A stretch of 42,519 nt of DNA. Source: Paludisphaera borealis (GTDB lineage Bacteria; Planctomycetota; Planctomycetia; Isosphaerales; Isosphaeraceae). The stretch lies in the NCBI RefSeq assembly GCF_001956985.1, contig NZ_CP019084.1, positions 1 through 42,519 of the forward strand, read 5' to 3'. A program made the position numbers and the translations under genes. The notes under the pieces are model-generated. The model saw only the letters and a list, made by a program, of their open reading frames with translations, did no database searches and was not told where the DNA came from. Position 1 is the first letter of the stretch. Every line of letters begins with the position of its first letter. Positions 1 through 42,519 of this stretch are shown in pieces.

Positions 1-31
1 AAATAAATGGGGCAGGCTTGACGCCTGCCCC
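1..31 (-). terminator. Hairpin after the large ParB-like gene
   Basis: A perfect 9-bp stem (9-17 with 23-31, loop TTGAC) lies just past the stop of the leftward ParB-like gene and is followed on the minus strand by ATTTATTT. It could be a weak intrinsic terminator, or an intercistronic hairpin if the molecule is circular and the operon continues at 42507. Confidence 0.6.
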
Positions 32-38
32 GGTTGAA

Positions 39-1922
39 TCAGGCTGCTTTACGGGCTTTGCCTTTGGATTTCGGCTTCTCGGGGGTGACGGCGGTAAACG
101 CCATACCCTCGGGCAGCCACTGCGAAATCCCGGCGACCTGCTTTTGGGTGCGGCCGTATTTCTCCGGCTCGGCGAACACCCGCTCCAGCTGGGCGACAAG
201 CTCGCTTTTCTTGTCGCGGCTGCGGGCTTGTGCCCACGCCTCACCCAGCAATCCGCCGCCCAACGCCAGCAGCTGCTGGGTGGTGATGCGGCCGAGGTAG
301 TTGGCCGCCGTCGGGCGCCAGTAGCCGGACAGGTCGGCGCCGGTCAGGGACAGGGCAAGCTCGCAGGCGGTGGCCTCAAAGCCGGTGGCCAGCTGCGGCT
401 TCAGGCTGGAAGCGACGCAGGCGGCCAGCAGGTCGAGCTTCTGGTTATCCGACAGGTCGGATAACGCCCGGAACCGCTCGGCTTCGCTGGAAAGCTCCAG
501 CCACGCCAGCGGCAGCCCCTGCTCTATCGCTGCCATCGAAGCCCCGGCTGGGGTTTCCTCCTTCACCGCCGGGCGTTGCAGGTCAAACTTCACGCCCAAG
601 CAGCTGTTGGCGGCAAAACGGTGCCCGAAGGCGTCGCTGGCGATGGTGAAGACCAGCAAATCGAGGGCGACCAGCCGGTTGCGGGCGATTTCCGCCTGTG
701 CCGCCTGTTGCCGGTAGGCTTCCAGCTGGCGTTTGAGCGTAGCGGGCATGCCCTTGGGTTTCCGCTCCGTCGCCTCAGTCGGCGATGCCAGCCGCTTTTT
801 GTCGGCTTTCCGCACCAGCCCTTTGTCGGTGCGAAGCGAGCCATCGTGGCCGACCGTGACATAGCACCCGGCGAACGCCATCTGGTGCGGGTCGTAAGCG
901 GCAAAGCCCGCCATCGTCGCCTGCACCTCGGCAAGGCGTGCCTCGGCTGCTTCCTGTGCCTCCAGCAAGGCATCGGATTCCGTATCCTCAAGGGCTTGCT
1001 CGATCTCCTCAAGCTCGGCGATCAGCTGGTTTTTCAACGCGATCACCTCGGCCGGTGCCTCACCCGGCTGCTGCTGAATCCGCCCGCAGGCCGAAATCAC
1101 GCCGTAATCGTATTCCGGCGAAACTTCGACCCAGCCCCAGCCTTCGGCCTCCAGCTGCTGCTTCACGCCGTCCAGCTTGGCAGTTGCCAGGTCGTTTAAA
1201 AGCTCCGGGTTTTCGAGGTAGACCGCATCGCTGAACAGATCGCTCTGGATGGTGCCGCCTGCCTCGCGGTAAGCCTCCAGCCCGACGAATTTCGCAAGCT
1301 GGCCGTCGGCTTCCGCCATGGCGTCGGTCAACGCCCGACGGATGGCACGCGGGTTTGCCCGCTGGTGATCTCCCAGCGATTTGAACACCTTCATCTGGCG
1401 TTTGCGGTCATCGGTGATGGCGTAGGCCATCAGGGCATCGAGCGAAAGCCCGCCCTCGCGGTAGGCTTTCAGCAGCTTCGGGTCGGCGTTGCCCAATCGC
1501 AGCAGCTGCTCGACATACTTGACCGTTTTGCCGAAACGCTCGGCAATTTGCTCAGGCGAGCTGCCGCCCGCCTCCAGCTTGGCGAACGCTTCGTACTCAT
1601 CCGCCGGGTGCATCGCCAGCCTGACCGTGTTGGCGGCTAGGCTCTTTTCCATCGCGTCGCCCTCTTCGACGACGTGGCACGACACCGCGTAATCGGCGGG
1701 CAGGCTGCCTTCGGCCTGCAAGGCTTTGATGGCCTCCAGCCTGCGGGCACCTTCGATCACTTCGAAGCCGCCGTCACCGGCGGCGGTGACCACCAGATTC
1801 TGCATCAGCCCGTGGGCGAGGATGGAAGCTTTCAGGTCGTCGGCGGCACCCTTGGCCACCGTCCGGCGTGCGTTGAAACGGGATTTGACAAGCTTGTTGA
1901 TTTCAATCGATTGGTAGTTCAT
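39..1922 (-). CDS. Large ParB-like protein (ParB N-terminal domain plus long C-terminal extension)
   Basis: The N-terminal ~110 residues look like a ParB/Spo0J N domain: the start MNYQSIEINKL, then the motif IEGARRLEAI near residue 60. A predicted helix-turn-helix follows at about 110-175 (EQIAERFGKTVKYVEQLLRL). The remaining ~450 residues are an extension with a coiled-coil stretch near 300-345 (ELEEIEQALEDTE). At 627 aa it is about twice the length of a classical ParB and resembles the large plasmid ParB-like proteins usually annotated only by their N-terminal domain. An upstream in-frame ATG at 1937 is possible, but the GGAG that forms the best ribosome site overlaps it and sits 9 nt before 1922, so 1922 is preferred. 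It is the third gene of a leftward operon. It is not next to parA, so a role in segregation is uncertain; regulation or conjugative DNA handling is equally possible. Confidence 0.85.
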   Translation of the reverse strand: MNYQSIEINKLVKSRFNARRTVAKGAADDLKASILAHGLMQNLVVTAAGDGGFEVIEGARRLEAIKALQAEGSLPADYAVSCHVVEEGDAMEKSLAANTVRLAMHPADEYEAFAKLEAGGSSPEQIAERFGKTVKYVEQLLRLGNADPKLLKAYREGGLSLDALMAYAITDDRKRQMKVFKSLGDHQRANPRAIRRALTDAMAEADGQLAKFVGLEAYREAGGTIQSDLFSDAVYLENPELLNDLATAKLDGVKQQLEAEGWGWVEVSPEYDYGVISACGRIQQQPGEAPAEVIALKNQLIAELEEIEQALEDTESDALLEAQEAAEARLAEVQATMAGFAAYDPHQMAFAGCYVTVGHDGSLRTDKGLVRKADKKRLASPTEATERKPKGMPATLKRQLEAYRQQAAQAEIARNRLVALDLLVFTIASDAFGHRFAANSCLGVKFDLQRPAVKEETPAGASMAAIEQGLPLAWLELSSEAERFRALSDLSDNQKLDLLAACVASSLKPQLATGFEATACELALSLTGADLSGYWRPTAANYLGRITTQQLLALGGGLLGEAWAQARSRDKKSELVAQLERVFAEPEKYGRTQKQVAGISQWLPEGMAFTAVTPEKPKSKGKARKAA

Positions 1923-1955
1923 ATTATCATTCTCCATAGGTTATAAAGTTGATTA

Positions 1956-1979
1956 CGGGGCGGGTTACAGCCCGCCCCG
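1956..1979. other. Intercistronic GC-rich hairpin
   Basis: An 8-9 bp perfect stem (GGGGCGGG with CCCGCCCC, loop TTACAG) fills the gap between the 100-aa gene and the ParB-like gene. There is no T-run on either side, so it is more likely an mRNA-stability or attenuation structure than a full terminator. Confidence 0.6.
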
Positions 1980-1984
1980 GCCTT

Positions 1985-2287
1985 CTAATAGTCCTCCGGC
2001 ATCAGCACCGTGGTGACCGACCGGTCACGTTCGGTGATGACCCAGAAGAGGTGCTCACCTGCCCCGTAGACGGAATGCAGGCGTTCGCCTTCGATGAGCC
2101 CGGCTTCGTTGAGCTGGGCGTCTTCCTCGCAGATGTCACCCCAGTCGCCCATGGCGTGGCGTCGTAAGCCGTCTGCGACGGCGACGCTGGTAAGCCTTGC
2201 TTGGGCGTTGCTGGTGATGACGACTGCCCCGAGCGGGAATTTGGGCGGTGCCGATAACGGCAGGTAGACGACGGTGAAGGGTGTCAT
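1985..2287 (-). CDS. Hypothetical 100-aa protein
   Basis: Not recognised. The protein starts MTPFTVVYLPLSAPPKF and ends in an acidic EDY. Central residues (ICEEDAQLNEAGLIEGER) and the later LFWVITERDRS suggest a small alpha/beta soluble protein. The start at 2287 is supported by AAGGAG 7 nt upstream; a longer reading in the same frame enters the neighbouring gene region and lacks such a site. It is the second gene of the leftward operon with the 92-aa gene and the ParB-like gene. Hairpins bound it on both sides. Confidence 0.65.
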   Translation of the reverse strand: MTPFTVVYLPLSAPPKFPLGAVVITSNAQARLTSVAVADGLRRHAMGDWGDICEEDAQLNEAGLIEGERLHSVYGAGEHLFWVITERDRSVTTVLMPEDY

Positions 2288-2320
2288 GGCTCTTACTCCT
2301 TGAGCTGTTGATAAAACGGC

Positions 2321-2344
2321 GGTGCCGGGGATGACCCCGGCACC
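2321..2344. other. Intercistronic GC-rich hairpin
   Basis: A perfect 10-bp stem, GGTGCCGGGG with CCCCGGCACC, with loop ATGA. It lies between the stop of the 92-aa gene and the start of the 100-aa gene. On the minus strand it is followed by GCCGTTTTATC, so it could act as a partial terminator. Confidence 0.65.
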
Positions 2345-2351
2345 GGCCCGG

Positions 2352-2630
2352 TTAGTCCTCGCCGTTGTCGGCTTCCTTGCGGGCTTTGCGTACCTTGGAG
2401 TCCGCCTCCATCTGCTTGCCGATCCATGAGTGGGCCTGGTCAAGGAGCTTGGCCATGTGAAGCAGGTCATCGAAGCCTAAGCTGTCGCTTTCCTTCCACG
2501 TATCATCGCCGGTTTTGTAGGAGCGGCTGGTGCTCACCGAATACCAGCTGGTGCCTTTTTCGATGGACGTATTCCGCCAGATGGTGACTGCCAGAACGCC
2601 GTTGCGGATCTTGTGTGCGGGTGAAGACAT
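2352..2630 (-). CDS. Small conserved hypothetical protein (92 aa)
   Basis: First gene of the leftward operon. The pattern KIRNGVLAVTIWRN, then TSWYSVSTSRSYK, then DDLLHMAKLLDQAHSWI matches a small protein type I recall as common in planctomycete and related genomes, with a beta-rich front half and an alpha-helical end. Function is unknown; the fold is vaguely like small single-strand-binding or PC4-like proteins, but that is only a guess. The start is supported by AAGGAA 8 nt upstream. The C-terminal tail is highly charged (KVRKARKEADNGED). Confidence 0.7.
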   Translation of the reverse strand: MSSPAHKIRNGVLAVTIWRNTSIEKGTSWYSVSTSRSYKTGDDTWKESDSLGFDDLLHMAKLLDQAHSWIGKQMEADSKVRKARKEADNGED

Positions 2631-2656
2631 ATTGAATTTCCTTCTCTTTCGTTTCC

Positions 2657-2675
2657 GGCCCCGCTCATCGGGGCC
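2657..2675. other. Hairpin upstream of the leftward operon
   Basis: A perfect 7-bp stem, GGCCCCG with CGGGGCC, with loop CTCAT, 27 bp before the start of the first gene. It is probably in the 5' leader of the operon, or marks the end of an upstream transcript. Confidence 0.5.
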
Positions 2676-3008
2676 TTACCTTGAGCGATCAACCGACGCC
2701 TCAGGCGTGAGCGCAGCGACGGTCAATCGCGTTCTGAGTACGAAATGGCCGCACCTGGGCGGCTGTTTCGCAAACGGAAGAAGGCGATTGACTGGCACGG
2801 CGGCGGCGGTACTGGTCGCGGTGTAAGGCTCTGTGAGCGGGCAGAAATGAGGCTGGGAAGGAAATCCGGGCTTCAACCCGTGACTAGACGGATTCGCTGG
2901 CGGGCTGGTGGTCACCATCTGGCGGATGCGAGAAGTATGTCTATAATCCGACTAGCGATCAGCAGCCGGCAGAAGCCATCATACGCATTACCATTTTGGA
3001 TTACGTTT
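2676..3008. other. Intergenic region between divergent genes
   Basis: About 330 bp separating the leftward operon from the HEAT-repeat gene. It contains a TATAAT hexamer at 2942-2947 but no convincing -35 box 17 bp before it. The reading frame of the next gene is open upstream to 2745, but residues there look unlike the protein and no ribosome site is seen. Otherwise nothing recognised. Confidence 0.4.
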
Positions 3009-4595
3009 ATGATCGAGCCAGAATTCCTGCGTCATCTCGAAGGCATTCGGATTGGCATGCTTGATCGTGAAATGCAAACCAAAGCGTCACATGTTCAATA
3101 TTTTATGACAGATGTTTTACAGAAGATTCCTTGTCTCATTTCGGCACTTAGGGACGAGCACGACTGGGTAAGAGAAGCGGCCGCCGGTGCTCTTACTTGG
3201 ATCGGCTCCGCGGCGGCCTCGGCAGTCCCTTCGCTGATCGAATCGCTTAGCGACGAACAAGCTTCGGTGCGACGGGCTGCCACCCACGCTCTTAGATCGA
3301 TTGGACCGGCAGCGAGAGCAGCGACACCTCATCTCGTACGCATCATAGCTCTGTCACCTGATTCTCTTTATGATGCAGCAACTTCATTGGTCGCAATCGA
3401 TAGTGCAAACGCCGAAAGACATTTACTTAAGCAAATCAACACCCTTGATTTACTTCAACGCACTAGCAATTCTAGACGCAGACTTCTTGAATCGCTACGC
3501 ATGGCCAAGCCCTCGAAAACATCTGTCCCCACATTGCTGACCACGCTCACGGACAGCCACAAGGACAATCGGCGACTCTCAGCAGAACTGCTGGGCATGA
3601 TCGGTCTGGATGCCATAGACGCGACCCCGGCACTCATTGCGGCACTCAAAGACAAACATGATTCGGTAGTGATTGCCGTAGCTAATGCCTTAGGCTTAAT
3701 CGGTCAGACGGCGGCAGTCCGACCATTAACACATGGTTTGAACCATAAAACCTCTGACGTCCGATGGGCGGTTGCCCAAGCCCTAGAATTGCTTGGACCG
3801 GCGGAGGCGACCCCAGCTTTGATCCTCGCTCTACAAGACGACGATGACCGAGTACGAGAAGCAGCTGCCTCCGCTTTGGGGTCAGCAAGCCCAACCCCGG
3901 ACATAATGCACCATCTTACTCATGCACTTAAACATCCATCCCATCCAGTGCGGTCTGCAGCTGCATCATTAGTACACATCGGCACCCCAGCTGCCGCTGA
4001 CGCATTAATATCAGCACTCAATGACCCCGACGCACGAGTGCGTCACGCCACAGCCGACGCACTCACGTCATCAAAACATGTATTTATATCTGTATTACAT
4101 GAACTTCAGATTGGCATACGGCACAAAGACCCAGATATCGAACTCACGATTTCCGAGACGAAGCATAAAATGATTTACAATCTACACCGCGAAACCTACC
4201 TATTCGACGCCTACGCACAATCATATCTCAAACATCTTAAACTCTTTCATTTGTGTATCCGTCTCTATGCGGAAGGTATCAATTCACTTGGTGGTGCCTG
4301 CGACTATCTTTCACGCCACTACAACAGTGAAATGAGAAGCAGTGGTTTACCAATGAGCAAACCGAGCTTCGCTCCAAATTTAAAGCAACTAGAGCCAGTT
4401 TTCAGCAAGCTTTTTGGAAGAGAGTTCAAGATGTTTACCGTGTCAAATTGGAATGGCGCCGAGCCACAAAGCTATCAGTTCAGCGACGATGCATTGCAAG
4501 CCGCGGACTGGGTTTTGAAGTTCTTGAGCAGACAAGACGACTTGAGAAGAGACTGGTTCGGCTTTCGACGACAGCTCGTCGATGACAAGAATTAA
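3009..4595 (+). CDS. HEAT-repeat protein (PBS-lyase type repeats)
   Basis: The N-terminal ~350 residues are tandem ~31-residue HEAT repeats. Recognisable units include PCLISALRDEHDWVREAAA, VPSLIESLSDEQASVRRAA, TPALIAALKDKHDSVVIAV, TPALILALQDDDDRVREAA and ADALISALNDPDARVRHAT. Such repeats form an alpha-solenoid for protein or nucleic-acid binding. The C-terminal ~170 residues are not repeats and are not recognised. The start at 3009 (MIEPEFLRH) is chosen because the repeats begin soon after; there is no clear ribosome site, and 2937 is an alternative. Base composition is visibly less GC-rich than the flanking genes, which suggests recent acquisition. Partner and function are unknown. Confidence 0.85.
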   Translation: MIEPEFLRHLEGIRIGMLDREMQTKASHVQYFMTDVLQKIPCLISALRDEHDWVREAAAGALTWIGSAAASAVPSLIESLSDEQASVRRAATHALRSIGPAARAATPHLVRIIALSPDSLYDAATSLVAIDSANAERHLLKQINTLDLLQRTSNSRRRLLESLRMAKPSKTSVPTLLTTLTDSHKDNRRLSAELLGMIGLDAIDATPALIAALKDKHDSVVIAVANALGLIGQTAAVRPLTHGLNHKTSDVRWAVAQALELLGPAEATPALILALQDDDDRVREAAASALGSASPTPDIMHHLTHALKHPSHPVRSAAASLVHIGTPAAADALISALNDPDARVRHATADALTSSKHVFISVLHELQIGIRHKDPDIELTISETKHKMIYNLHRETYLFDAYAQSYLKHLKLFHLCIRLYAEGINSLGGACDYLSRHYNSEMRSSGLPMSKPSFAPNLKQLEPVFSKLFGREFKMFTVSNWNGAEPQSYQFSDDALQAADWVLKFLSRQDDLRRDWFGFRRQLVDDKN

Positions 4596-4679
4596 ACTGG
4601 ACGTTGTCGAACAACCATTATATAATTTTTATAGGAATTACGTTTATATGCATATCTGAGATTAAGTTGTTTTTGTATC

Positions 4680-5066
4680 GTGGACATAGATTTGTCAGAA
4701 ATTAGCTTTCCAAGCGACGATTTAAGCGTTGGAAGGCTTCGCCGCATGTATCCTCGCCAAGTCGATGTCGGCGAAGCGATCGATCTATTTACAAATGATG
4801 GTTCTGGCCACGCTGGAGACGACGCCACAGGTATGCTCTATGCGGAACGTGCTCTGGCAACGGCGGCATTCAATCGCACTCTGGGAAATACCCCAGCCCA
4901 CCATTTCCTTGCTGATTCCGATCTAAGGGATTACGCAAAGAGCTTGATCGAGCTTTACAACCGCTTCGATATCGCCGCCGGACCGCGTCACGCTGAGCAG
5001 CTTATCCGAGGAATCGAATCACAAGCTGCCGATCAAGCTCGACGAAGATCGGGCATAGGTCTTTGA
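4680..5066 (+). CDS. Hypothetical protein (128 aa)
   Basis: Not recognised. It uses a GTG start (4680) without a clear ribosome site and follows the HEAT-repeat gene by 84 bp of AT-rich DNA that contains TATAAT at 4621-4626. The predicted protein is acidic at the N-terminus and helical at the C-terminus (DYAKSLIELYNRFDIAAG, AEQLIRGIESQAADQ). It shares the lower GC of the preceding gene, so the two may have come in together. A start further downstream is possible. Confidence 0.5.
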   Translation: MDIDLSEISFPSDDLSVGRLRRMYPRQVDVGEAIDLFTNDGSGHAGDDATGMLYAERALATAAFNRTLGNTPAHHFLADSDLRDYAKSLIELYNRFDIAAGPRHAEQLIRGIESQAADQARRRSGIGL

Positions 5067-5126
5067 CAGGGGGTGTAAAACGCGGCTTAACACGCTTTTC
5101 ACCGCGAACGTCTGAGTTACTATGAA

Positions 5127-5162
5127 GCTGTCGGATCGAGGTTGACGCCACGATCCGACAGC
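5127..5162. repeat. 12-bp perfect inverted repeat
   Basis: Arm GCTGTCGGATCG (5127-5138) pairs perfectly with CGATCCGACAGC (5151-5162) around a 12-nt loop. AGGTT in the loop could alternatively pair with AACCT at 5166-5170, so two competing structures are possible. Not tied to a gene; a structured RNA or a protein-binding site are both open. Confidence 0.6.
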
Positions 5163-5580
5163 CTGAACCTCAGCCGTGGTGAAACGGCCAAAGGGCCTTG
5201 GCAGGTCCCTTCACCTTATCACCTCAGGCCCTACTGTTCAACGTGTCGCACAGGCGACAGAACGCCGTCTAGCGGTGCCGGTCTTCGTCCGCACATTGCG
5301 AGCGGGCGGAAGGAGCGTTTCTGTTGAAGAAAACGATCAGAAACCCGGTATGGCCGTCTACTGACGCAAAGCGTCCGACAGCCAAGCCTGACACCGAACG
5401 ACGCGATGACGGCTGGCCGCTCCAGCCGCCCGCGGCCGGAAGCTCGGAGGAAGCTGCTGCTACGGCACGCGTCGTCGGCTTCCCCGGCGGTGCCACTGGC
5501 CAAGAGCAATAGTGATCGACTAGGCAATTCTGTATCTGACGCGGGCGGTAGCCCGAGTCCTAGGATCGCTCCACGTAACC

Positions 5581-5612
5581 ACCGCATGCGGCTGGCCGGT
5601 AGCTGCATGCCT
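5581..5612 (+). promoter_or_regulatory. Leader element copy 1 (CCGCATGCGG type)
   Basis: ACCGCATGCGG, then TGGCCGGT, then CTGCATGCCTT. The same three blocks, nearly identical in sequence and spacing, recur at 6638-6669. Both copies lie 40-60 bp before a start codon (5670 and 6713), which suggests an operator or promoter element. The core CCGCATGCGG is a perfect palindrome. Confidence 0.5.
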
Positions 5613-5669
5613 TGACAGTTCACACAGTCGCTTTCCCAAAGTTCATCCGCCTATCGAAGGAGTCTCGCC

Positions 5670-6008
5670 ATGTCCAGTCTGAGCAACGTTTGCACATCGG
5701 GCTCGCCTAGGGAATCCGATCCGGCATTTGATTTCATCGTCGCCGCCTTGTCGGCGATGCCGCCGAAGTCCCGCCATGAGCTGCTGGCCTTCCTCGATTT
5801 CTGGCGGGAACTGTCGAAGGAAGACCGTGCCGTGTTTGCAAAGTCGATCCGGCCCGGCCTCACCGAAGAAGCCGTTGCGTTGCTCAGCGGCGTTACAACG
5901 CGTCAGCTGCATCGTTACCGACGCTATCGGGAGGTCAAAGTGCGGCTCGCCGACTATCTGGAGCCGAAGCGGCGGCGGTGGTATCTGCCCGCCGAGATCG
6001 AGGGCTGA
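5670..6008 (+). CDS. Small putative DNA-binding protein (112 aa)
   Basis: Good ribosome site (GAAGGAG) before the ATG. The protein has a helical middle (RHELLAFLDFWRELSKEDRAV is close to its core) and a C-terminal segment, TEEAVALLSGVTTRQLHRY, that looks like a helix-turn-helix, followed by a basic stretch (RRYREVKVR and PKRRRWY). No family recognised. It is the first gene of the rightward set leading to the coupling protein, and a copy of a repeated leader element lies 58 bp upstream, so a regulatory role is plausible but unproven. Confidence 0.65.
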   Translation: MSSLSNVCTSGSPRESDPAFDFIVAALSAMPPKSRHELLAFLDFWRELSKEDRAVFAKSIRPGLTEEAVALLSGVTTRQLHRYRRYREVKVRLADYLEPKRRRWYLPAEIEG

Positions 6009-6136
6009 TTTCACGGTGGAAGGCGGCCGATGTCATCATTCCAAAATTCTCGCCTACCACCTAAGTCGTTTCGTTCACACGTTTAGCGTCACGCGATTTC
6101 AGGTCGCAATGTCGCAACCGCTAATAGGGTGACGGT

Positions 6137-6156
6137 GCCGGGCAGCAATGCCCGGC
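6137..6156 (+). other. GNRA-capped hairpin in the lipoprotein leader
   Basis: A perfect 8-bp stem, GCCGGGCA with TGCCCGGC, capped by a GCAA tetraloop, 45 bp before the start at 6201. The stable loop type suggests it acts as RNA, for example as a leader or stability element. Confidence 0.5.
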
Positions 6157-6200
6157 GAGCCCCTTCCAACTGCTTTCATCGTACTCACGAGGACACAGCC

Positions 6201-6536
6201 ATGCTGAAGCTCGAACGATCGAAGTCACGGGTCATCCCCCTGCTGCTGATTCCGGCCTTGGCCTTCGGGCCGATCGGCTGCGGCGGCCCGGAATTCATCC
6301 CTCTTTTTGTCGCGGGATGCTCCGTCGTCGGTATCGCCGCCATCACCGTTTACGAGATCCAGCAAGTCCAGTCCGCCCAGCTGGACATCGAGATGAAGAC
6401 GCTGCGGCTTCAGGGTCTGAAAAACGGCCAAGTCGTTGAGTCCGATCATAGATTGGATGCTGATCAGGTTCGCAAGATCGTCGATTCGGGCAAGGTGAAG
6501 ATCAACGGCAAAGTGCTCGTCATGCGGCCCGAGTGA
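6201..6536 (+). CDS. Putative lipoprotein (111 aa)
   Basis: The N-terminus has basic residues (KLERSKSR), a hydrophobic run (VIPLLLIPALAFGP) and a cysteine at residue 26 in the setting PIGC, which resembles a lipobox. A second hydrophobic segment (LFVAGCSVVGIAAITVY) follows. The rest is a soluble helix and a short domain ending in GKVKINGKVLVM. The start has GAGGA upstream. It sits among genes for membrane and coupling proteins, so an envelope role linked to DNA transfer is possible. No named family is recognised. Confidence 0.65.
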   Translation: MLKLERSKSRVIPLLLIPALAFGPIGCGGPEFIPLFVAGCSVVGIAAITVYEIQQVQSAQLDIEMKTLRLQGLKNGQVVESDHRLDADQVRKIVDSGKVKINGKVLVMRPE

Positions 6537-6540
6537 CGCT

Positions 6541-6601
6541 TGTTGATGCGGCGACACATCCACCCGGAGGCGTTCCGCCTCCGGGATCGCCTCCATCAAC
6601 A
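6541..6601 (+). terminator. Two-level hairpin after the lipoprotein gene
   Basis: An inner perfect 9-bp stem (6563-6571 with 6577-6585, CCCGGAGGC) is nested in an outer perfect 8-bp pairing (6541-6548 with 6594-6601, TGTTGATG). It starts 4 bp after the stop codon. No strong T-run follows, so it could be a terminator or an mRNA end-stabilising structure. Confidence 0.6.
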
Positions 6602-6637
6602 CTTTGATACTTCCTGATTTCTACATCCTAAGCCAAC

Positions 6638-6669
6638 ACCGCATGCGGTGGCCGGTCACTGCACGCCTT
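6638..6669 (+). promoter_or_regulatory. Leader element copy 2 (CCGCATGCGG type)
   Basis: Second copy of the element at 5581-5612: ACCGCATGCGG, TGGCCGGT, CTGCACGCCTT. It lies 43 bp before the ParB-like gene at 6713 and is a candidate binding site for a plasmid regulator, perhaps that ParB-like protein or the 5670 product. Confidence 0.5.
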
Positions 6670-6712
6670 TTTCAAACCCACCGGCAGCATTTTCCCGTGA
6701 AAGGGGCAACCC

Positions 6713-7558
6713 ATGAACGTAGCGATTCAGGCGACGGCCCGCCCTCTCCGTGGCGAGAAGGCCGAGCTGGTGCCGGAAATGTTCGAGACTAGGCGGCTGG
6801 TGCTGTCGCCCGACAATCCGTTGCCAAGCCCGGCCCGGCTTGCCCAGCTGGAGCCGGAAATCCAGAAACACGGCCAACGGGTTCCTGGATTCGTTTTTCC
6901 TTCGCCGGAGCTGGATGAAGAGCAGCGGGTGGTGCTGGAAGGGGCTCACCGGATGCTGATATGCCAGCGGCTGGGGCGGCCTTTCTGGGCGTTCGACCTC
7001 GGGCGTTACGTGCCCGAAGAGGAGCAGATCGAGCTGACGTTTCAGCACAACCACCTCCGCCGCGTCATGAGCCTTGACGAAATCGTCCAGCGGGCGGCCC
7101 GTTACATAGAGCTGACCCGCTGCACGGCGGGCGAGGCCGCGAAATCGCTGGGGATCTCCCCGGCGAAGCTCAGCCGTGCCTTCGGCGACAAGCGTATCCC
7201 GGCCCATCTGCGGGAGCGTGCCGAGCAGCTGGGCATCAGCATCCGCTCGCTGATTGCGGCGGCGCCGATCGACCACATGACGCAGGCGGTGGAATACGCC
7301 GAATCGCTGGGGCCGGACGGCAAGCGACGCACCCGCGATCAGGTGGCGGAGTTCATCCGGCACCTGAAGAAAGGCGGCAGGAACGGCGGCAAATCCAAGA
7401 AGGTCGTTTCGCTGCCGTTCAACGGCCGCGTGATATCGGTAACCGTGGCCGAGAATGACACCGTTGCCACGGTTACCAAAGACGTGCAGGCACTGCTTGC
7501 CCGCTTGGGCGAGCACGCCAAAGTTCGGCCCGATGGCTGGGCCTACATCCTCCAATAA
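6713..7558 (+). CDS. ParB-like nuclease-fold protein (281 aa)
   Basis: Residues ~30-110 match a ParB/sulfiredoxin-type N domain (QLEPEIQKHGQRVPGFV, then VVLEGAHRMLICQRLG). Residues ~120-200 contain a helix-turn-helix region (TAGEAAKSLGISPAKLSRAF). A basic linker (KKGGRNGGKSKK) leads to a small C-terminal beta domain (VSLPFNGRVISVTVAEN). The strong ribosome site AAAGGGG precedes the ATG. It is a second ParB-like protein besides that at 39-1922, and neither sits beside parA. It may be a regulator of the transfer gene set rather than a centromere binder. Confidence 0.8.
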   Translation: MNVAIQATARPLRGEKAELVPEMFETRRLVLSPDNPLPSPARLAQLEPEIQKHGQRVPGFVFPSPELDEEQRVVLEGAHRMLICQRLGRPFWAFDLGRYVPEEEQIELTFQHNHLRRVMSLDEIVQRAARYIELTRCTAGEAAKSLGISPAKLSRAFGDKRIPAHLRERAEQLGISIRSLIAAAPIDHMTQAVEYAESLGPDGKRRTRDQVAEFIRHLKKGGRNGGKSKKVVSLPFNGRVISVTVAENDTVATVTKDVQALLARLGEHAKVRPDGWAYILQ

Positions 7559-7584
7559 GTGAACTAGCGTCGTTCCACGCACCG

Positions 7585-7603
7585 GGGCGGCGGCGTGCCG
7601 CCC
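7585..7603. other. Intercistronic GC-rich hairpin
   Basis: A perfect 7-bp stem, GGGCGGC with GCCGCCC, with loop GGCGT, between the ParB-like gene and the Met/His-rich membrane protein gene. CTTTACTT follows, without a true T-run. Confidence 0.55.
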
Positions 7604-7634
7604 TTTACTTCCGAACCCATGAGAGGTTAGCAAC

Positions 7635-9308
7635 ATGGCTGGTATGAGCACATTATTCGTCATGAGCCTTTTCGGCTGGTTCATGGCCACGTTCGGCATG
7701 TGGGCGATCGCCGCCATCGCCGCGGTAGGCATCGCGTGGGGGATCAAGGGAAAGCAAGCGGCCATCGGCGTCGGCATCGTGCTGGGCGCCGCCTTGCTGT
7801 GCATGCAGTCGCTACAGGCGAACAAATGGGGCCGCCCCACTTTGACCGCGAAACAGAAGAAGGCGGCGGCTGACGCCAAGAAGCATGTGGTCAGCAGGAA
7901 GATTAACGCCCAGGCGGAAAAGCAAATCGACGCGTTCATCGGGAACGGATTGGCTTCCATGGGGTCGGGCGGCGGATATGGCGGCATCGGAGGCGGTGGA
8001 GGCTCCGGCATGGGCATGCCGCAGGTTTCAGTGCCGCACGTTGCGACGCCGAATCTCAGCCCCCATTTGCCGCCGCGGGCGGTGGGTATTCCGGGGCCAG
8101 TGCAACACTCGGCTTCCTTCGGGTCACCTGTTGCCGCACCGGCAGCCACGCCCAGGGCGGTCATGGGCAGCCCGACGCCGCAAATCGCATTACCCGGCTC
8201 GGTGACGGGCGATACCGATGCGGCTAGGGAAACAGGCTTGTCGCTGATCGAGGCGGCCAAGGCCAAGGCGACTGCCGCCACCAAGCCTCAGGCTGACGCC
8301 AAGACGGCGACGGCAAGCACCGCTACGGCAACCCCCGCGGCGAAAGCGGCTGTGGGGAATGTGGCAGGCCATACGGCTTCGCCGAAGGCACTGACCGCCA
8401 CCAACGGCATGCCGGGTATCGGCACGGGCAAGCCGACGCCTCAGGCGTTGGCACAGGCCGCAAGTAAGGCTAACCAAAACATTCCGCCGCCCAAGCCCAA
8501 GCCCACCATCCCCGGACTTGGAACCGTGATGACGGTGCCGCAGCAGCCGGTTGGCGACGGCTCGCACGCAAAGCCTGGCAGTGCTACCAACCCCTCCCCT
8601 GTTAACGGGCTGGGCACCGGAATGAACACGCCTCATTCTACCGGAGGCGGCGACGGCAGCCCGAAGCCGGTGCAGCAGCGTTATCGGCCGAATTACAGGA
8701 TCACCGATCCCGACAAACTCGCAGCGATGGCCGAGCATAGGGCAATGGCGGGTATGGGTCAGGTGACTGACCAACACCCGGCCAATCACGCCAACAGCAC
8801 GCCCACCGGCGGCAACCACCAGCCGCAAGCCAACCACGTCACTCCCACACAGGGGCACCGCAAGCACTACGCTTCCACCGATACGTCCGGCATGGATCGG
8901 CACGGTAACCCGATCTTCAACCCAAGCATGGCCTCGACCGGCATGGGTAACGGCATGCCGATGCATCAGCCCGGCAACGGCATGGGCAACGCAATGATGG
9001 GCAACCATCCAGGGATGGGCATGGGAAGCATGAACCATCCCGGCGGCAACCACCCGATGGGCGGCGGTATGGGCAACGGCTTGCCAATGCATCACGCCGG
9101 CAACGGCATGGGCAACGCGATGATGGGCAACCATCCGGGGCTGGGCATGAGTAACGGCATGCCGATGCATCATCCAGGCAACGGCATGGGAATGCCGCAG
9201 ATGGGCAACATGATGCCCCAGCATCTCAGCGGGGGCTTTGGCCCGATGCACGGCGGCGGCCATACGGGCGGTATGCACACCGGCCAGATGGGCGGCGGCC
9301 ACAGGTGA
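7635..9308 (+). CDS. Membrane protein with a long Gly/Pro/Asn and Met/His-rich tail
   Basis: Two hydrophobic segments lie near residues 5-60 (LFVMSLFGWFMATFGMWA and an IGVGIVLGAALL segment). They are followed by a basic helix (KQKKAAADAKKH) and about 450 residues of low-complexity sequence. The last 130 residues are near-repeats built on MGNGMPMHHPGNG, GNAMMGNHPG and similar blocks. The architecture of small cytoplasmic-membrane anchors plus a long disordered tail recalls pilus, surface or conjugation accessory proteins, but no family is recognised. Methionine and histidine spacing could bind copper or similar metals (inference). It lies in the gene set upstream of the coupling protein. The start has GAGAGG upstream. 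Confidence 0.75.
   Translation: MAGMSTLFVMSLFGWFMATFGMWAIAAIAAVGIAWGIKGKQAAIGVGIVLGAALLCMQSLQANKWGRPTLTAKQKKAAADAKKHVVSRKINAQAEKQIDAFIGNGLASMGSGGGYGGIGGGGGSGMGMPQVSVPHVATPNLSPHLPPRAVGIPGPVQHSASFGSPVAAPAATPRAVMGSPTPQIALPGSVTGDTDAARETGLSLIEAAKAKATAATKPQADAKTATASTATATPAAKAAVGNVAGHTASPKALTATNGMPGIGTGKPTPQALAQAASKANQNIPPPKPKPTIPGLGTVMTVPQQPVGDGSHAKPGSATNPSPVNGLGTGMNTPHSTGGGDGSPKPVQQRYRPNYRITDPDKLAAMAEHRAMAGMGQVTDQHPANHANSTPTGGNHQPQANHVTPTQGHRKHYASTDTSGMDRHGNPIFNPSMASTGMGNGMPMHQPGNGMGNAMMGNHPGMGMGSMNHPGGNHPMGGGMGNGLPMHHAGNGMGNAMMGNHPGLGMSNGMPMHHPGNGMGMPQMGNMMPQHLSGGFGPMHGGGHTGGMHTGQMGGGHR
8936..9225 (+). repeat. In-frame Met/His/Gly/Asn repeat block
   Basis: Two strong and one partial copy of a unit that encodes NGMPMHHPGNGMGNAMMGNHPG-like sequence; the units begin near 8940, 9070 and 9150. 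The DNA copies are similar but not identical, as expected for old in-frame duplications within the 7635-9308 gene. Confidence 0.6.
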
Positions 9309-9316
9309 AACCTTCA

Positions 9317-9342
9317 GGCCGGGGCTGTCGTCAGCCCCGGCC
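9317..9342. other. Intercistronic GC-rich hairpin
   Basis: A perfect 11-bp stem, GGCCGGGGCTG with CAGCCCCGGCC, closed by a TCGT tetraloop. It begins 9 bp after the stop of the Met/His-rich protein gene and ends 34 bp before the next start. Confidence 0.65.
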
Positions 9343-9376
9343 ATCAACCTCGATTCCCAACGGAAAGGATCGCTCG

Positions 9377-9859
9377 ATGCAAGACCGCACCATTTTTATC
9401 GCATCCGCCGTCGGTTGCCTCGTTGCCCTGAGCTTCGGCTGCTTCCTGCTCATGGTGTGGGGCGGCGAAACGCCCACCTGGATGCTGAGTTCTGAGCTTG
9501 CCGCCGTCTGCTCGGTGGCGTTGGTCTACGGTTTCACCGCGTTGCTGCCGTCGCTGGCACCCTGGTTATGGTCGCGGCCTGTCAAAGGCGCCGCCTGCGT
9601 GTGCCTGGGCGTGGCGGCCATCTTCGTGCCCCTGTCTTTTGTCGTAGCCGCCATATTAATCGCACTCGGAACGCGGCTGATGTGGACGGCCGCCGTCGAG
9701 CTTGAAGGCGGGCACGAGCAGCCGGTGGTGGTTGAAGCGACGCCACGCCCCGTCGAGGCCAAGGCCCGTAACCGCTCCGTGCCGCATGTGGATGTCGAGG
9801 ACGTGCTGCGTCAGGTCGAAGCCAACGGCCGCAAACTGGCAAGCCGTGGGAAGGAGTAG
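9377..9859 (+). CDS. Small integral membrane protein (160 aa)
   Basis: Three to four hydrophobic segments: IFIASAVGCLVALSFGCF, LAAVCSVALVYGFTALL, AACVCLGVAAIFVPL and FVVAAILIALG. A soluble C-terminal tail of about 50 residues is rich in Val, Glu and Arg. The start at 9377 (MQDRTIF) has AAAGGA 8 nt upstream; a longer in-frame start at 9305 would run through the hairpin and lacks such a site. It is probably translated together with the next gene (3-bp gap). No family recognised; an inner-membrane component of the transfer gene set is likely. Confidence 0.7.
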   Translation: MQDRTIFIASAVGCLVALSFGCFLLMVWGGETPTWMLSSELAAVCSVALVYGFTALLPSLAPWLWSRPVKGAACVCLGVAAIFVPLSFVVAAILIALGTRLMWTAAVELEGGHEQPVVVEATPRPVEAKARNRSVPHVDVEDVLRQVEANGRKLASRGKE

Positions 9860-9862
9860 CCG

Positions 9863-10405
9863 ATGCGTGGGTTTTTGATCGCGGTCGCTTTGCTACTGGC
9901 CGTCTCCGCCGTATTGCTGGGCGGCGGCAAGCTCCTGAAACCGGCGGAGCTGAAACGCAAGCTCACGCCGCTGGCCGAGGCGGCGGGCAAGGCCATCCAA
10001 TCGGCCACCGAATCCATGAAGGCGACCGGCGACGAAACGGCGGAAGCGAAGGAAGCGGAGGAAGAGGCGGCGGAAACGCCGCCAGCCGCCGCCGCGTTCG
10101 ATGCGATCGACCATGAAATCGACGCCCTGAAGCAAAAGCAGGCCGCAGGCGGAATCGCCGGGCCGGACGCCAAGAAGAAGCTGCACGAGCTGGAGCGGCG
10201 GTATCGGGAAGCCAGCGAGGCATGGAGCCGTGAATCCGTCGAGCTGATCGCTGAGCAGGGGCGGATGGGGATTCTGGAATCCGAAGGGCAAGCCATCGAC
10301 CCGGACGTGAAAACCGACATCCAGCGACAGCTGGACGACGGGCGGAAAGCGAAGCTGCGGGCGAAGGAAAAGCTGCTCCGGCGTGGCGCCAGGCTGACGC
10401 CCTGA
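9863..10405 (+). CDS. Membrane-anchored coiled-coil protein (180 aa)
   Basis: A single N-terminal hydrophobic helix (FLIAVALLLAVSAVLLGGG) acts as signal or anchor. It is followed by a charged Ala/Glu/Lys-rich helical protein (AEAKEAEEEAAE, HEIDALKQKQ, KKLHELERRYREASEAW) typical of coiled coils. It starts 3 bp after the previous membrane-protein gene, and the two are probably partners. No family recognised. Position next to the coupling protein suggests a scaffold at the cell envelope. Confidence 0.7.
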   Translation: MRGFLIAVALLLAVSAVLLGGGKLLKPAELKRKLTPLAEAAGKAIQSATESMKATGDETAEAKEAEEEAAETPPAAAAFDAIDHEIDALKQKQAAGGIAGPDAKKKLHELERRYREASEAWSRESVELIAEQGRMGILESEGQAIDPDVKTDIQRQLDDGRKAKLRAKEKLLRRGARLTP

Positions 10406-10463
10406 CCGCACGGGCGGTTGAAGAAGCTCTTTGACGATCCAGATTTTGGAAGAGGAGCATTTT

Positions 10464-12401
10464 ATGTTCATGCGTATCCGTTTAGCGACTGCGTCCACGG
10501 TCGCGTCTGCCTGCCGGGCGACGCTCATCCTGGCGTTGGTCGTGCTGGCCGCAGCCGCCACCGTGATCGCCATGCGGTTTCCAGTGCTGCTCATGGCCGC
10601 TGCGGGCTTCATCGCCTGGCGGCGGCTGATCTACCATCCGGCGTCGGATGCATACGGCTCGGCGTCGCTGCTTACGCCCCAGGCGATGGAAACGGCGGGC
10701 ATGCTGGGCGACAAGGGGCTGGTCGTCGGCCGCTTGCCGCCCGACCCGGTGCCGATACTGTCGGCCGCAACGTCGTTGTTTTCGCCGCAGGTGGAAGCGG
10801 CGGAAGCGGTCAATCGCTTCATGGCGGCGGCAGGCTTCGGCATCCACCGCGGCGGCAAGCTGATACGCATTCCCGATTATATACATTCTGCCGTGTTCTC
10901 ACCGGCTGGCGGCGGCAAGAATGTGGGGTTCGTCACCCCTACCCTGCTGTCGCACCCCGGCAATATCGCCATCATCGACCCGAAAGGAGAGAGCTTCAAG
11001 GCGGCGGCTGCATGGCGAAAGAAACGCTTCGGCAAAAAAGCCTATCGCCTCGATCCCTTCGAGATGTTCGGCACCAGCCACACATTGAATCCCTTTGATT
11101 TCATCGACCCGAAGAAGGAGGATTTCCTCGACCAGTGCCGGGATTTCGCCAACCCGCTGATCATCCGGCCGCCCAATGACCAGCACCCGCACTTCTCCGA
11201 TATGGCGGAGCTGAATCTGGTCGGGCTGACCGCATTCACCATCGCTTGCGAGACTGACAAAAAGCGGCGGCACTTGGGAACTGTCCGCGGCCTTTCCTCG
11301 TCGCGGGAACGCTACGACATGGCCTTGAAGGTGATGGGTGAAAGCGACGCTGCCAGCGGCGTCATCAGGCAGCTTAGCGGCGAGATGGGCTTTGCCGCAC
11401 CGGAGGAGCAAGGCTCGATCCTGACTACTTTCACGCGGAACCTGGCGTTCCTGGATTCGCCCGTCGTCACCCGCAACGTCAGCACTTCTAGCTTCGACCC
11501 GATGGAGCTGAAAACCGGCAACGCCGACCTGTATTTCATCCTGCCGCATCGCCGCCTGACCAGCCTGGCCAGGCTCCAGCGGCTGTGGATCACCTCGGTG
11601 ATGAATCGGGTCACCAGCGGCCTGCCCGACGAAAGCCAAACTCTTTTGTGGGTGCTTGATGAGATCGCCCACATCGGTTCCATCCCCGCGATCGAGGAGG
11701 CGACCACGCTCTATCGCGGCATGGGCATGAGGTTGATGTTCATATTTCAGTCTTACGCCCAAGTCAAAACCTGCTTCGGCGAAAAAGCTTCCACCATCCT
11801 CGACAATATTCACACGCAAGTTTATGTGAATCTTGCGTCGATGGAAACCGCCCAGGAGCTGAGCCGACGGATCGGCGAAACCACCCGTACCGTGTACAGC
11901 GAAAACGGCGGCGACGGCGATTCCTACCAGACGGGGGCTGCCAGCCAAGGGCAAGGCGGCAGCAAGTCGTCGAACCGGGGCTGGAGCCGCAGCGAAATCG
12001 CCCGCCAACTGCTGAAGCCGGAGGAAATCCTGACGCTGCCGCGTGACACCTGCATCATCCTGCACAAGAACCTGCCCGCCTGCCTTGGATGGATGGTGCG
12101 TTACTACCAAGACCCCGAATTCACCAGCGGCATTGGGCGGCATCGACGCGTCGGGCTGGCTGGCACCGTGTTTTGTTCGCTGCTGCTGGTGCTGAGCCTG
12201 CTCTTCGGAGCATTCGTCGCCAAGGGCGTGGCGCCGCCGACGCGATCGGCGGGCAACCGGTCTTCAACGCTGAGCAAGGCGGGCGTGCACAAACACCTGC
12301 CCTCCTCTCCCGGCGGCAGGATACCGGCCTATCCGACGAAACGGCGGCCCTCCAGCCGCAACCACCGCAGCAACGACAGCGGATTTCTCATCAAGATATG
12401 A
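10464..12401 (+). CDS. VirD4/TraG-type coupling protein (T4CP)
   Basis: This ATPase links the relaxase-DNA complex or protein substrates to a type IV secretion channel. Two N-terminal membrane helices are visible (ATLILALVVLAAAATVIA and VLLMAAAGFIAW). Walker A is at about residues 146-153 (SPAGGGKN), followed by IAIIDPKGESF, a typical VirD4 signature. Walker B (LLWVLDE) is at about 394-400. The C-terminal half has the usual IFQSYAQ segment. Unusually, an extra hydrophobic helix (VFCSLLLVLSLLFGAFVA, ~573-590) and a basic tail end the protein. At 645 aa it is in the family range. The start at 10464 is backed by AGAGGAG 6 nt upstream. No VirB4 or channel gene was found in the window. Confidence 0.92.
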   Translation: MFMRIRLATASTVASACRATLILALVVLAAAATVIAMRFPVLLMAAAGFIAWRRLIYHPASDAYGSASLLTPQAMETAGMLGDKGLVVGRLPPDPVPILSAATSLFSPQVEAAEAVNRFMAAAGFGIHRGGKLIRIPDYIHSAVFSPAGGGKNVGFVTPTLLSHPGNIAIIDPKGESFKAAAAWRKKRFGKKAYRLDPFEMFGTSHTLNPFDFIDPKKEDFLDQCRDFANPLIIRPPNDQHPHFSDMAELNLVGLTAFTIACETDKKRRHLGTVRGLSSSRERYDMALKVMGESDAASGVIRQLSGEMGFAAPEEQGSILTTFTRNLAFLDSPVVTRNVSTSSFDPMELKTGNADLYFILPHRRLTSLARLQRLWITSVMNRVTSGLPDESQTLLWVLDEIAHIGSIPAIEEATTLYRGMGMRLMFIFQSYAQVKTCFGEKASTILDNIHTQVYVNLASMETAQELSRRIGETTRTVYSENGGDGDSYQTGAASQGQGGSKSSNRGWSRSEIARQLLKPEEILTLPRDTCIILHKNLPACLGWMVRYYQDPEFTSGIGRHRRVGLAGTVFCSLLLVLSLLFGAFVAKGVAPPTRSAGNRSSTLSKAGVHKHLPSSPGGRIPAYPTKRRPSSRNHRSNDSGFLIKI

Positions 12402-12453
12402 CAATGCGCATGTATCGCGTTGCATCCCCCTTCGTCACCCAAAGGAGCCATCC

Positions 12454-12873
12454 ATGTCAGACGAAACGCAGGAGAAAAGCCTTCTCCAAAAGACCGGGGC
12501 TGGGATCGCGGCGGTTGGAGCCGGGATCGCGGCGGTATACCGGGCTGCGACCAGAGACGGCGTCATCGACGCGTTCCTGCGGCAAGGCGTCGATGAAATC
12601 GGCGTCGCCCTGAAGCCGTTCGGCGAATCGATCCAAACGGAGGAGCCGGGGCAGGCGTTCAGCCCCCTTTACAGCGATATCGCCGCCGACAAGCGGCAGC
12701 GGCAATCCCAGCCTTCGCCCGGCGACCTGGCCGACAGCGTCAGCCCGAAAATCACGCCGCAGGCGAGCACCAGCCAGCAGGTTTCGCCCGGCGACCTGGC
12801 GGAGGGAAAGGGCGTGGAACCGCAGGCGGCGGTGCAGGCCCAGCAGCGGCAAGCGATTCGGATGTCCGTTTAA
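12454..12873 (+). CDS. SPGDLAE-motif protein 1 (139 aa)
   Basis: Not recognised as a known family. A short Gly/Ala-rich segment (TGAGIAAVGAGIAAVY) could insert in or touch a membrane. The middle is ordinary, and the C-terminal third carries two copies of a peptide: SPGDLADSV near residue 89 and SPGDLAEGKGVE near 111. It ends in a Gln/Arg tail (QQRQAIRMSV). The same peptide recurs in the next two genes and in the gene after the relaxase. The gene has AAAGGAG before the ATG and lies 52 bp after the coupling-protein gene, so it may be a transfer substrate or accessory protein (inference). Confidence 0.75.
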   Translation: MSDETQEKSLLQKTGAGIAAVGAGIAAVYRAATRDGVIDAFLRQGVDEIGVALKPFGESIQTEEPGQAFSPLYSDIAADKRQRQSQPSPGDLADSVSPKITPQASTSQQVSPGDLAEGKGVEPQAAVQAQQRQAIRMSV

Positions 12874-12883
12874 CCGTCACGAT

Positions 12884-12910
12884 GCTAAGGCGGCATGTCG
12901 CCGCCTTAGC
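12884..12910. other. Intercistronic hairpin
   Basis: A perfect 11-bp stem, GCTAAGGCGGC with GCCGCCTTAGC, with loop ATGTC. It lies between SPGDLAE genes 1 and 2. It has no T-run, so it is probably a stability element. Confidence 0.65.
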
Positions 12911-12930
12911 TGATTTCCGGGGGTGAAACC

Positions 12931-13890
12931 ATGGCCGAGAAGCAGCCCGAGGCAAAGCAGGCGGGTGACGCCAGCCTGCCCGATCGCAGCGAATACGACC
13001 GGATTGCCGCCAGACCCATATTCGACAAGCTGACCAAGGAGGAAATGGAAATCCTCAGCGACGTGGACGAGTTCGGCCTCACGGCTGGGGAGCGGGATAC
13101 GTTTTACCTCTACACGGAAGGTAGCCGGGTAAGTACCTACCATGTCTGGGAACCGACGGAAACACCTGGCCTATTTCCAGAAGGATATAATTCCGTGTTT
13201 AGTTGCGATGCGGCAAGCATCGATAACGCCATCGCCGTCGCACGCGAGTCCATCCAGCTGAATCCCGATTTCGTAATCACCGATTCCGACGGCAACGGCT
13301 ATCGATTCATCAATCTCCAAGGGGACAGTGAGCATTTCTATCGGGTCAGGCCTGCCGACCTCGAACCGCATCCCATGCTCCCTGGGAAATCCCTCTTCGA
13401 CAAGCTGACCGCCGAGGAAATCGAAATCCTCCGCGACGTGGACGATAGCGGCTTCACGGATGCGGTTCGGAGTCGGCATATCCTCGGGGAATTCGGCATC
13501 ACGGTGGCAAAGTTTCATGTGTGGGAGCCGGGCGAATCGCCGGGCCAGTTTCCCGTCGGTTACAACCACCTGCTCGAATTCGAGGCGGGGGGCATTCTCA
13601 ACGCCGTCGATATCGCCCGCGAATCGCTGCACCTGGAGCAGTCATTCATCTTCACCGATGGGTACAGCACCGGGTATCGATTCATTAACTCTGTCGGCGA
13701 CGTGCAGCCCTTTTCGCTGGCGCCGGTAAGCTCGGCCGAGTTGACCGACGGCGGCATGCCATCGTGGCTGAAGCCGGTTCCTGCAAACCAGCCCCCTTCC
13801 CCCGGCGACCTGGCCGAGGGCAAAGGCGTGGAACAGCAAAAGGCTGGGCGACCCCGGCAGCCTCGCCTTTCCAACGGCATCAGGTTGTAG
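12931..13890 (+). CDS. SPGDLAE-motif protein 2 with an internal domain duplication (319 aa)
   Basis: Two copies of a ~110-residue domain stand in tandem, at about residues 28-137 and 154-263. Each copy has FDKLTxEExEIL, then SxVSTYHVWEP or ITVAKFHVWEP, then PVGYN or PEGYN, then GYRFIN. The domain is not one I know. The C-terminus carries SPGDLAEGKGVE (near residue 291) followed by a basic tail (RQPRLSNGIRL), as in protein 1. The start has GGGGGTG upstream. It is likely soluble, with no signal peptide. Position in the coupling-protein cluster and the shared tail suggest a common partner or common export route (inference). Confidence 0.75.
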   Translation: MAEKQPEAKQAGDASLPDRSEYDRIAARPIFDKLTKEEMEILSDVDEFGLTAGERDTFYLYTEGSRVSTYHVWEPTETPGLFPEGYNSVFSCDAASIDNAIAVARESIQLNPDFVITDSDGNGYRFINLQGDSEHFYRVRPADLEPHPMLPGKSLFDKLTAEEIEILRDVDDSGFTDAVRSRHILGEFGITVAKFHVWEPGESPGQFPVGYNHLLEFEAGGILNAVDIARESLHLEQSFIFTDGYSTGYRFINSVGDVQPFSLAPVSSAELTDGGMPSWLKPVPANQPPSPGDLAEGKGVEQQKAGRPRQPRLSNGIRL

Positions 13891-13933
13891 CCGAAACCGG
13901 CCATGGACGGCCTTCCCATTTGGAGGTGCATCC

Positions 13934-14461
13934 ATGACGCGATCGAATGACGGCAACGGTTCCCCCCCTGCCCCGCCCAAAGCGGACTGGCGGGGAGCGA
14001 ATCTGCAAAACGTCAACTTCGCAGGCGTGTCGCTGGAAGGGGCCGACATGCGGGCCAGCGACCTGTCGGGCGCCAATTTCACCAGTGCCAGCCTGCGGTA
14101 CGTCGATCTTCGCGGTGCGAAGCTGGTAGGCACGACGTTTCAAAACGCCAGCCTGTACGGTGCTAAGTTGCAGGGGGCCGAGGCATATCACGCCGATTTT
14201 CGGGGTTGCGACATGCGACATGCCAACCTCGGCGGTGCTTACCTCGAAGGAGCCATGCTGCCGCCTCCCACGGTTTCGCCGGGCGACCTTGCGGAATCGG
14301 CGGCGTTGAACCATGCCAGCGAACCCGGCCAAAAGCAGAAGCCGCAGGCGGAGCATTCGCCGGGCGACCTGGCTGAAGGCAAAGGCGTGGCTGCAAGGAA
14401 CGAGCAAGGACAGGGTCAGAAAACGCACCAGCGTAATGGGCATCGGCAGGGGATCAGCTAA
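13934..14461 (+). CDS. SPGDLAE-motif protein 3: pentapeptide-repeat protein (175 aa)
   Basis: Residues ~16-110 are pentapeptide repeats, with A(D/N)LxG-type units such as ANLQN, VNFAG, VSLEG, ADMRA, SDLSG, ANFTS, VDLRG, AKLVG, AYLEG. They fold as a right-handed beta-helix; family members include gyrase-protecting proteins and secreted effectors. Two SPGDLAE copies follow (near residues 115 and 141; the second reads SPGDLAEGKGVA), then a basic Gln/Arg tail ending QGIS. TTTGGAGG precedes the ATG. It is the last gene before a strong terminator. Its function is unknown; DNA mimicry or an effector role is possible. Confidence 0.8.
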   Translation: MTRSNDGNGSPPAPPKADWRGANLQNVNFAGVSLEGADMRASDLSGANFTSASLRYVDLRGAKLVGTTFQNASLYGAKLQGAEAYHADFRGCDMRHANLGGAYLEGAMLPPPTVSPGDLAESAALNHASEPGQKQKPQAEHSPGDLAEGKGVAARNEQGQGQKTHQRNGHRQGIS

Positions 14462-14497
14462 GTCGGCATCCGCTAGCGTCGCCCACGCGGATCGCCT

Positions 14498-14527
14498 AAG
14501 AGGCGGCTAATGGAATAGCCGCCTCTT
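14498..14527 (+). terminator. Terminator of the transfer gene set
   Basis: A perfect 12-bp stem, AAGAGGCGGCTA with TAGCCGCCTCTT, with loop ATGGAA, 37 bp after the last gene of the rightward set and followed by CCCTTTGACTT. It is the longest perfect stem of the many intergenic hairpins and separates the transfer genes from the partition region. Confidence 0.65.
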
Positions 14528-14543
14528 CCCTTTGACTTAGATT

Positions 14544-14575
14544 CTAGATATCTAGTCATTTAGAAATTCAGTCAG
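14544..14575. repeat. Octad array 1 (CTAG 8-bp repeats)
   Basis: Four units starting at 14544, 14552, 14560 and 14568, exactly 8 bp apart, reading CTAG, CTAG, TTAG, TCAG with 4-nt spacers. It lies between the terminator and parA. It is in the same 8-bp register as array 2, 112 bp away. It is probably part of the centromere for the plasmid's ribbon-helix-helix proteins. Confidence 0.7.
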
Positions 14576-14655
14576 CTGTTCGTAGTGGCCTGCTTTGGCC
14601 GCTGATTTTGGTTGCTTTTCAAGCAGTCCAGCGATACACTGCGACCATCAAACGA

Positions 14656-14703
14656 CTAGTTTACTAGATATCTACCAGCCTAGCCGACCAGTCATTTAGA
14701 AAT
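14656..14703. repeat. Octad array 2, parA operator/centromere candidate
   Basis: Six units at 14656, 14664, 14672, 14680, 14688 and 14696 (CTAG, CTAG, CTAC, CTAG, CCAG, TTAG), all 8 bp apart. It ends 43 bp before the parA start codon, so a ribbon-helix-helix protein bound here could repress parA as well as act in segregation. Confidence 0.75.
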
Positions 14704-14746
14704 TGGGCAACCGGATTTTGGGCGAGGCCACGAGAACAATGCAGCC

Positions 14747-15355
14747 ATGATTATCACCATCGTGTCATTCAAGGGTGGCGTCGGAAAAACGACCACCGCC
14801 ATCCACCTGGCTGCCTATCTCCAGAAATCCGGCAAGACGGTGCTGCTCGACGGTGACCTTAATCGAAGTGCCACGGCATGGGCTGCTAGGGGCAACGATT
14901 CCTTGCCATTCACCGTCGTCGATGAGCAGCTGGGTTTCACCGCCAACGATGCCCGGCATGCCGTCATCGATACGGCCGCCCGTCCGGCACCGGCAGTATT
15001 GAAGGCCCTGGCCACGAAAGTGGATTTGATCATCATCCCGACGACCACCGATGGCTTGTCGCTGGATGCCTTAGCCAAGACCGTCGAAGCCTTGCGGGAA
15101 GTCGATGCTGACAAATTTCGGGTGTTGCTGACGATGGTTCCCCCCCGCCCTGCTCGTGATGGGGACATCGCTAGAGCGGCATTCGAGGAAGCCGGGTTAC
15201 CGCTGTTCAAAGGCAGCATCCGGCTCCTGAAATCCTTTAAGACAGCGGGCACTCAAGGCGTGCTGGTATCCGACGTAAAAGACCCGCGTGCGTCTCTTGG
15301 TTGGGATGATTACGCCGAGGTCGGGGCCGAGCTGAAGAAGTTTGCCAAACGATGA
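14747..15355 (+). CDS. parA: ParA partition ATPase
   Basis: A short ParA/Soj/MinD-family ATPase (202 aa) with the deviant Walker A motif KGGVGKTT at residues 9-16, the VLLDGDLNRSATAW segment (Walker A', residues ~33-46), and VIDTAARP as Walker B. It lacks an N-terminal DNA-binding extension, like ParF-type (Ib) ParA proteins, whose partners are small ribbon-helix-helix proteins; two such genes follow. It forms the ATP-driven part of plasmid segregation. Octad arrays lie directly upstream. No strong ribosome site is visible before the ATG. Confidence 0.92.
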   Translation: MIITIVSFKGGVGKTTTAIHLAAYLQKSGKTVLLDGDLNRSATAWAARGNDSLPFTVVDEQLGFTANDARHAVIDTAARPAPAVLKALATKVDLIIIPTTTDGLSLDALAKTVEALREVDADKFRVLLTMVPPRPARDGDIARAAFEEAGLPLFKGSIRLLKSFKTAGTQGVLVSDVKDPRASLGWDDYAEVGAELKKFAKR

Positions 15356-15363
15356 GGGGAGCG

Positions 15364-15687
15364 ATGAGCAAGAAACCGGACGATGCTTCGCGGGTTGCTG
15401 GGTTGGCCAGCATCCTGAAAGCCACTAACGCCAAACCAGACTCCCCCCTCTCCCCTGCCCCGCTGCCTCCAGCGGCGGCACCAGAATCGAATGCCGTGGA
15501 GCTGACGCCGCGTAAGCGGAAAGAGAAAGTCGGAAAGTACCGTGATCCCGATTTCAAGATCACCAGTACGTATCTTAGAAAGACGACGATGAAGCGTGCT
15601 CGTCGCAAGTGGGAGGATTTGCAGCCCGAAAAGGACTTCAGCGACTTGCTGCAAATGCTTTTAGAGCAATGGCTTGAGGCCAATTGA
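15364..15687 (+). CDS. Probable ParA partner, ParG-like small DNA-binding protein (107 aa)
   Basis: Starts 8 bp after the parA stop, with an AGGGGAG-type ribosome site just before it; an ATG at 15352 overlapping the parA stop is the alternative. The N-terminal half is proline-rich and flexible. The C-terminal half (FKITSTYLRKTTMKRARRKW followed by LQPEKDFSDLLQMLLEQWLE) looks like a ribbon-helix-helix fold: a beta strand and two helices. This layout of flexible tail plus ribbon-helix-helix is typical of ParG-type centromere binders, which also stimulate ParA. The octad array that follows its stop codon is a likely binding target. Confidence 0.75.
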   Translation: MSKKPDDASRVAGLASILKATNAKPDSPLSPAPLPPAAAPESNAVELTPRKRKEKVGKYRDPDFKITSTYLRKTTMKRARRKWEDLQPEKDFSDLLQMLLEQWLEAN

Positions 15688-15698
15688 TATTTAATCAA

Positions 15699-15762
15699 CT
15701 AGTCTTCTGAATTTCCAGCATTCTAGATATCTAGTGATTCAATCACCTAGTCAGCTAGTCAT
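15699..15762. repeat. Octad array 3
   Basis: Eight units in strict 8-bp phase from 15699 to 15755. They read CTAG, CTGA, CCAG, CTAG, CTAG, TCAA, CTAG, CTAG. It fills the gap between the two ribbon-helix-helix genes and probably controls the second one or forms part of the centromere. Confidence 0.75.
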
Positions 15763-15885
15763 TTGCAGCTTGGCGTCCAGATCATTCAAGCGGAGAGCTT
15801 GTTTAGCCGATGTGTGGTTAGACGGACAGACGGAACCGCGTGTAGCCGCTTTGCCGTCCAAACGCTTGAACAGGATGGAGGCAAA

Positions 15886-16146
15886 ATGGCTGACAACCCG
15901 GAATCTGGAAACGTCAAAAGCAAAAAGCGGCAAAGTCTGAAAGCCGTAAACCGGCAAGCGGCTGCGAAGGTGAAGGCGACAATCCATCTTTCCGTTGATA
16001 GCTCCCAGCGATTGACGATCCACGCCGCTATGCTGGGGTTGGATCGCTCCGAGCTGGTCGAGCAGCTGATACAGACGCATCTCCGGCGGTTTGTCGTCAG
16101 TGATCGCGGCGGCCAGGAAGAACTGGCCGACGATGCAGCTGCGTAA
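15886..16146 (+). CDS. Ribbon-helix-helix protein (86 aa)
   Basis: The basic N-terminal tail (KSKKRQ and ARQAAAKVK-like residues) precedes a compact ribbon-helix-helix domain: strand ATIHLSVDSS, helix QRLTIHAAMLGL, turn DRS and helix ELVEQLIQTHLRRF. GGAGG lies 6 nt before the ATG at 15886. The gene is bracketed by octad arrays 3 and 4. It could be a second centromere-binding protein or an autorepressor. A longer reading from 15763 would start inside the repeat array and is less likely. Confidence 0.8.
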   Translation: MADNPESGNVKSKKRQSLKAVNRQAAAKVKATIHLSVDSSQRLTIHAAMLGLDRSELVEQLIQTHLRRFVVSDRGGQEELADDAAA

Positions 16147-16167
16147 GGGCAGGGGGGTTGTAGCCAA

Positions 16168-16207
16168 CTAGCTCACTAGACTGCTAGATTTCTAGAAATC
16201 TAGTCAT
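16168..16207. repeat. Octad array 4 (perfect CTAG units)
   Basis: Five units at 16168, 16176, 16184, 16192 and 16200, each with an exact CTAG and 4-nt spacers. This is the cleanest array. It lies 21 bp after the stop of the 86-aa ribbon-helix-helix gene, where no promoter is needed, which favours a centromere role. Confidence 0.8.
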
Positions 16208-16410
16208 CAACCCCTCAGCTGCTTTACCGCTCGATGCTCGACGGTGCTTAGCAGCCAAAGCGTTTTGGCGACCGTAGCCGATGGCCATGGATTCGCTTTG
16301 CGGGTAAACCTTTGAACCTCTGAGGGTGCCGAAGCCGCTACCTGTCCAGCCGCTGAAAGCTTCGAGCGTCTAAGCGGCAAGGACGCAGTGGACGGGCATC
16401 GGCCAATAAG

Positions 16411-16474
16411 CTAGTTGAGTAGATGGTTAGATATCTAGCTATTCAATAGCCTAGTCGTTTAGTCATCTAGGCTT
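16411..16474. repeat. Octad array 5
   Basis: Eight units in strict 8-bp phase from 16411 to 16467, reading CTAG, GTAG, TTAG, CTAG, TCAA, CTAG, TTAG, CTAG. Like array 3 it contains one TCAA unit inside the row. No gene start is nearby on the plus strand, again favouring a partition site. Confidence 0.75.
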
Positions 16475-16578
16475 CCGGCCACCCCCTCCTTCCTCTTTCT
16501 CACCCCGCATCCCCGCTGGGGACGGGAGGGGCAAATCAGATAAGAGCGGCGAAGCCGCATCCACTCAAGCAAACGGCT

Positions 16579-16615
16579 GGCATTACCCCCCCATGATCCA
16601 ATTGGGGGTGATGCC
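16579..16615. terminator. Hairpin downstream of rep
   Basis: GGCATTACCCCC (16579-16590) pairs with GGGGGTGATGCC (16604-16615) with one T-G pair, about 125 bp after the rep stop on the minus strand. No T-run follows. It may end rep transcription or be a separate structured element. Confidence 0.4.
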
Positions 16616-16739
16616 GGACGAAACTTGAAACGGGCCGGGAGCGCCAGCGACCGCGTTCAGGCAGAGGATCAGCGATTGCCATGAACGGCAGGATGCCGGG
16701 CGTGGTAATCGCCCGCTGCCGACTCTGCATCAGGCAAGG

Positions 16740-18227
16740 TTAGGCATCAGCGGGAAGCACTTGCTGGGCTCTTAGCTGGCGAGCGATGTACGACCTGCGG
16801 CGAAGAAGCTTGACCGTATTGCCGAATGGGCCTTCTTCGCTTTCCAGCTGTTCCACAGTCGCGTCAGCAAGCGATGCGGCGTCAAGTTCGGCCAGCTGAT
16901 CTGGCGTCAGTGCCGCGAGCTTTTCATCAGCCATGCTGCTGAGTCGCTTTTCATCGTCGGCTTCTGCCCGCTTACGACGGGTTTCCGCATCTGCCGCCAG
17001 TTCCTTGGTGCGTTTAGCCTCCTGGCGCCGCAGTTTTTCGGCCTCGGAAACAAACCCCTTGGGGGCGGCGTGGCCTTCCGGGCTGCGGATGGCGGCAACC
17101 AACCACGCAGCTGGGTCGTCGATTTTTTCAGACTTCTTTCCGGCAAGGCGGTAATCGAGGATTTCGATCTGCTGGCGAATCTTCTCCTCAGGCTGTTCGA
17201 CCATCAGCTTTTTGGCAACCTCCGATGAAACGCCGCGTTTAACCAGCTCTTGTTCCAGCTGTCGCTCGTCGCTGAGCAACGGCAGCACTTCGGACGATTC
17301 GATTTCCAGAATGCTCGGGCCGCCGCGTTTGCTGAAGGCTCGGAATTCCGCTCGGGCTTTCGGGCCGGGCTGGAAGAGCATCACCCAATCGGGCTGGCCC
17401 TCGCCGTCGGTAGTATCCTGATAATCGACCCTGGCGATATAGCCGGATTCCTTGTGCAGCTTGAGCACCTTGGTCATCTGGCTGCGTACTTTCTCCCAAT
17501 CGACGTGCCGCGTCTGCGGGGCGTGGGCACAGAATTCCGAGTAGGTGAGCTTCGCCCTGGGCCGGTCGTATTTGAGGGCGGCGTAGATCTGGTAGCTGAG
17601 CAGTTCGTAGAAACGCTGCGGGGCAGGGGGCAGGCTTTTCAGGTAGTCGTAATCGAGAGGCCGGGCCATCGCCCCGTTGATGACGTTGATGAAAACGTCA
17701 TTCAGGACGATGTAGACGCCGTCAGCCTTCTTGCCGCCCGGCAGCTTCTCTCCGGTGAGGATCACGCTGTACCGCGTGAAAAGAGCCTCCAGCGTCTGTT
17801 CTGTGCCGTCAGAGTGCCGATATTCGGTCTTCGTCTTGATATTCGCAGTCGCATTCTGAAACAATGACCTTTTGATATCGCTGCGATTCTTGCCGCTGTC
17901 GGCCAGCCCCAACTCGCGGCAGATGTCGCTTAGGCTGCCGAGCTTGAGTATGCGGGGGATGGGGCGGCGTGCCTCCTCGATCCGACGATTGATGATCAGC
18001 GTGTCGAGCTTGTAGGCCAGCGGGCCTGGCTGGCCGTATTCACCGTCGTAGCTGACTTTCCATTTTGTTGACGATTCACCCCGTTCGTTGGACTGCTTGA
18101 CCTCGATTTTGATTTGCCCCCTCCTGGCCAGACGATGCACCGGGAAGCGGGAGAGGGCGGTTTCCACCCGTATGGTGTTTACCGGCACTGGCTCGGTGGA
18201 GGAGAGGGTTTCGTGTTCCATAAACAT
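16740..18227 (-). CDS. repA: Plasmid replication initiator (RPA/RepA type)
   Basis: The protein binds origin iterons and starts plasmid replication. The sequence follows the replication initiator protein A family: an N-terminal winged-helix region with RRGQIKIEVKQ, GPLAYKLDTLIINRRIEE, ILKLGSLSDICRELGL and RSDIKRSLFQNATANI, then PAPQRFYELLSYQIYAAL. The C-terminal ~170 residues are charged and helical (KLRRQEAKRTKELAADAETR), and may be a regulatory extension. Ten iterons lie just upstream. Start is 18227 or 18221 (both ATG); a GAAAG site suits either. Three octad-like units upstream (18283-18306) hint at control by the partition proteins. Confidence 0.9.
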   Translation of the reverse strand: MFMEHETLSSTEPVPVNTIRVETALSRFPVHRLARRGQIKIEVKQSNERGESSTKWKVSYDGEYGQPGPLAYKLDTLIINRRIEEARRPIPRILKLGSLSDICRELGLADSGKNRSDIKRSLFQNATANIKTKTEYRHSDGTEQTLEALFTRYSVILTGEKLPGGKKADGVYIVLNDVFINVINGAMARPLDYDYLKSLPPAPQRFYELLSYQIYAALKYDRPRAKLTYSEFCAHAPQTRHVDWEKVRSQMTKVLKLHKESGYIARVDYQDTTDGEGQPDWVMLFQPGPKARAEFRAFSKRGGPSILEIESSEVLPLLSDERQLEQELVKRGVSSEVAKKLMVEQPEEKIRQQIEILDYRLAGKKSEKIDDPAAWLVAAIRSPEGHAAPKGFVSEAEKLRRQEAKRTKELAADAETRRKRAEADDEKRLSSMADEKLAALTPDQLAELDAASLADATVEQLESEEGPFGNTVKLLRRRSYIARQLRAQQVLPADA

Positions 18228-18282
18228 ACTTTCAGAAAATCATCATCATGTCGTCTTGTTGTTGATGTCTAAGATAAGTCTC

Positions 18283-18306
18283 TCAAGAGTCTAATAGTCT
18301 AGGCGG
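18283..18306. repeat. Possible short octad array upstream of rep
   Basis: Three units 8 bp apart, TCAA at 18283, CTAA at 18291 and CTAG at 18299, about 60 bp before the rep start. They match the pattern of arrays 3 and 5, where TCAA also occurs, but the array is short and could be chance. Confidence 0.35.
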
Positions 18307-18369
18307 AAAAGCCCTTGCGATAAAGTAGTCAGTATCAGGAACTTGGAAAGAAATCCAGCGCTGATTTGG

Positions 18370-18732
18370 TACCCCAAAGTGCCGGAAACCGTACCCCAAA
18401 GTGCCTGACGCCGTACCCCAAAGTGCCTGCCACGGTACCCCAAAGTGCCTGATTTCAAACCCCAAAGTGCCGGGGGCGTACCTCAAAGTGCCACCCTCGC
18501 TCAGCCTCAGTAGGCGGCCTGTACCCCAAAGTGCCTGCCGCCCAATAGGCTGCAAGGGGGCGTACCCCAAAGTGCCGGGGACGGATTTCACGGTGAAAGC
18601 ACGTCCAAACGAGCAACGTTCGGGGGCTAGGGGATGGGGTGCAAGAGGATTTAACGGTTGGGAGGTGTGTGTCCGTACCCCAAAGTGCCGGTGCCGGGGT
18701 TGGCCGCACGGCGATCCGTACCCCAAAGTGCC
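18370..18732. repeat. oriV: Iteron array: replication origin (oriV)
   Basis: Ten copies of TACCCCAAAGTGCC (one starts AA, one has CCTC) in the same direction, starting at 18370, 18392, 18414, 18436, 18458, 18479, 18522, 18563, 18676 and 18719. The first six are 21-22 bp apart, two helical turns, and several later gaps are near multiples of that. Such iterons bind the initiator encoded next door. A T-rich patch at about 18765-18810 may be where strands open. Confidence 0.92.
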
Positions 18733-18811
18733 GTTCACCGCCGGTTGTCGGGCGTGTCCTTATCGAACGAAGCTTTATTCAAAGGTCGAATTTTCGCATT
18801 TGGTCTTCTCG

Positions 18812-19015
18812 TCAGTGGCGGTAGGCGTTGGCGACGATTTCATCCATCAGGTCGGCGTCATCACGCATCAGCCCTAAGATTGGATCAGGTGCGGCCTTGT
18901 CAGCTTGAATGGACGTGGGCTTCTGGTTCAGATGGCGGAGAAGCCACTTAACGCATTGATGCATAATTGTGTTCGCCTTATCCTGCCGCCTTCGATGTTT
19001 GTCGGACAAAGGCAA
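18812..19015 (-). CDS. Antitoxin-like small protein or remnant
   Basis: The C-terminal part (DPILGLMRDDADLMDEIVANA) resembles the acidic tail of many small antitoxins and regulators (D-P-hhGhhxDDxxLhDEIV). The N-terminal half is basic. The only start covering the full frame is TTG, with an ATG inside at about 18964, and no good ribosome site, so this may be a broken gene. It lies between the iterons and the ParDE pair. No toxin partner is visible beside it. Confidence 0.3.
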   Translation of the reverse strand: MPLSDKHRRRQDKANTIMHQCVKWLLRHLNQKPTSIQADKAAPDPILGLMRDDADLMDEIVANAYRH

Positions 19016-19071
19016 GTTTTTGCATGCACGCGTGTGATAGGCTTGCTATTAAGCCTTAGACTGGGCGTAGT

Positions 19072-19401
19072 TCATTCCTCAGCGGCTGATTCAAGGATGC
19101 TAGGGATGTCGCGGGCACCGTGCAGGACGCGGACGATATCGATGCCGTCATCGCCGTGCCGATAGAAAATCAGGTGCTTTTCAAATCCCTCGATACGCCA
19201 GACACGCAGCCCGGCCAACCGGAGATCGGCGGATTCCCAATGCTCCCCCATGCCGGGCATCCCGGCGATCGTGGCGAAGCTGGCGGCGGCGTTGTCGTAG
19301 TATCGCAGGGCGGTTTCCAAGCTGGCGTTGTCCGCCAGATAACCGGCCTGCTCGTCCAGATCGCGGTCGGCGGCGGGCAGCAGGCGATAACGCCCGATCA
19401 T
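19072..19401 (-). CDS. parE: ParE-type toxin
   Basis: A RelE/ParE-superfamily toxin of 109 aa; ParE proteins poison DNA gyrase. The start MIGRYRLLPAADRDLDEQAGYL, the middle YDNAAASFATIAGMPGMG and the segment LRVWRIEGFEKHLIFYR followed by DGIDIVRVLHGARDI are typical of the family. Its ATG overlaps the antitoxin stop (ATGA), a classic sign of coupled translation. A longer reading from 19458 runs into the antitoxin gene and is not used. Confidence 0.92.
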   Translation of the reverse strand: MIGRYRLLPAADRDLDEQAGYLADNASLETALRYYDNAAASFATIAGMPGMGEHWESADLRLAGLRVWRIEGFEKHLIFYRHGDDGIDIVRVLHGARDIPSILESAAEE

Positions 19402-19661
19402 TGGGGGCGGGCCGACTTGCTCAACCGCTCGGCCAGGCGTTTCTTCTTCGCCTCCCAATATTCCGGCGTCACGGCGATCGGCGTGCCCGAGTCCAACCCT
19501 TCGAGCAGCAGGGCGTCGATCCGTTCTTCGGCTTTGCGTTTCTGGTCGGTTCGAATTAACTCACGCACATATTCGCTGACGCTACTGTAACCGCCTTCGC
19601 TCACGCGTTCCTGTACGAAGTGCTTCATCGCTTCGGGCAGGGCTATGTTCATCGTTTCCAT
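19398..19661 (-). CDS. parD: ParD-type antitoxin
   Basis: Upstream partner of the ParE toxin. The N-terminal half is a ribbon-helix-helix (METMNIALPEAMKHFVQE, then GYSSVSEYVRELIRTD), which binds the operator. The C-terminal half neutralises the toxin. AAGGAGG precedes the ATG by 8 nt. It is expressed from a clear promoter at 19683-19711, and an inverted repeat overlapping this promoter is the likely autoregulatory operator. Confidence 0.92.
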   Translation of the reverse strand: METMNIALPEAMKHFVQERVSEGGYSSVSEYVRELIRTDQKRKAEERIDALLLEGLDSGTPIAVTPEYWEAKKKRLAERLSKSARPQ

Positions 19662-19682
19662 GTGCTGGCCTCCTTTTCAGCC

Positions 19683-19722
19683 ATTCTAGCCCGCTTGGCA
19701 ATTATTGTCAACCCGTTGCCAA
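19683..19722 (-). promoter_or_regulatory. parDE promoter and operator
   Basis: On the minus strand, TTGACA (19706-19711) and TAGAAT (19683-19688) are separated by exactly 17 bp, a near-ideal sigma-70-type promoter 22 bp before the parD start. TTGGCAA (19695-19701) and TTGCCAA (19716-19722) form an inverted repeat that overlaps the -35 box and is a good ParD operator candidate. Confidence 0.8.
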
Positions 19723-19755
19723 TTACATGAATGGGTGCGTTCTGGGTGTCCTAGC

Positions 19756-19779
19756 GGTAAATAACGCCCTTTATTTCCC
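19756..19779 (+). mobile_element. dif-like recombination site, left
   Basis: TAAATAA, 6-bp centre CGCCCT, TTATTT: short palindromic arms around a 6-bp centre, the layout of Xer/dif sites. A 14-bp core (ATAACGCCCTTTAT, 19761-19774) is identical to one at 22343-22356 in the same orientation. The pair flanks the gene for a tyrosine recombinase. Confidence 0.55.
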
Positions 19780-19819
19780 CCAAAGACCGTGCTAGGGTCA
19801 GGCCGATAAAAGTTCATGC

Positions 19820-20392
19820 ATGATGGCGGTTGTCGAAGATGCTCGACGGCCAATTCCAACTCTCGACGAAATCACCGGAGGCGACGCCGTGAGAATGAGC
19901 GAAATGTTCGAGGGGTATCTTACCAAGAAGGACATCACTGCCGAGCAGTTGGCTCGGGCTTTGGCAACAACCGGTCCGCTTAAACATAAGCACATGTGGT
20001 ATACTGGGGCCGTCAGTGCTGCCGGGCATGAGGTGAAATCCCAAAACACGCCGATCCCTCAAGCCAAAGATTCAACCGAAGTGGACGTGCCGGGGGGTTC
20101 CTATCCTGGCATAGACGCCGACCTGGACGCCTTTCGCGGCAAGGCCGTCGCCCTGAAGGCGAACGCCAGCCGAATCCTTGAATTGATCGATCAGACCTTG
20201 GATGCGATGGCCGGCGGCCGCACCTTGGCCGCTACGTTGACAACCCTTGGCGAGACTGCCATACATTCTGATGGTCAAAATATTACTCAGTTATCATGTG
20301 TTATCGCGGCGATAGAATCGTGCTGCGAAGCCGCCGCCGAGTTGGCTGCGACCGTGAATCAGCAAGGCCAATCCGCCGCACCGCCCATTTGA
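19820..20392 (+). CDS. Hypothetical protein (190 aa)
   Basis: Not recognised. The N-terminal region (MSEMFEGYLTKKDITAEQL) and the C-terminal half (FRGKAVALKANASRILELI, then QTLDAMAGGRT) are predicted helical. A GTG at 19889 with GGAGG 7 nt upstream is a strong alternative start; the upstream part is also codon-like, so the longer form is given. It lies inside the dif-like module, directly before the recombinase gene (36-bp gap), so it may be cargo or a recombination accessory factor. Confidence 0.6.
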   Translation: MMAVVEDARRPIPTLDEITGGDAVRMSEMFEGYLTKKDITAEQLARALATTGPLKHKHMWYTGAVSAAGHEVKSQNTPIPQAKDSTEVDVPGGSYPGIDADLDAFRGKAVALKANASRILELIDQTLDAMAGGRTLAATLTTLGETAIHSDGQNITQLSCVIAAIESCCEAAAELAATVNQQGQSAAPPI

Positions 20393-20428
20393 GCGGAACT
20401 GTCGGACGCCATTTCGGAGGGAGCCGTG

Positions 20429-21406
20429 ATGAGCACTGAATTAGTTCCATTATCTTCGGGTGCCGTTCCAGCCGCTATCAGCCCGCAGCTGCCGCTGCTG
20501 GTCGAGCGGGCAGGGGGGGCGGCACGCTTCGCCTGGGATGAATTCTTCTACGCCGAGCATCACAACGCCAATACGCAGAAAGCCTACATGTCGGCCGTGA
20601 AGCGGTTCCTCGCGTGGTGTGAGGGTCAGGGAATCGAGCTGCCGACGATCATGCCCGGCCAGGTCGGCCAGTATCTCAAGGGCTTGGATGGCTCGATCGC
20701 CAAGAAAAAGCTGCATCTGGCGGCGTTGCGTGGCTTCTTCGATCGGCTGGTACAGCGGCACGTTGTGGTGCTCAACCCGGCGGCGACGGTGCGGGGTTTC
20801 AAGGAGACGGTGATCGAGGGCAAGACGCCAGAGATCACGATCGAGCAGGCCAGAACGCTGCTGGCGTCGATCGATTTGGGAAACGTCATCGGCCTGCGGG
20901 ATCGGGCGATTCTCGCAGTGCTGGCTTACACCGCTTGCCGTGGCGGTGCGGCAGCCAGCCTAAGGCTTCGAGATTTCCAGCATGACGGGACGCAGCATGT
21001 GCTTCGGTTCGCCGAAAAGGGCGGAAAATCGAGGGAAATCCCGGTGCGGCACGATCTGGAAGGCTTCATCCGGGCCTATCTCGATGCGGCGGAGCTGGAG
21101 AATGAAAGCAAAGACACCCCCCTGTTCCGGGCTTCCAACGGCCGCACCAGACGGCTGACGGCGAACGCGATGAATTCGCGGAGCGTCTGCGACTTGGCGA
21201 AGCGGAGGCTGAAAGACGCCGGGCTGCCGTCGCGGCTGTCGCCGCACAGCTTCCGCGTGGCGGCGGTCACCGACTTGCTGACGCAGAACGTGCCGCTGGA
21301 GGACGTGCAGGAGCTGGCGGGCCATTCCAGCCCACGGACGACGCGGCTCTATGACCGGCGGCAGCGGAAAGTGTCGCGGAACCTCGTTGAGAGGATATCG
21401 ATATAA
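20429..21406 (+). CDS. Tyrosine recombinase/integrase (XerD-like)
   Basis: 325 aa. The N-terminal core-binding domain (residues ~25-115, AYMSAVKRFLAWCEG) and the C-terminal catalytic domain are complete. The active-site residues are visible: R171 (TACRGGAAASL), H273 and R276 (SPHSFRVAAV), H299 (LAGHSS) and Y308 (TRLYDRRQ). It is likely to act on the dif-like sites at 19756 and 22337, either to resolve plasmid dimers or to move the module. The start has GGAGG 8 nt before the ATG at 20429; a GTG at 20426 is adjacent. Confidence 0.93.
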   Translation: MSTELVPLSSGAVPAAISPQLPLLVERAGGAARFAWDEFFYAEHHNANTQKAYMSAVKRFLAWCEGQGIELPTIMPGQVGQYLKGLDGSIAKKKLHLAALRGFFDRLVQRHVVVLNPAATVRGFKETVIEGKTPEITIEQARTLLASIDLGNVIGLRDRAILAVLAYTACRGGAAASLRLRDFQHDGTQHVLRFAEKGGKSREIPVRHDLEGFIRAYLDAAELENESKDTPLFRASNGRTRRLTANAMNSRSVCDLAKRRLKDAGLPSRLSPHSFRVAAVTDLLTQNVPLEDVQELAGHSSPRTTRLYDRRQRKVSRNLVERISI

Positions 21407-21443
21407 AAATAATTATGAGCTAAGTCTTATAAATGTAATGAAG

Positions 21444-21977
21444 TTATGGGCAATTTCCAGAGCTTACCTGATACCCAGCGGCTCCGTGTTGTGCTCGGAT
21501 GTTCTCGCATGTGGAAGCGGCCTGAGCATAATTGGGTTCATGGATCGTTTGATTCAAGTGGCCTCCGCCTTGATCTTGACCATAGACAATCGTACAGCAA
21601 AATGCAGGCGACGGTCCAGGCATAGGCAATGGGCCAGGGTTATCCGTATTGGTAGCCCAGATTGGTATACCATCCGTTCGGTAGATTACAACGTTTCCAT
21701 CATCCTGCATGACCAGCCATGCAACCTGATTGCCATTGGTGTTCGACGCCCATACTGCTCCACTGGGGCCGTAGATGACAAAGTTGCCGTCCTGCTGTTG
21801 TAGGACAGCAGCGTACACCTCGCCACTAGTGCCGCTAGCCCAAAGAGCATGCGTACTGCCGTTCGGGTATAAGACAAGATTACCATCTGGCTGAAGTACA
21901 AACGCGTATTTATTGTTGTGAGAAAACAGGGCTTTGCCGACACCTAGTGATTCGCCAGCAAACAATCGATCTGACAT
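21444..21977 (-). CDS. Bulb-type mannose-binding lectin domain protein
   Basis: 177 aa. It carries three canonical monocot-lectin motifs QxDxNxVxY, at residues 29-37, 61-69 and 91-99, each with all key residues, so three mannose sites are expected on a beta-prism. A proline-rich linker (PGPLPMPGPSP) leads to a Cys-containing tail (CC at 127-128, C157, C176). No signal peptide is seen. Lectin-like bacteriocins (LlpA group) are built of such domains, usually two, and some lectins bind phage or surface glycans. GGAGAG precedes the start. Convergent to the recombinase; probably module cargo. Confidence 0.9.
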   Translation of the reverse strand: MSDRLFAGESLGVGKALFSHNNKYAFVLQPDGNLVLYPNGSTHALWASGTSGEVYAAVLQQQDGNFVIYGPSGAVWASNTNGNQVAWLVMQDDGNVVIYRTDGIPIWATNTDNPGPLPMPGPSPAFCCTIVYGQDQGGGHLNQTIHEPNYAQAASTCENIRAQHGAAGYQVSSGNCP

Positions 21978-22336
21978 TGGATGCTCTCCATGCGTGGATT
22001 TTCAGAGCAGTAATCGTTGTTACCTCCCGGTGATATCCCTTGATCGGATACCAATCGGGGAGGCATTCAACGCACGATCGCACGCATGCATTCATAGGCC
22101 ATGAAGATCTCTTGGCCTGACGCATTAGTTCGATATCCTCGGAGTCTAATCGATCAACAAGCCCGTCGATAGGCCCATGCAAACCAAAATTGAATGCTTA
22201 GGGACAGCGGGAGGGTTGGCGTGTCACGAGTCGCCGAAGACGACAAAGCTCATGGTCTCGCCGTCAGGATGGGCTAGTGATAAAGGGAATTGAGGGAACC
22301 ACGCTCGCAACCAGATTAGGGATTGATAGGCTGTTA

Positions 22337-22362
22337 TATCCGATAACGCCCTTTATCGGATA
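22337..22362 (+). mobile_element. dif-like recombination site, right
   Basis: Perfect 10-bp arms (TATCCGATAA and TTATCGGATA) around the 6-bp centre CGCCCT. The centre and inner arm bases are identical to the left site at 19756-19779 and in direct orientation, so recombination between them would release a circle of about 2.58 kb with three genes. Confidence 0.6.
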
Positions 22363-22417
22363 CGAAACCGGGCCGGTGGTCAAGCCCTAAATGCACGCAT
22401 GCATTGCCTGGGGGTTT

Positions 22418-22474
22418 TACGACCGGCGGCAGCGGAAAGTATCGAGGAACCTAATAGAGCGTATTTCTATTTGA
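22418..22474 (+). pseudogene. 3' remnant of a second tyrosine recombinase
   Basis: Encodes YDRRQRKVSRNLIERISI and a stop, which matches the last residues of the intact recombinase, including its catalytic Tyr (V to I is the only change). Most DNA differences are synonymous, so this is the end of a diverged homologous gene, not a recent copy. Nothing upstream continues the frame. Confidence 0.8.
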
Positions 22475-22513
22475 AGCCTGAATTCCAACCAAAATTACGC
22501 TGCCGCCGAGCCA

Positions 22514-22663
22514 TCACGATTGTTTCGGAGGCGGAGGTGGTGGCGTGGGGAGTGGCCTGGTGAGGGCGGGCGGTCCATCGGTGCCCTGTCCCCTGGTGAT
22601 TTCATTTCGCCCACCGTTGGTCTGCTCACGGGGAGGATTAGGTGGCTTTTGATCCGCTGACAT
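22514..22663 (-). CDS. Tiny proline-rich protein (49 aa)
   Basis: Its ATG (22663) lies inside the end of the DUF6338-like gene in another frame, behind a purine-rich ribosome site (AAAGAAGGAAG). The product begins MSADQKPPNPPREQ and ends in PTPPPPPPKQS. Codon pattern and overlap suggest a real, translationally coupled gene. I recall proline-rich mini-proteins beside membrane proteins of this kind, but cannot check. It could serve as a ligand for a proline-binding domain. Confidence 0.55.
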   Translation of the reverse strand: MSADQKPPNPPREQTNGGRNEITRGQGTDGPPALTRPLPTPPPPPPKQS

Positions 22664-23354
22664 CTTCCTTCTTTCCTTCCTTTATTTGTGCACCTAATAA
22701 TAGCTGCATGCTTTGGTCGATCGTCCGCATGGCGTCCTGATCATCCGCGGCGGGCAACTCGTCATTGATCTTGAGGAATTCTACCATTTTCACCTCGTTT
22801 GCGGGAATCATCAGCGACGCGACTTCTGGGAGCGAGGCCACCTGATTGTCGTTCAAAATCCATTCGGGGTTGAGGATTACGAAGTGGCCCTTGTCTGGCT
22901 GGTCTGGCCATTCCTTTGGCCACCCGCGTAACCTGCGTTTGCCGTCGAGGTGGAGGACGATATATCGCTTCTGCTCAGCGAAAGTGCCGAACCATTCGGA
23001 CGGATATGAAGTGCGTTTGCTGATGTCCATGCGTCGGATGAATCCATGAAATTTGTCGGTATTTGCTATATAAGAACACGTGAATCCTATAGCTATTGCA
23101 ATTATGATTGACCATTGAAACTCAGAATTGCTGTTCCAAGCCCCGATGGACTTGTAAGAGCCTATACGGATAAAGGTCCATCCCAAGCAAAGTACGACGA
23201 ACTTCACGAGAGCCGTGAAAATCAGGGATTGGACGACGCGTTCAAACTCCGATGTCTTGGGATGGGCGGTGAGCATGTAGAAAATCGCTGCGGCGATGAA
23301 GCCGGGCAGCAGCGTGAATACCAGGGTTGTTACGTCTTTCGAGATCAAACTCAT
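22638..23354 (-). CDS. DUF6338-like membrane protein (238 aa)
   Basis: Three hydrophobic segments: TTLVFTLLPGFIAAAIFYML, LIFTALVKFVVLCLGW and WSIIIAIAIGFTCSYIA. The motif LPGFIAA, the segment PKTSEFERVVQSLIFT and the cytosolic part (RYIVLHLDGKRRLRGWPKEW, then GHFVILNPEW and MIPANEVKMVEFL) match what I know as the DUF6338 family, of unknown function. It follows the subtilase gene by 41 bp on the same strand and is probably in one operon with ietA and ietS. Confidence 0.75.
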   Translation of the reverse strand: MSLISKDVTTLVFTLLPGFIAAAIFYMLTAHPKTSEFERVVQSLIFTALVKFVVLCLGWTFIRIGSYKSIGAWNSNSEFQWSIIIAIAIGFTCSYIANTDKFHGFIRRMDISKRTSYPSEWFGTFAEQKRYIVLHLDGKRRLRGWPKEWPDQPDKGHFVILNPEWILNDNQVASLPEVASLMIPANEVKMVEFLKINDELPAADDQDAMRTIDQSMQLLLGAQIKEGKKEDVSGSKAT

Positions 23355-23395
23355 GGATTGATGCGGCCTTTACCCTAATGGGTCGATGCGACGGA

Positions 23396-25876
23396 TCAGA
23401 CCGTGACGACGATGTCAGTGCGGTTTGCAATCGCAGTTGTGATCAAATCGTATATCGTTATACTAGGATCATGAGCGTATAAGGTGACGATGAGCGAATA
23501 TCTTGCCAGCTTGTCGAAGCACCTATGACTGGGCCGCTCCCGCCACCATCCCGTAATCGGATGAACAGCTATGAATCCGCAAGCGGCCAACTCCGCAGCG
23601 GTGCCGTCCCAGTAATCGGAGTGGATGGAACCTTTCGTGCGGAGGTCCTCGCCGAGGTTCCAATTCCGCGTGTCGCTGACCAAATCGGAAGGACGATTCC
23701 CTTCGTCCCATGCATCGCGGGTAAGGCGTTTCATGAAACGCCCCATGTCCTCCTGCGGTCGTTTGACGGCGAATCGCAGGCCGTGAGATTGATAACGATG
23801 CTTGACGTTCCACCCTTTGCGGCCAGGGCTTGGCTCGATGAAATATGAGAGCGTGACCCGCATCCTTAGGGGCGTATCGCCCAGATCCTGCAAGGCTTCG
23901 ATTGGCCAAGGCAGATTATGCACATGCATTTGATTGGTTTTGGTCGCGTTCTTGCCCTCGTCCCAACAGAATGGTTGGAGCGAATCCTGGATGATCATCG
24001 TCGCCCTGCGTGATGCACACTGGCGGGCGATGCTTAGATTAGGCACGCCGTAGCCGTAACATCGAAGCCGGTCTTGGCGGCGAGGGTGGGGAAACTCCTC
24101 AAGCATACGCTCCGTCCAGCGAGCGGAATGGATGAGAAGGCCGCGTACGGATTCCGGCCATAAAGTTGGATATTCGGCCTGCAAAATGGCGGCGTATCGA
24201 GCCGCAAGAGCCGTGGCAGCACTGGTGTCGCGTGTCGTTGTGAGGAGGGCGCCATCGGGTGAAATGGTGGTTGTCAGCAGGGCTAAATCTTCGACATCCC
24301 AAACCTGGCCACTTGGATCGTGGGCGTAGTTGCCGCCTTCCATCACGATGTCGGGCTTCAGCGGCCATTCCCGCTTCGTCCAGCCGCAGGAAGTCGTACT
24401 GGAAGGGCACAGTGATCCGCGTTTGGCGATCGGATTGTAGCCGGCGAAATCATTGGAAGTGATCATAGCACGATCTGTATATGCACCGACCGTCACGACG
24501 TTCCACGCCTGCGACGGGTCCTGCACGCTGGCGGAATGATTGGCTTGGGGATATTCCGATAATATGATGTCGTGCTCATAATTGCCGGCGGATACCAACA
24601 TCAGACGGCGTACATCATCGGTGGCACCGGAACACATCTGATCCAGTGCGGCCGACCAAAGCGTCGGTGCCCACTGCTCCTTGTCACCAGCCGTGATGGC
24701 CATACAGATGACGCGTAGCCGGTCCGGTGCCTCGATCTCCATCTTTGCGATCGAACCGACCGTAATGGGGCCGTAATCGGGAGGATCGTTTGCCCCTGCG
24801 TCCGGGAGAATTTTCACCGCTTCCAAGCCGTGTTTAAGGTTGATCCTGTGGTCAGATACCAGCAGGCGGTTGAGAGCGGAACCATAGAGGATCAGGCCAG
24901 CCATCCCAGTGCCATGGCCATGCCGATCAGCTGCATCCCAATCATCATCCCACGCTAAGTTGTGTTCTTCGACCAGAGCGTGCTCCAGCAAAGGATGGCC
25001 CCGGTTTACTCCCCGGTCAAGAAGGCATACGGCCGGGGCTGAGCTGTCGGCGAACGTCGTCCGCTCCAGCATGGCCAGTATGAATTCTGTCTGCCCGGCG
25101 GGCGTGAGTTCCATGTATTCCGTCGGCACGATGCTCGCCCGGCGAAATTCGCCAAGGTAGCGGAGGAGTCCGGGGAAATCGCTGAATGTCGCTAGTGATG
25201 CGTAAGCGAGAACGACAACATAGTCAGGAAATCGAACCTGCTGATTGCTCACTCTGATGCCCAAAGATTCCGCTTCTTCGCGGAAATTCTCCTCGACAGC
25301 CAACTCGCGTCCATCCTGCGTGGTGACGGTGCCTTCATCCCGCAGCCAAACTTCCCACCAAAATTCCTCGTCAGGTGGCGGTGGAGGACCTGAATCGGTC
25401 CAGTAGTCGCCCAGGGAAAGCATCGCTAGCCGCAGCTCCCTGATGCTCTCTGCGAGCGAAGCGTTCGGCGGGTTGCCGTAATGATTGGTCTTATGTGCAT
25501 AATCCTCAAATTTCTTTGCGAACTTGGCGACGTTGTCTTTCGGGATATGCACGGTCGCCCGCTGTGACCCATCTGCTTCGTAGCGGAAGTTGATGATCTC
25601 CGATCCAATGACCTTGTTATCCAAGCTCTCCAGCCACAGTTTGAAGCCAGGATCGCTTGTGACGGCGATGGGAACGAAGGAAATGCCTTCGGCTGGCCTT
25701 TCGGGTGCAGCCTGCATGTCGGTCGCCGCTTGAAGGGCATTTGCGGCAAGATTGGGCCCGTGGACAGACCGTGCATCGCGTGGCGGCGTTTTGAACTCGC
25801 TTGAACCGCCGCCGGTGGAGACGTAGTTCTGAGCTTGGGCGGTGCCCTGAATAAGGAAGTGACGAAGCCGGGCCAT
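23396..25876 (-). CDS. ietS: Subtilisin-like serine protease of an IetAS system
   Basis: 826 aa. Catalytic triad of S8 peptidases: D287 (AVCLLDRGVNRGHP), H321 (DRHGHGTGMAG) and S552 (TRDTSAATALAARYA), with oxyanion N432 (VSAGNYEHD). There is no signal peptide, so it acts in the cytoplasm. The ~270 N-terminal and ~250 C-terminal residues flanking the protease are unassigned. It starts 2 bp after the AAA-ATPase stop. This pair is the IetA/IetS module, known from an Agrobacterium plasmid as a stability/incompatibility toxin-antitoxin locus and reported in defence surveys as an anti-phage system. Confidence 0.9.
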   Translation of the reverse strand: MARLRHFLIQGTAQAQNYVSTGGGSSEFKTPPRDARSVHGPNLAANALQAATDMQAAPERPAEGISFVPIAVTSDPGFKLWLESLDNKVIGSEIINFRYEADGSQRATVHIPKDNVAKFAKKFEDYAHKTNHYGNPPNASLAESIRELRLAMLSLGDYWTDSGPPPPPDEEFWWEVWLRDEGTVTTQDGRELAVEENFREEAESLGIRVSNQQVRFPDYVVVLAYASLATFSDFPGLLRYLGEFRRASIVPTEYMELTPAGQTEFILAMLERTTFADSSAPAVCLLDRGVNRGHPLLEHALVEEHNLAWDDDWDAADRHGHGTGMAGLILYGSALNRLLVSDHRINLKHGLEAVKILPDAGANDPPDYGPITVGSIAKMEIEAPDRLRVICMAITAGDKEQWAPTLWSAALDQMCSGATDDVRRLMLVSAGNYEHDIILSEYPQANHSASVQDPSQAWNVVTVGAYTDRAMITSNDFAGYNPIAKRGSLCPSSTTSCGWTKREWPLKPDIVMEGGNYAHDPSGQVWDVEDLALLTTTISPDGALLTTTRDTSAATALAARYAAILQAEYPTLWPESVRGLLIHSARWTERMLEEFPHPRRQDRLRCYGYGVPNLSIARQCASRRATMIIQDSLQPFCWDEGKNATKTNQMHVHNLPWPIEALQDLGDTPLRMRVTLSYFIEPSPGRKGWNVKHRYQSHGLRFAVKRPQEDMGRFMKRLTRDAWDEGNRPSDLVSDTRNWNLGEDLRTKGSIHSDYWDGTAAELAACGFIAVHPITGWWRERPSHRCFDKLARYSLIVTLYAHDPSITIYDLITTAIANRTDIVVTV

Positions 25877-25878
25877 GA

Positions 25879-26883
25879 TTACTCGCGTTCCTCGGCCTCG
25901 TTCTTGAAAGCACGCCGATTCTGCCGTTGGCTGATGGCTTCCTTCAAGGCGGCCAGTTCGACCAGGTTGCTGTCTTTAAGAACCGATTCCTTGGCGGCGG
26001 CGTCGCAAGCCTGACAGATATCGGCGTAGCTAAGCCCGAGGGCCCATTCAGACGCTTGCTGCACGCCCACCTCGTCGATGCCGAATCTCGCAAGCCGATT
26101 CAGGATCAATTCCCCGGCTTCGCTGGCGGTGGGCTTTTCGTAGTGAATCACCTCATCGAATCGGCGAAACAATGCCTCGTCCAGCATGGATGCGAGATTG
26201 GTCGCGGCTACGATGATACTATCTGAATCGTCTTGTTCCAAGAACTGAAGGAAGGAATTCAGCACCCGGCGGATTTCGCCAACGTCGTTGGCAGCCGCCC
26301 GCTCGCTGCCGATTGCGTCGAATTCGTCGAAGAGGTAGACGCCTCGCGTCTTAGGCATCAGCTCGAAGATCGAATGCAGCTTGGCAGCGGTTTCGCCCAT
26401 GAATTTCGTGATCAGGCTGTGAAGCTGGATAGACAAATGCGGAAGCTTCAGCTCGCCAGCCAAGGCACGTGATGTCATGGTTTTGCCGCATCCGGGCGGG
26501 CCGACCAGAAGGAGCTTTCTACGCGGCGACAGGCCATGTTCGCGTAGTTTCGACTTTTGCTTATATTCGCGTAAAACGAGATGAAGCTGTTTTTTGATCG
26601 GCTGGGACAGCACCATCTCGCTGAGACGGACGCTCGGATACGTTACCGCGAGCAGCTTGGCAAGTTCCCCGCTCGGCTGAACGATGGGTACGGCACCGCC
26701 AACCCTCTGGGTCCGCTGCTTCTGCCTTACGTCTTGGACCAAAATCTTAAGCTCTTCAGCGAGCTTGGATTTCCCGGTGCGGGCGGCGTGAGCGGCTATC
26801 TGCAATGCAACGGAGATGAATTGCTCGCCGTCCGCGTCACTGTAGCTCCGTAACAGGGCTTTTAGCTGCTCGGCGGTGGCCAT
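25879..26883 (-). CDS. ietA: AAA+ ATPase of an IetAS system
   Basis: 334 aa. Walker A GPPGCGKT (128-135), Walker B VYLFDEFD (182-189), sensor-1 N229 (AATNLASML) and arginines 240-241 (LFRRFDE) are all present, so it should hydrolyse ATP. The fold is of the classic AAA (FtsH/spastin-like) type. In IetAS the ATPase restrains or steers the subtilase. It is the first gene of the operon; the start at 26883 has GGAG 6 nt upstream. A possible operator (26929-26976) lies just before it. Confidence 0.9.
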   Translation of the reverse strand: MATAEQLKALLRSYSDADGEQFISVALQIAAHAARTGKSKLAEELKILVQDVRQKQRTQRVGGAVPIVQPSGELAKLLAVTYPSVRLSEMVLSQPIKKQLHLVLREYKQKSKLREHGLSPRRKLLLVGPPGCGKTMTSRALAGELKLPHLSIQLHSLITKFMGETAAKLHSIFELMPKTRGVYLFDEFDAIGSERAAANDVGEIRRVLNSFLQFLEQDDSDSIIVAATNLASMLDEALFRRFDEVIHYEKPTASEAGELILNRLARFGIDEVGVQQASEWALGLSYADICQACDAAAKESVLKDSNLVELAALKEAISQRQNRRAFKNEAEERE

Positions 26884-26928
26884 CAAAAACTCCGTGAAAA
26901 GATTCCTACTCTTACTATACCTCCTAAA

Positions 26929-26976
26929 CCCTGTAAATTACTTAACTTCAGGTCGTGTCGTCGAAGAATTACAGGG
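26929..26976. promoter_or_regulatory. Inverted repeat upstream of ietA
   Basis: CCCTGTAA (26929-26936) and TTACAGGG (26969-26976) form an 8-bp perfect inverted repeat 46 bp before the ietA start, with a 32-bp spacer. TATAGT lies close to it on the minus strand. It is a candidate operator for the defence operon; no regulator gene is obvious. Confidence 0.4.
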
Positions 26977-27122
26977 ATCATGCGTACAGTATATACGCCC
27001 AAGGCCTGGACGGCCATGCAGTTGCAATTGTCCTCGTCTCCGAGGTACGCCGCCAGCGGTGACCGCCCAGATAGTGCGGAAGGTAAACCAAGTAGCCGCT
27101 CGACGAAAGGCCGAGCTGAGGT

Positions 27123-28385
27123 TCACGCCCGCACCTTTAGCAGTTGCTCGATATCTGTCGTGTAGTGCCCGGTTTTCATCTTGGCGAAGGCCTTCCAGTC
27201 CCGGTGGGTGCCCGAACCGGCGTAGAAAACCGTATCCCGTCCCATGCGGCGATTCACCGCGTCCACTGCGGCCATCAGCTTGCCGCTCCTCACCTCGTCG
27301 CGGGCATCGAATAGTTCCCCCTGCCCTGTTCCGTCCGGGCAAAACTCATCTAGCATGACGCCGCATTTGGAGTAGTGCGGCCCTTGCCGGTAGATCCGCC
27401 GCAGCCCGCTGACGGCGTGGCGGATCAGTTCGGCGGTGTCGCTGGTGGGATGGGCCAGCTGGAAGCTGGCGGCATTGCTGAAATAGTTCTCCGTCGTCGA
27501 ATACGGGCTGTTGTGGAGGAAGACGGTCATGTGCCGGGCGGCAAGCCCGTCGCGGCGGAGCTTTTCGCCCGCACGCGTCACATAGGCGACCAACGCCTGC
27601 TTCACCGGCTCGAATTCGGTCAGCTTCTTGCCAAACATGCGGGAAACCACCAGCCCTTTCCGCGGTGCCGGTGCCAGTTCCAGCGGGATGCAGGGCGTGC
27701 CGCGTAGCTCGGCGGCGGTTCTCAAGCCGACGACGTGCATGTGCTGGCGAATCCAGCCGTCGGGCTGCTGGCTGAACGCCAGTGCATCGCCGATGCCGTG
27801 CCCGGCCAGAAAACGTGCCCACTGCCTGCCGATGCCCCAGACATCGCCCACAGGAAGCCGCTGAAGGCTCTCTGTGCGTTCCTGCTCCGTGGCGATGCTC
27901 CAGACGCCATTTGCCTCCGGCAGCTTCTTGGCGAGCTGATTGGCGGCCTTGGCGAGCGTTTTGGTCGGGCCGATGCCGACGCTGACCGGGATGCCTGTCC
28001 ATCGCTTGACGGTGCGGCGGATATCCGCCGCCATGGCGGCCAGCTGATCGGCCGGAAAACCGGCCAGATTCAGGAAGGCTTCATCGATGGAATAGACCTC
28101 CAGCTCGGGCGAAAACCGCTCCAGCGTCTGCATCACGCGGCTGCTCATGTCGCCGTAGAGCGTGTAATTCGAGGAAAACACCGCGACCTGGTGCTGATCG
28201 ACCAGCTGCCGCACCTTGAAAAACGCATCGCCCATCTTGAAGCCGAGGGCTTTCGCCTCGTTGCTGCGGGCGATGACGCAGCCGTCGTTGTTGGAAAGCA
28301 CGATCACCGGGCGGTTGCGGAGCTTCGGGTTGAACACCCGCTCGCACGACGCATAAAAATTATTACAATCGACCAGTGCGAACAT
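27123..28385 (-). CDS. umuC: UmuC-type Y-family DNA polymerase subunit
   Basis: 420 aa, full length for UmuC. The start MFALVDCNNFYASCERVF, then NDGCVIARSNEAKALG and YSIDEAFLNLAGF are the catalytic palm motifs of the family. It copies past DNA lesions (translesion synthesis, polymerase V) together with the processed partner encoded 6 bp upstream. Plasmid-borne umuDC (mucAB, impAB, rumAB) is common and raises survival and mutation after DNA damage. Translation is probably coupled to umuD. Confidence 0.95.
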   Translation of the reverse strand: MFALVDCNNFYASCERVFNPKLRNRPVIVLSNNDGCVIARSNEAKALGFKMGDAFFKVRQLVDQHQVAVFSSNYTLYGDMSSRVMQTLERFSPELEVYSIDEAFLNLAGFPADQLAAMAADIRRTVKRWTGIPVSVGIGPTKTLAKAANQLAKKLPEANGVWSIATEQERTESLQRLPVGDVWGIGRQWARFLAGHGIGDALAFSQQPDGWIRQHMHVVGLRTAAELRGTPCIPLELAPAPRKGLVVSRMFGKKLTEFEPVKQALVAYVTRAGEKLRRDGLAARHMTVFLHNSPYSTTENYFSNAASFQLAHPTSDTAELIRHAVSGLRRIYRQGPHYSKCGVMLDEFCPDGTGQGELFDARDEVRSGKLMAAVDAVNRRMGRDTVFYAGSGTHRDWKAFAKMKTGHYTTDIEQLLKVRA

Positions 28386-28391
28386 GGCAGG

Positions 28392-28826
28392 TCAGAATTG
28401 CCGCACCGAGCCGGTGACGCGGCCGAAAATCTCGCAGTCGCTTTCCTCGGTCACCTCGATGGTCGGAAACTGGACGTTCTCGGGCACCAGCCAGACACGG
28501 CTGCCGACCTTGCGGATGCGTTTAACCGTGTATTCGGCGTTCACGCAGGCGACGACGATGGAGCCGCTGACCCATTCGGCGGCACGGTCAACGATCAGCA
28601 GATCGCCGTCATAGATGCCGGCGCCGGTCATCGAATCGCCAGAAACGCGGAAGAAGAACGTGGCGGCGGGATGATCGATCAGGGCCTTGTTGAGGTCGAT
28701 CCGGGCTTCCAGGTAGTCGTCGGCAGGCGACGGAAAGCCTGCGGGCATGCGGAACGCCAGCAGTGGGCGGGATAGCTGCGTGTCGAAGCTGGGCGTAATG
28801 AGGGTGAGTGTAACGGCGGGCTGCAT
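28392..28826 (-). CDS. umuD: UmuD-type protein (S24 peptidase fold)
   Basis: 144 aa. Self-cleavage site A29-G30 (RMPAGFPSP), catalytic Ser65 in SGDSM and Lys102 in YTVKRI: the LexA/UmuD arrangement. RecA-induced self-cleavage turns it into the active form that joins UmuC. No SOS operator is recognised upstream, so the control site type is unknown for this host. The ribosome site before 28826 is weak. Confidence 0.93.
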   Translation of the reverse strand: MQPAVTLTLITPSFDTQLSRPLLAFRMPAGFPSPADDYLEARIDLNKALIDHPAATFFFRVSGDSMTGAGIYDGDLLIVDRAAEWVSGSIVVACVNAEYTVKRIRKVGSRVWLVPENVQFPTIEVTEESDCEIFGRVTGSVRQF

Positions 28827-28996
28827 TCGGGTGCTGGTTTTCTGGGTGAGGCTAAAGCTTGCACCTCCTGGGGGCCGGTGGCAACCATTTTTTCATCTGG
28901 CAAAATGCGGGCTTGGCAGAAGGCTGCATGCATGTGGTAAAATAGGGGACAAATGGATAGGATAGCTGACGCTTCCTCAAGATAAGGAATGGCCTG

Positions 28997-30220
28997 ATGT
29001 CATCACGATCGGATTACCTGTTCAACACCGAAAGGTTGTACGATTTTCTTCTACAGCGGCAACGCCGCATGTCGGAAGAAGTCATAGCGATGAATCGTGA
29101 TGAAATTCTCAAGATGAGTGAAGAGGATTTATGTAATTACCTAGTTGATAGATATTCTGTCCAGCCGCCGGTGATGAACGTCGATGCGAAAGAGATTTCG
29201 GATGATCGGCCGATCCAGGTCTCGCGGCCCAGTATGTGGAATGACGGCAGGGTTTTTCAGGTTCCGGCCCAACTGCTGGTCCTGAGCATTCCCTTCGAGG
29301 GCGACGCCCAGCTTTTCCAGTTGCGGCCATCCAGCTATTCGACGCGGCATTGTTCGGCCCAGGTGACGCATAACGAAGTTCAATTAAGATATGAAGTTAC
29401 AAGTAATGACAAGGACAGGTTGGAAAATAACATCAATCAGGATGTCGGTTATTTGCAAAGCAACGTAGCCCAAATTCAGAAGGATGTGGCCGAGTACAAC
29501 CATCAGCTGCCATCCCACGTAAGGCAGGCGGTCACATCTCGCAAGCAACTGCTGTTGGAGCAAATGAACCTGGTGGCGGGGTTAAACATCCCCGTCCGCC
29601 GCCGTGAATCCGCCTCGCAAACCTACGCCGTGCCTGCGATCAAGCGAAAGCCGCGTATCGAGCGGCCCGTGGTGCCCAAAGGCTCATTCCAGCCGGAACC
29701 GGCCTGGCCAATGGAAGAATACGAACACATATTGAGCGTAATCCAAAATATGTCGCTTGTGCTTGAGCGGAGCCCGTCGGCATTTGCCAACATGAACGAA
29801 GAGGCGTTACGCACGCATTTCCTGGTGCAGCTTAACGGGCACTACGATGGAGCTACCGGGGAAACGTTCAATCAATCGGGAAAGACAGATATTCTGATCA
29901 AAGAAAAAGATCGCAATGTGTTCATTGCGGAATGCAAATTCTGGACCGGCCCGGGCGCCTTTCCCGAATGCATCGATCAGCTGCTCGGCTACACGTCATG
30001 GCGGGATACGAAAACGGCGATCCTGCTCTTTAACCGGAACAAGGACATGAGTAACGTCCTGGAGCAGATTCCGGGGCTGGTTAAGGCTCACCCGAATTTC
30101 AAGCAGGAAAAGCCCGGCCAGATGACAGATACGCAGTTCCGCTACCTGTTCCATCAAAATGGCGATAAAAATCGTGAATTCTATCTGACGGTCTGCGTTT
30201 TCAACGTGCCATCGAGTTGA
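28997..30220 (+). CDS. Putative PD-(D/E)XK nuclease, defence-type (407 aa)
   Basis: The C-terminal third carries a restriction-endonuclease-like core: D298 (GKTDILI) and E312/K314 (FIAECKFW), with a following helix (FPECIDQLLGYTSW). The N-terminal half has a possible coiled coil near residue 155 (VGYLQSNVAQIQKDVAEY) and is not recognised. AAGGAA lies before the ATG. It is divergent from umuD and lies in the defence block, so an anti-phage or anti-plasmid function is plausible; the substrate is unknown. Confidence 0.65.
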   Translation: MSSRSDYLFNTERLYDFLLQRQRRMSEEVIAMNRDEILKMSEEDLCNYLVDRYSVQPPVMNVDAKEISDDRPIQVSRPSMWNDGRVFQVPAQLLVLSIPFEGDAQLFQLRPSSYSTRHCSAQVTHNEVQLRYEVTSNDKDRLENNINQDVGYLQSNVAQIQKDVAEYNHQLPSHVRQAVTSRKQLLLEQMNLVAGLNIPVRRRESASQTYAVPAIKRKPRIERPVVPKGSFQPEPAWPMEEYEHILSVIQNMSLVLERSPSAFANMNEEALRTHFLVQLNGHYDGATGETFNQSGKTDILIKEKDRNVFIAECKFWTGPGAFPECIDQLLGYTSWRDTKTAILLFNRNKDMSNVLEQIPGLVKAHPNFKQEKPGQMTDTQFRYLFHQNGDKNREFYLTVCVFNVPSS

Positions 30221-30238
30221 AAGCAGCCTCAGCCGTTT

Positions 30239-30514
30239 TCATCGGCTGTCGAGCGGCGAAACGCCAAGCAGATGGTGCAGCGAATCGCTGGCGGCCATTA
30301 CGTCGCGGGCATCGCCCGCCATCAGCATCCGGTCTTTCAACGCCTTAAGCTCCGGGCCGGTCATGCGGCCTGTGGCCGCTAGAAGCGGCTCGTAGCCTGC
30401 CTGCAGGGCGTAGCTGGTATGCAGGCTGCTTGCGTCGCCAGTACCGGGTGCTTCGACGCGTAGGCGGCGGTGGAACTCGATCTCTAGCCGGAAGAGCTGT
30501 TCCAGTGGCGTCAT
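30239..30514 (-). CDS. Hypothetical protein (91 aa)
   Basis: Not recognised. A helical protein with MTPLEQLFRLEIEFHRRL at the start and LKALKDRMLMAGDARDVM later. It is convergent with the nuclease gene (18-bp gap). GAGG lies 7 nt before the ATG. It could be a small regulator, but no motif supports a function. Confidence 0.6.
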   Translation of the reverse strand: MTPLEQLFRLEIEFHRRLRVEAPGTGDASSLHTSYALQAGYEPLLAATGRMTGPELKALKDRMLMAGDARDVMAASDSLHHLLGVSPLDSR

Positions 30515-30614
30515 GGCAAGCCTCGGCTATGGCCGGTAAATCTGGGTGAACCGGCGAACAGTATACGTTTGGCCATGCAGCAGGTAAAGTGGATGCCGAA
30601 AGGAGCCAAGCGGC

Positions 30615-30890
30615 ATGCGACAGAATTGGAAGCGGAGAAGGCCGGACGACCTGATTTCGGCGGCGGAACTCGCCAGCTTCGTCTACTGCCCGGAGCAGTG
30701 GCGGTTGGAACAGGCGTTGGGGCTGGCTCCGACCAACCAAGCGGAGCGTAAAGCTGGCGAAAGGCATCATGACCGCAAGGCGGTTGCCGAGCAGATCGCT
30801 GGCGGTTCGATCAACCTGGGGCGGCGGCTGGCGGCGGCAGCCATCGCGTTGGCCGTGGCGGGCGTTCTCCTGCTGTGGGGGTGGCGATGA
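30615..30890 (+). CDS. Cas4-like nuclease, N-terminal half with membrane anchor
   Basis: 91 aa. ISAAELASFVYCPEQW with Cys25, then ERKAGERHH, matches the N-terminal part of Cas4/RecB-type Fe-S nucleases, which use one N-terminal and three C-terminal cysteines for a 4Fe-4S cluster. A hydrophobic helix (AAAAIALAVAGVLLLWGW) ends the protein. Its stop overlaps the start of the next gene (ATGA), which carries the catalytic core and the other three cysteines. AAAGGAG precedes the ATG. The two products likely form one enzyme. Confidence 0.7.
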   Translation: MRQNWKRRRPDDLISAAELASFVYCPEQWRLEQALGLAPTNQAERKAGERHHDRKAVAEQIAGGSINLGRRLAAAAIALAVAGVLLLWGWR

Positions 30891-31396
30891 CTAGCCTGCC
30901 CTTCTGGCTGCTGGGCACCGCCGCCGCAGCGTTGCTCCTGGGCATGCTGCTGATGCTGCTGGGCCGAAACATGAGGCGCCGCCGGGGGTTGAGCGGCGGC
31001 AAAACAGTTTCGCTGGATAGGGTGACGCTCACCTCACGCCGCTTAAGGCTAACGGGCCGTCCCGACCGCATGGTGCAAACCGATGGCACCCTCATCCCGG
31101 AAGAGTGGAAATCCGCCAGAAAACCAAGCCCTTCGCATGTGGCACAGCTGGGCGTTTACTTCCTGCTGATCGAGGATCAGCTGCGCGTGCGGCCGCCGCA
31201 CGGCTTCATCGTCACCGGCGACGGCAACCGGCACCTGATCGAAAACACCGCCGAGATGAGGGGCTGGGTGATGGAGCTGGCCGGGCAGCTGCGGGCGGCA
31301 AGGGCGAATCCGGGCGTGCCGATACAGGTCAACCCCTTCCCCGGCCAGTGCCGCAGATGCGGGCAGCGGGAGAATTGCGGGCAGGCCAGGCTCTAA
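30887..31396 (+). CDS. Cas4-like nuclease, catalytic half with membrane anchor
   Basis: 169 aa. An N-terminal membrane helix (FWLLGTAAAALLLGMLLMLL) is followed by a PD-(D/E)XK core: D60 (GRPDRMVQ), E73 and K75 (PEEWKSARK), and QxxxY at 88-91 (QLGVY). Three cysteines C155, C158 and C164 end the protein in Cas4 style (CRRCGQRENC). The start overlaps the stop of the 91-aa gene by 4 bp. There are no CRISPR repeats or cas1/cas2 nearby, so it is a solo Cas4-like protein. DNA end processing at the membrane, for instance during DNA entry, is a possibility (inference). Confidence 0.75.
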   Translation: MTSLPFWLLGTAAAALLLGMLLMLLGRNMRRRRGLSGGKTVSLDRVTLTSRRLRLTGRPDRMVQTDGTLIPEEWKSARKPSPSHVAQLGVYFLLIEDQLRVRPPHGFIVTGDGNRHLIENTAEMRGWVMELAGQLRAARANPGVPIQVNPFPGQCRRCGQRENCGQARL

Positions 31397-31486
31397 ATCG
31401 GTCGGGTTGACAGGAAGAGCTTGATGTGGGAGCAAGATTAACCGAATCTAAACCCTTTCATCCGCAAAGCCTTTGGGTAACCGTCA

Positions 31487-34366
31487 ATGACAGCCGCCGC
31501 CGATCCAATTCGCCAGTTCGTCGATTACGCCAAGACGTTGAGCGGCGACGAAAAAGGCGAAGCTCAGGTATTCTGCGATCGGCTGTTCAAGGCTTTCGGC
31601 CATGCGGGGTACAAAGAGGCAGGCGCCACGCTCGAATACCGGGTGAAGGGTGCGGGCAAGAGCACCAGATTCGCCGACCTGCTCTGGCGGCCACGGCTGC
31701 TGATCGAGATGAAGAAGCGTGGCGAAAAGCTCCAGCGGCACTACTCCCAAGCCTTTGAATACTGGCTCGACCTCGTGCCGCATAGACCTAAATATGTTGT
31801 CCTATGTAATTTTGACGAATTCTGGATTTACGACTTCGACCTTCAGCTCAACGACCCAGTGGATAGGGTCGCCATCGCTGATCTGCCGCACCGGTCTACG
31901 GCCTTCAATTTCCTGTATCCGATCGAGAAAAAACCTCAGTTCGGCAACAATCGCGTCGATGTGACGCGGGCGGCGGCGGACAAGGTTGCCGCCGTCTTCA
32001 ACTCGCTGGTCGGCCGCGGCGAGGACAGGGAGCAAGCCCAACGCTTCGCTTTGCAATGCGTCGTGGCCATGTTCTCCGAAGACGCCGAGCTGCTGCCGCG
32101 TGGCTTATTCTCCGAACTGCTTGCCGATTGCAAGGGCGGCGAAAGCACCTACGACCTGGTCGGCGGCCTCTTCCGCCAGATGAACAGCGAGCATCCGGCA
32201 CGCGGCGGGCGGTTCAAGAACGTCAGGTATTTCAACGGGGGCGTTTTCCAGACGATCAACCCCATCGAGCTGACGCCGGAGGAAATCGACCTGCTCCTCG
32301 ACGCCTCGGCGGAAAACTGGAGCAAGGTGCAGCCGCCCATCTTCGGTACGCTGTTTCAAAGCAGCATGGGCAAGGTGAAGCGGCACGCCTTCGGTGCCCA
32401 TTTCACAAGCGAAGCCGACATTCAAAAGGTCGTGCTGCCCACGATCGTGCGGCCATGGCGGGAGCGAATTGAAGCGGCGGATTCGCTCAAAGACCTCCGA
32501 AACCTGCTGGCCGAGCTGCGGAGATTCCACATTCTCGACCCGGCCTGCGGCAGCGGCAACTTCCTGTACGTCGCCTACCGGGAGCTGAAACGGTTAGAGC
32601 TGACCCTGATGGCGAAGGTTCATGCCAAATTCGGGCGCCGTTCCCGCGAGGCGGTCGGCACTAGCTCGATGGTCAGCACCAAGCAGCTGTTCGGTATCGA
32701 GAAAGACGAATTCGGTGTCGAGCTGGCCAAGGTTACCTTGATGCTGGCGAAGGAGCTGGCTATCGACGACAGCCGGGCTTGGATCGACACGGAGCAGCTT
32801 GACTTGCCAATCGAATTCGACGAAGCCCTGCCGCTGGACAACTTGGATGCGAATATTATATGTGCTGATGCGTTGTTTGCGTCATGGCCAAAAGCCCAAG
32901 CCATCATCGGGAATCCGCCGTACCAGTCGAAAAACAAAATGCAGCAGGAATACGGCCCTGCTTATCTGAACCGGCTGAGGAAGCGTTACCCGGATGTGCC
33001 CGGACGGGCGGATTACTGCGTCTACTGGTTTCGGCGTTCCCATGATGAGCTACCGCCTGGCGGGCACGCAGGATTGGTCGGCACCAACACGATTCGCCAA
33101 AACTATTCCCGCGAAGGCGGCTTGGATTACATCGTCGCCCATGGGGGCACGATTACTGAAGCCGTCTCAACGCAGGTATGGTCGGGTGATGCGGTTGTGC
33201 ATGTGTCGATTGCTAACTGGGTCAAAGGCGAGCAGCCGGGCAAGAAGAAGATTTTTACCCAAGCGGGCGATTTGCGGGAAAGCCCGTGGGAAGTATTCGA
33301 GGTTGAGCGGATCGGCCCGGCATTGTCGGTATCGCTGGACGTGACCGAGGCCCAGCGGCTTAGGGTTAATATCGAATCAGGTGCATGCTACCAAGGGCAG
33401 ACGCACGGCCACGAAGGGTTTTTGCTTACGATCGAGGAAGCATCTGCCATGATCAAGTGCGGAAAGGCCGATGTGGGCGTTCTGTTCCCTTACCTGACGG
33501 GTGATGATCTCCTATCGCACAATCCGCCCGCACCGCAAAGGTTCGTTATCGATTTCCAGCCACGGAACATGCTGGCCGCCAGCCGCTACGATACGCTTTT
33601 CAGTCGGCTCAAATCGAGTGTGCTGCCCACCCGCCAACAGGCGGCGGCGAAAGAAACAGCCCGGAACGAGGAGGCGGCGAAGGAGAATCCGAAGGCCAAA
33701 CTGAATCAGCATCATCAGAATTTTCTGAACCGCTGGTGGTTGCTGTCGTATCCTCGCCCCGAGCTGACGGCGAAAATCGCATCGATGCCGCGATACATCG
33801 CATGTGCACGCGTCACGAAACGGCCCATCTTCCAGTTCGTCTCAAAGTCGATTCGGCCCAGCGACGCTCTTCAGGTGTTCACGCTGGCAGATGATTATTC
33901 GTATGGGATTTTGCAATCCGGGATTCACTGGGCGTGGTTCATGGCACGCTGTTCGACGCTGAAGGGAGATTTCCGCTACACCTCGGATACGGTTTTCGAT
34001 TCCTTTCCATGGCCTCAGTCGCCAACCCTTCAGCAGGCAAAAGATGTCGCCAAGGCGTCGTTGTCACTACGCCAGTTCCATCGCCAGGCAATGGCTGAAA
34101 ATGAATGGAGCCTGCGTGAGCTTTACCGGACGCTTGATCTTCCCGGACATAATCCGCTGAAGACGGCTCAGGATAAGTTGGATACGGCCGTGCGAGCAGC
34201 TTACGGTATGAAAGCAAGGGATGCAGTGCTTTCGTTCCTGCTCGCACTCAACGCCGATCTCGCCGGTAAGGAAGCGTCCATGCAGCCTGTAATCGGCCCT
34301 GGTTTGCCGCCGGTGGTCAAACAGGCTGCTCCTTTCATCACCGACGACTGCATCGGTCAGGAATGA
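31487..34366 (+). CDS. MmeI-like single-chain restriction-modification enzyme (Type IIL/IIG)
   Basis: 959 aa. Nuclease domain at the N-terminus: D64 (RFADLLWRP), E74 and K76 (LLIEMKKRG). Methyltransferase motif I DPACGSGNF at 351-359 and motif IV NPPY at 476-479, as in N6-adenine enzymes. The segment HFTSEADIQKVVLPTIVRPW is typical of the MmeI group. The C-terminal ~330 residues include a target-recognition part. Length and order match MmeI-type enzymes, in which one protein both methylates one strand and cuts at a distance. The recognition sequence cannot be read from this. The ribosome site is weak. Confidence 0.9.
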   Translation: MTAAADPIRQFVDYAKTLSGDEKGEAQVFCDRLFKAFGHAGYKEAGATLEYRVKGAGKSTRFADLLWRPRLLIEMKKRGEKLQRHYSQAFEYWLDLVPHRPKYVVLCNFDEFWIYDFDLQLNDPVDRVAIADLPHRSTAFNFLYPIEKKPQFGNNRVDVTRAAADKVAAVFNSLVGRGEDREQAQRFALQCVVAMFSEDAELLPRGLFSELLADCKGGESTYDLVGGLFRQMNSEHPARGGRFKNVRYFNGGVFQTINPIELTPEEIDLLLDASAENWSKVQPPIFGTLFQSSMGKVKRHAFGAHFTSEADIQKVVLPTIVRPWRERIEAADSLKDLRNLLAELRRFHILDPACGSGNFLYVAYRELKRLELTLMAKVHAKFGRRSREAVGTSSMVSTKQLFGIEKDEFGVELAKVTLMLAKELAIDDSRAWIDTEQLDLPIEFDEALPLDNLDANIICADALFASWPKAQAIIGNPPYQSKNKMQQEYGPAYLNRLRKRYPDVPGRADYCVYWFRRSHDELPPGGHAGLVGTNTIRQNYSREGGLDYIVAHGGTITEAVSTQVWSGDAVVHVSIANWVKGEQPGKKKIFTQAGDLRESPWEVFEVERIGPALSVSLDVTEAQRLRVNIESGACYQGQTHGHEGFLLTIEEASAMIKCGKADVGVLFPYLTGDDLLSHNPPAPQRFVIDFQPRNMLAASRYDTLFSRLKSSVLPTRQQAAAKETARNEEAAKENPKAKLNQHHQNFLNRWWLLSYPRPELTAKIASMPRYIACARVTKRPIFQFVSKSIRPSDALQVFTLADDYSYGILQSGIHWAWFMARCSTLKGDFRYTSDTVFDSFPWPQSPTLQQAKDVAKASLSLRQFHRQAMAENEWSLRELYRTLDLPGHNPLKTAQDKLDTAVRAAYGMKARDAVLSFLLALNADLAGKEASMQPVIGPGLPPVVKQAAPFITDDCIGQE

Positions 34367-34440
34367 AAGGCGAGGATGGCACGCGGTATCCGATCGAGAC
34401 TACGACCCCCACGGGCCTTTCATGGCCGAGGAGATGCAAG

Positions 34441-34773
34441 ATGAGCGAAGTGTCCGAGGTGCCCGTTTACTTCACTTGCCGTGGCCAAACCTTTCGCGGT
34501 ATCGCCCGATTCCGCGAAACCCAATTCCCTGGGTCCTGGAACCATATCAGCCTGGGTGGGAGGCTTCTAAAGACAGGCGGGTGGGATTTCGAGCTTGCTT
34601 ACAAGGAGCTGGGGGACGACAAGTTCGAAATTTCGAGCGAACAGGTGGAAGATTTGAAAGCCGGGCGGAGCGTCCAGGTGGAATTTATCGTTGGCGAGCC
34701 CGTGACGGTCGAGCCTGGGGAATATTTGCCAGCAGCAGATGACCGTCAGCAAGGTAAGCTCTTCGACACCTGA
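34441..34773 (+). CDS. Small protein after the MmeI-like enzyme (110 aa)
   Basis: Not recognised. It starts MSEVSEVPVYFTCRGQTF with GAGGAG 7 nt upstream; an ATG at 34363 overlapping the enzyme stop is possible but has no ribosome site. It is beta-rich (GIARFRETQFPGSW, GGRLLKTGGWDFELA, VQVEFIVGEPVTVEPG). Position suggests a partner or regulator of the restriction enzyme, but this is only inferred. Confidence 0.65.
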   Translation: MSEVSEVPVYFTCRGQTFRGIARFRETQFPGSWNHISLGGRLLKTGGWDFELAYKELGDDKFEISSEQVEDLKAGRSVQVEFIVGEPVTVEPGEYLPAADDRQQGKLFDT

Positions 34774-34797
34774 GAGTAGAGCAACCGGCCTAAGCAG

Positions 34798-35148
34798 TCA
34801 GCGGCCCTTGCCCTTCTCCAGCTGGTCGAGGGCGGCACGGGCTAACGCCGCTTCCTTTGATTCGCGGTAGTCGCGTACCACCAGCTTCAGGATGTTGATG
34901 CCTTTCTGCTTCTGGCCGCGTTCGATAGCCTGCCCTGCGGCTTCTACCAACTGGTGGGCAACCTGATCGTCGGGCGTTGCCGGCACACCGCTCCTCGGGC
35001 CGTCCATGCCATCGCCAGCCGATTTCCACGCCTTCAGCACCTCGCGTTCCTCGGCCTGGCCGAGCGTTTCCAGCCTGCCCCCCGGGCGTGCTTCCCGCCC
35101 CTTGAGCTTGGCCGCATGGCCGTTGGTTTTGGCATCGTGCTGGGTCAT
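34798..35148 (-). CDS. Hypothetical charged protein (116 aa)
   Basis: Not recognised. The N-terminal half is basic and flexible (KTNGHAAKLKGREARPGGR); the C-terminal half is helical (ILKLVVRDYRESKEAALAR, ALDQLEKGKG). It is convergent with the 34441 gene (24-bp gap) and divergent from the relaxase gene, on the far side of the candidate oriT. Its basic tail and location would fit a relaxosome accessory DNA-binding protein, but no known fold is visible. Confidence 0.55.
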   Translation of the reverse strand: MTQHDAKTNGHAAKLKGREARPGGRLETLGQAEEREVLKAWKSAGDGMDGPRSGVPATPDDQVAHQLVEAAGQAIERGQKQKGINILKLVVRDYRESKEAALARAALDQLEKGKGR

Positions 35149-35318
35149 GGGCGGACGGTAGAGCAGATGTGCCGATGCGTCAATGAATACGCTCCGTGCG
35201 TCCGGCGTTAATCAGTTCTCGATTCACAAGCGTTAAATGCTTCCGCATGTCAGTCGTCCAACTCACGGGCAGGCTCCGGTGCCGCCTTCCTACGCCGATT
35301 TCACGGGAAAGCGAGGCC

Positions 35319-35445
35319 GCTTCCTTGGGGGGCACCCCTAAGGGGAGATGCCTGTCACTTCAATTAGACTTACATTTATGTGAATTTTATGCGACACCCC
35401 CTTGCCATGGTGGTAGACGATCATATGATTCACCACATATGGTAA
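35319..35445. other. Candidate origin of transfer (oriT) or relaxase-gene operator region
   Basis: Directly upstream of the relaxase gene, an AT-richer patch (35355-35390) lies between inverted repeats: CCTTGGGG with CCCCTAAGG (35323-35343), TTACATTTATGTGA, the perfect palindrome ATCATATGAT (35420-35429) and GTGGT with ACCAC (35410-35436). MobF oriTs often lie beside the relaxase gene and have such arms, but no known nic sequence is recognised. Confidence 0.4.
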
Positions 35446-35466
35446 GTGCCTTCTGGGGGCTATCGC

Positions 35467-38211
35467 ATGCTGACGATCTACGCCGCCACCTCCTCCGCAC
35501 AAGTGAAAAAATATTTCGACGTTGCGGATTACTACACCGAGGGACAAGAGACGATTGGCCTCTGGGGTGGTGATCTGGCCAAGCGGTTGGGGCTGTCGGG
35601 CGTCGTCGATAAGGCCAGCTTCGAGCGATTGTGCGACAACCTGCACCCGTTCACCGGGGAATCCTTCACGCCGCGAACCAACGTCTTCCGCCGGGTGGGC
35701 TACGACATGGTGTTTTCCGGGCCGAAGAGCTTCAGCATCGTGCAGGCACTGGCCGACCCGGAAGAGCAGCGGAACCTTCGGCTGATGTTCAGCGATTCCG
35801 TCGATGAAACCATGCTCGAGGTCGAAAGCGACATGCAGACGCGGGTGCGGCAGGATGGAGCCGTCCACGACCGGCAGACGGGAAACATGCTCTGGGCGTA
35901 TTTCGACCATTCGACTTCCCGCCCGGTGGGCAGGAGCGGGGCGGCCAACGACAATTCGCCATTCGGTGCCGCCAACGACAACGTGCCGCCCGACATGCAA
36001 TGGCATAGACACGTCTTCTGCTTCAACGCAACGGAAGATTTGGAGGAAGGCCGGGTCAAGGCCGGGCAATTCGCCTACATCAAACGCGACGGCGAATATT
36101 ACGCCGCCGCCTTCTACGCCCGGCTTGCCCACAAGCTGGAGTCAGCGGGATACGCGATAGATCGCAAGGGCGGGAAGGAATGGGAAATCGTCGGCGTGCC
36201 TCAGGCGACGATTTCCACCTTCAGCAAACGCACAGGGCAAGTGGAGCAGCTGGCCGAGGAGCTGGGCATCACCGACGATGCCCGCAAATCCCAGCTGGGG
36301 GCGACGACGCGGGCGGGCAAGCAGAAGGAGCTGACGCAAGACCAGCTGCGGAAAGCGTGGGATGACCAGCTGAGCGACGGTGAACGCAATGCTCTGGCAC
36401 GCGTGCACGGGAAAGAGATGCCGGGCAGCCGCGTGGTCACCGCCGCCGAGGCGGTGGAATTCGCCATTGCCCACCTCAGCGAGCAGCTTTCGGCCTTCCC
36501 TGAGCGTGAGCTGAAGCGGGTTGCCCTGCTGCACGGGCTGGGGCATGTGCTGCCCGAGCAGATCGCCGCCGAGCTGCCCCGGCACGGCGTCATCACCCAG
36601 AACATCGACGGGCGGCTGATGGCCACCACCGAAGCCTTGCAGGCTGAGGAGCGGTATATCGTGCGGCAGGCGGCACGCGGACGCGGCAACGCCTGCCCTG
36701 TCGGCGTCGATGCCGGGCTTGCCCGCACGCTGGAAGGTGGCACCACGCTGACCGATGAGCAGTGGCAGGTGACGCGTGGGTTGCTGGAATCGGCCAACCG
36801 CGTCGAGGAGCTGGTGGGGCCAGCCGGTGCGGGCAAATCCTATTCGCTCGCTAAATTCGAGGAAGGGCTGAGCCGTGCCGGGCAGCACGGCACGTATCTC
36901 GCCACCACCGCCAAAGCGGCCAAGGTGCTGATTGACGATGGCTTCGAGGCGAAGACGGTTGCCCATTTCCTGCTTGACGCAAGGATGCAGGAAGCCGCCC
37001 GTGGCGGCCGCGTCGTCATCGATGAATCGTCGATGCTCGGGCATAAAGACGCGGTCAAGCTCTTCCAGATCGCCGAAAAATTCGACCTCAAGCTCATTTT
37101 TGTCGGGGACGGTTTGCAACACGGTGCTGTTCCAAGAGGGGCGTTCATGCGGCTGCTGGAGCAGCATGCCGGAATCACGCCGCATCGCCTCACCGGCATC
37201 ATGCGGCAGCAGGATACGGGCTACCTGCAGGCGGTGCAGTCGCTGAGCGAAGGCAGGACGGTCGATGGCTTCGACGCGTTGGACAAAAAGCAGTGGGTGC
37301 AGGAAATCGGCGACGCAGCGGAACGCTGCGACGCCATCGCCGCCGAATATGTGCAGGCGGCCAAAGACCACGCCTCGGTGCTGGTGGTAAGCCCGACCCA
37401 CGCCGAGGCGTTGGCGGTGACGCAGGCCATCCGCTCCCAGCTGAAAGATGCCGGGCTGCTGAGCAGCGAGGAGAAGGAATTTAGGCGGTTGGTGCAGGTC
37501 AACGCCAGCGAAGCGGAGCGTGGCCAAGCCAGCACGTACCGGGCGGGCGATGTCCTCCTGTTCCACCAAAACGCCAAGGGCGGTTATGTCAAAGGCCAGC
37601 GTCTGGCGGTCACCGACCCCAACGCCGTGCCGCTTGGCCAAGCGGGGCGGTTTTCACTCTACCGGCCGCAAAGCGTGATGCTCGCCGAAGGCGACCGCAT
37701 CCGCTTCACCGGCACGGTGGCACCCCTGAAAAAGGGTGCGAAGGCGTTCAAAAACGGCGACGCCGCCAGCATCGCCGGATTTACGCCCAAAGGCGATATC
37801 CGCCTCGATGACGGGCAAGTAATCGCCGCCGATGCCGGGTTATTCCGAAGCGGTTTCGTCGAAACCAGCTTCGGTTCACAGGGGCAGACCGTGCAGCGGG
37901 TGATTCTGGCCATGGCGGCGGAATCGCTGCCCGCGGTCAACCAAGAGCAGATGTACGTCTCGGCCAGCCGGGGTAAGGAGAAATTATCCTTATATACCGA
38001 TTCCAAAGAAGCGGTGCGGCAGGCCATCCAGAAATCGAGCCAGAAGCTGGCGGCACTGGATATCGAGCGGCAGGCGCCGCCGGACGCCCGGCCGCGTGAC
38101 TGGCGGCAGGATGACGACGAACGCAGGCGGCTGGCATTCCGCACGCAGCGGCAACCGGTGATTGAGCCGCCGCGTGAGCGGGAAGAAAGGCGGGTGGCGT
38201 ATGGACGGTGA
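35467..38211 (+). CDS. TrwC/TraI-type conjugative relaxase-helicase (MobF)
   Basis: 914 aa. Relaxase domain at residues ~1-300: tyrosines Y16, Y22 and Y23 near the N-terminus (VKKYFDVADYY) and a histidine triad H148, H180, H182 (QWHRHVFCF). Helicase domain after ~430: Walker A GPAGAGKS (451-458), Walker B VVIDESSML, and late motif SFGSQGQTVQ, as in the RecD-like TraI helicases. It nicks oriT, stays covalently bound, and unwinds the strand for transfer. A basic Arg-rich C-terminus (REREERRVAYGR) may aid export. The start at 35467 (MLTIYAATS) is chosen over the GTG at 35446. Next gene overlaps by 11 bp. Confidence 0.95.
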   Translation: MLTIYAATSSAQVKKYFDVADYYTEGQETIGLWGGDLAKRLGLSGVVDKASFERLCDNLHPFTGESFTPRTNVFRRVGYDMVFSGPKSFSIVQALADPEEQRNLRLMFSDSVDETMLEVESDMQTRVRQDGAVHDRQTGNMLWAYFDHSTSRPVGRSGAANDNSPFGAANDNVPPDMQWHRHVFCFNATEDLEEGRVKAGQFAYIKRDGEYYAAAFYARLAHKLESAGYAIDRKGGKEWEIVGVPQATISTFSKRTGQVEQLAEELGITDDARKSQLGATTRAGKQKELTQDQLRKAWDDQLSDGERNALARVHGKEMPGSRVVTAAEAVEFAIAHLSEQLSAFPERELKRVALLHGLGHVLPEQIAAELPRHGVITQNIDGRLMATTEALQAEERYIVRQAARGRGNACPVGVDAGLARTLEGGTTLTDEQWQVTRGLLESANRVEELVGPAGAGKSYSLAKFEEGLSRAGQHGTYLATTAKAAKVLIDDGFEAKTVAHFLLDARMQEAARGGRVVIDESSMLGHKDAVKLFQIAEKFDLKLIFVGDGLQHGAVPRGAFMRLLEQHAGITPHRLTGIMRQQDTGYLQAVQSLSEGRTVDGFDALDKKQWVQEIGDAAERCDAIAAEYVQAAKDHASVLVVSPTHAEALAVTQAIRSQLKDAGLLSSEEKEFRRLVQVNASEAERGQASTYRAGDVLLFHQNAKGGYVKGQRLAVTDPNAVPLGQAGRFSLYRPQSVMLAEGDRIRFTGTVAPLKKGAKAFKNGDAASIAGFTPKGDIRLDDGQVIAADAGLFRSGFVETSFGSQGQTVQRVILAMAAESLPAVNQEQMYVSASRGKEKLSLYTDSKEAVRQAIQKSSQKLAALDIERQAPPDARPRDWRQDDDERRRLAFRTQRQPVIEPPREREERRVAYGR

Positions 38212-38743
38212 CGTGCTCTCGAAATTCAAAGTTGCCCAGATCCGCCCGCGTACCTCGCCCGGCGATCTGGCGGAATCCTACACGCCATCCGCCTCGCCTG
38301 CGGCATCGGCGTTGGGCATCGACCAGATGGAGCAGTCGATTTACGCCGAGCCGCTGCCCCGGCTGGGCGAGGATTACCGGGCACATGCCAAGCCGCTGTC
38401 GCGGCACCGGCTGGGCGTCGATCCGAAGATGCTGCATTTCGTGGATAGGCTGGGCTGGAGCGAAGGCTACGCCTTCAGCGATTTGCGGCGTGTGAGCTGG
38501 AAGCCGGGCGGCAAGCCCGGCGACGGCCCGGTGCTGGTGCTGCGTTTCGTCGAAGCGGTGGTGACCGATATCGTGGTCGAGGGACGTAATTTAGAGGCGG
38601 TGCACACGCTGGTCAGCGAAGCGTCGATCCCGTGGCTGTGGGAGCAGCCGGAAGGCATTTTCATGACCAAGGATTCCGACGTGGTCATCACCCGCATTTC
38701 CTCGTTCCTGATCGACCGCGACAGCGGGAAGCGGAAAACCTGA
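38201..38743 (+). CDS. SPGDLAE-motif protein 4, encoded after the relaxase (180 aa)
   Basis: Overlaps the relaxase gene end by 11 bp, so translation is coupled. SPGDLAES lies near the N-terminus (residues ~19-26) in a flexible proline/serine-rich region, and a compact domain follows (LGVDPKMLHFVDRLGW, then GPVLVLRFVEAVVTDIVVEG and AVHTLVSEASIPWLWEQ). No family is recognised. The shared peptide links it to the three proteins behind the coupling protein 25 kb away. A role in the relaxosome or in recruiting the coupling protein is a reasonable inference. Confidence 0.75.
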   Translation: MDGDVLSKFKVAQIRPRTSPGDLAESYTPSASPAASALGIDQMEQSIYAEPLPRLGEDYRAHAKPLSRHRLGVDPKMLHFVDRLGWSEGYAFSDLRRVSWKPGGKPGDGPVLVLRFVEAVVTDIVVEGRNLEAVHTLVSEASIPWLWEQPEGIFMTKDSDVVITRISSFLIDRDSGKRKT

Positions 38744-38757
38744 CGCTTCCCGCCAGC

Positions 38758-38825
38758 GGGCAAGTTACCCCCAAGTGGCCTACGCAATCCGGGGTAAGCT
38801 CCGGCCCCATGGGGATAACTTGCCC
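38758..38825. terminator. Long hairpin between convergent genes
   Basis: GGGCAAGTTA (38758-38767) pairs perfectly with TAACTTGCCC (38816-38825), and CCCC next to it with GGGG after a one-base bulge. Inner sequence has a second smaller stem. Lying between the rightward relaxase operon and a leftward gene, it probably ends transcription from both sides. Confidence 0.6.
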
Positions 38826-38859
38826 TCAATCTCCGCCGGTGCCGTAGGGTGGGACGGCA

Positions 38860-39378
38860 TCAGGCAGCAAGCCACTGCCACTGCTTTTCCGCACGCTCGT
38901 AAGCCGCTTGCAGCTTGATAAACGCCTCGTGGCTGCCGCCTTGGTCGGGATGCAGACGCATCGCCAGCTGCCGGTAAGCACGCTTGGCCGCCTTGAAATT
39001 CTCGGCAGTCGGCTCCCAGTACAGCTGCTCGATGGCCTCCCAATGCACGGCCTCCTCCCCGTGCTTGCGTTTGGCTTCCTGGGCGGCGGCTTCGATCTGG
39101 ATCAGTTCGGCAAGCAGGCCGGTGCGGGCGGCAACCGCCGCCTGCTTGCGTTTAAGCACCGGCTTGCGGGCGGATTTCGCGGTGCGAAACTCCCGAGCGA
39201 GTTCCTGTTTCACCTGCTTCCAGTGGGCAAGGGCTTTTTCCAGCGTGTCGGTGCCGTCTTCCACGCGGCCGAGGTAGCACAGCTTGCGTTGGCGTGGCTG
39301 GCCATTCGGGTCGCGGGTGTTTTCGACCAGATAGTAGCTGAGCGTTTGCCGCGAGCGGATGAGACGGATGTAAGCCAT
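38860..39378 (-). CDS. J-domain protein with an unusual N-terminus (172 aa)
   Basis: The C-terminal ~65 residues are a J domain: FKAAKRAYRQLAMRLHPDQGG with the essential HPD, then HEAFIKLQAAYERA. J domains recruit and stimulate DnaK (Hsp70). The N-terminal ~45 residues (YYLVENTRDPNGQPRQRKL, then YLGRV) resemble the start of some IS1634/IS4-type transposases. A basic helix lies between them. It could adapt the host chaperone to plasmid proteins such as the Rep initiator. The start at ATG 39378 lacks a ribosome site. Confidence 0.75.
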   Translation of the reverse strand: MAYIRLIRSRQTLSYYLVENTRDPNGQPRQRKLCYLGRVEDGTDTLEKALAHWKQVKQELAREFRTAKSARKPVLKRKQAAVAARTGLLAELIQIEAAAQEAKRKHGEEAVHWEAIEQLYWEPTAENFKAAKRAYRQLAMRLHPDQGGSHEAFIKLQAAYERAEKQWQWLAA

Positions 39379-39412
39379 CGCCAAGCGTTAGCATGGTAAT
39401 TCGCTGATGGCA

Positions 39413-39478
39413 ATTACAGGCACTACAGGCCTCGGGAGGAGCCTCACGTCCCTCGGCTCGATCCGTAGTGCCTGTAAT
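39413..39478. repeat. 14-bp perfect inverted repeat with a 38-bp spacer
   Basis: ATTACAGGCACTAC (39413-39426) and GTAGTGCCTGTAAT (39465-39478) are perfect complements. The inner spacer can form further pairs (GAGCC with GGCTC). It lies between the terminator of the ArdC-like gene and the start of the J-domain gene, so it may be the leader of that gene, an operator or a small structured RNA. Confidence 0.65.
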
Positions 39479-39510
39479 CGGTGGATAGTTTCCGTATGTG
39501 ACCTGATGGA

Positions 39511-39540
39511 AAAGAAAAAAGCCGCCATGGTGTGGCGGCT
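39511..39540 (-). terminator. Intrinsic terminator of the ArdC-like gene
   Basis: On the minus strand, a 7-bp stem (GCCGCCA with TGGCGGC, 39521-39539) is followed directly by a T-rich run (complement of AAAGAAAAAA, 39511-39520). It stands 27 bp after the stop codon. This is the clearest Rho-independent terminator in the window. Confidence 0.85.
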
Positions 39541-39566
39541 CCTCTCTGCGTGGCCTCGTCCGTCCC

Positions 39567-40463
39567 TCATGAGTCGTTCGAGGGCGGCTGAAGTCCGTGC
39601 AGGAAGTCGGCGGCCTTCTGGGCGTGGGCGGCGGCTTGGAAGATCGCCCGCTTGTCCTCTTTGAGAACCTTCAGCCAGTGGTCGAGGTAGCTGGCATGGT
39701 CGGCACGCGGTTCGGCGGCCAGCCCCAAATCGCAGCACAGGAAGGCGGCGCCGATTTCGGCCACCAGCTCCTCGCGGGCATAGCCTGCGTCGCCGAATTG
39801 CTTCCGCCCGAATTCCCGGTTCAAGCGGCTGGGGTGCTTCGTCCAGTGGGTAAGCTCATGGGCGAGGGTCGAGCAGTAGCTTTCGGCGTCGCTGAACGAC
39901 ACGAAAGGCGGCATCTGCACGTAATCGGCCTCGCCCGCGTAATAGGCTTGGTTACCGCCATGGCGGATGTCGGCCAGCGTGTTGGCGAAAAACAGGTCTG
40001 CCGATGCGATACGCTCCACCGGGTCGAGCTGCGGGGCGGCTGCGGCGTGGAAATGCTCGGGCAGCCCGTCGATCTGCTCGACATTAAAGACGGTGTATCC
40101 CTTCATAAAAAAGATGTCGCGTTCGGTTTCCTCGCCGTCTTCGCCTGCATCGGTTTTGCGGATGCGGTCGGCGTAGACGACCAGCGAGCCTTTCGAGCCG
40201 GCTTTGACGCCGCCGCCTGCGGCCTTGGCCTGCTTGAAGGTCATCCAGATGGGGGCGGCAAAGCCCTGTGCCTCGGCGGCCATCCACAGCATCAGCACGT
40301 TGACGCCCTTGTACGGCTCGCCGCTGGCACGAAGCGGGCGGGTGATGCGGCCTGCGGCATGCTCCGCATTCCACGGCTTGTGCCATGGCCTGACGCCTTT
40401 CTCCAGTTCGGCGACGATGGCGTTGGTGACGCGGGCGTAAATGTCGATTCTTTCGTTTTGCAT
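39567..40463 (-). CDS. ArdC-like antirestriction protein
   Basis: 298 aa. The N-terminal ssDNA-binding part (IDIYARVTNAIVAELEKGV, then WNAEHAAGR and YKGVNVLMLW) and a C-terminal zinc-metalloprotease-like domain with HELTHWT (H202, E203, H206) followed by EELVAEIGAAFLC match ArdC-type proteins. These are carried by conjugative plasmids and protect incoming single-stranded DNA from host restriction. The start MQNERIDIYA at 40463 has GGAG upstream. A strong terminator follows. The longer open frame upstream is not coding. Confidence 0.9.
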   Translation of the reverse strand: MQNERIDIYARVTNAIVAELEKGVRPWHKPWNAEHAAGRITRPLRASGEPYKGVNVLMLWMAAEAQGFAAPIWMTFKQAKAAGGGVKAGSKGSLVVYADRIRKTDAGEDGEETERDIFFMKGYTVFNVEQIDGLPEHFHAAAAPQLDPVERIASADLFFANTLADIRHGGNQAYYAGEADYVQMPPFVSFSDAESYCSTLAHELTHWTKHPSRLNREFGRKQFGDAGYAREELVAEIGAAFLCCDLGLAAEPRADHASYLDHWLKVLKEDKRAIFQAAAHAQKAADFLHGLQPPSNDS

Positions 40464-40854
40464 GGGTCTGGCTCCGTTTGAAATGGATGAAGGCTCGGTT
40501 GAGCGTGCTCGCCGCTCAACCGGGACGAAGGCCAGACTTTGAAGGGGGGAAGTGCGGTCAAGCCCGGGGTTGCGGGGGGCACCGGCCTGCACAAACCTTT
40601 GGTGCGGAAGGCTGGGGGGAAACCGCAACGCCGGGCTTGAAGGCACGGGGGGAATCCCCCCTCTTCTTCCATCAGCGGGCGAAAGTGCTGAAAGGCCCGA
40701 AGGGCGGGAGCGGATGCGTACCACGAAAGCACGCGACGGCGTCAGCCGGGATGGCCAGATTGACCTCGGGCGGCATAGGGTGGCAGGTTATGATGCTTCG
40801 AGTAACCGAATCGAAGCCGACGCTGGCAGTAGATCCTTATGGGAGTTGCGACGC
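40464..40854. other. Divergent intergenic region with a large inverted repeat
   Basis: About 390 bp between the ArdC-like gene and a rightward unknown gene. It is GC-rich and G-rich on one strand, with a 17-of-18 bp inverted repeat (40558-40575 with 40623-40640) and a GGGGGG/CCCCCC hairpin (40647-40661). Promoters for both genes should lie here, though none matches a clear consensus. Confidence 0.45.
40558..40640. repeat. Large inverted repeat (18-bp arms)
   Basis: TCAAGCCCGGGGTTGCGG (40558-40575) and CCGCAACGCCGGGCTTGA (40623-40640) pair at 17 of 18 positions around a 47-nt loop that holds its own short pairs (GCACC with GGTGC). It is long enough to fold in single-stranded plasmid DNA, as ssDNA promoters or single-strand origins do, or to act as an operator. 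Confidence 0.6.
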
Positions 40855-41754
40855 ATGAAAGATCCGCACGTCGAAACGCTACGCTACAAGTTGGAAGTGG
40901 ATCAGACCTATGGCCGGATTGAGAATCCGCCGCCCCTTATTCACGAGACGGAAGCGTATCGGATGTGTCTGGAAAACGACGTTTTAGTGATCGACATGAA
41001 GGAGCACCACGCAACCATTCAATCGGCAAGGAATCGCGTCGAACCCGATTTGGAAGCGTGGCAGCTGGACGCGGCTTTGCAACGAGAACACATGTGGCTC
41101 CGATTTATATATGATGAGGCGGGGGCCGTAGTAAAAGACCTCCACATTTGGCCGGAAGGGCATAACGTTGCGACGGGCAGCCTAGTGATCGGGCCGATCA
41201 TCGTTTCAGGAACGGGCACTTGCGGGCCTCCGGTGTTTCAGGAATACCCGCAACCGCCTAAGCGTTTCAGGGCGTCTGAGGACGTAGAGGCGATGTTCCG
41301 GCGTTACGAGCGTGCCGTTTGGCGAGATGAGACGCAGCTGCTTTCCACCGGATATGCCTGCCTGAGCTTGATGGAAGGAGCGGCGGCAGTTGGCAGCGAG
41401 AACAGCTCACGGAATAAGGCAGTAGATAAATACAACATTCACATCGACGTGTTTGACGCCCTTGGAACGATTGTTTCGACATATGGAAGCCTTGAAGAGG
41501 CAAGGAAACTCCACGCGGATGCCAAGCGTGAGGCGTTAAGTCACGATGAAAAAATCTGGGTTCGGGCAGCGATCAGGACGCTTATCCGCCGGAAAGCTGA
41601 ATACGACCACGACCCTCGTGAAGCGAATAGCTTGCCGCAGATAATCATGGAGGATCTGCCGACGCTTACTACGGCAGATAGCCTAAAACGCGTTAGAAAG
41701 CCGCGGAAGCATGGGAACGGCCACAGCAAAGGGGGAAGCAGCCCGAGCGGCTGA
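40855..41754 (+). CDS. Hypothetical protein (299 aa)
   Basis: Not recognised. The start at 40855 (MKDPHVETLRYKLEV) has GGGAG 9 nt upstream; the frame is open further up to 40552, but that part looks non-coding. Residues include LENDVLVIDMKEHH and a middle part AMFRRYERAVWRDETQLLS. The C-terminus is basic and flexible (KRVRKPRKHGNGHSKGG). Codon and base use are less GC-biased than the neighbours. Perhaps accessory cargo. Confidence 0.6.
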   Translation: MKDPHVETLRYKLEVDQTYGRIENPPPLIHETEAYRMCLENDVLVIDMKEHHATIQSARNRVEPDLEAWQLDAALQREHMWLRFIYDEAGAVVKDLHIWPEGHNVATGSLVIGPIIVSGTGTCGPPVFQEYPQPPKRFRASEDVEAMFRRYERAVWRDETQLLSTGYACLSLMEGAAAVGSENSSRNKAVDKYNIHIDVFDALGTIVSTYGSLEEARKLHADAKREALSHDEKIWVRAAIRTLIRRKAEYDHDPREANSLPQIIMEDLPTLTTADSLKRVRKPRKHGNGHSKGGSSPSG

Positions 41755-41788
41755 CGCCCCTCTACGGGCTTCCAATGCGGCGGCAAGC

Positions 41789-42112
41789 CTATGCCATGCT
41801 GCCAGCCGGGTGCAGGCTCGCCTTGCGGCGTGCGTAGGCGTCGCCGGGCATGCGGCTGCGAACTGCCAGCCGGTAGCCGATCTGCTCAAGTTCCGCTTTC
41901 AGTGCGGCGTATTCATGCGGTTTGGCGGGCAGTGTGTCGTAGACGATGGCCGGGTCGGCGGCGCCGTGCTGGCCGATTCGCATGTAGGACTGGCAAAACC
42001 GGGCGTGCAGGCATTCGGCGGGCAGGTAGGGAAACAGGGCGATGACGCCGCCGTCGGCGAACCGGCGGAAAACCACGATGTCGGCGTCGCGTAGGTTGGG
42101 GCAGGTTTCCAT
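41789..42112 (-). CDS. Hypothetical plasmid protein (107 aa)
   Basis: Not recognised. Starts METCPNLRDADIVVFRR behind GGGGGGAG. The protein has LFPYLPAECLHARFCQSY with two Cys and RIGQHGAADPAIVYDTL, and ends in a helical part. It follows the 126-aa gene by 14 bp on the same strand, so the two form an operon, possibly the end of the ParB-like operon if the molecule is circular. Confidence 0.65.
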   Translation of the reverse strand: METCPNLRDADIVVFRRFADGGVIALFPYLPAECLHARFCQSYMRIGQHGAADPAIVYDTLPAKPHEYAALKAELEQIGYRLAVRSRMPGDAYARRKASLHPAGSMA

Positions 42113-42126
42113 GGTGAATCTCCCCC

Positions 42127-42507
42127 CTATGCCGCTGTTTCGCGTGGCGTGATTTCCCACTGGGCTTCCTCGTAGCCCGGCATTCCATGGCCTTCACCGG
42201 CGATGATCGCCGCCAGTAACTTGCACGCATCGCTTGCCTTCCAACCCGGATGCTCGCAGGACTGGTAATCGAGGCAGCTGGCGGCTTTGACCATCTGCAC
42301 GCGGGAAAAAGGATGGAACGCCGCCCATTCGCAGAGCCGGAAATCGGGCGTTGTCGCCTCTTGGTAGCGGAAGTTGACGCTGGCGACGTTTTCGGCATGC
42401 AGCATCTGGCCGATGGCTAGGGCATCTTGATAGCCAAGGATGCGGTTACGGGCAGCGTAGACGGCCAAAGCGGTGACGTGCGAGTCATTGCATATAAAAG
42501 CACTCAT
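42127..42507 (-). CDS. Conserved-type hypothetical plasmid protein (126 aa)
   Basis: The N-terminus (MSAFICNDSHVTALAVYA) resembles small plasmid proteins starting MSAFhhs.xHIxxLhxYA that I recall without function. GGAG lies 8 nt before the ATG, at the very edge of the window. The middle has NVASVNFRYQE. Its ribosome site and the hairpin at window positions 9-31 would lie side by side if the ends are joined, making it the next gene after the large ParB-like gene. Confidence 0.7.
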   Translation of the reverse strand: MSAFICNDSHVTALAVYAARNRILGYQDALAIGQMLHAENVASVNFRYQEATTPDFRLCEWAAFHPFSRVQMVKAASCLDYQSCEHPGWKASDACKLLAAIIAGEGHGMPGYEEAQWEITPRETAA

Positions 42508-42519
42508 AATCGTATCTCC

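What the first reader, a model, noticed from the sequence alone, without database searches (positions are those of the whole stretch)
12454..14461. A new peptide signature, SPGDLAE, shared by proteins encoded behind the coupling protein and behind the relaxase
Six copies of SPGDLAE/SPGDLAD occur in four otherwise unrelated proteins: genes 12454 (two), 12931 (one), 13934 (two) and 38201 (one). Three genes follow the VirD4-type gene directly; the fourth follows the relaxase. In the first three the longest copy is SPGDLAEGKGVE or close to it, and is followed by a Gln/Arg-rich C-terminal tail. The DNA uses different synonymous codons in the copies, so the peptide has probably been kept by selection. 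Basic C-terminal tails are a known feature of type IV secretion substrates. I infer a short recognition motif for the coupling protein, or for export to the recipient, on cargo that includes a pentapeptide-repeat protein and a duplicated unknown domain.
Basis: partly seen in the sequence, partly recalled or inferred. Interest (0 to 1): 0.87.

Follow-up and report, generated by a model that had tools for sequence, protein, structure and literature searches.

The report
Shared peptide tag behind conjugation motor
On a planctomycete plasmid, several unrelated proteins encoded near the DNA-transfer genes carry the same short peptide tag, which appears to copy a conserved peptide of a small protein found beside such transfer motors in many planctomycetes, and related elements use different versions of it; a docking or export label is the most likely reading but is untested.

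Summary
Confirmed: six SPGDLA[E/D] copies in four proteins, and nowhere else in the 7.65 Mb genome. The first tagged protein (12454) belongs to a small-protein family whose tested members match no Pfam, NCBIfam or PHROGs family. In 66 of 71 loci examined (55 of the 60 found without using the coupling protein) it lies on the same strand behind a coupling-type ATPase. Its signature EPGTxxNPTPQEV[AT] looks like the source of the tag. Related elements carry other dialects at the same places: LPSPSEIA on pSINAC03, SLSDIAD in a second element of this same genome. The orthologous pentapeptide protein carries its locus's dialect. Synonymous codons have diverged while the peptide is kept. Best explanation: a short docking motif for the coupling-protein complex, borrowed by neighbouring proteins; export is possible but untested. 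No VirB4 passed cut-off in 45 genomes of the family, so an export channel is unknown.

The parts
10431..12401 (+). VirD4/TraG-type coupling protein (T4CP); ATG start at 10464
   Evidence: PF02534 E 5.4e-70, PF12696 2.2e-29
12454..12873 (+). small T4CP-linked protein with two SPGDLA tags (12715, 12784) and a divergent related site SPLYSDIAAD
   Evidence: family alignment and neighbourhood
12715..12735 (+). tag copy 1, SPGDLAD
12784..12819 (+). tag copy 2, SPGDLAEGKGVE
12931..13890 (+). 319-aa protein with an internal duplication (seen by eye); besides itself one weak partial match in 297 genomes of the class; one C-terminal tag
13798..13833 (+). tag copy 3, SPGDLAEGKGVE
13934..14461 (+). pentapeptide-repeat protein with two C-terminal tags; orthologues in pSINAC03 and in the chromosomal element carry other dialects
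   Evidence: PF00805 E 7.4e-35
14276..14296 (+). tag copy 4, SPGDLAE
14357..14392 (+). tag copy 5, SPGDLAEGKGVA
35446..38211 (+). MobF relaxase/helicase, no tag
   Evidence: PF08751 E 3e-63, NF041492 over its cut-off
38201..38743 (+). protein encoded after the relaxase, one N-terminal tag (38255); orthologues exist in both related elements
38255..38275 (+). tag copy 6, SPGDLAE

Best explanation
SPGDLAE is the local dialect of a short linear docking motif, roughly [ST][PL][GS][DE][ILV]A (some relatives have A, Q or H at the fourth place), probably a short N-capped helix in a disordered stretch. It is an extra copy of the conserved peptide (TPQEVT, TPGEVA or TQGEIA) of a small protein that accompanies coupling ATPases in many planctomycetes. 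I infer that this peptide binds the T4CP complex of its own element, and that other proteins of the element (pentapeptide-repeat protein, 12931, the protein behind the relaxase) carry copies so as to be recruited to the same site, most likely to travel with or prepare the transferred DNA. Shown: the shared peptide, the T4CP linkage of the small-protein family, the dialects and the codon divergence. Inferred: the descent from the family signature, the binding partner, recruitment, and any passage into the recipient.
For: All six copies of the plasmid dialect lie on this T4CP/MobF plasmid, and both SLSDIAD copies of this genome lie behind the chromosomal VirD4 gene; neither pattern hits elsewhere. 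The 12454 family has a T4CP-type ATPase upstream on the same strand in 66 of 71 loci (18 VirD4-type, 48 split-type); 11 of the 71 had been found through VirD4, and among the other 60 the figure is 55. Four of the 5 misses have 1,381 bases or fewer of upstream sequence. Three split ATPases were tested in Pfam: all hit PF12696 over cut-off, one also PF02534. The motif regex, written after seeing the tags, scores 29 per 10,000 aa in the small proteins against 0 to 1.15 in four other gene classes. Orthologous pentapeptide proteins (50 to 56% identical) carry the dialect of their own locus; pairing of small-protein and neighbour tags by locus ranks 1 of 24 permutations over 4 loci. pSINAC03 copies share 1 to 3 of 8 codons while the peptide is identical. 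Two dialects in one cell fit element-encoded partners better than a host protease or chaperone.
Against: No binding or transfer data. The relaxase, the main substrate, lacks the motif. The 38201 orthologue on pSINAC03 has no clear tag; the chromosomal one has only SPEELA, a common kind of helix start. Tags on other proteins were found in only 4 loci, all Isosphaeraceae, two of them in this genome. A blind search for tail sharing beat its control maximum only in the window and pSINAC03. In one search the own-locus match is not the best for every locus: L067 matches pSINAC03 as well or better, and L057 ties by identity. Many small proteins behind VirD4 in other lineages lack the peptide, as do some members of the family itself. 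ParB-like genes are also frequent neighbours (45 of 72 loci), so another hub is possible. No VirB4 passed cut-off. Structure models were of low confidence (mean pLDDT 44 and 52).
Confidence: 0.5

Rival explanations
1. The tag is a true translocation signal: tagged proteins are cargo passed into the recipient.
For: T4CP linkage. Another conjugation system exports plasmid-encoded helper proteins (PMC8406263, passages), and Xanthomonadaceae effectors share a VirD4-binding C-terminal domain (PMC6759196, passages). Five of six copies lie in C-terminal tails.
Against: No export data; one tag is N-terminal; the relaxase lacks it; basic tails are not conserved; no VirB4 match over cut-off in 45 family genomes.
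Confidence: 0.25
2. The tag binds a different element-encoded hub, such as the helical part of the small protein itself, the ParB-like protein (6713) or the ParA/VirC1-like protein (14747), and organises a donor-side complex or plasmid segregation.
For: ParB-like genes lie upstream in 45 of 72 loci. The gene after the tagged cluster hits CbiA (ParA/MinD type) and PF07015 VirC1.
Against: T4CP-type ATPases are found more often (66 of 71); among the clusters shared by 4 or more loci that one search printed, I saw no ParA-like representative (by eye).
Confidence: 0.2
3. The tags are spacer repeats in disordered tails, spread by recombination, without a specific partner.
For: The copies share more codons than independent draws (4.00 against 2.44 per pair); Pro/Gln-rich flanks; SPxEL-type sequences are common helix starts (recalled).
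Against: Most flanks are unrelated (17 to 43% identity over 30 bases) while the peptide is kept; pSINAC03 copies share only 1 to 3 of 8 codons; the tag follows the locus, not the protein lineage.
Confidence: 0.1

Closest known systems
XVIPCD, the C-terminal VirD4-recognition domain of Xanthomonadaceae T4SS effectors
   Same: one recognition element shared by otherwise unrelated proteins and linked to a VirD4-type protein (PMC6759196, passages)
   Different: XVIPCD is a C-terminal domain of effectors of a VirB1-11/VirD4 system; here the shared element is 6 to 12 residues, once N-terminal, with element-specific dialects and no VirB4 match over cut-off
T4CP accessory proteins (TraM-TraD of F; TrwA-TrwB of R388; IcmSW-DotL)
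   Same: small protein partnered with a coupling protein and, by inference here, recruiting substrates (PMC8406263 and PMC12857230, passages)
   Different: no sequence relation seen (small-protein members tested gave no significant Pfam or NCBIfam hit); here the peptide is also copied onto other proteins
Conjugally co-transferred helper proteins (PsiB, SSB, Par proteins of pED208)
   Same: plasmid proteins that may accompany DNA by way of the coupling protein (PMC8406263, passages)
   Different: the passages read name no short shared tag for them; the proteins here are a pentapeptide-repeat protein and proteins of unknown function

Membership tests
T4CP-linked small protein family of planctomycetes (defined here) | signature RQG.KEL....FP.S...EPG..NPT..E[VI][AT] in a protein of about 60-230 aa | tested here: met
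   window 12454 matches the family profile, E 1.5e-50, but it is one of the eight seed sequences; its signature peptide is divergent (SPLYSDIA)
T4CP-linked small protein family of planctomycetes (defined here) | close behind a coupling-type ATPase on the same strand | tested here: met
   53 bases behind VirD4 in the window; 66 of 71 loci overall, 55 of 60 outside those found through VirD4
XVIPCD-type T4SS effector signal | C-terminal XVIPCD domain | tested here: inconclusive
   Pfam gave only pentapeptide families, or nothing, for the four tagged proteins; whether Pfam has an XVIPCD model was not checked
XVIPCD-type T4SS effector signal | binds VirD4 | not testable with these tools
   needs a binding assay
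VirB/D4 type IV secretion system | VirB4 ATPase encoded in the genome | tested here: not met
   PF03135 0 of 45; TIGR00929 none over cut-off in 45 (weak local hits in 27, own genome included); PF19044 none over cut-off in 45 (weak local hits in 4). In the class, PF03135 in 2 of 297. Control genomes rang in 1, 8 and 7 of 14
Basic C-terminal T4SS secretion signal | positively charged C-terminal tail | tested here: not met
   as a shared feature: net +2, +5, +4 in three window proteins, but -3, +3, -1, 0, -1 in five tagged proteins of two related elements

The most novel reading that the evidence does not exclude
Planctomycete conjugative elements without a recognisable VirB4 use short, element-specific address tags, copied from the peptide of a T4CP partner protein, to label their own accessory proteins for the coupling protein. 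Two elements living in one cell use two dialects (SPGDLAE and SLS[DE]IA) and so keep their cargo apart.
Probability: 0.3. Interest if true: 0.87.

Novelty: new variant of a known kind. Interest (0 to 1): 0.74.

Why it matters
If the tag is a docking motif, it gives a compact and directly testable model of how a coupling protein recognises proteins other than the relaxase, with natural sequence dialects to probe specificity. It also points to a T4CP-linked protein family, widespread in planctomycetes, that the libraries searched do not name, and to elements that combine MobF relaxase and T4CP without a recognisable VirB4.

Tried and rejected
A recent gene-duplication artefact was rejected: most flanks are unrelated and synonymous codons have diverged. 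A host protease or degron tag is thought unlikely because two dialects coexist in one genome. A general search for C-terminal tail sharing gave scores inside the range of 284 control comparisons except in the window and pSINAC03, so the wider claim that T4CP neighbours in general copy the small protein's tail is not made. Homology between the NPTPQ-type and the YGPGQYTP-type small proteins is only weakly indicated (hhalign probability 26.7%, E 6.9e-4). The 12931 model could not be used (mean pLDDT 44) and the 12454 model was little better (52), so no fold search was run. Viral contigs gave one related T4CP locus and no SPGDLAEGKG. A plasmid search with a doubled tag peptide found nothing, though so short a query may miss. 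No paper in the held library contains the string SPGDLAE; six further literature searches listed no paper that I recognised as describing this family or tag, judged by listings only.

Full report
Six copies of SPGDLA[E/D] lie in four genes, 12454, 12931, 13934 and 38162/38201, all on the + strand. A degenerate DNA pattern covering [S/T/C/R/W]PGD[L/F]A[D/E] finds exactly these six places in the whole 7.65 Mb genome, and one hit for the pattern read backwards. Across 45 genomes of the same family (own included) no other genome has more than 4 hits over both strands, so six on one 42.5 kb contig is far above background. With the tags masked, the four proteins show no mutual similarity except a weak 12931/38201 match at E 0.006 to 0.05.

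What the window is. The contig (42,519 bases, the whole of C3) carries a VirD4-type coupling protein at 10431 and a MobF relaxase at 35446. The nearest named relative found is plasmid pSINAC03 of Singulisphaera acidiphila DSM 18658, coupling proteins 39% identical. It has a similar gene order: ParB-like, VirD4, small protein, pentapeptide protein, ParA (there on the other strand), and MobF followed by a hypothetical protein; 12931 has no counterpart there. Genome G037 holds a contig of the same length with the same tagged genes, so I take the family to be Isosphaeraceae; the genomes themselves are unnamed.

The tag is not confined to this plasmid. On pSINAC03 the orthologues at the same two places carry LPSPSEIA[Q/N], twice in the small protein and once in the pentapeptide protein. 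A second VirD4 gene on this organism's own chromosome (C1:37805, with a MobF gene about 16 kb away at C1:20908) is followed by a small protein with PTLSEIAAS, a pentapeptide protein with PSLSDIADA and a 396-aa protein with PSLSDIADS. The SLSDIAD pattern occurs exactly twice in the genome, in those last two genes, with no control hits. G039 carries PSPSQIAAS and PSPSHIAGN in the small protein and PSPSAIANG in a second protein; in G032, G015 and G008 I saw SPSAIA, SPSEIA, SPGDIA, TPGEVA or SPSDIA in the small protein only.

Where the tag comes from. Members of the small-protein (12454) family that I tested have no significant match in Pfam, NCBIfam or PHROGs. A profile of eight seeds, all taken from behind VirD4 genes, found 75 places in 51 of 397 genomes of the class (only ten candidates per genome were scored, so this is a lower bound). 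I examined 71 loci: 70 of those 75 places plus one found separately (L061); five listed places were not fetched, and pSINAC03 was counted once although held twice. The alignment shows a helix-like part, RQG.KEL..aL.AFP.S, then EPGt.gNPTPqEV[AT], and a tail that often ends in MER or a similar form. SPGDLA aligns residue by residue with TPGEVA or TPQEVT of this signature. The window protein keeps a divergent copy at that place, SPLYSDIAAD, besides its two SPGDLA copies. That the tag derives from this signature is an inference from the alignment; not all members keep the EV[AT] part.

Linkage to coupling proteins. In 66 of 71 loci a coupling-type ATPase lies upstream on the same strand: 18 of VirD4 type and 48 of a split type. 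Eleven loci had been found through VirD4 in the first place; among the other 60 the figure is 55. Four of the five misses have 1,381 bases or fewer of upstream sequence. The split type was recognised by a profile built from the neighbour cluster itself; of three members tested, all hit PF12696 over its cut-off and one also PF02534. In 29 loci a gene for a hydrophobic protein of about 190 aa stands directly before the small protein (no membrane prediction was run). ParB-like genes were upstream in 45 and tyrosine-recombinase-like genes nearby in 32 of 72 loci (named by eye). In other planctomycetes the gene behind VirD4 is often a small protein of another type (YGPGQYTP, ending GREM or ER): by eye a small protein of either type follows VirD4 in 18 of 24 loci (one more runs off its contig) and in 6 of 6 further planctomycete loci (L166 to L171). 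Its relation to the 12454 family is weak, and many of these lack the peptide.

Selection. Among the six window copies, mean codon identity is 4.00 per pair against 2.44 for independent draws (fraction of simulations reaching it 0.0022). Thirty-base flanks are mostly 17 to 43% identical; the exceptions (50 to 73%) are downstream of 12454b, 12931 and 13934b, where GKGV continues the match, and upstream of 12454a and 13934b. On pSINAC03 the three LPSPSEIA copies share 1, 2 and 3 of 8 codons; the two SLSDIAD copies share 3 of 7. Common descent followed by long retention of the peptide is the simplest reading.

Locus dialects. The pentapeptide proteins of window, pSINAC03 and chromosome are orthologous (50 to 56% identity), but each carries the dialect of its own locus. 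Pairing small-protein tags with neighbour tags by locus gives the best of 24 permutations over four loci, the strongest result that four loci can give; but L067 taken alone matches pSINAC03 as well or better, and L057 ties by identity. The motif regex, written after the tags had been seen, hits the small protein 29 times per 10,000 aa and other gene classes 0 to 1.15 times (some of its 26 hits come from the duplicate of pSINAC03, and the greedy gene calls missed the pentapeptide gene of the window). A blind comparison of tails exceeded the control maximum only in the window and pSINAC03. Spread to other proteins is thus confined to four Isosphaeraceae loci in this sample.

Mechanism. I take the peptide to be a docking motif for the coupling-protein complex. 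[ST]-P-x-[DE] is a typical helix start (recalled), and the low-confidence models place a short helix over one of the two tags of 12454 and over the 12931 tag (local pLDDT about 50, weak evidence at best). The partner is inferred from gene order: T4CP-type ATPases are the most constant neighbour seen. Two dialects in one cell could keep two elements' accessory proteins apart. Whether docking leads to transfer into the recipient is open. For comparison, pED208 exports Par, SSB and Psi proteins, which needs engagement of the relaxosome with TraD (PMC8406263, passages), and Xanthomonadaceae effectors share a VirD4-binding C-terminal domain (PMC6759196, passages).

The fourth tag lies at residue 19 of 180. 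Tails after the last tag have net charge +2, +5 and +4 in the window but -3, +3, -1, 0 and -1 in five tagged proteins of the two related elements. The relaxase has no tag. The orthologue of 38201 on pSINAC03 has no clear tag, and the chromosomal one only SPEELA.

A wider oddity. No VirB4 match passed cut-off in 45 genomes of the family: PF03135 0 at any level reported; TIGR00929 weak local matches in 27, the own genome included; PF19044 weak local matches in 4. The same profiles rang in 1, 8 and 7 of 14 control genomes, over cut-off in 1, 1 and 4. PF03135 rang in 2 of 297 genomes of the class. MobF was found in 20 of 45, and the VirD4 profile at E 1e-60 or better in 62 of 397, some of these partial. 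A cluster with a relaxase but no VirB4 is classed as mobilizable in the ICE survey PMC3158045 (passages). A VirB4 too divergent for these profiles is not excluded.

Noticed in passing
whole genome and family: MobF relaxases (20 of 45 genomes) and T4CPs are common in this family while three VirB4 profiles give no match over cut-off in 45 genomes; in the class PF03135 rings in 2 of 297. The transfer channel is unknown.
   Followed up: partly
G000:C1 about 20908-42000 (L240, L057): The host chromosome holds a second MobF gene and a second VirD4 cluster with a gene order like the plasmid's and the SLSDIAD dialect; whether both lie on one element was not tested.
   Followed up: partly
L110, L112, L113, L121, L146 and others: Many planctomycete loci seem to have a split coupling protein: a roughly 500-aa ATPase followed by a roughly 190-aa gene for a hydrophobic protein and the small protein.
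   Followed up: partly
L245:7951-8406 (-), L183: A pentapeptide-repeat protein behind another VirD4 ends in QERERNGREY, much like the ERGGREM ends of small proteins in related loci (its own neighbour ends EMGGMEM).
   Followed up: partly
L111:9425-9901; L268:11090-11863: Neighbour proteins hold peptides like those of their small protein (GYQEMLEE against SYDQMLES; RLQDILDG against SLQDILDA), perhaps a second shared motif; chance was not tested.
   Followed up: no
window 14544-16438: Six CTAGATATCTAG-like sites (0 to 1 mismatch, two of them overlapping) and two AGTCATTTAGAAATT repeats around the ParA-like gene, perhaps a partition site or operator; 8 matches at up to 2 mismatches in the window against 0.3 expected.
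   Followed up: partly
window 23396-34366: Defence-like cluster: IetS/IetA pair, PDC-S54, Cas4-like nuclease and a MmeI-type IIG restriction-methylation enzyme.
   Followed up: partly
L036:6721-8855; L062:10560-11486; L068:6587-7522 (-); L171:6999-8818: Two protein families of about 300 and 400 aa, apparently exported (by eye), recur next to planctomycete coupling-protein genes, 12 loci each; no significant Pfam match for the four proteins tested. Possible parts of an unknown transfer apparatus.
   Followed up: no
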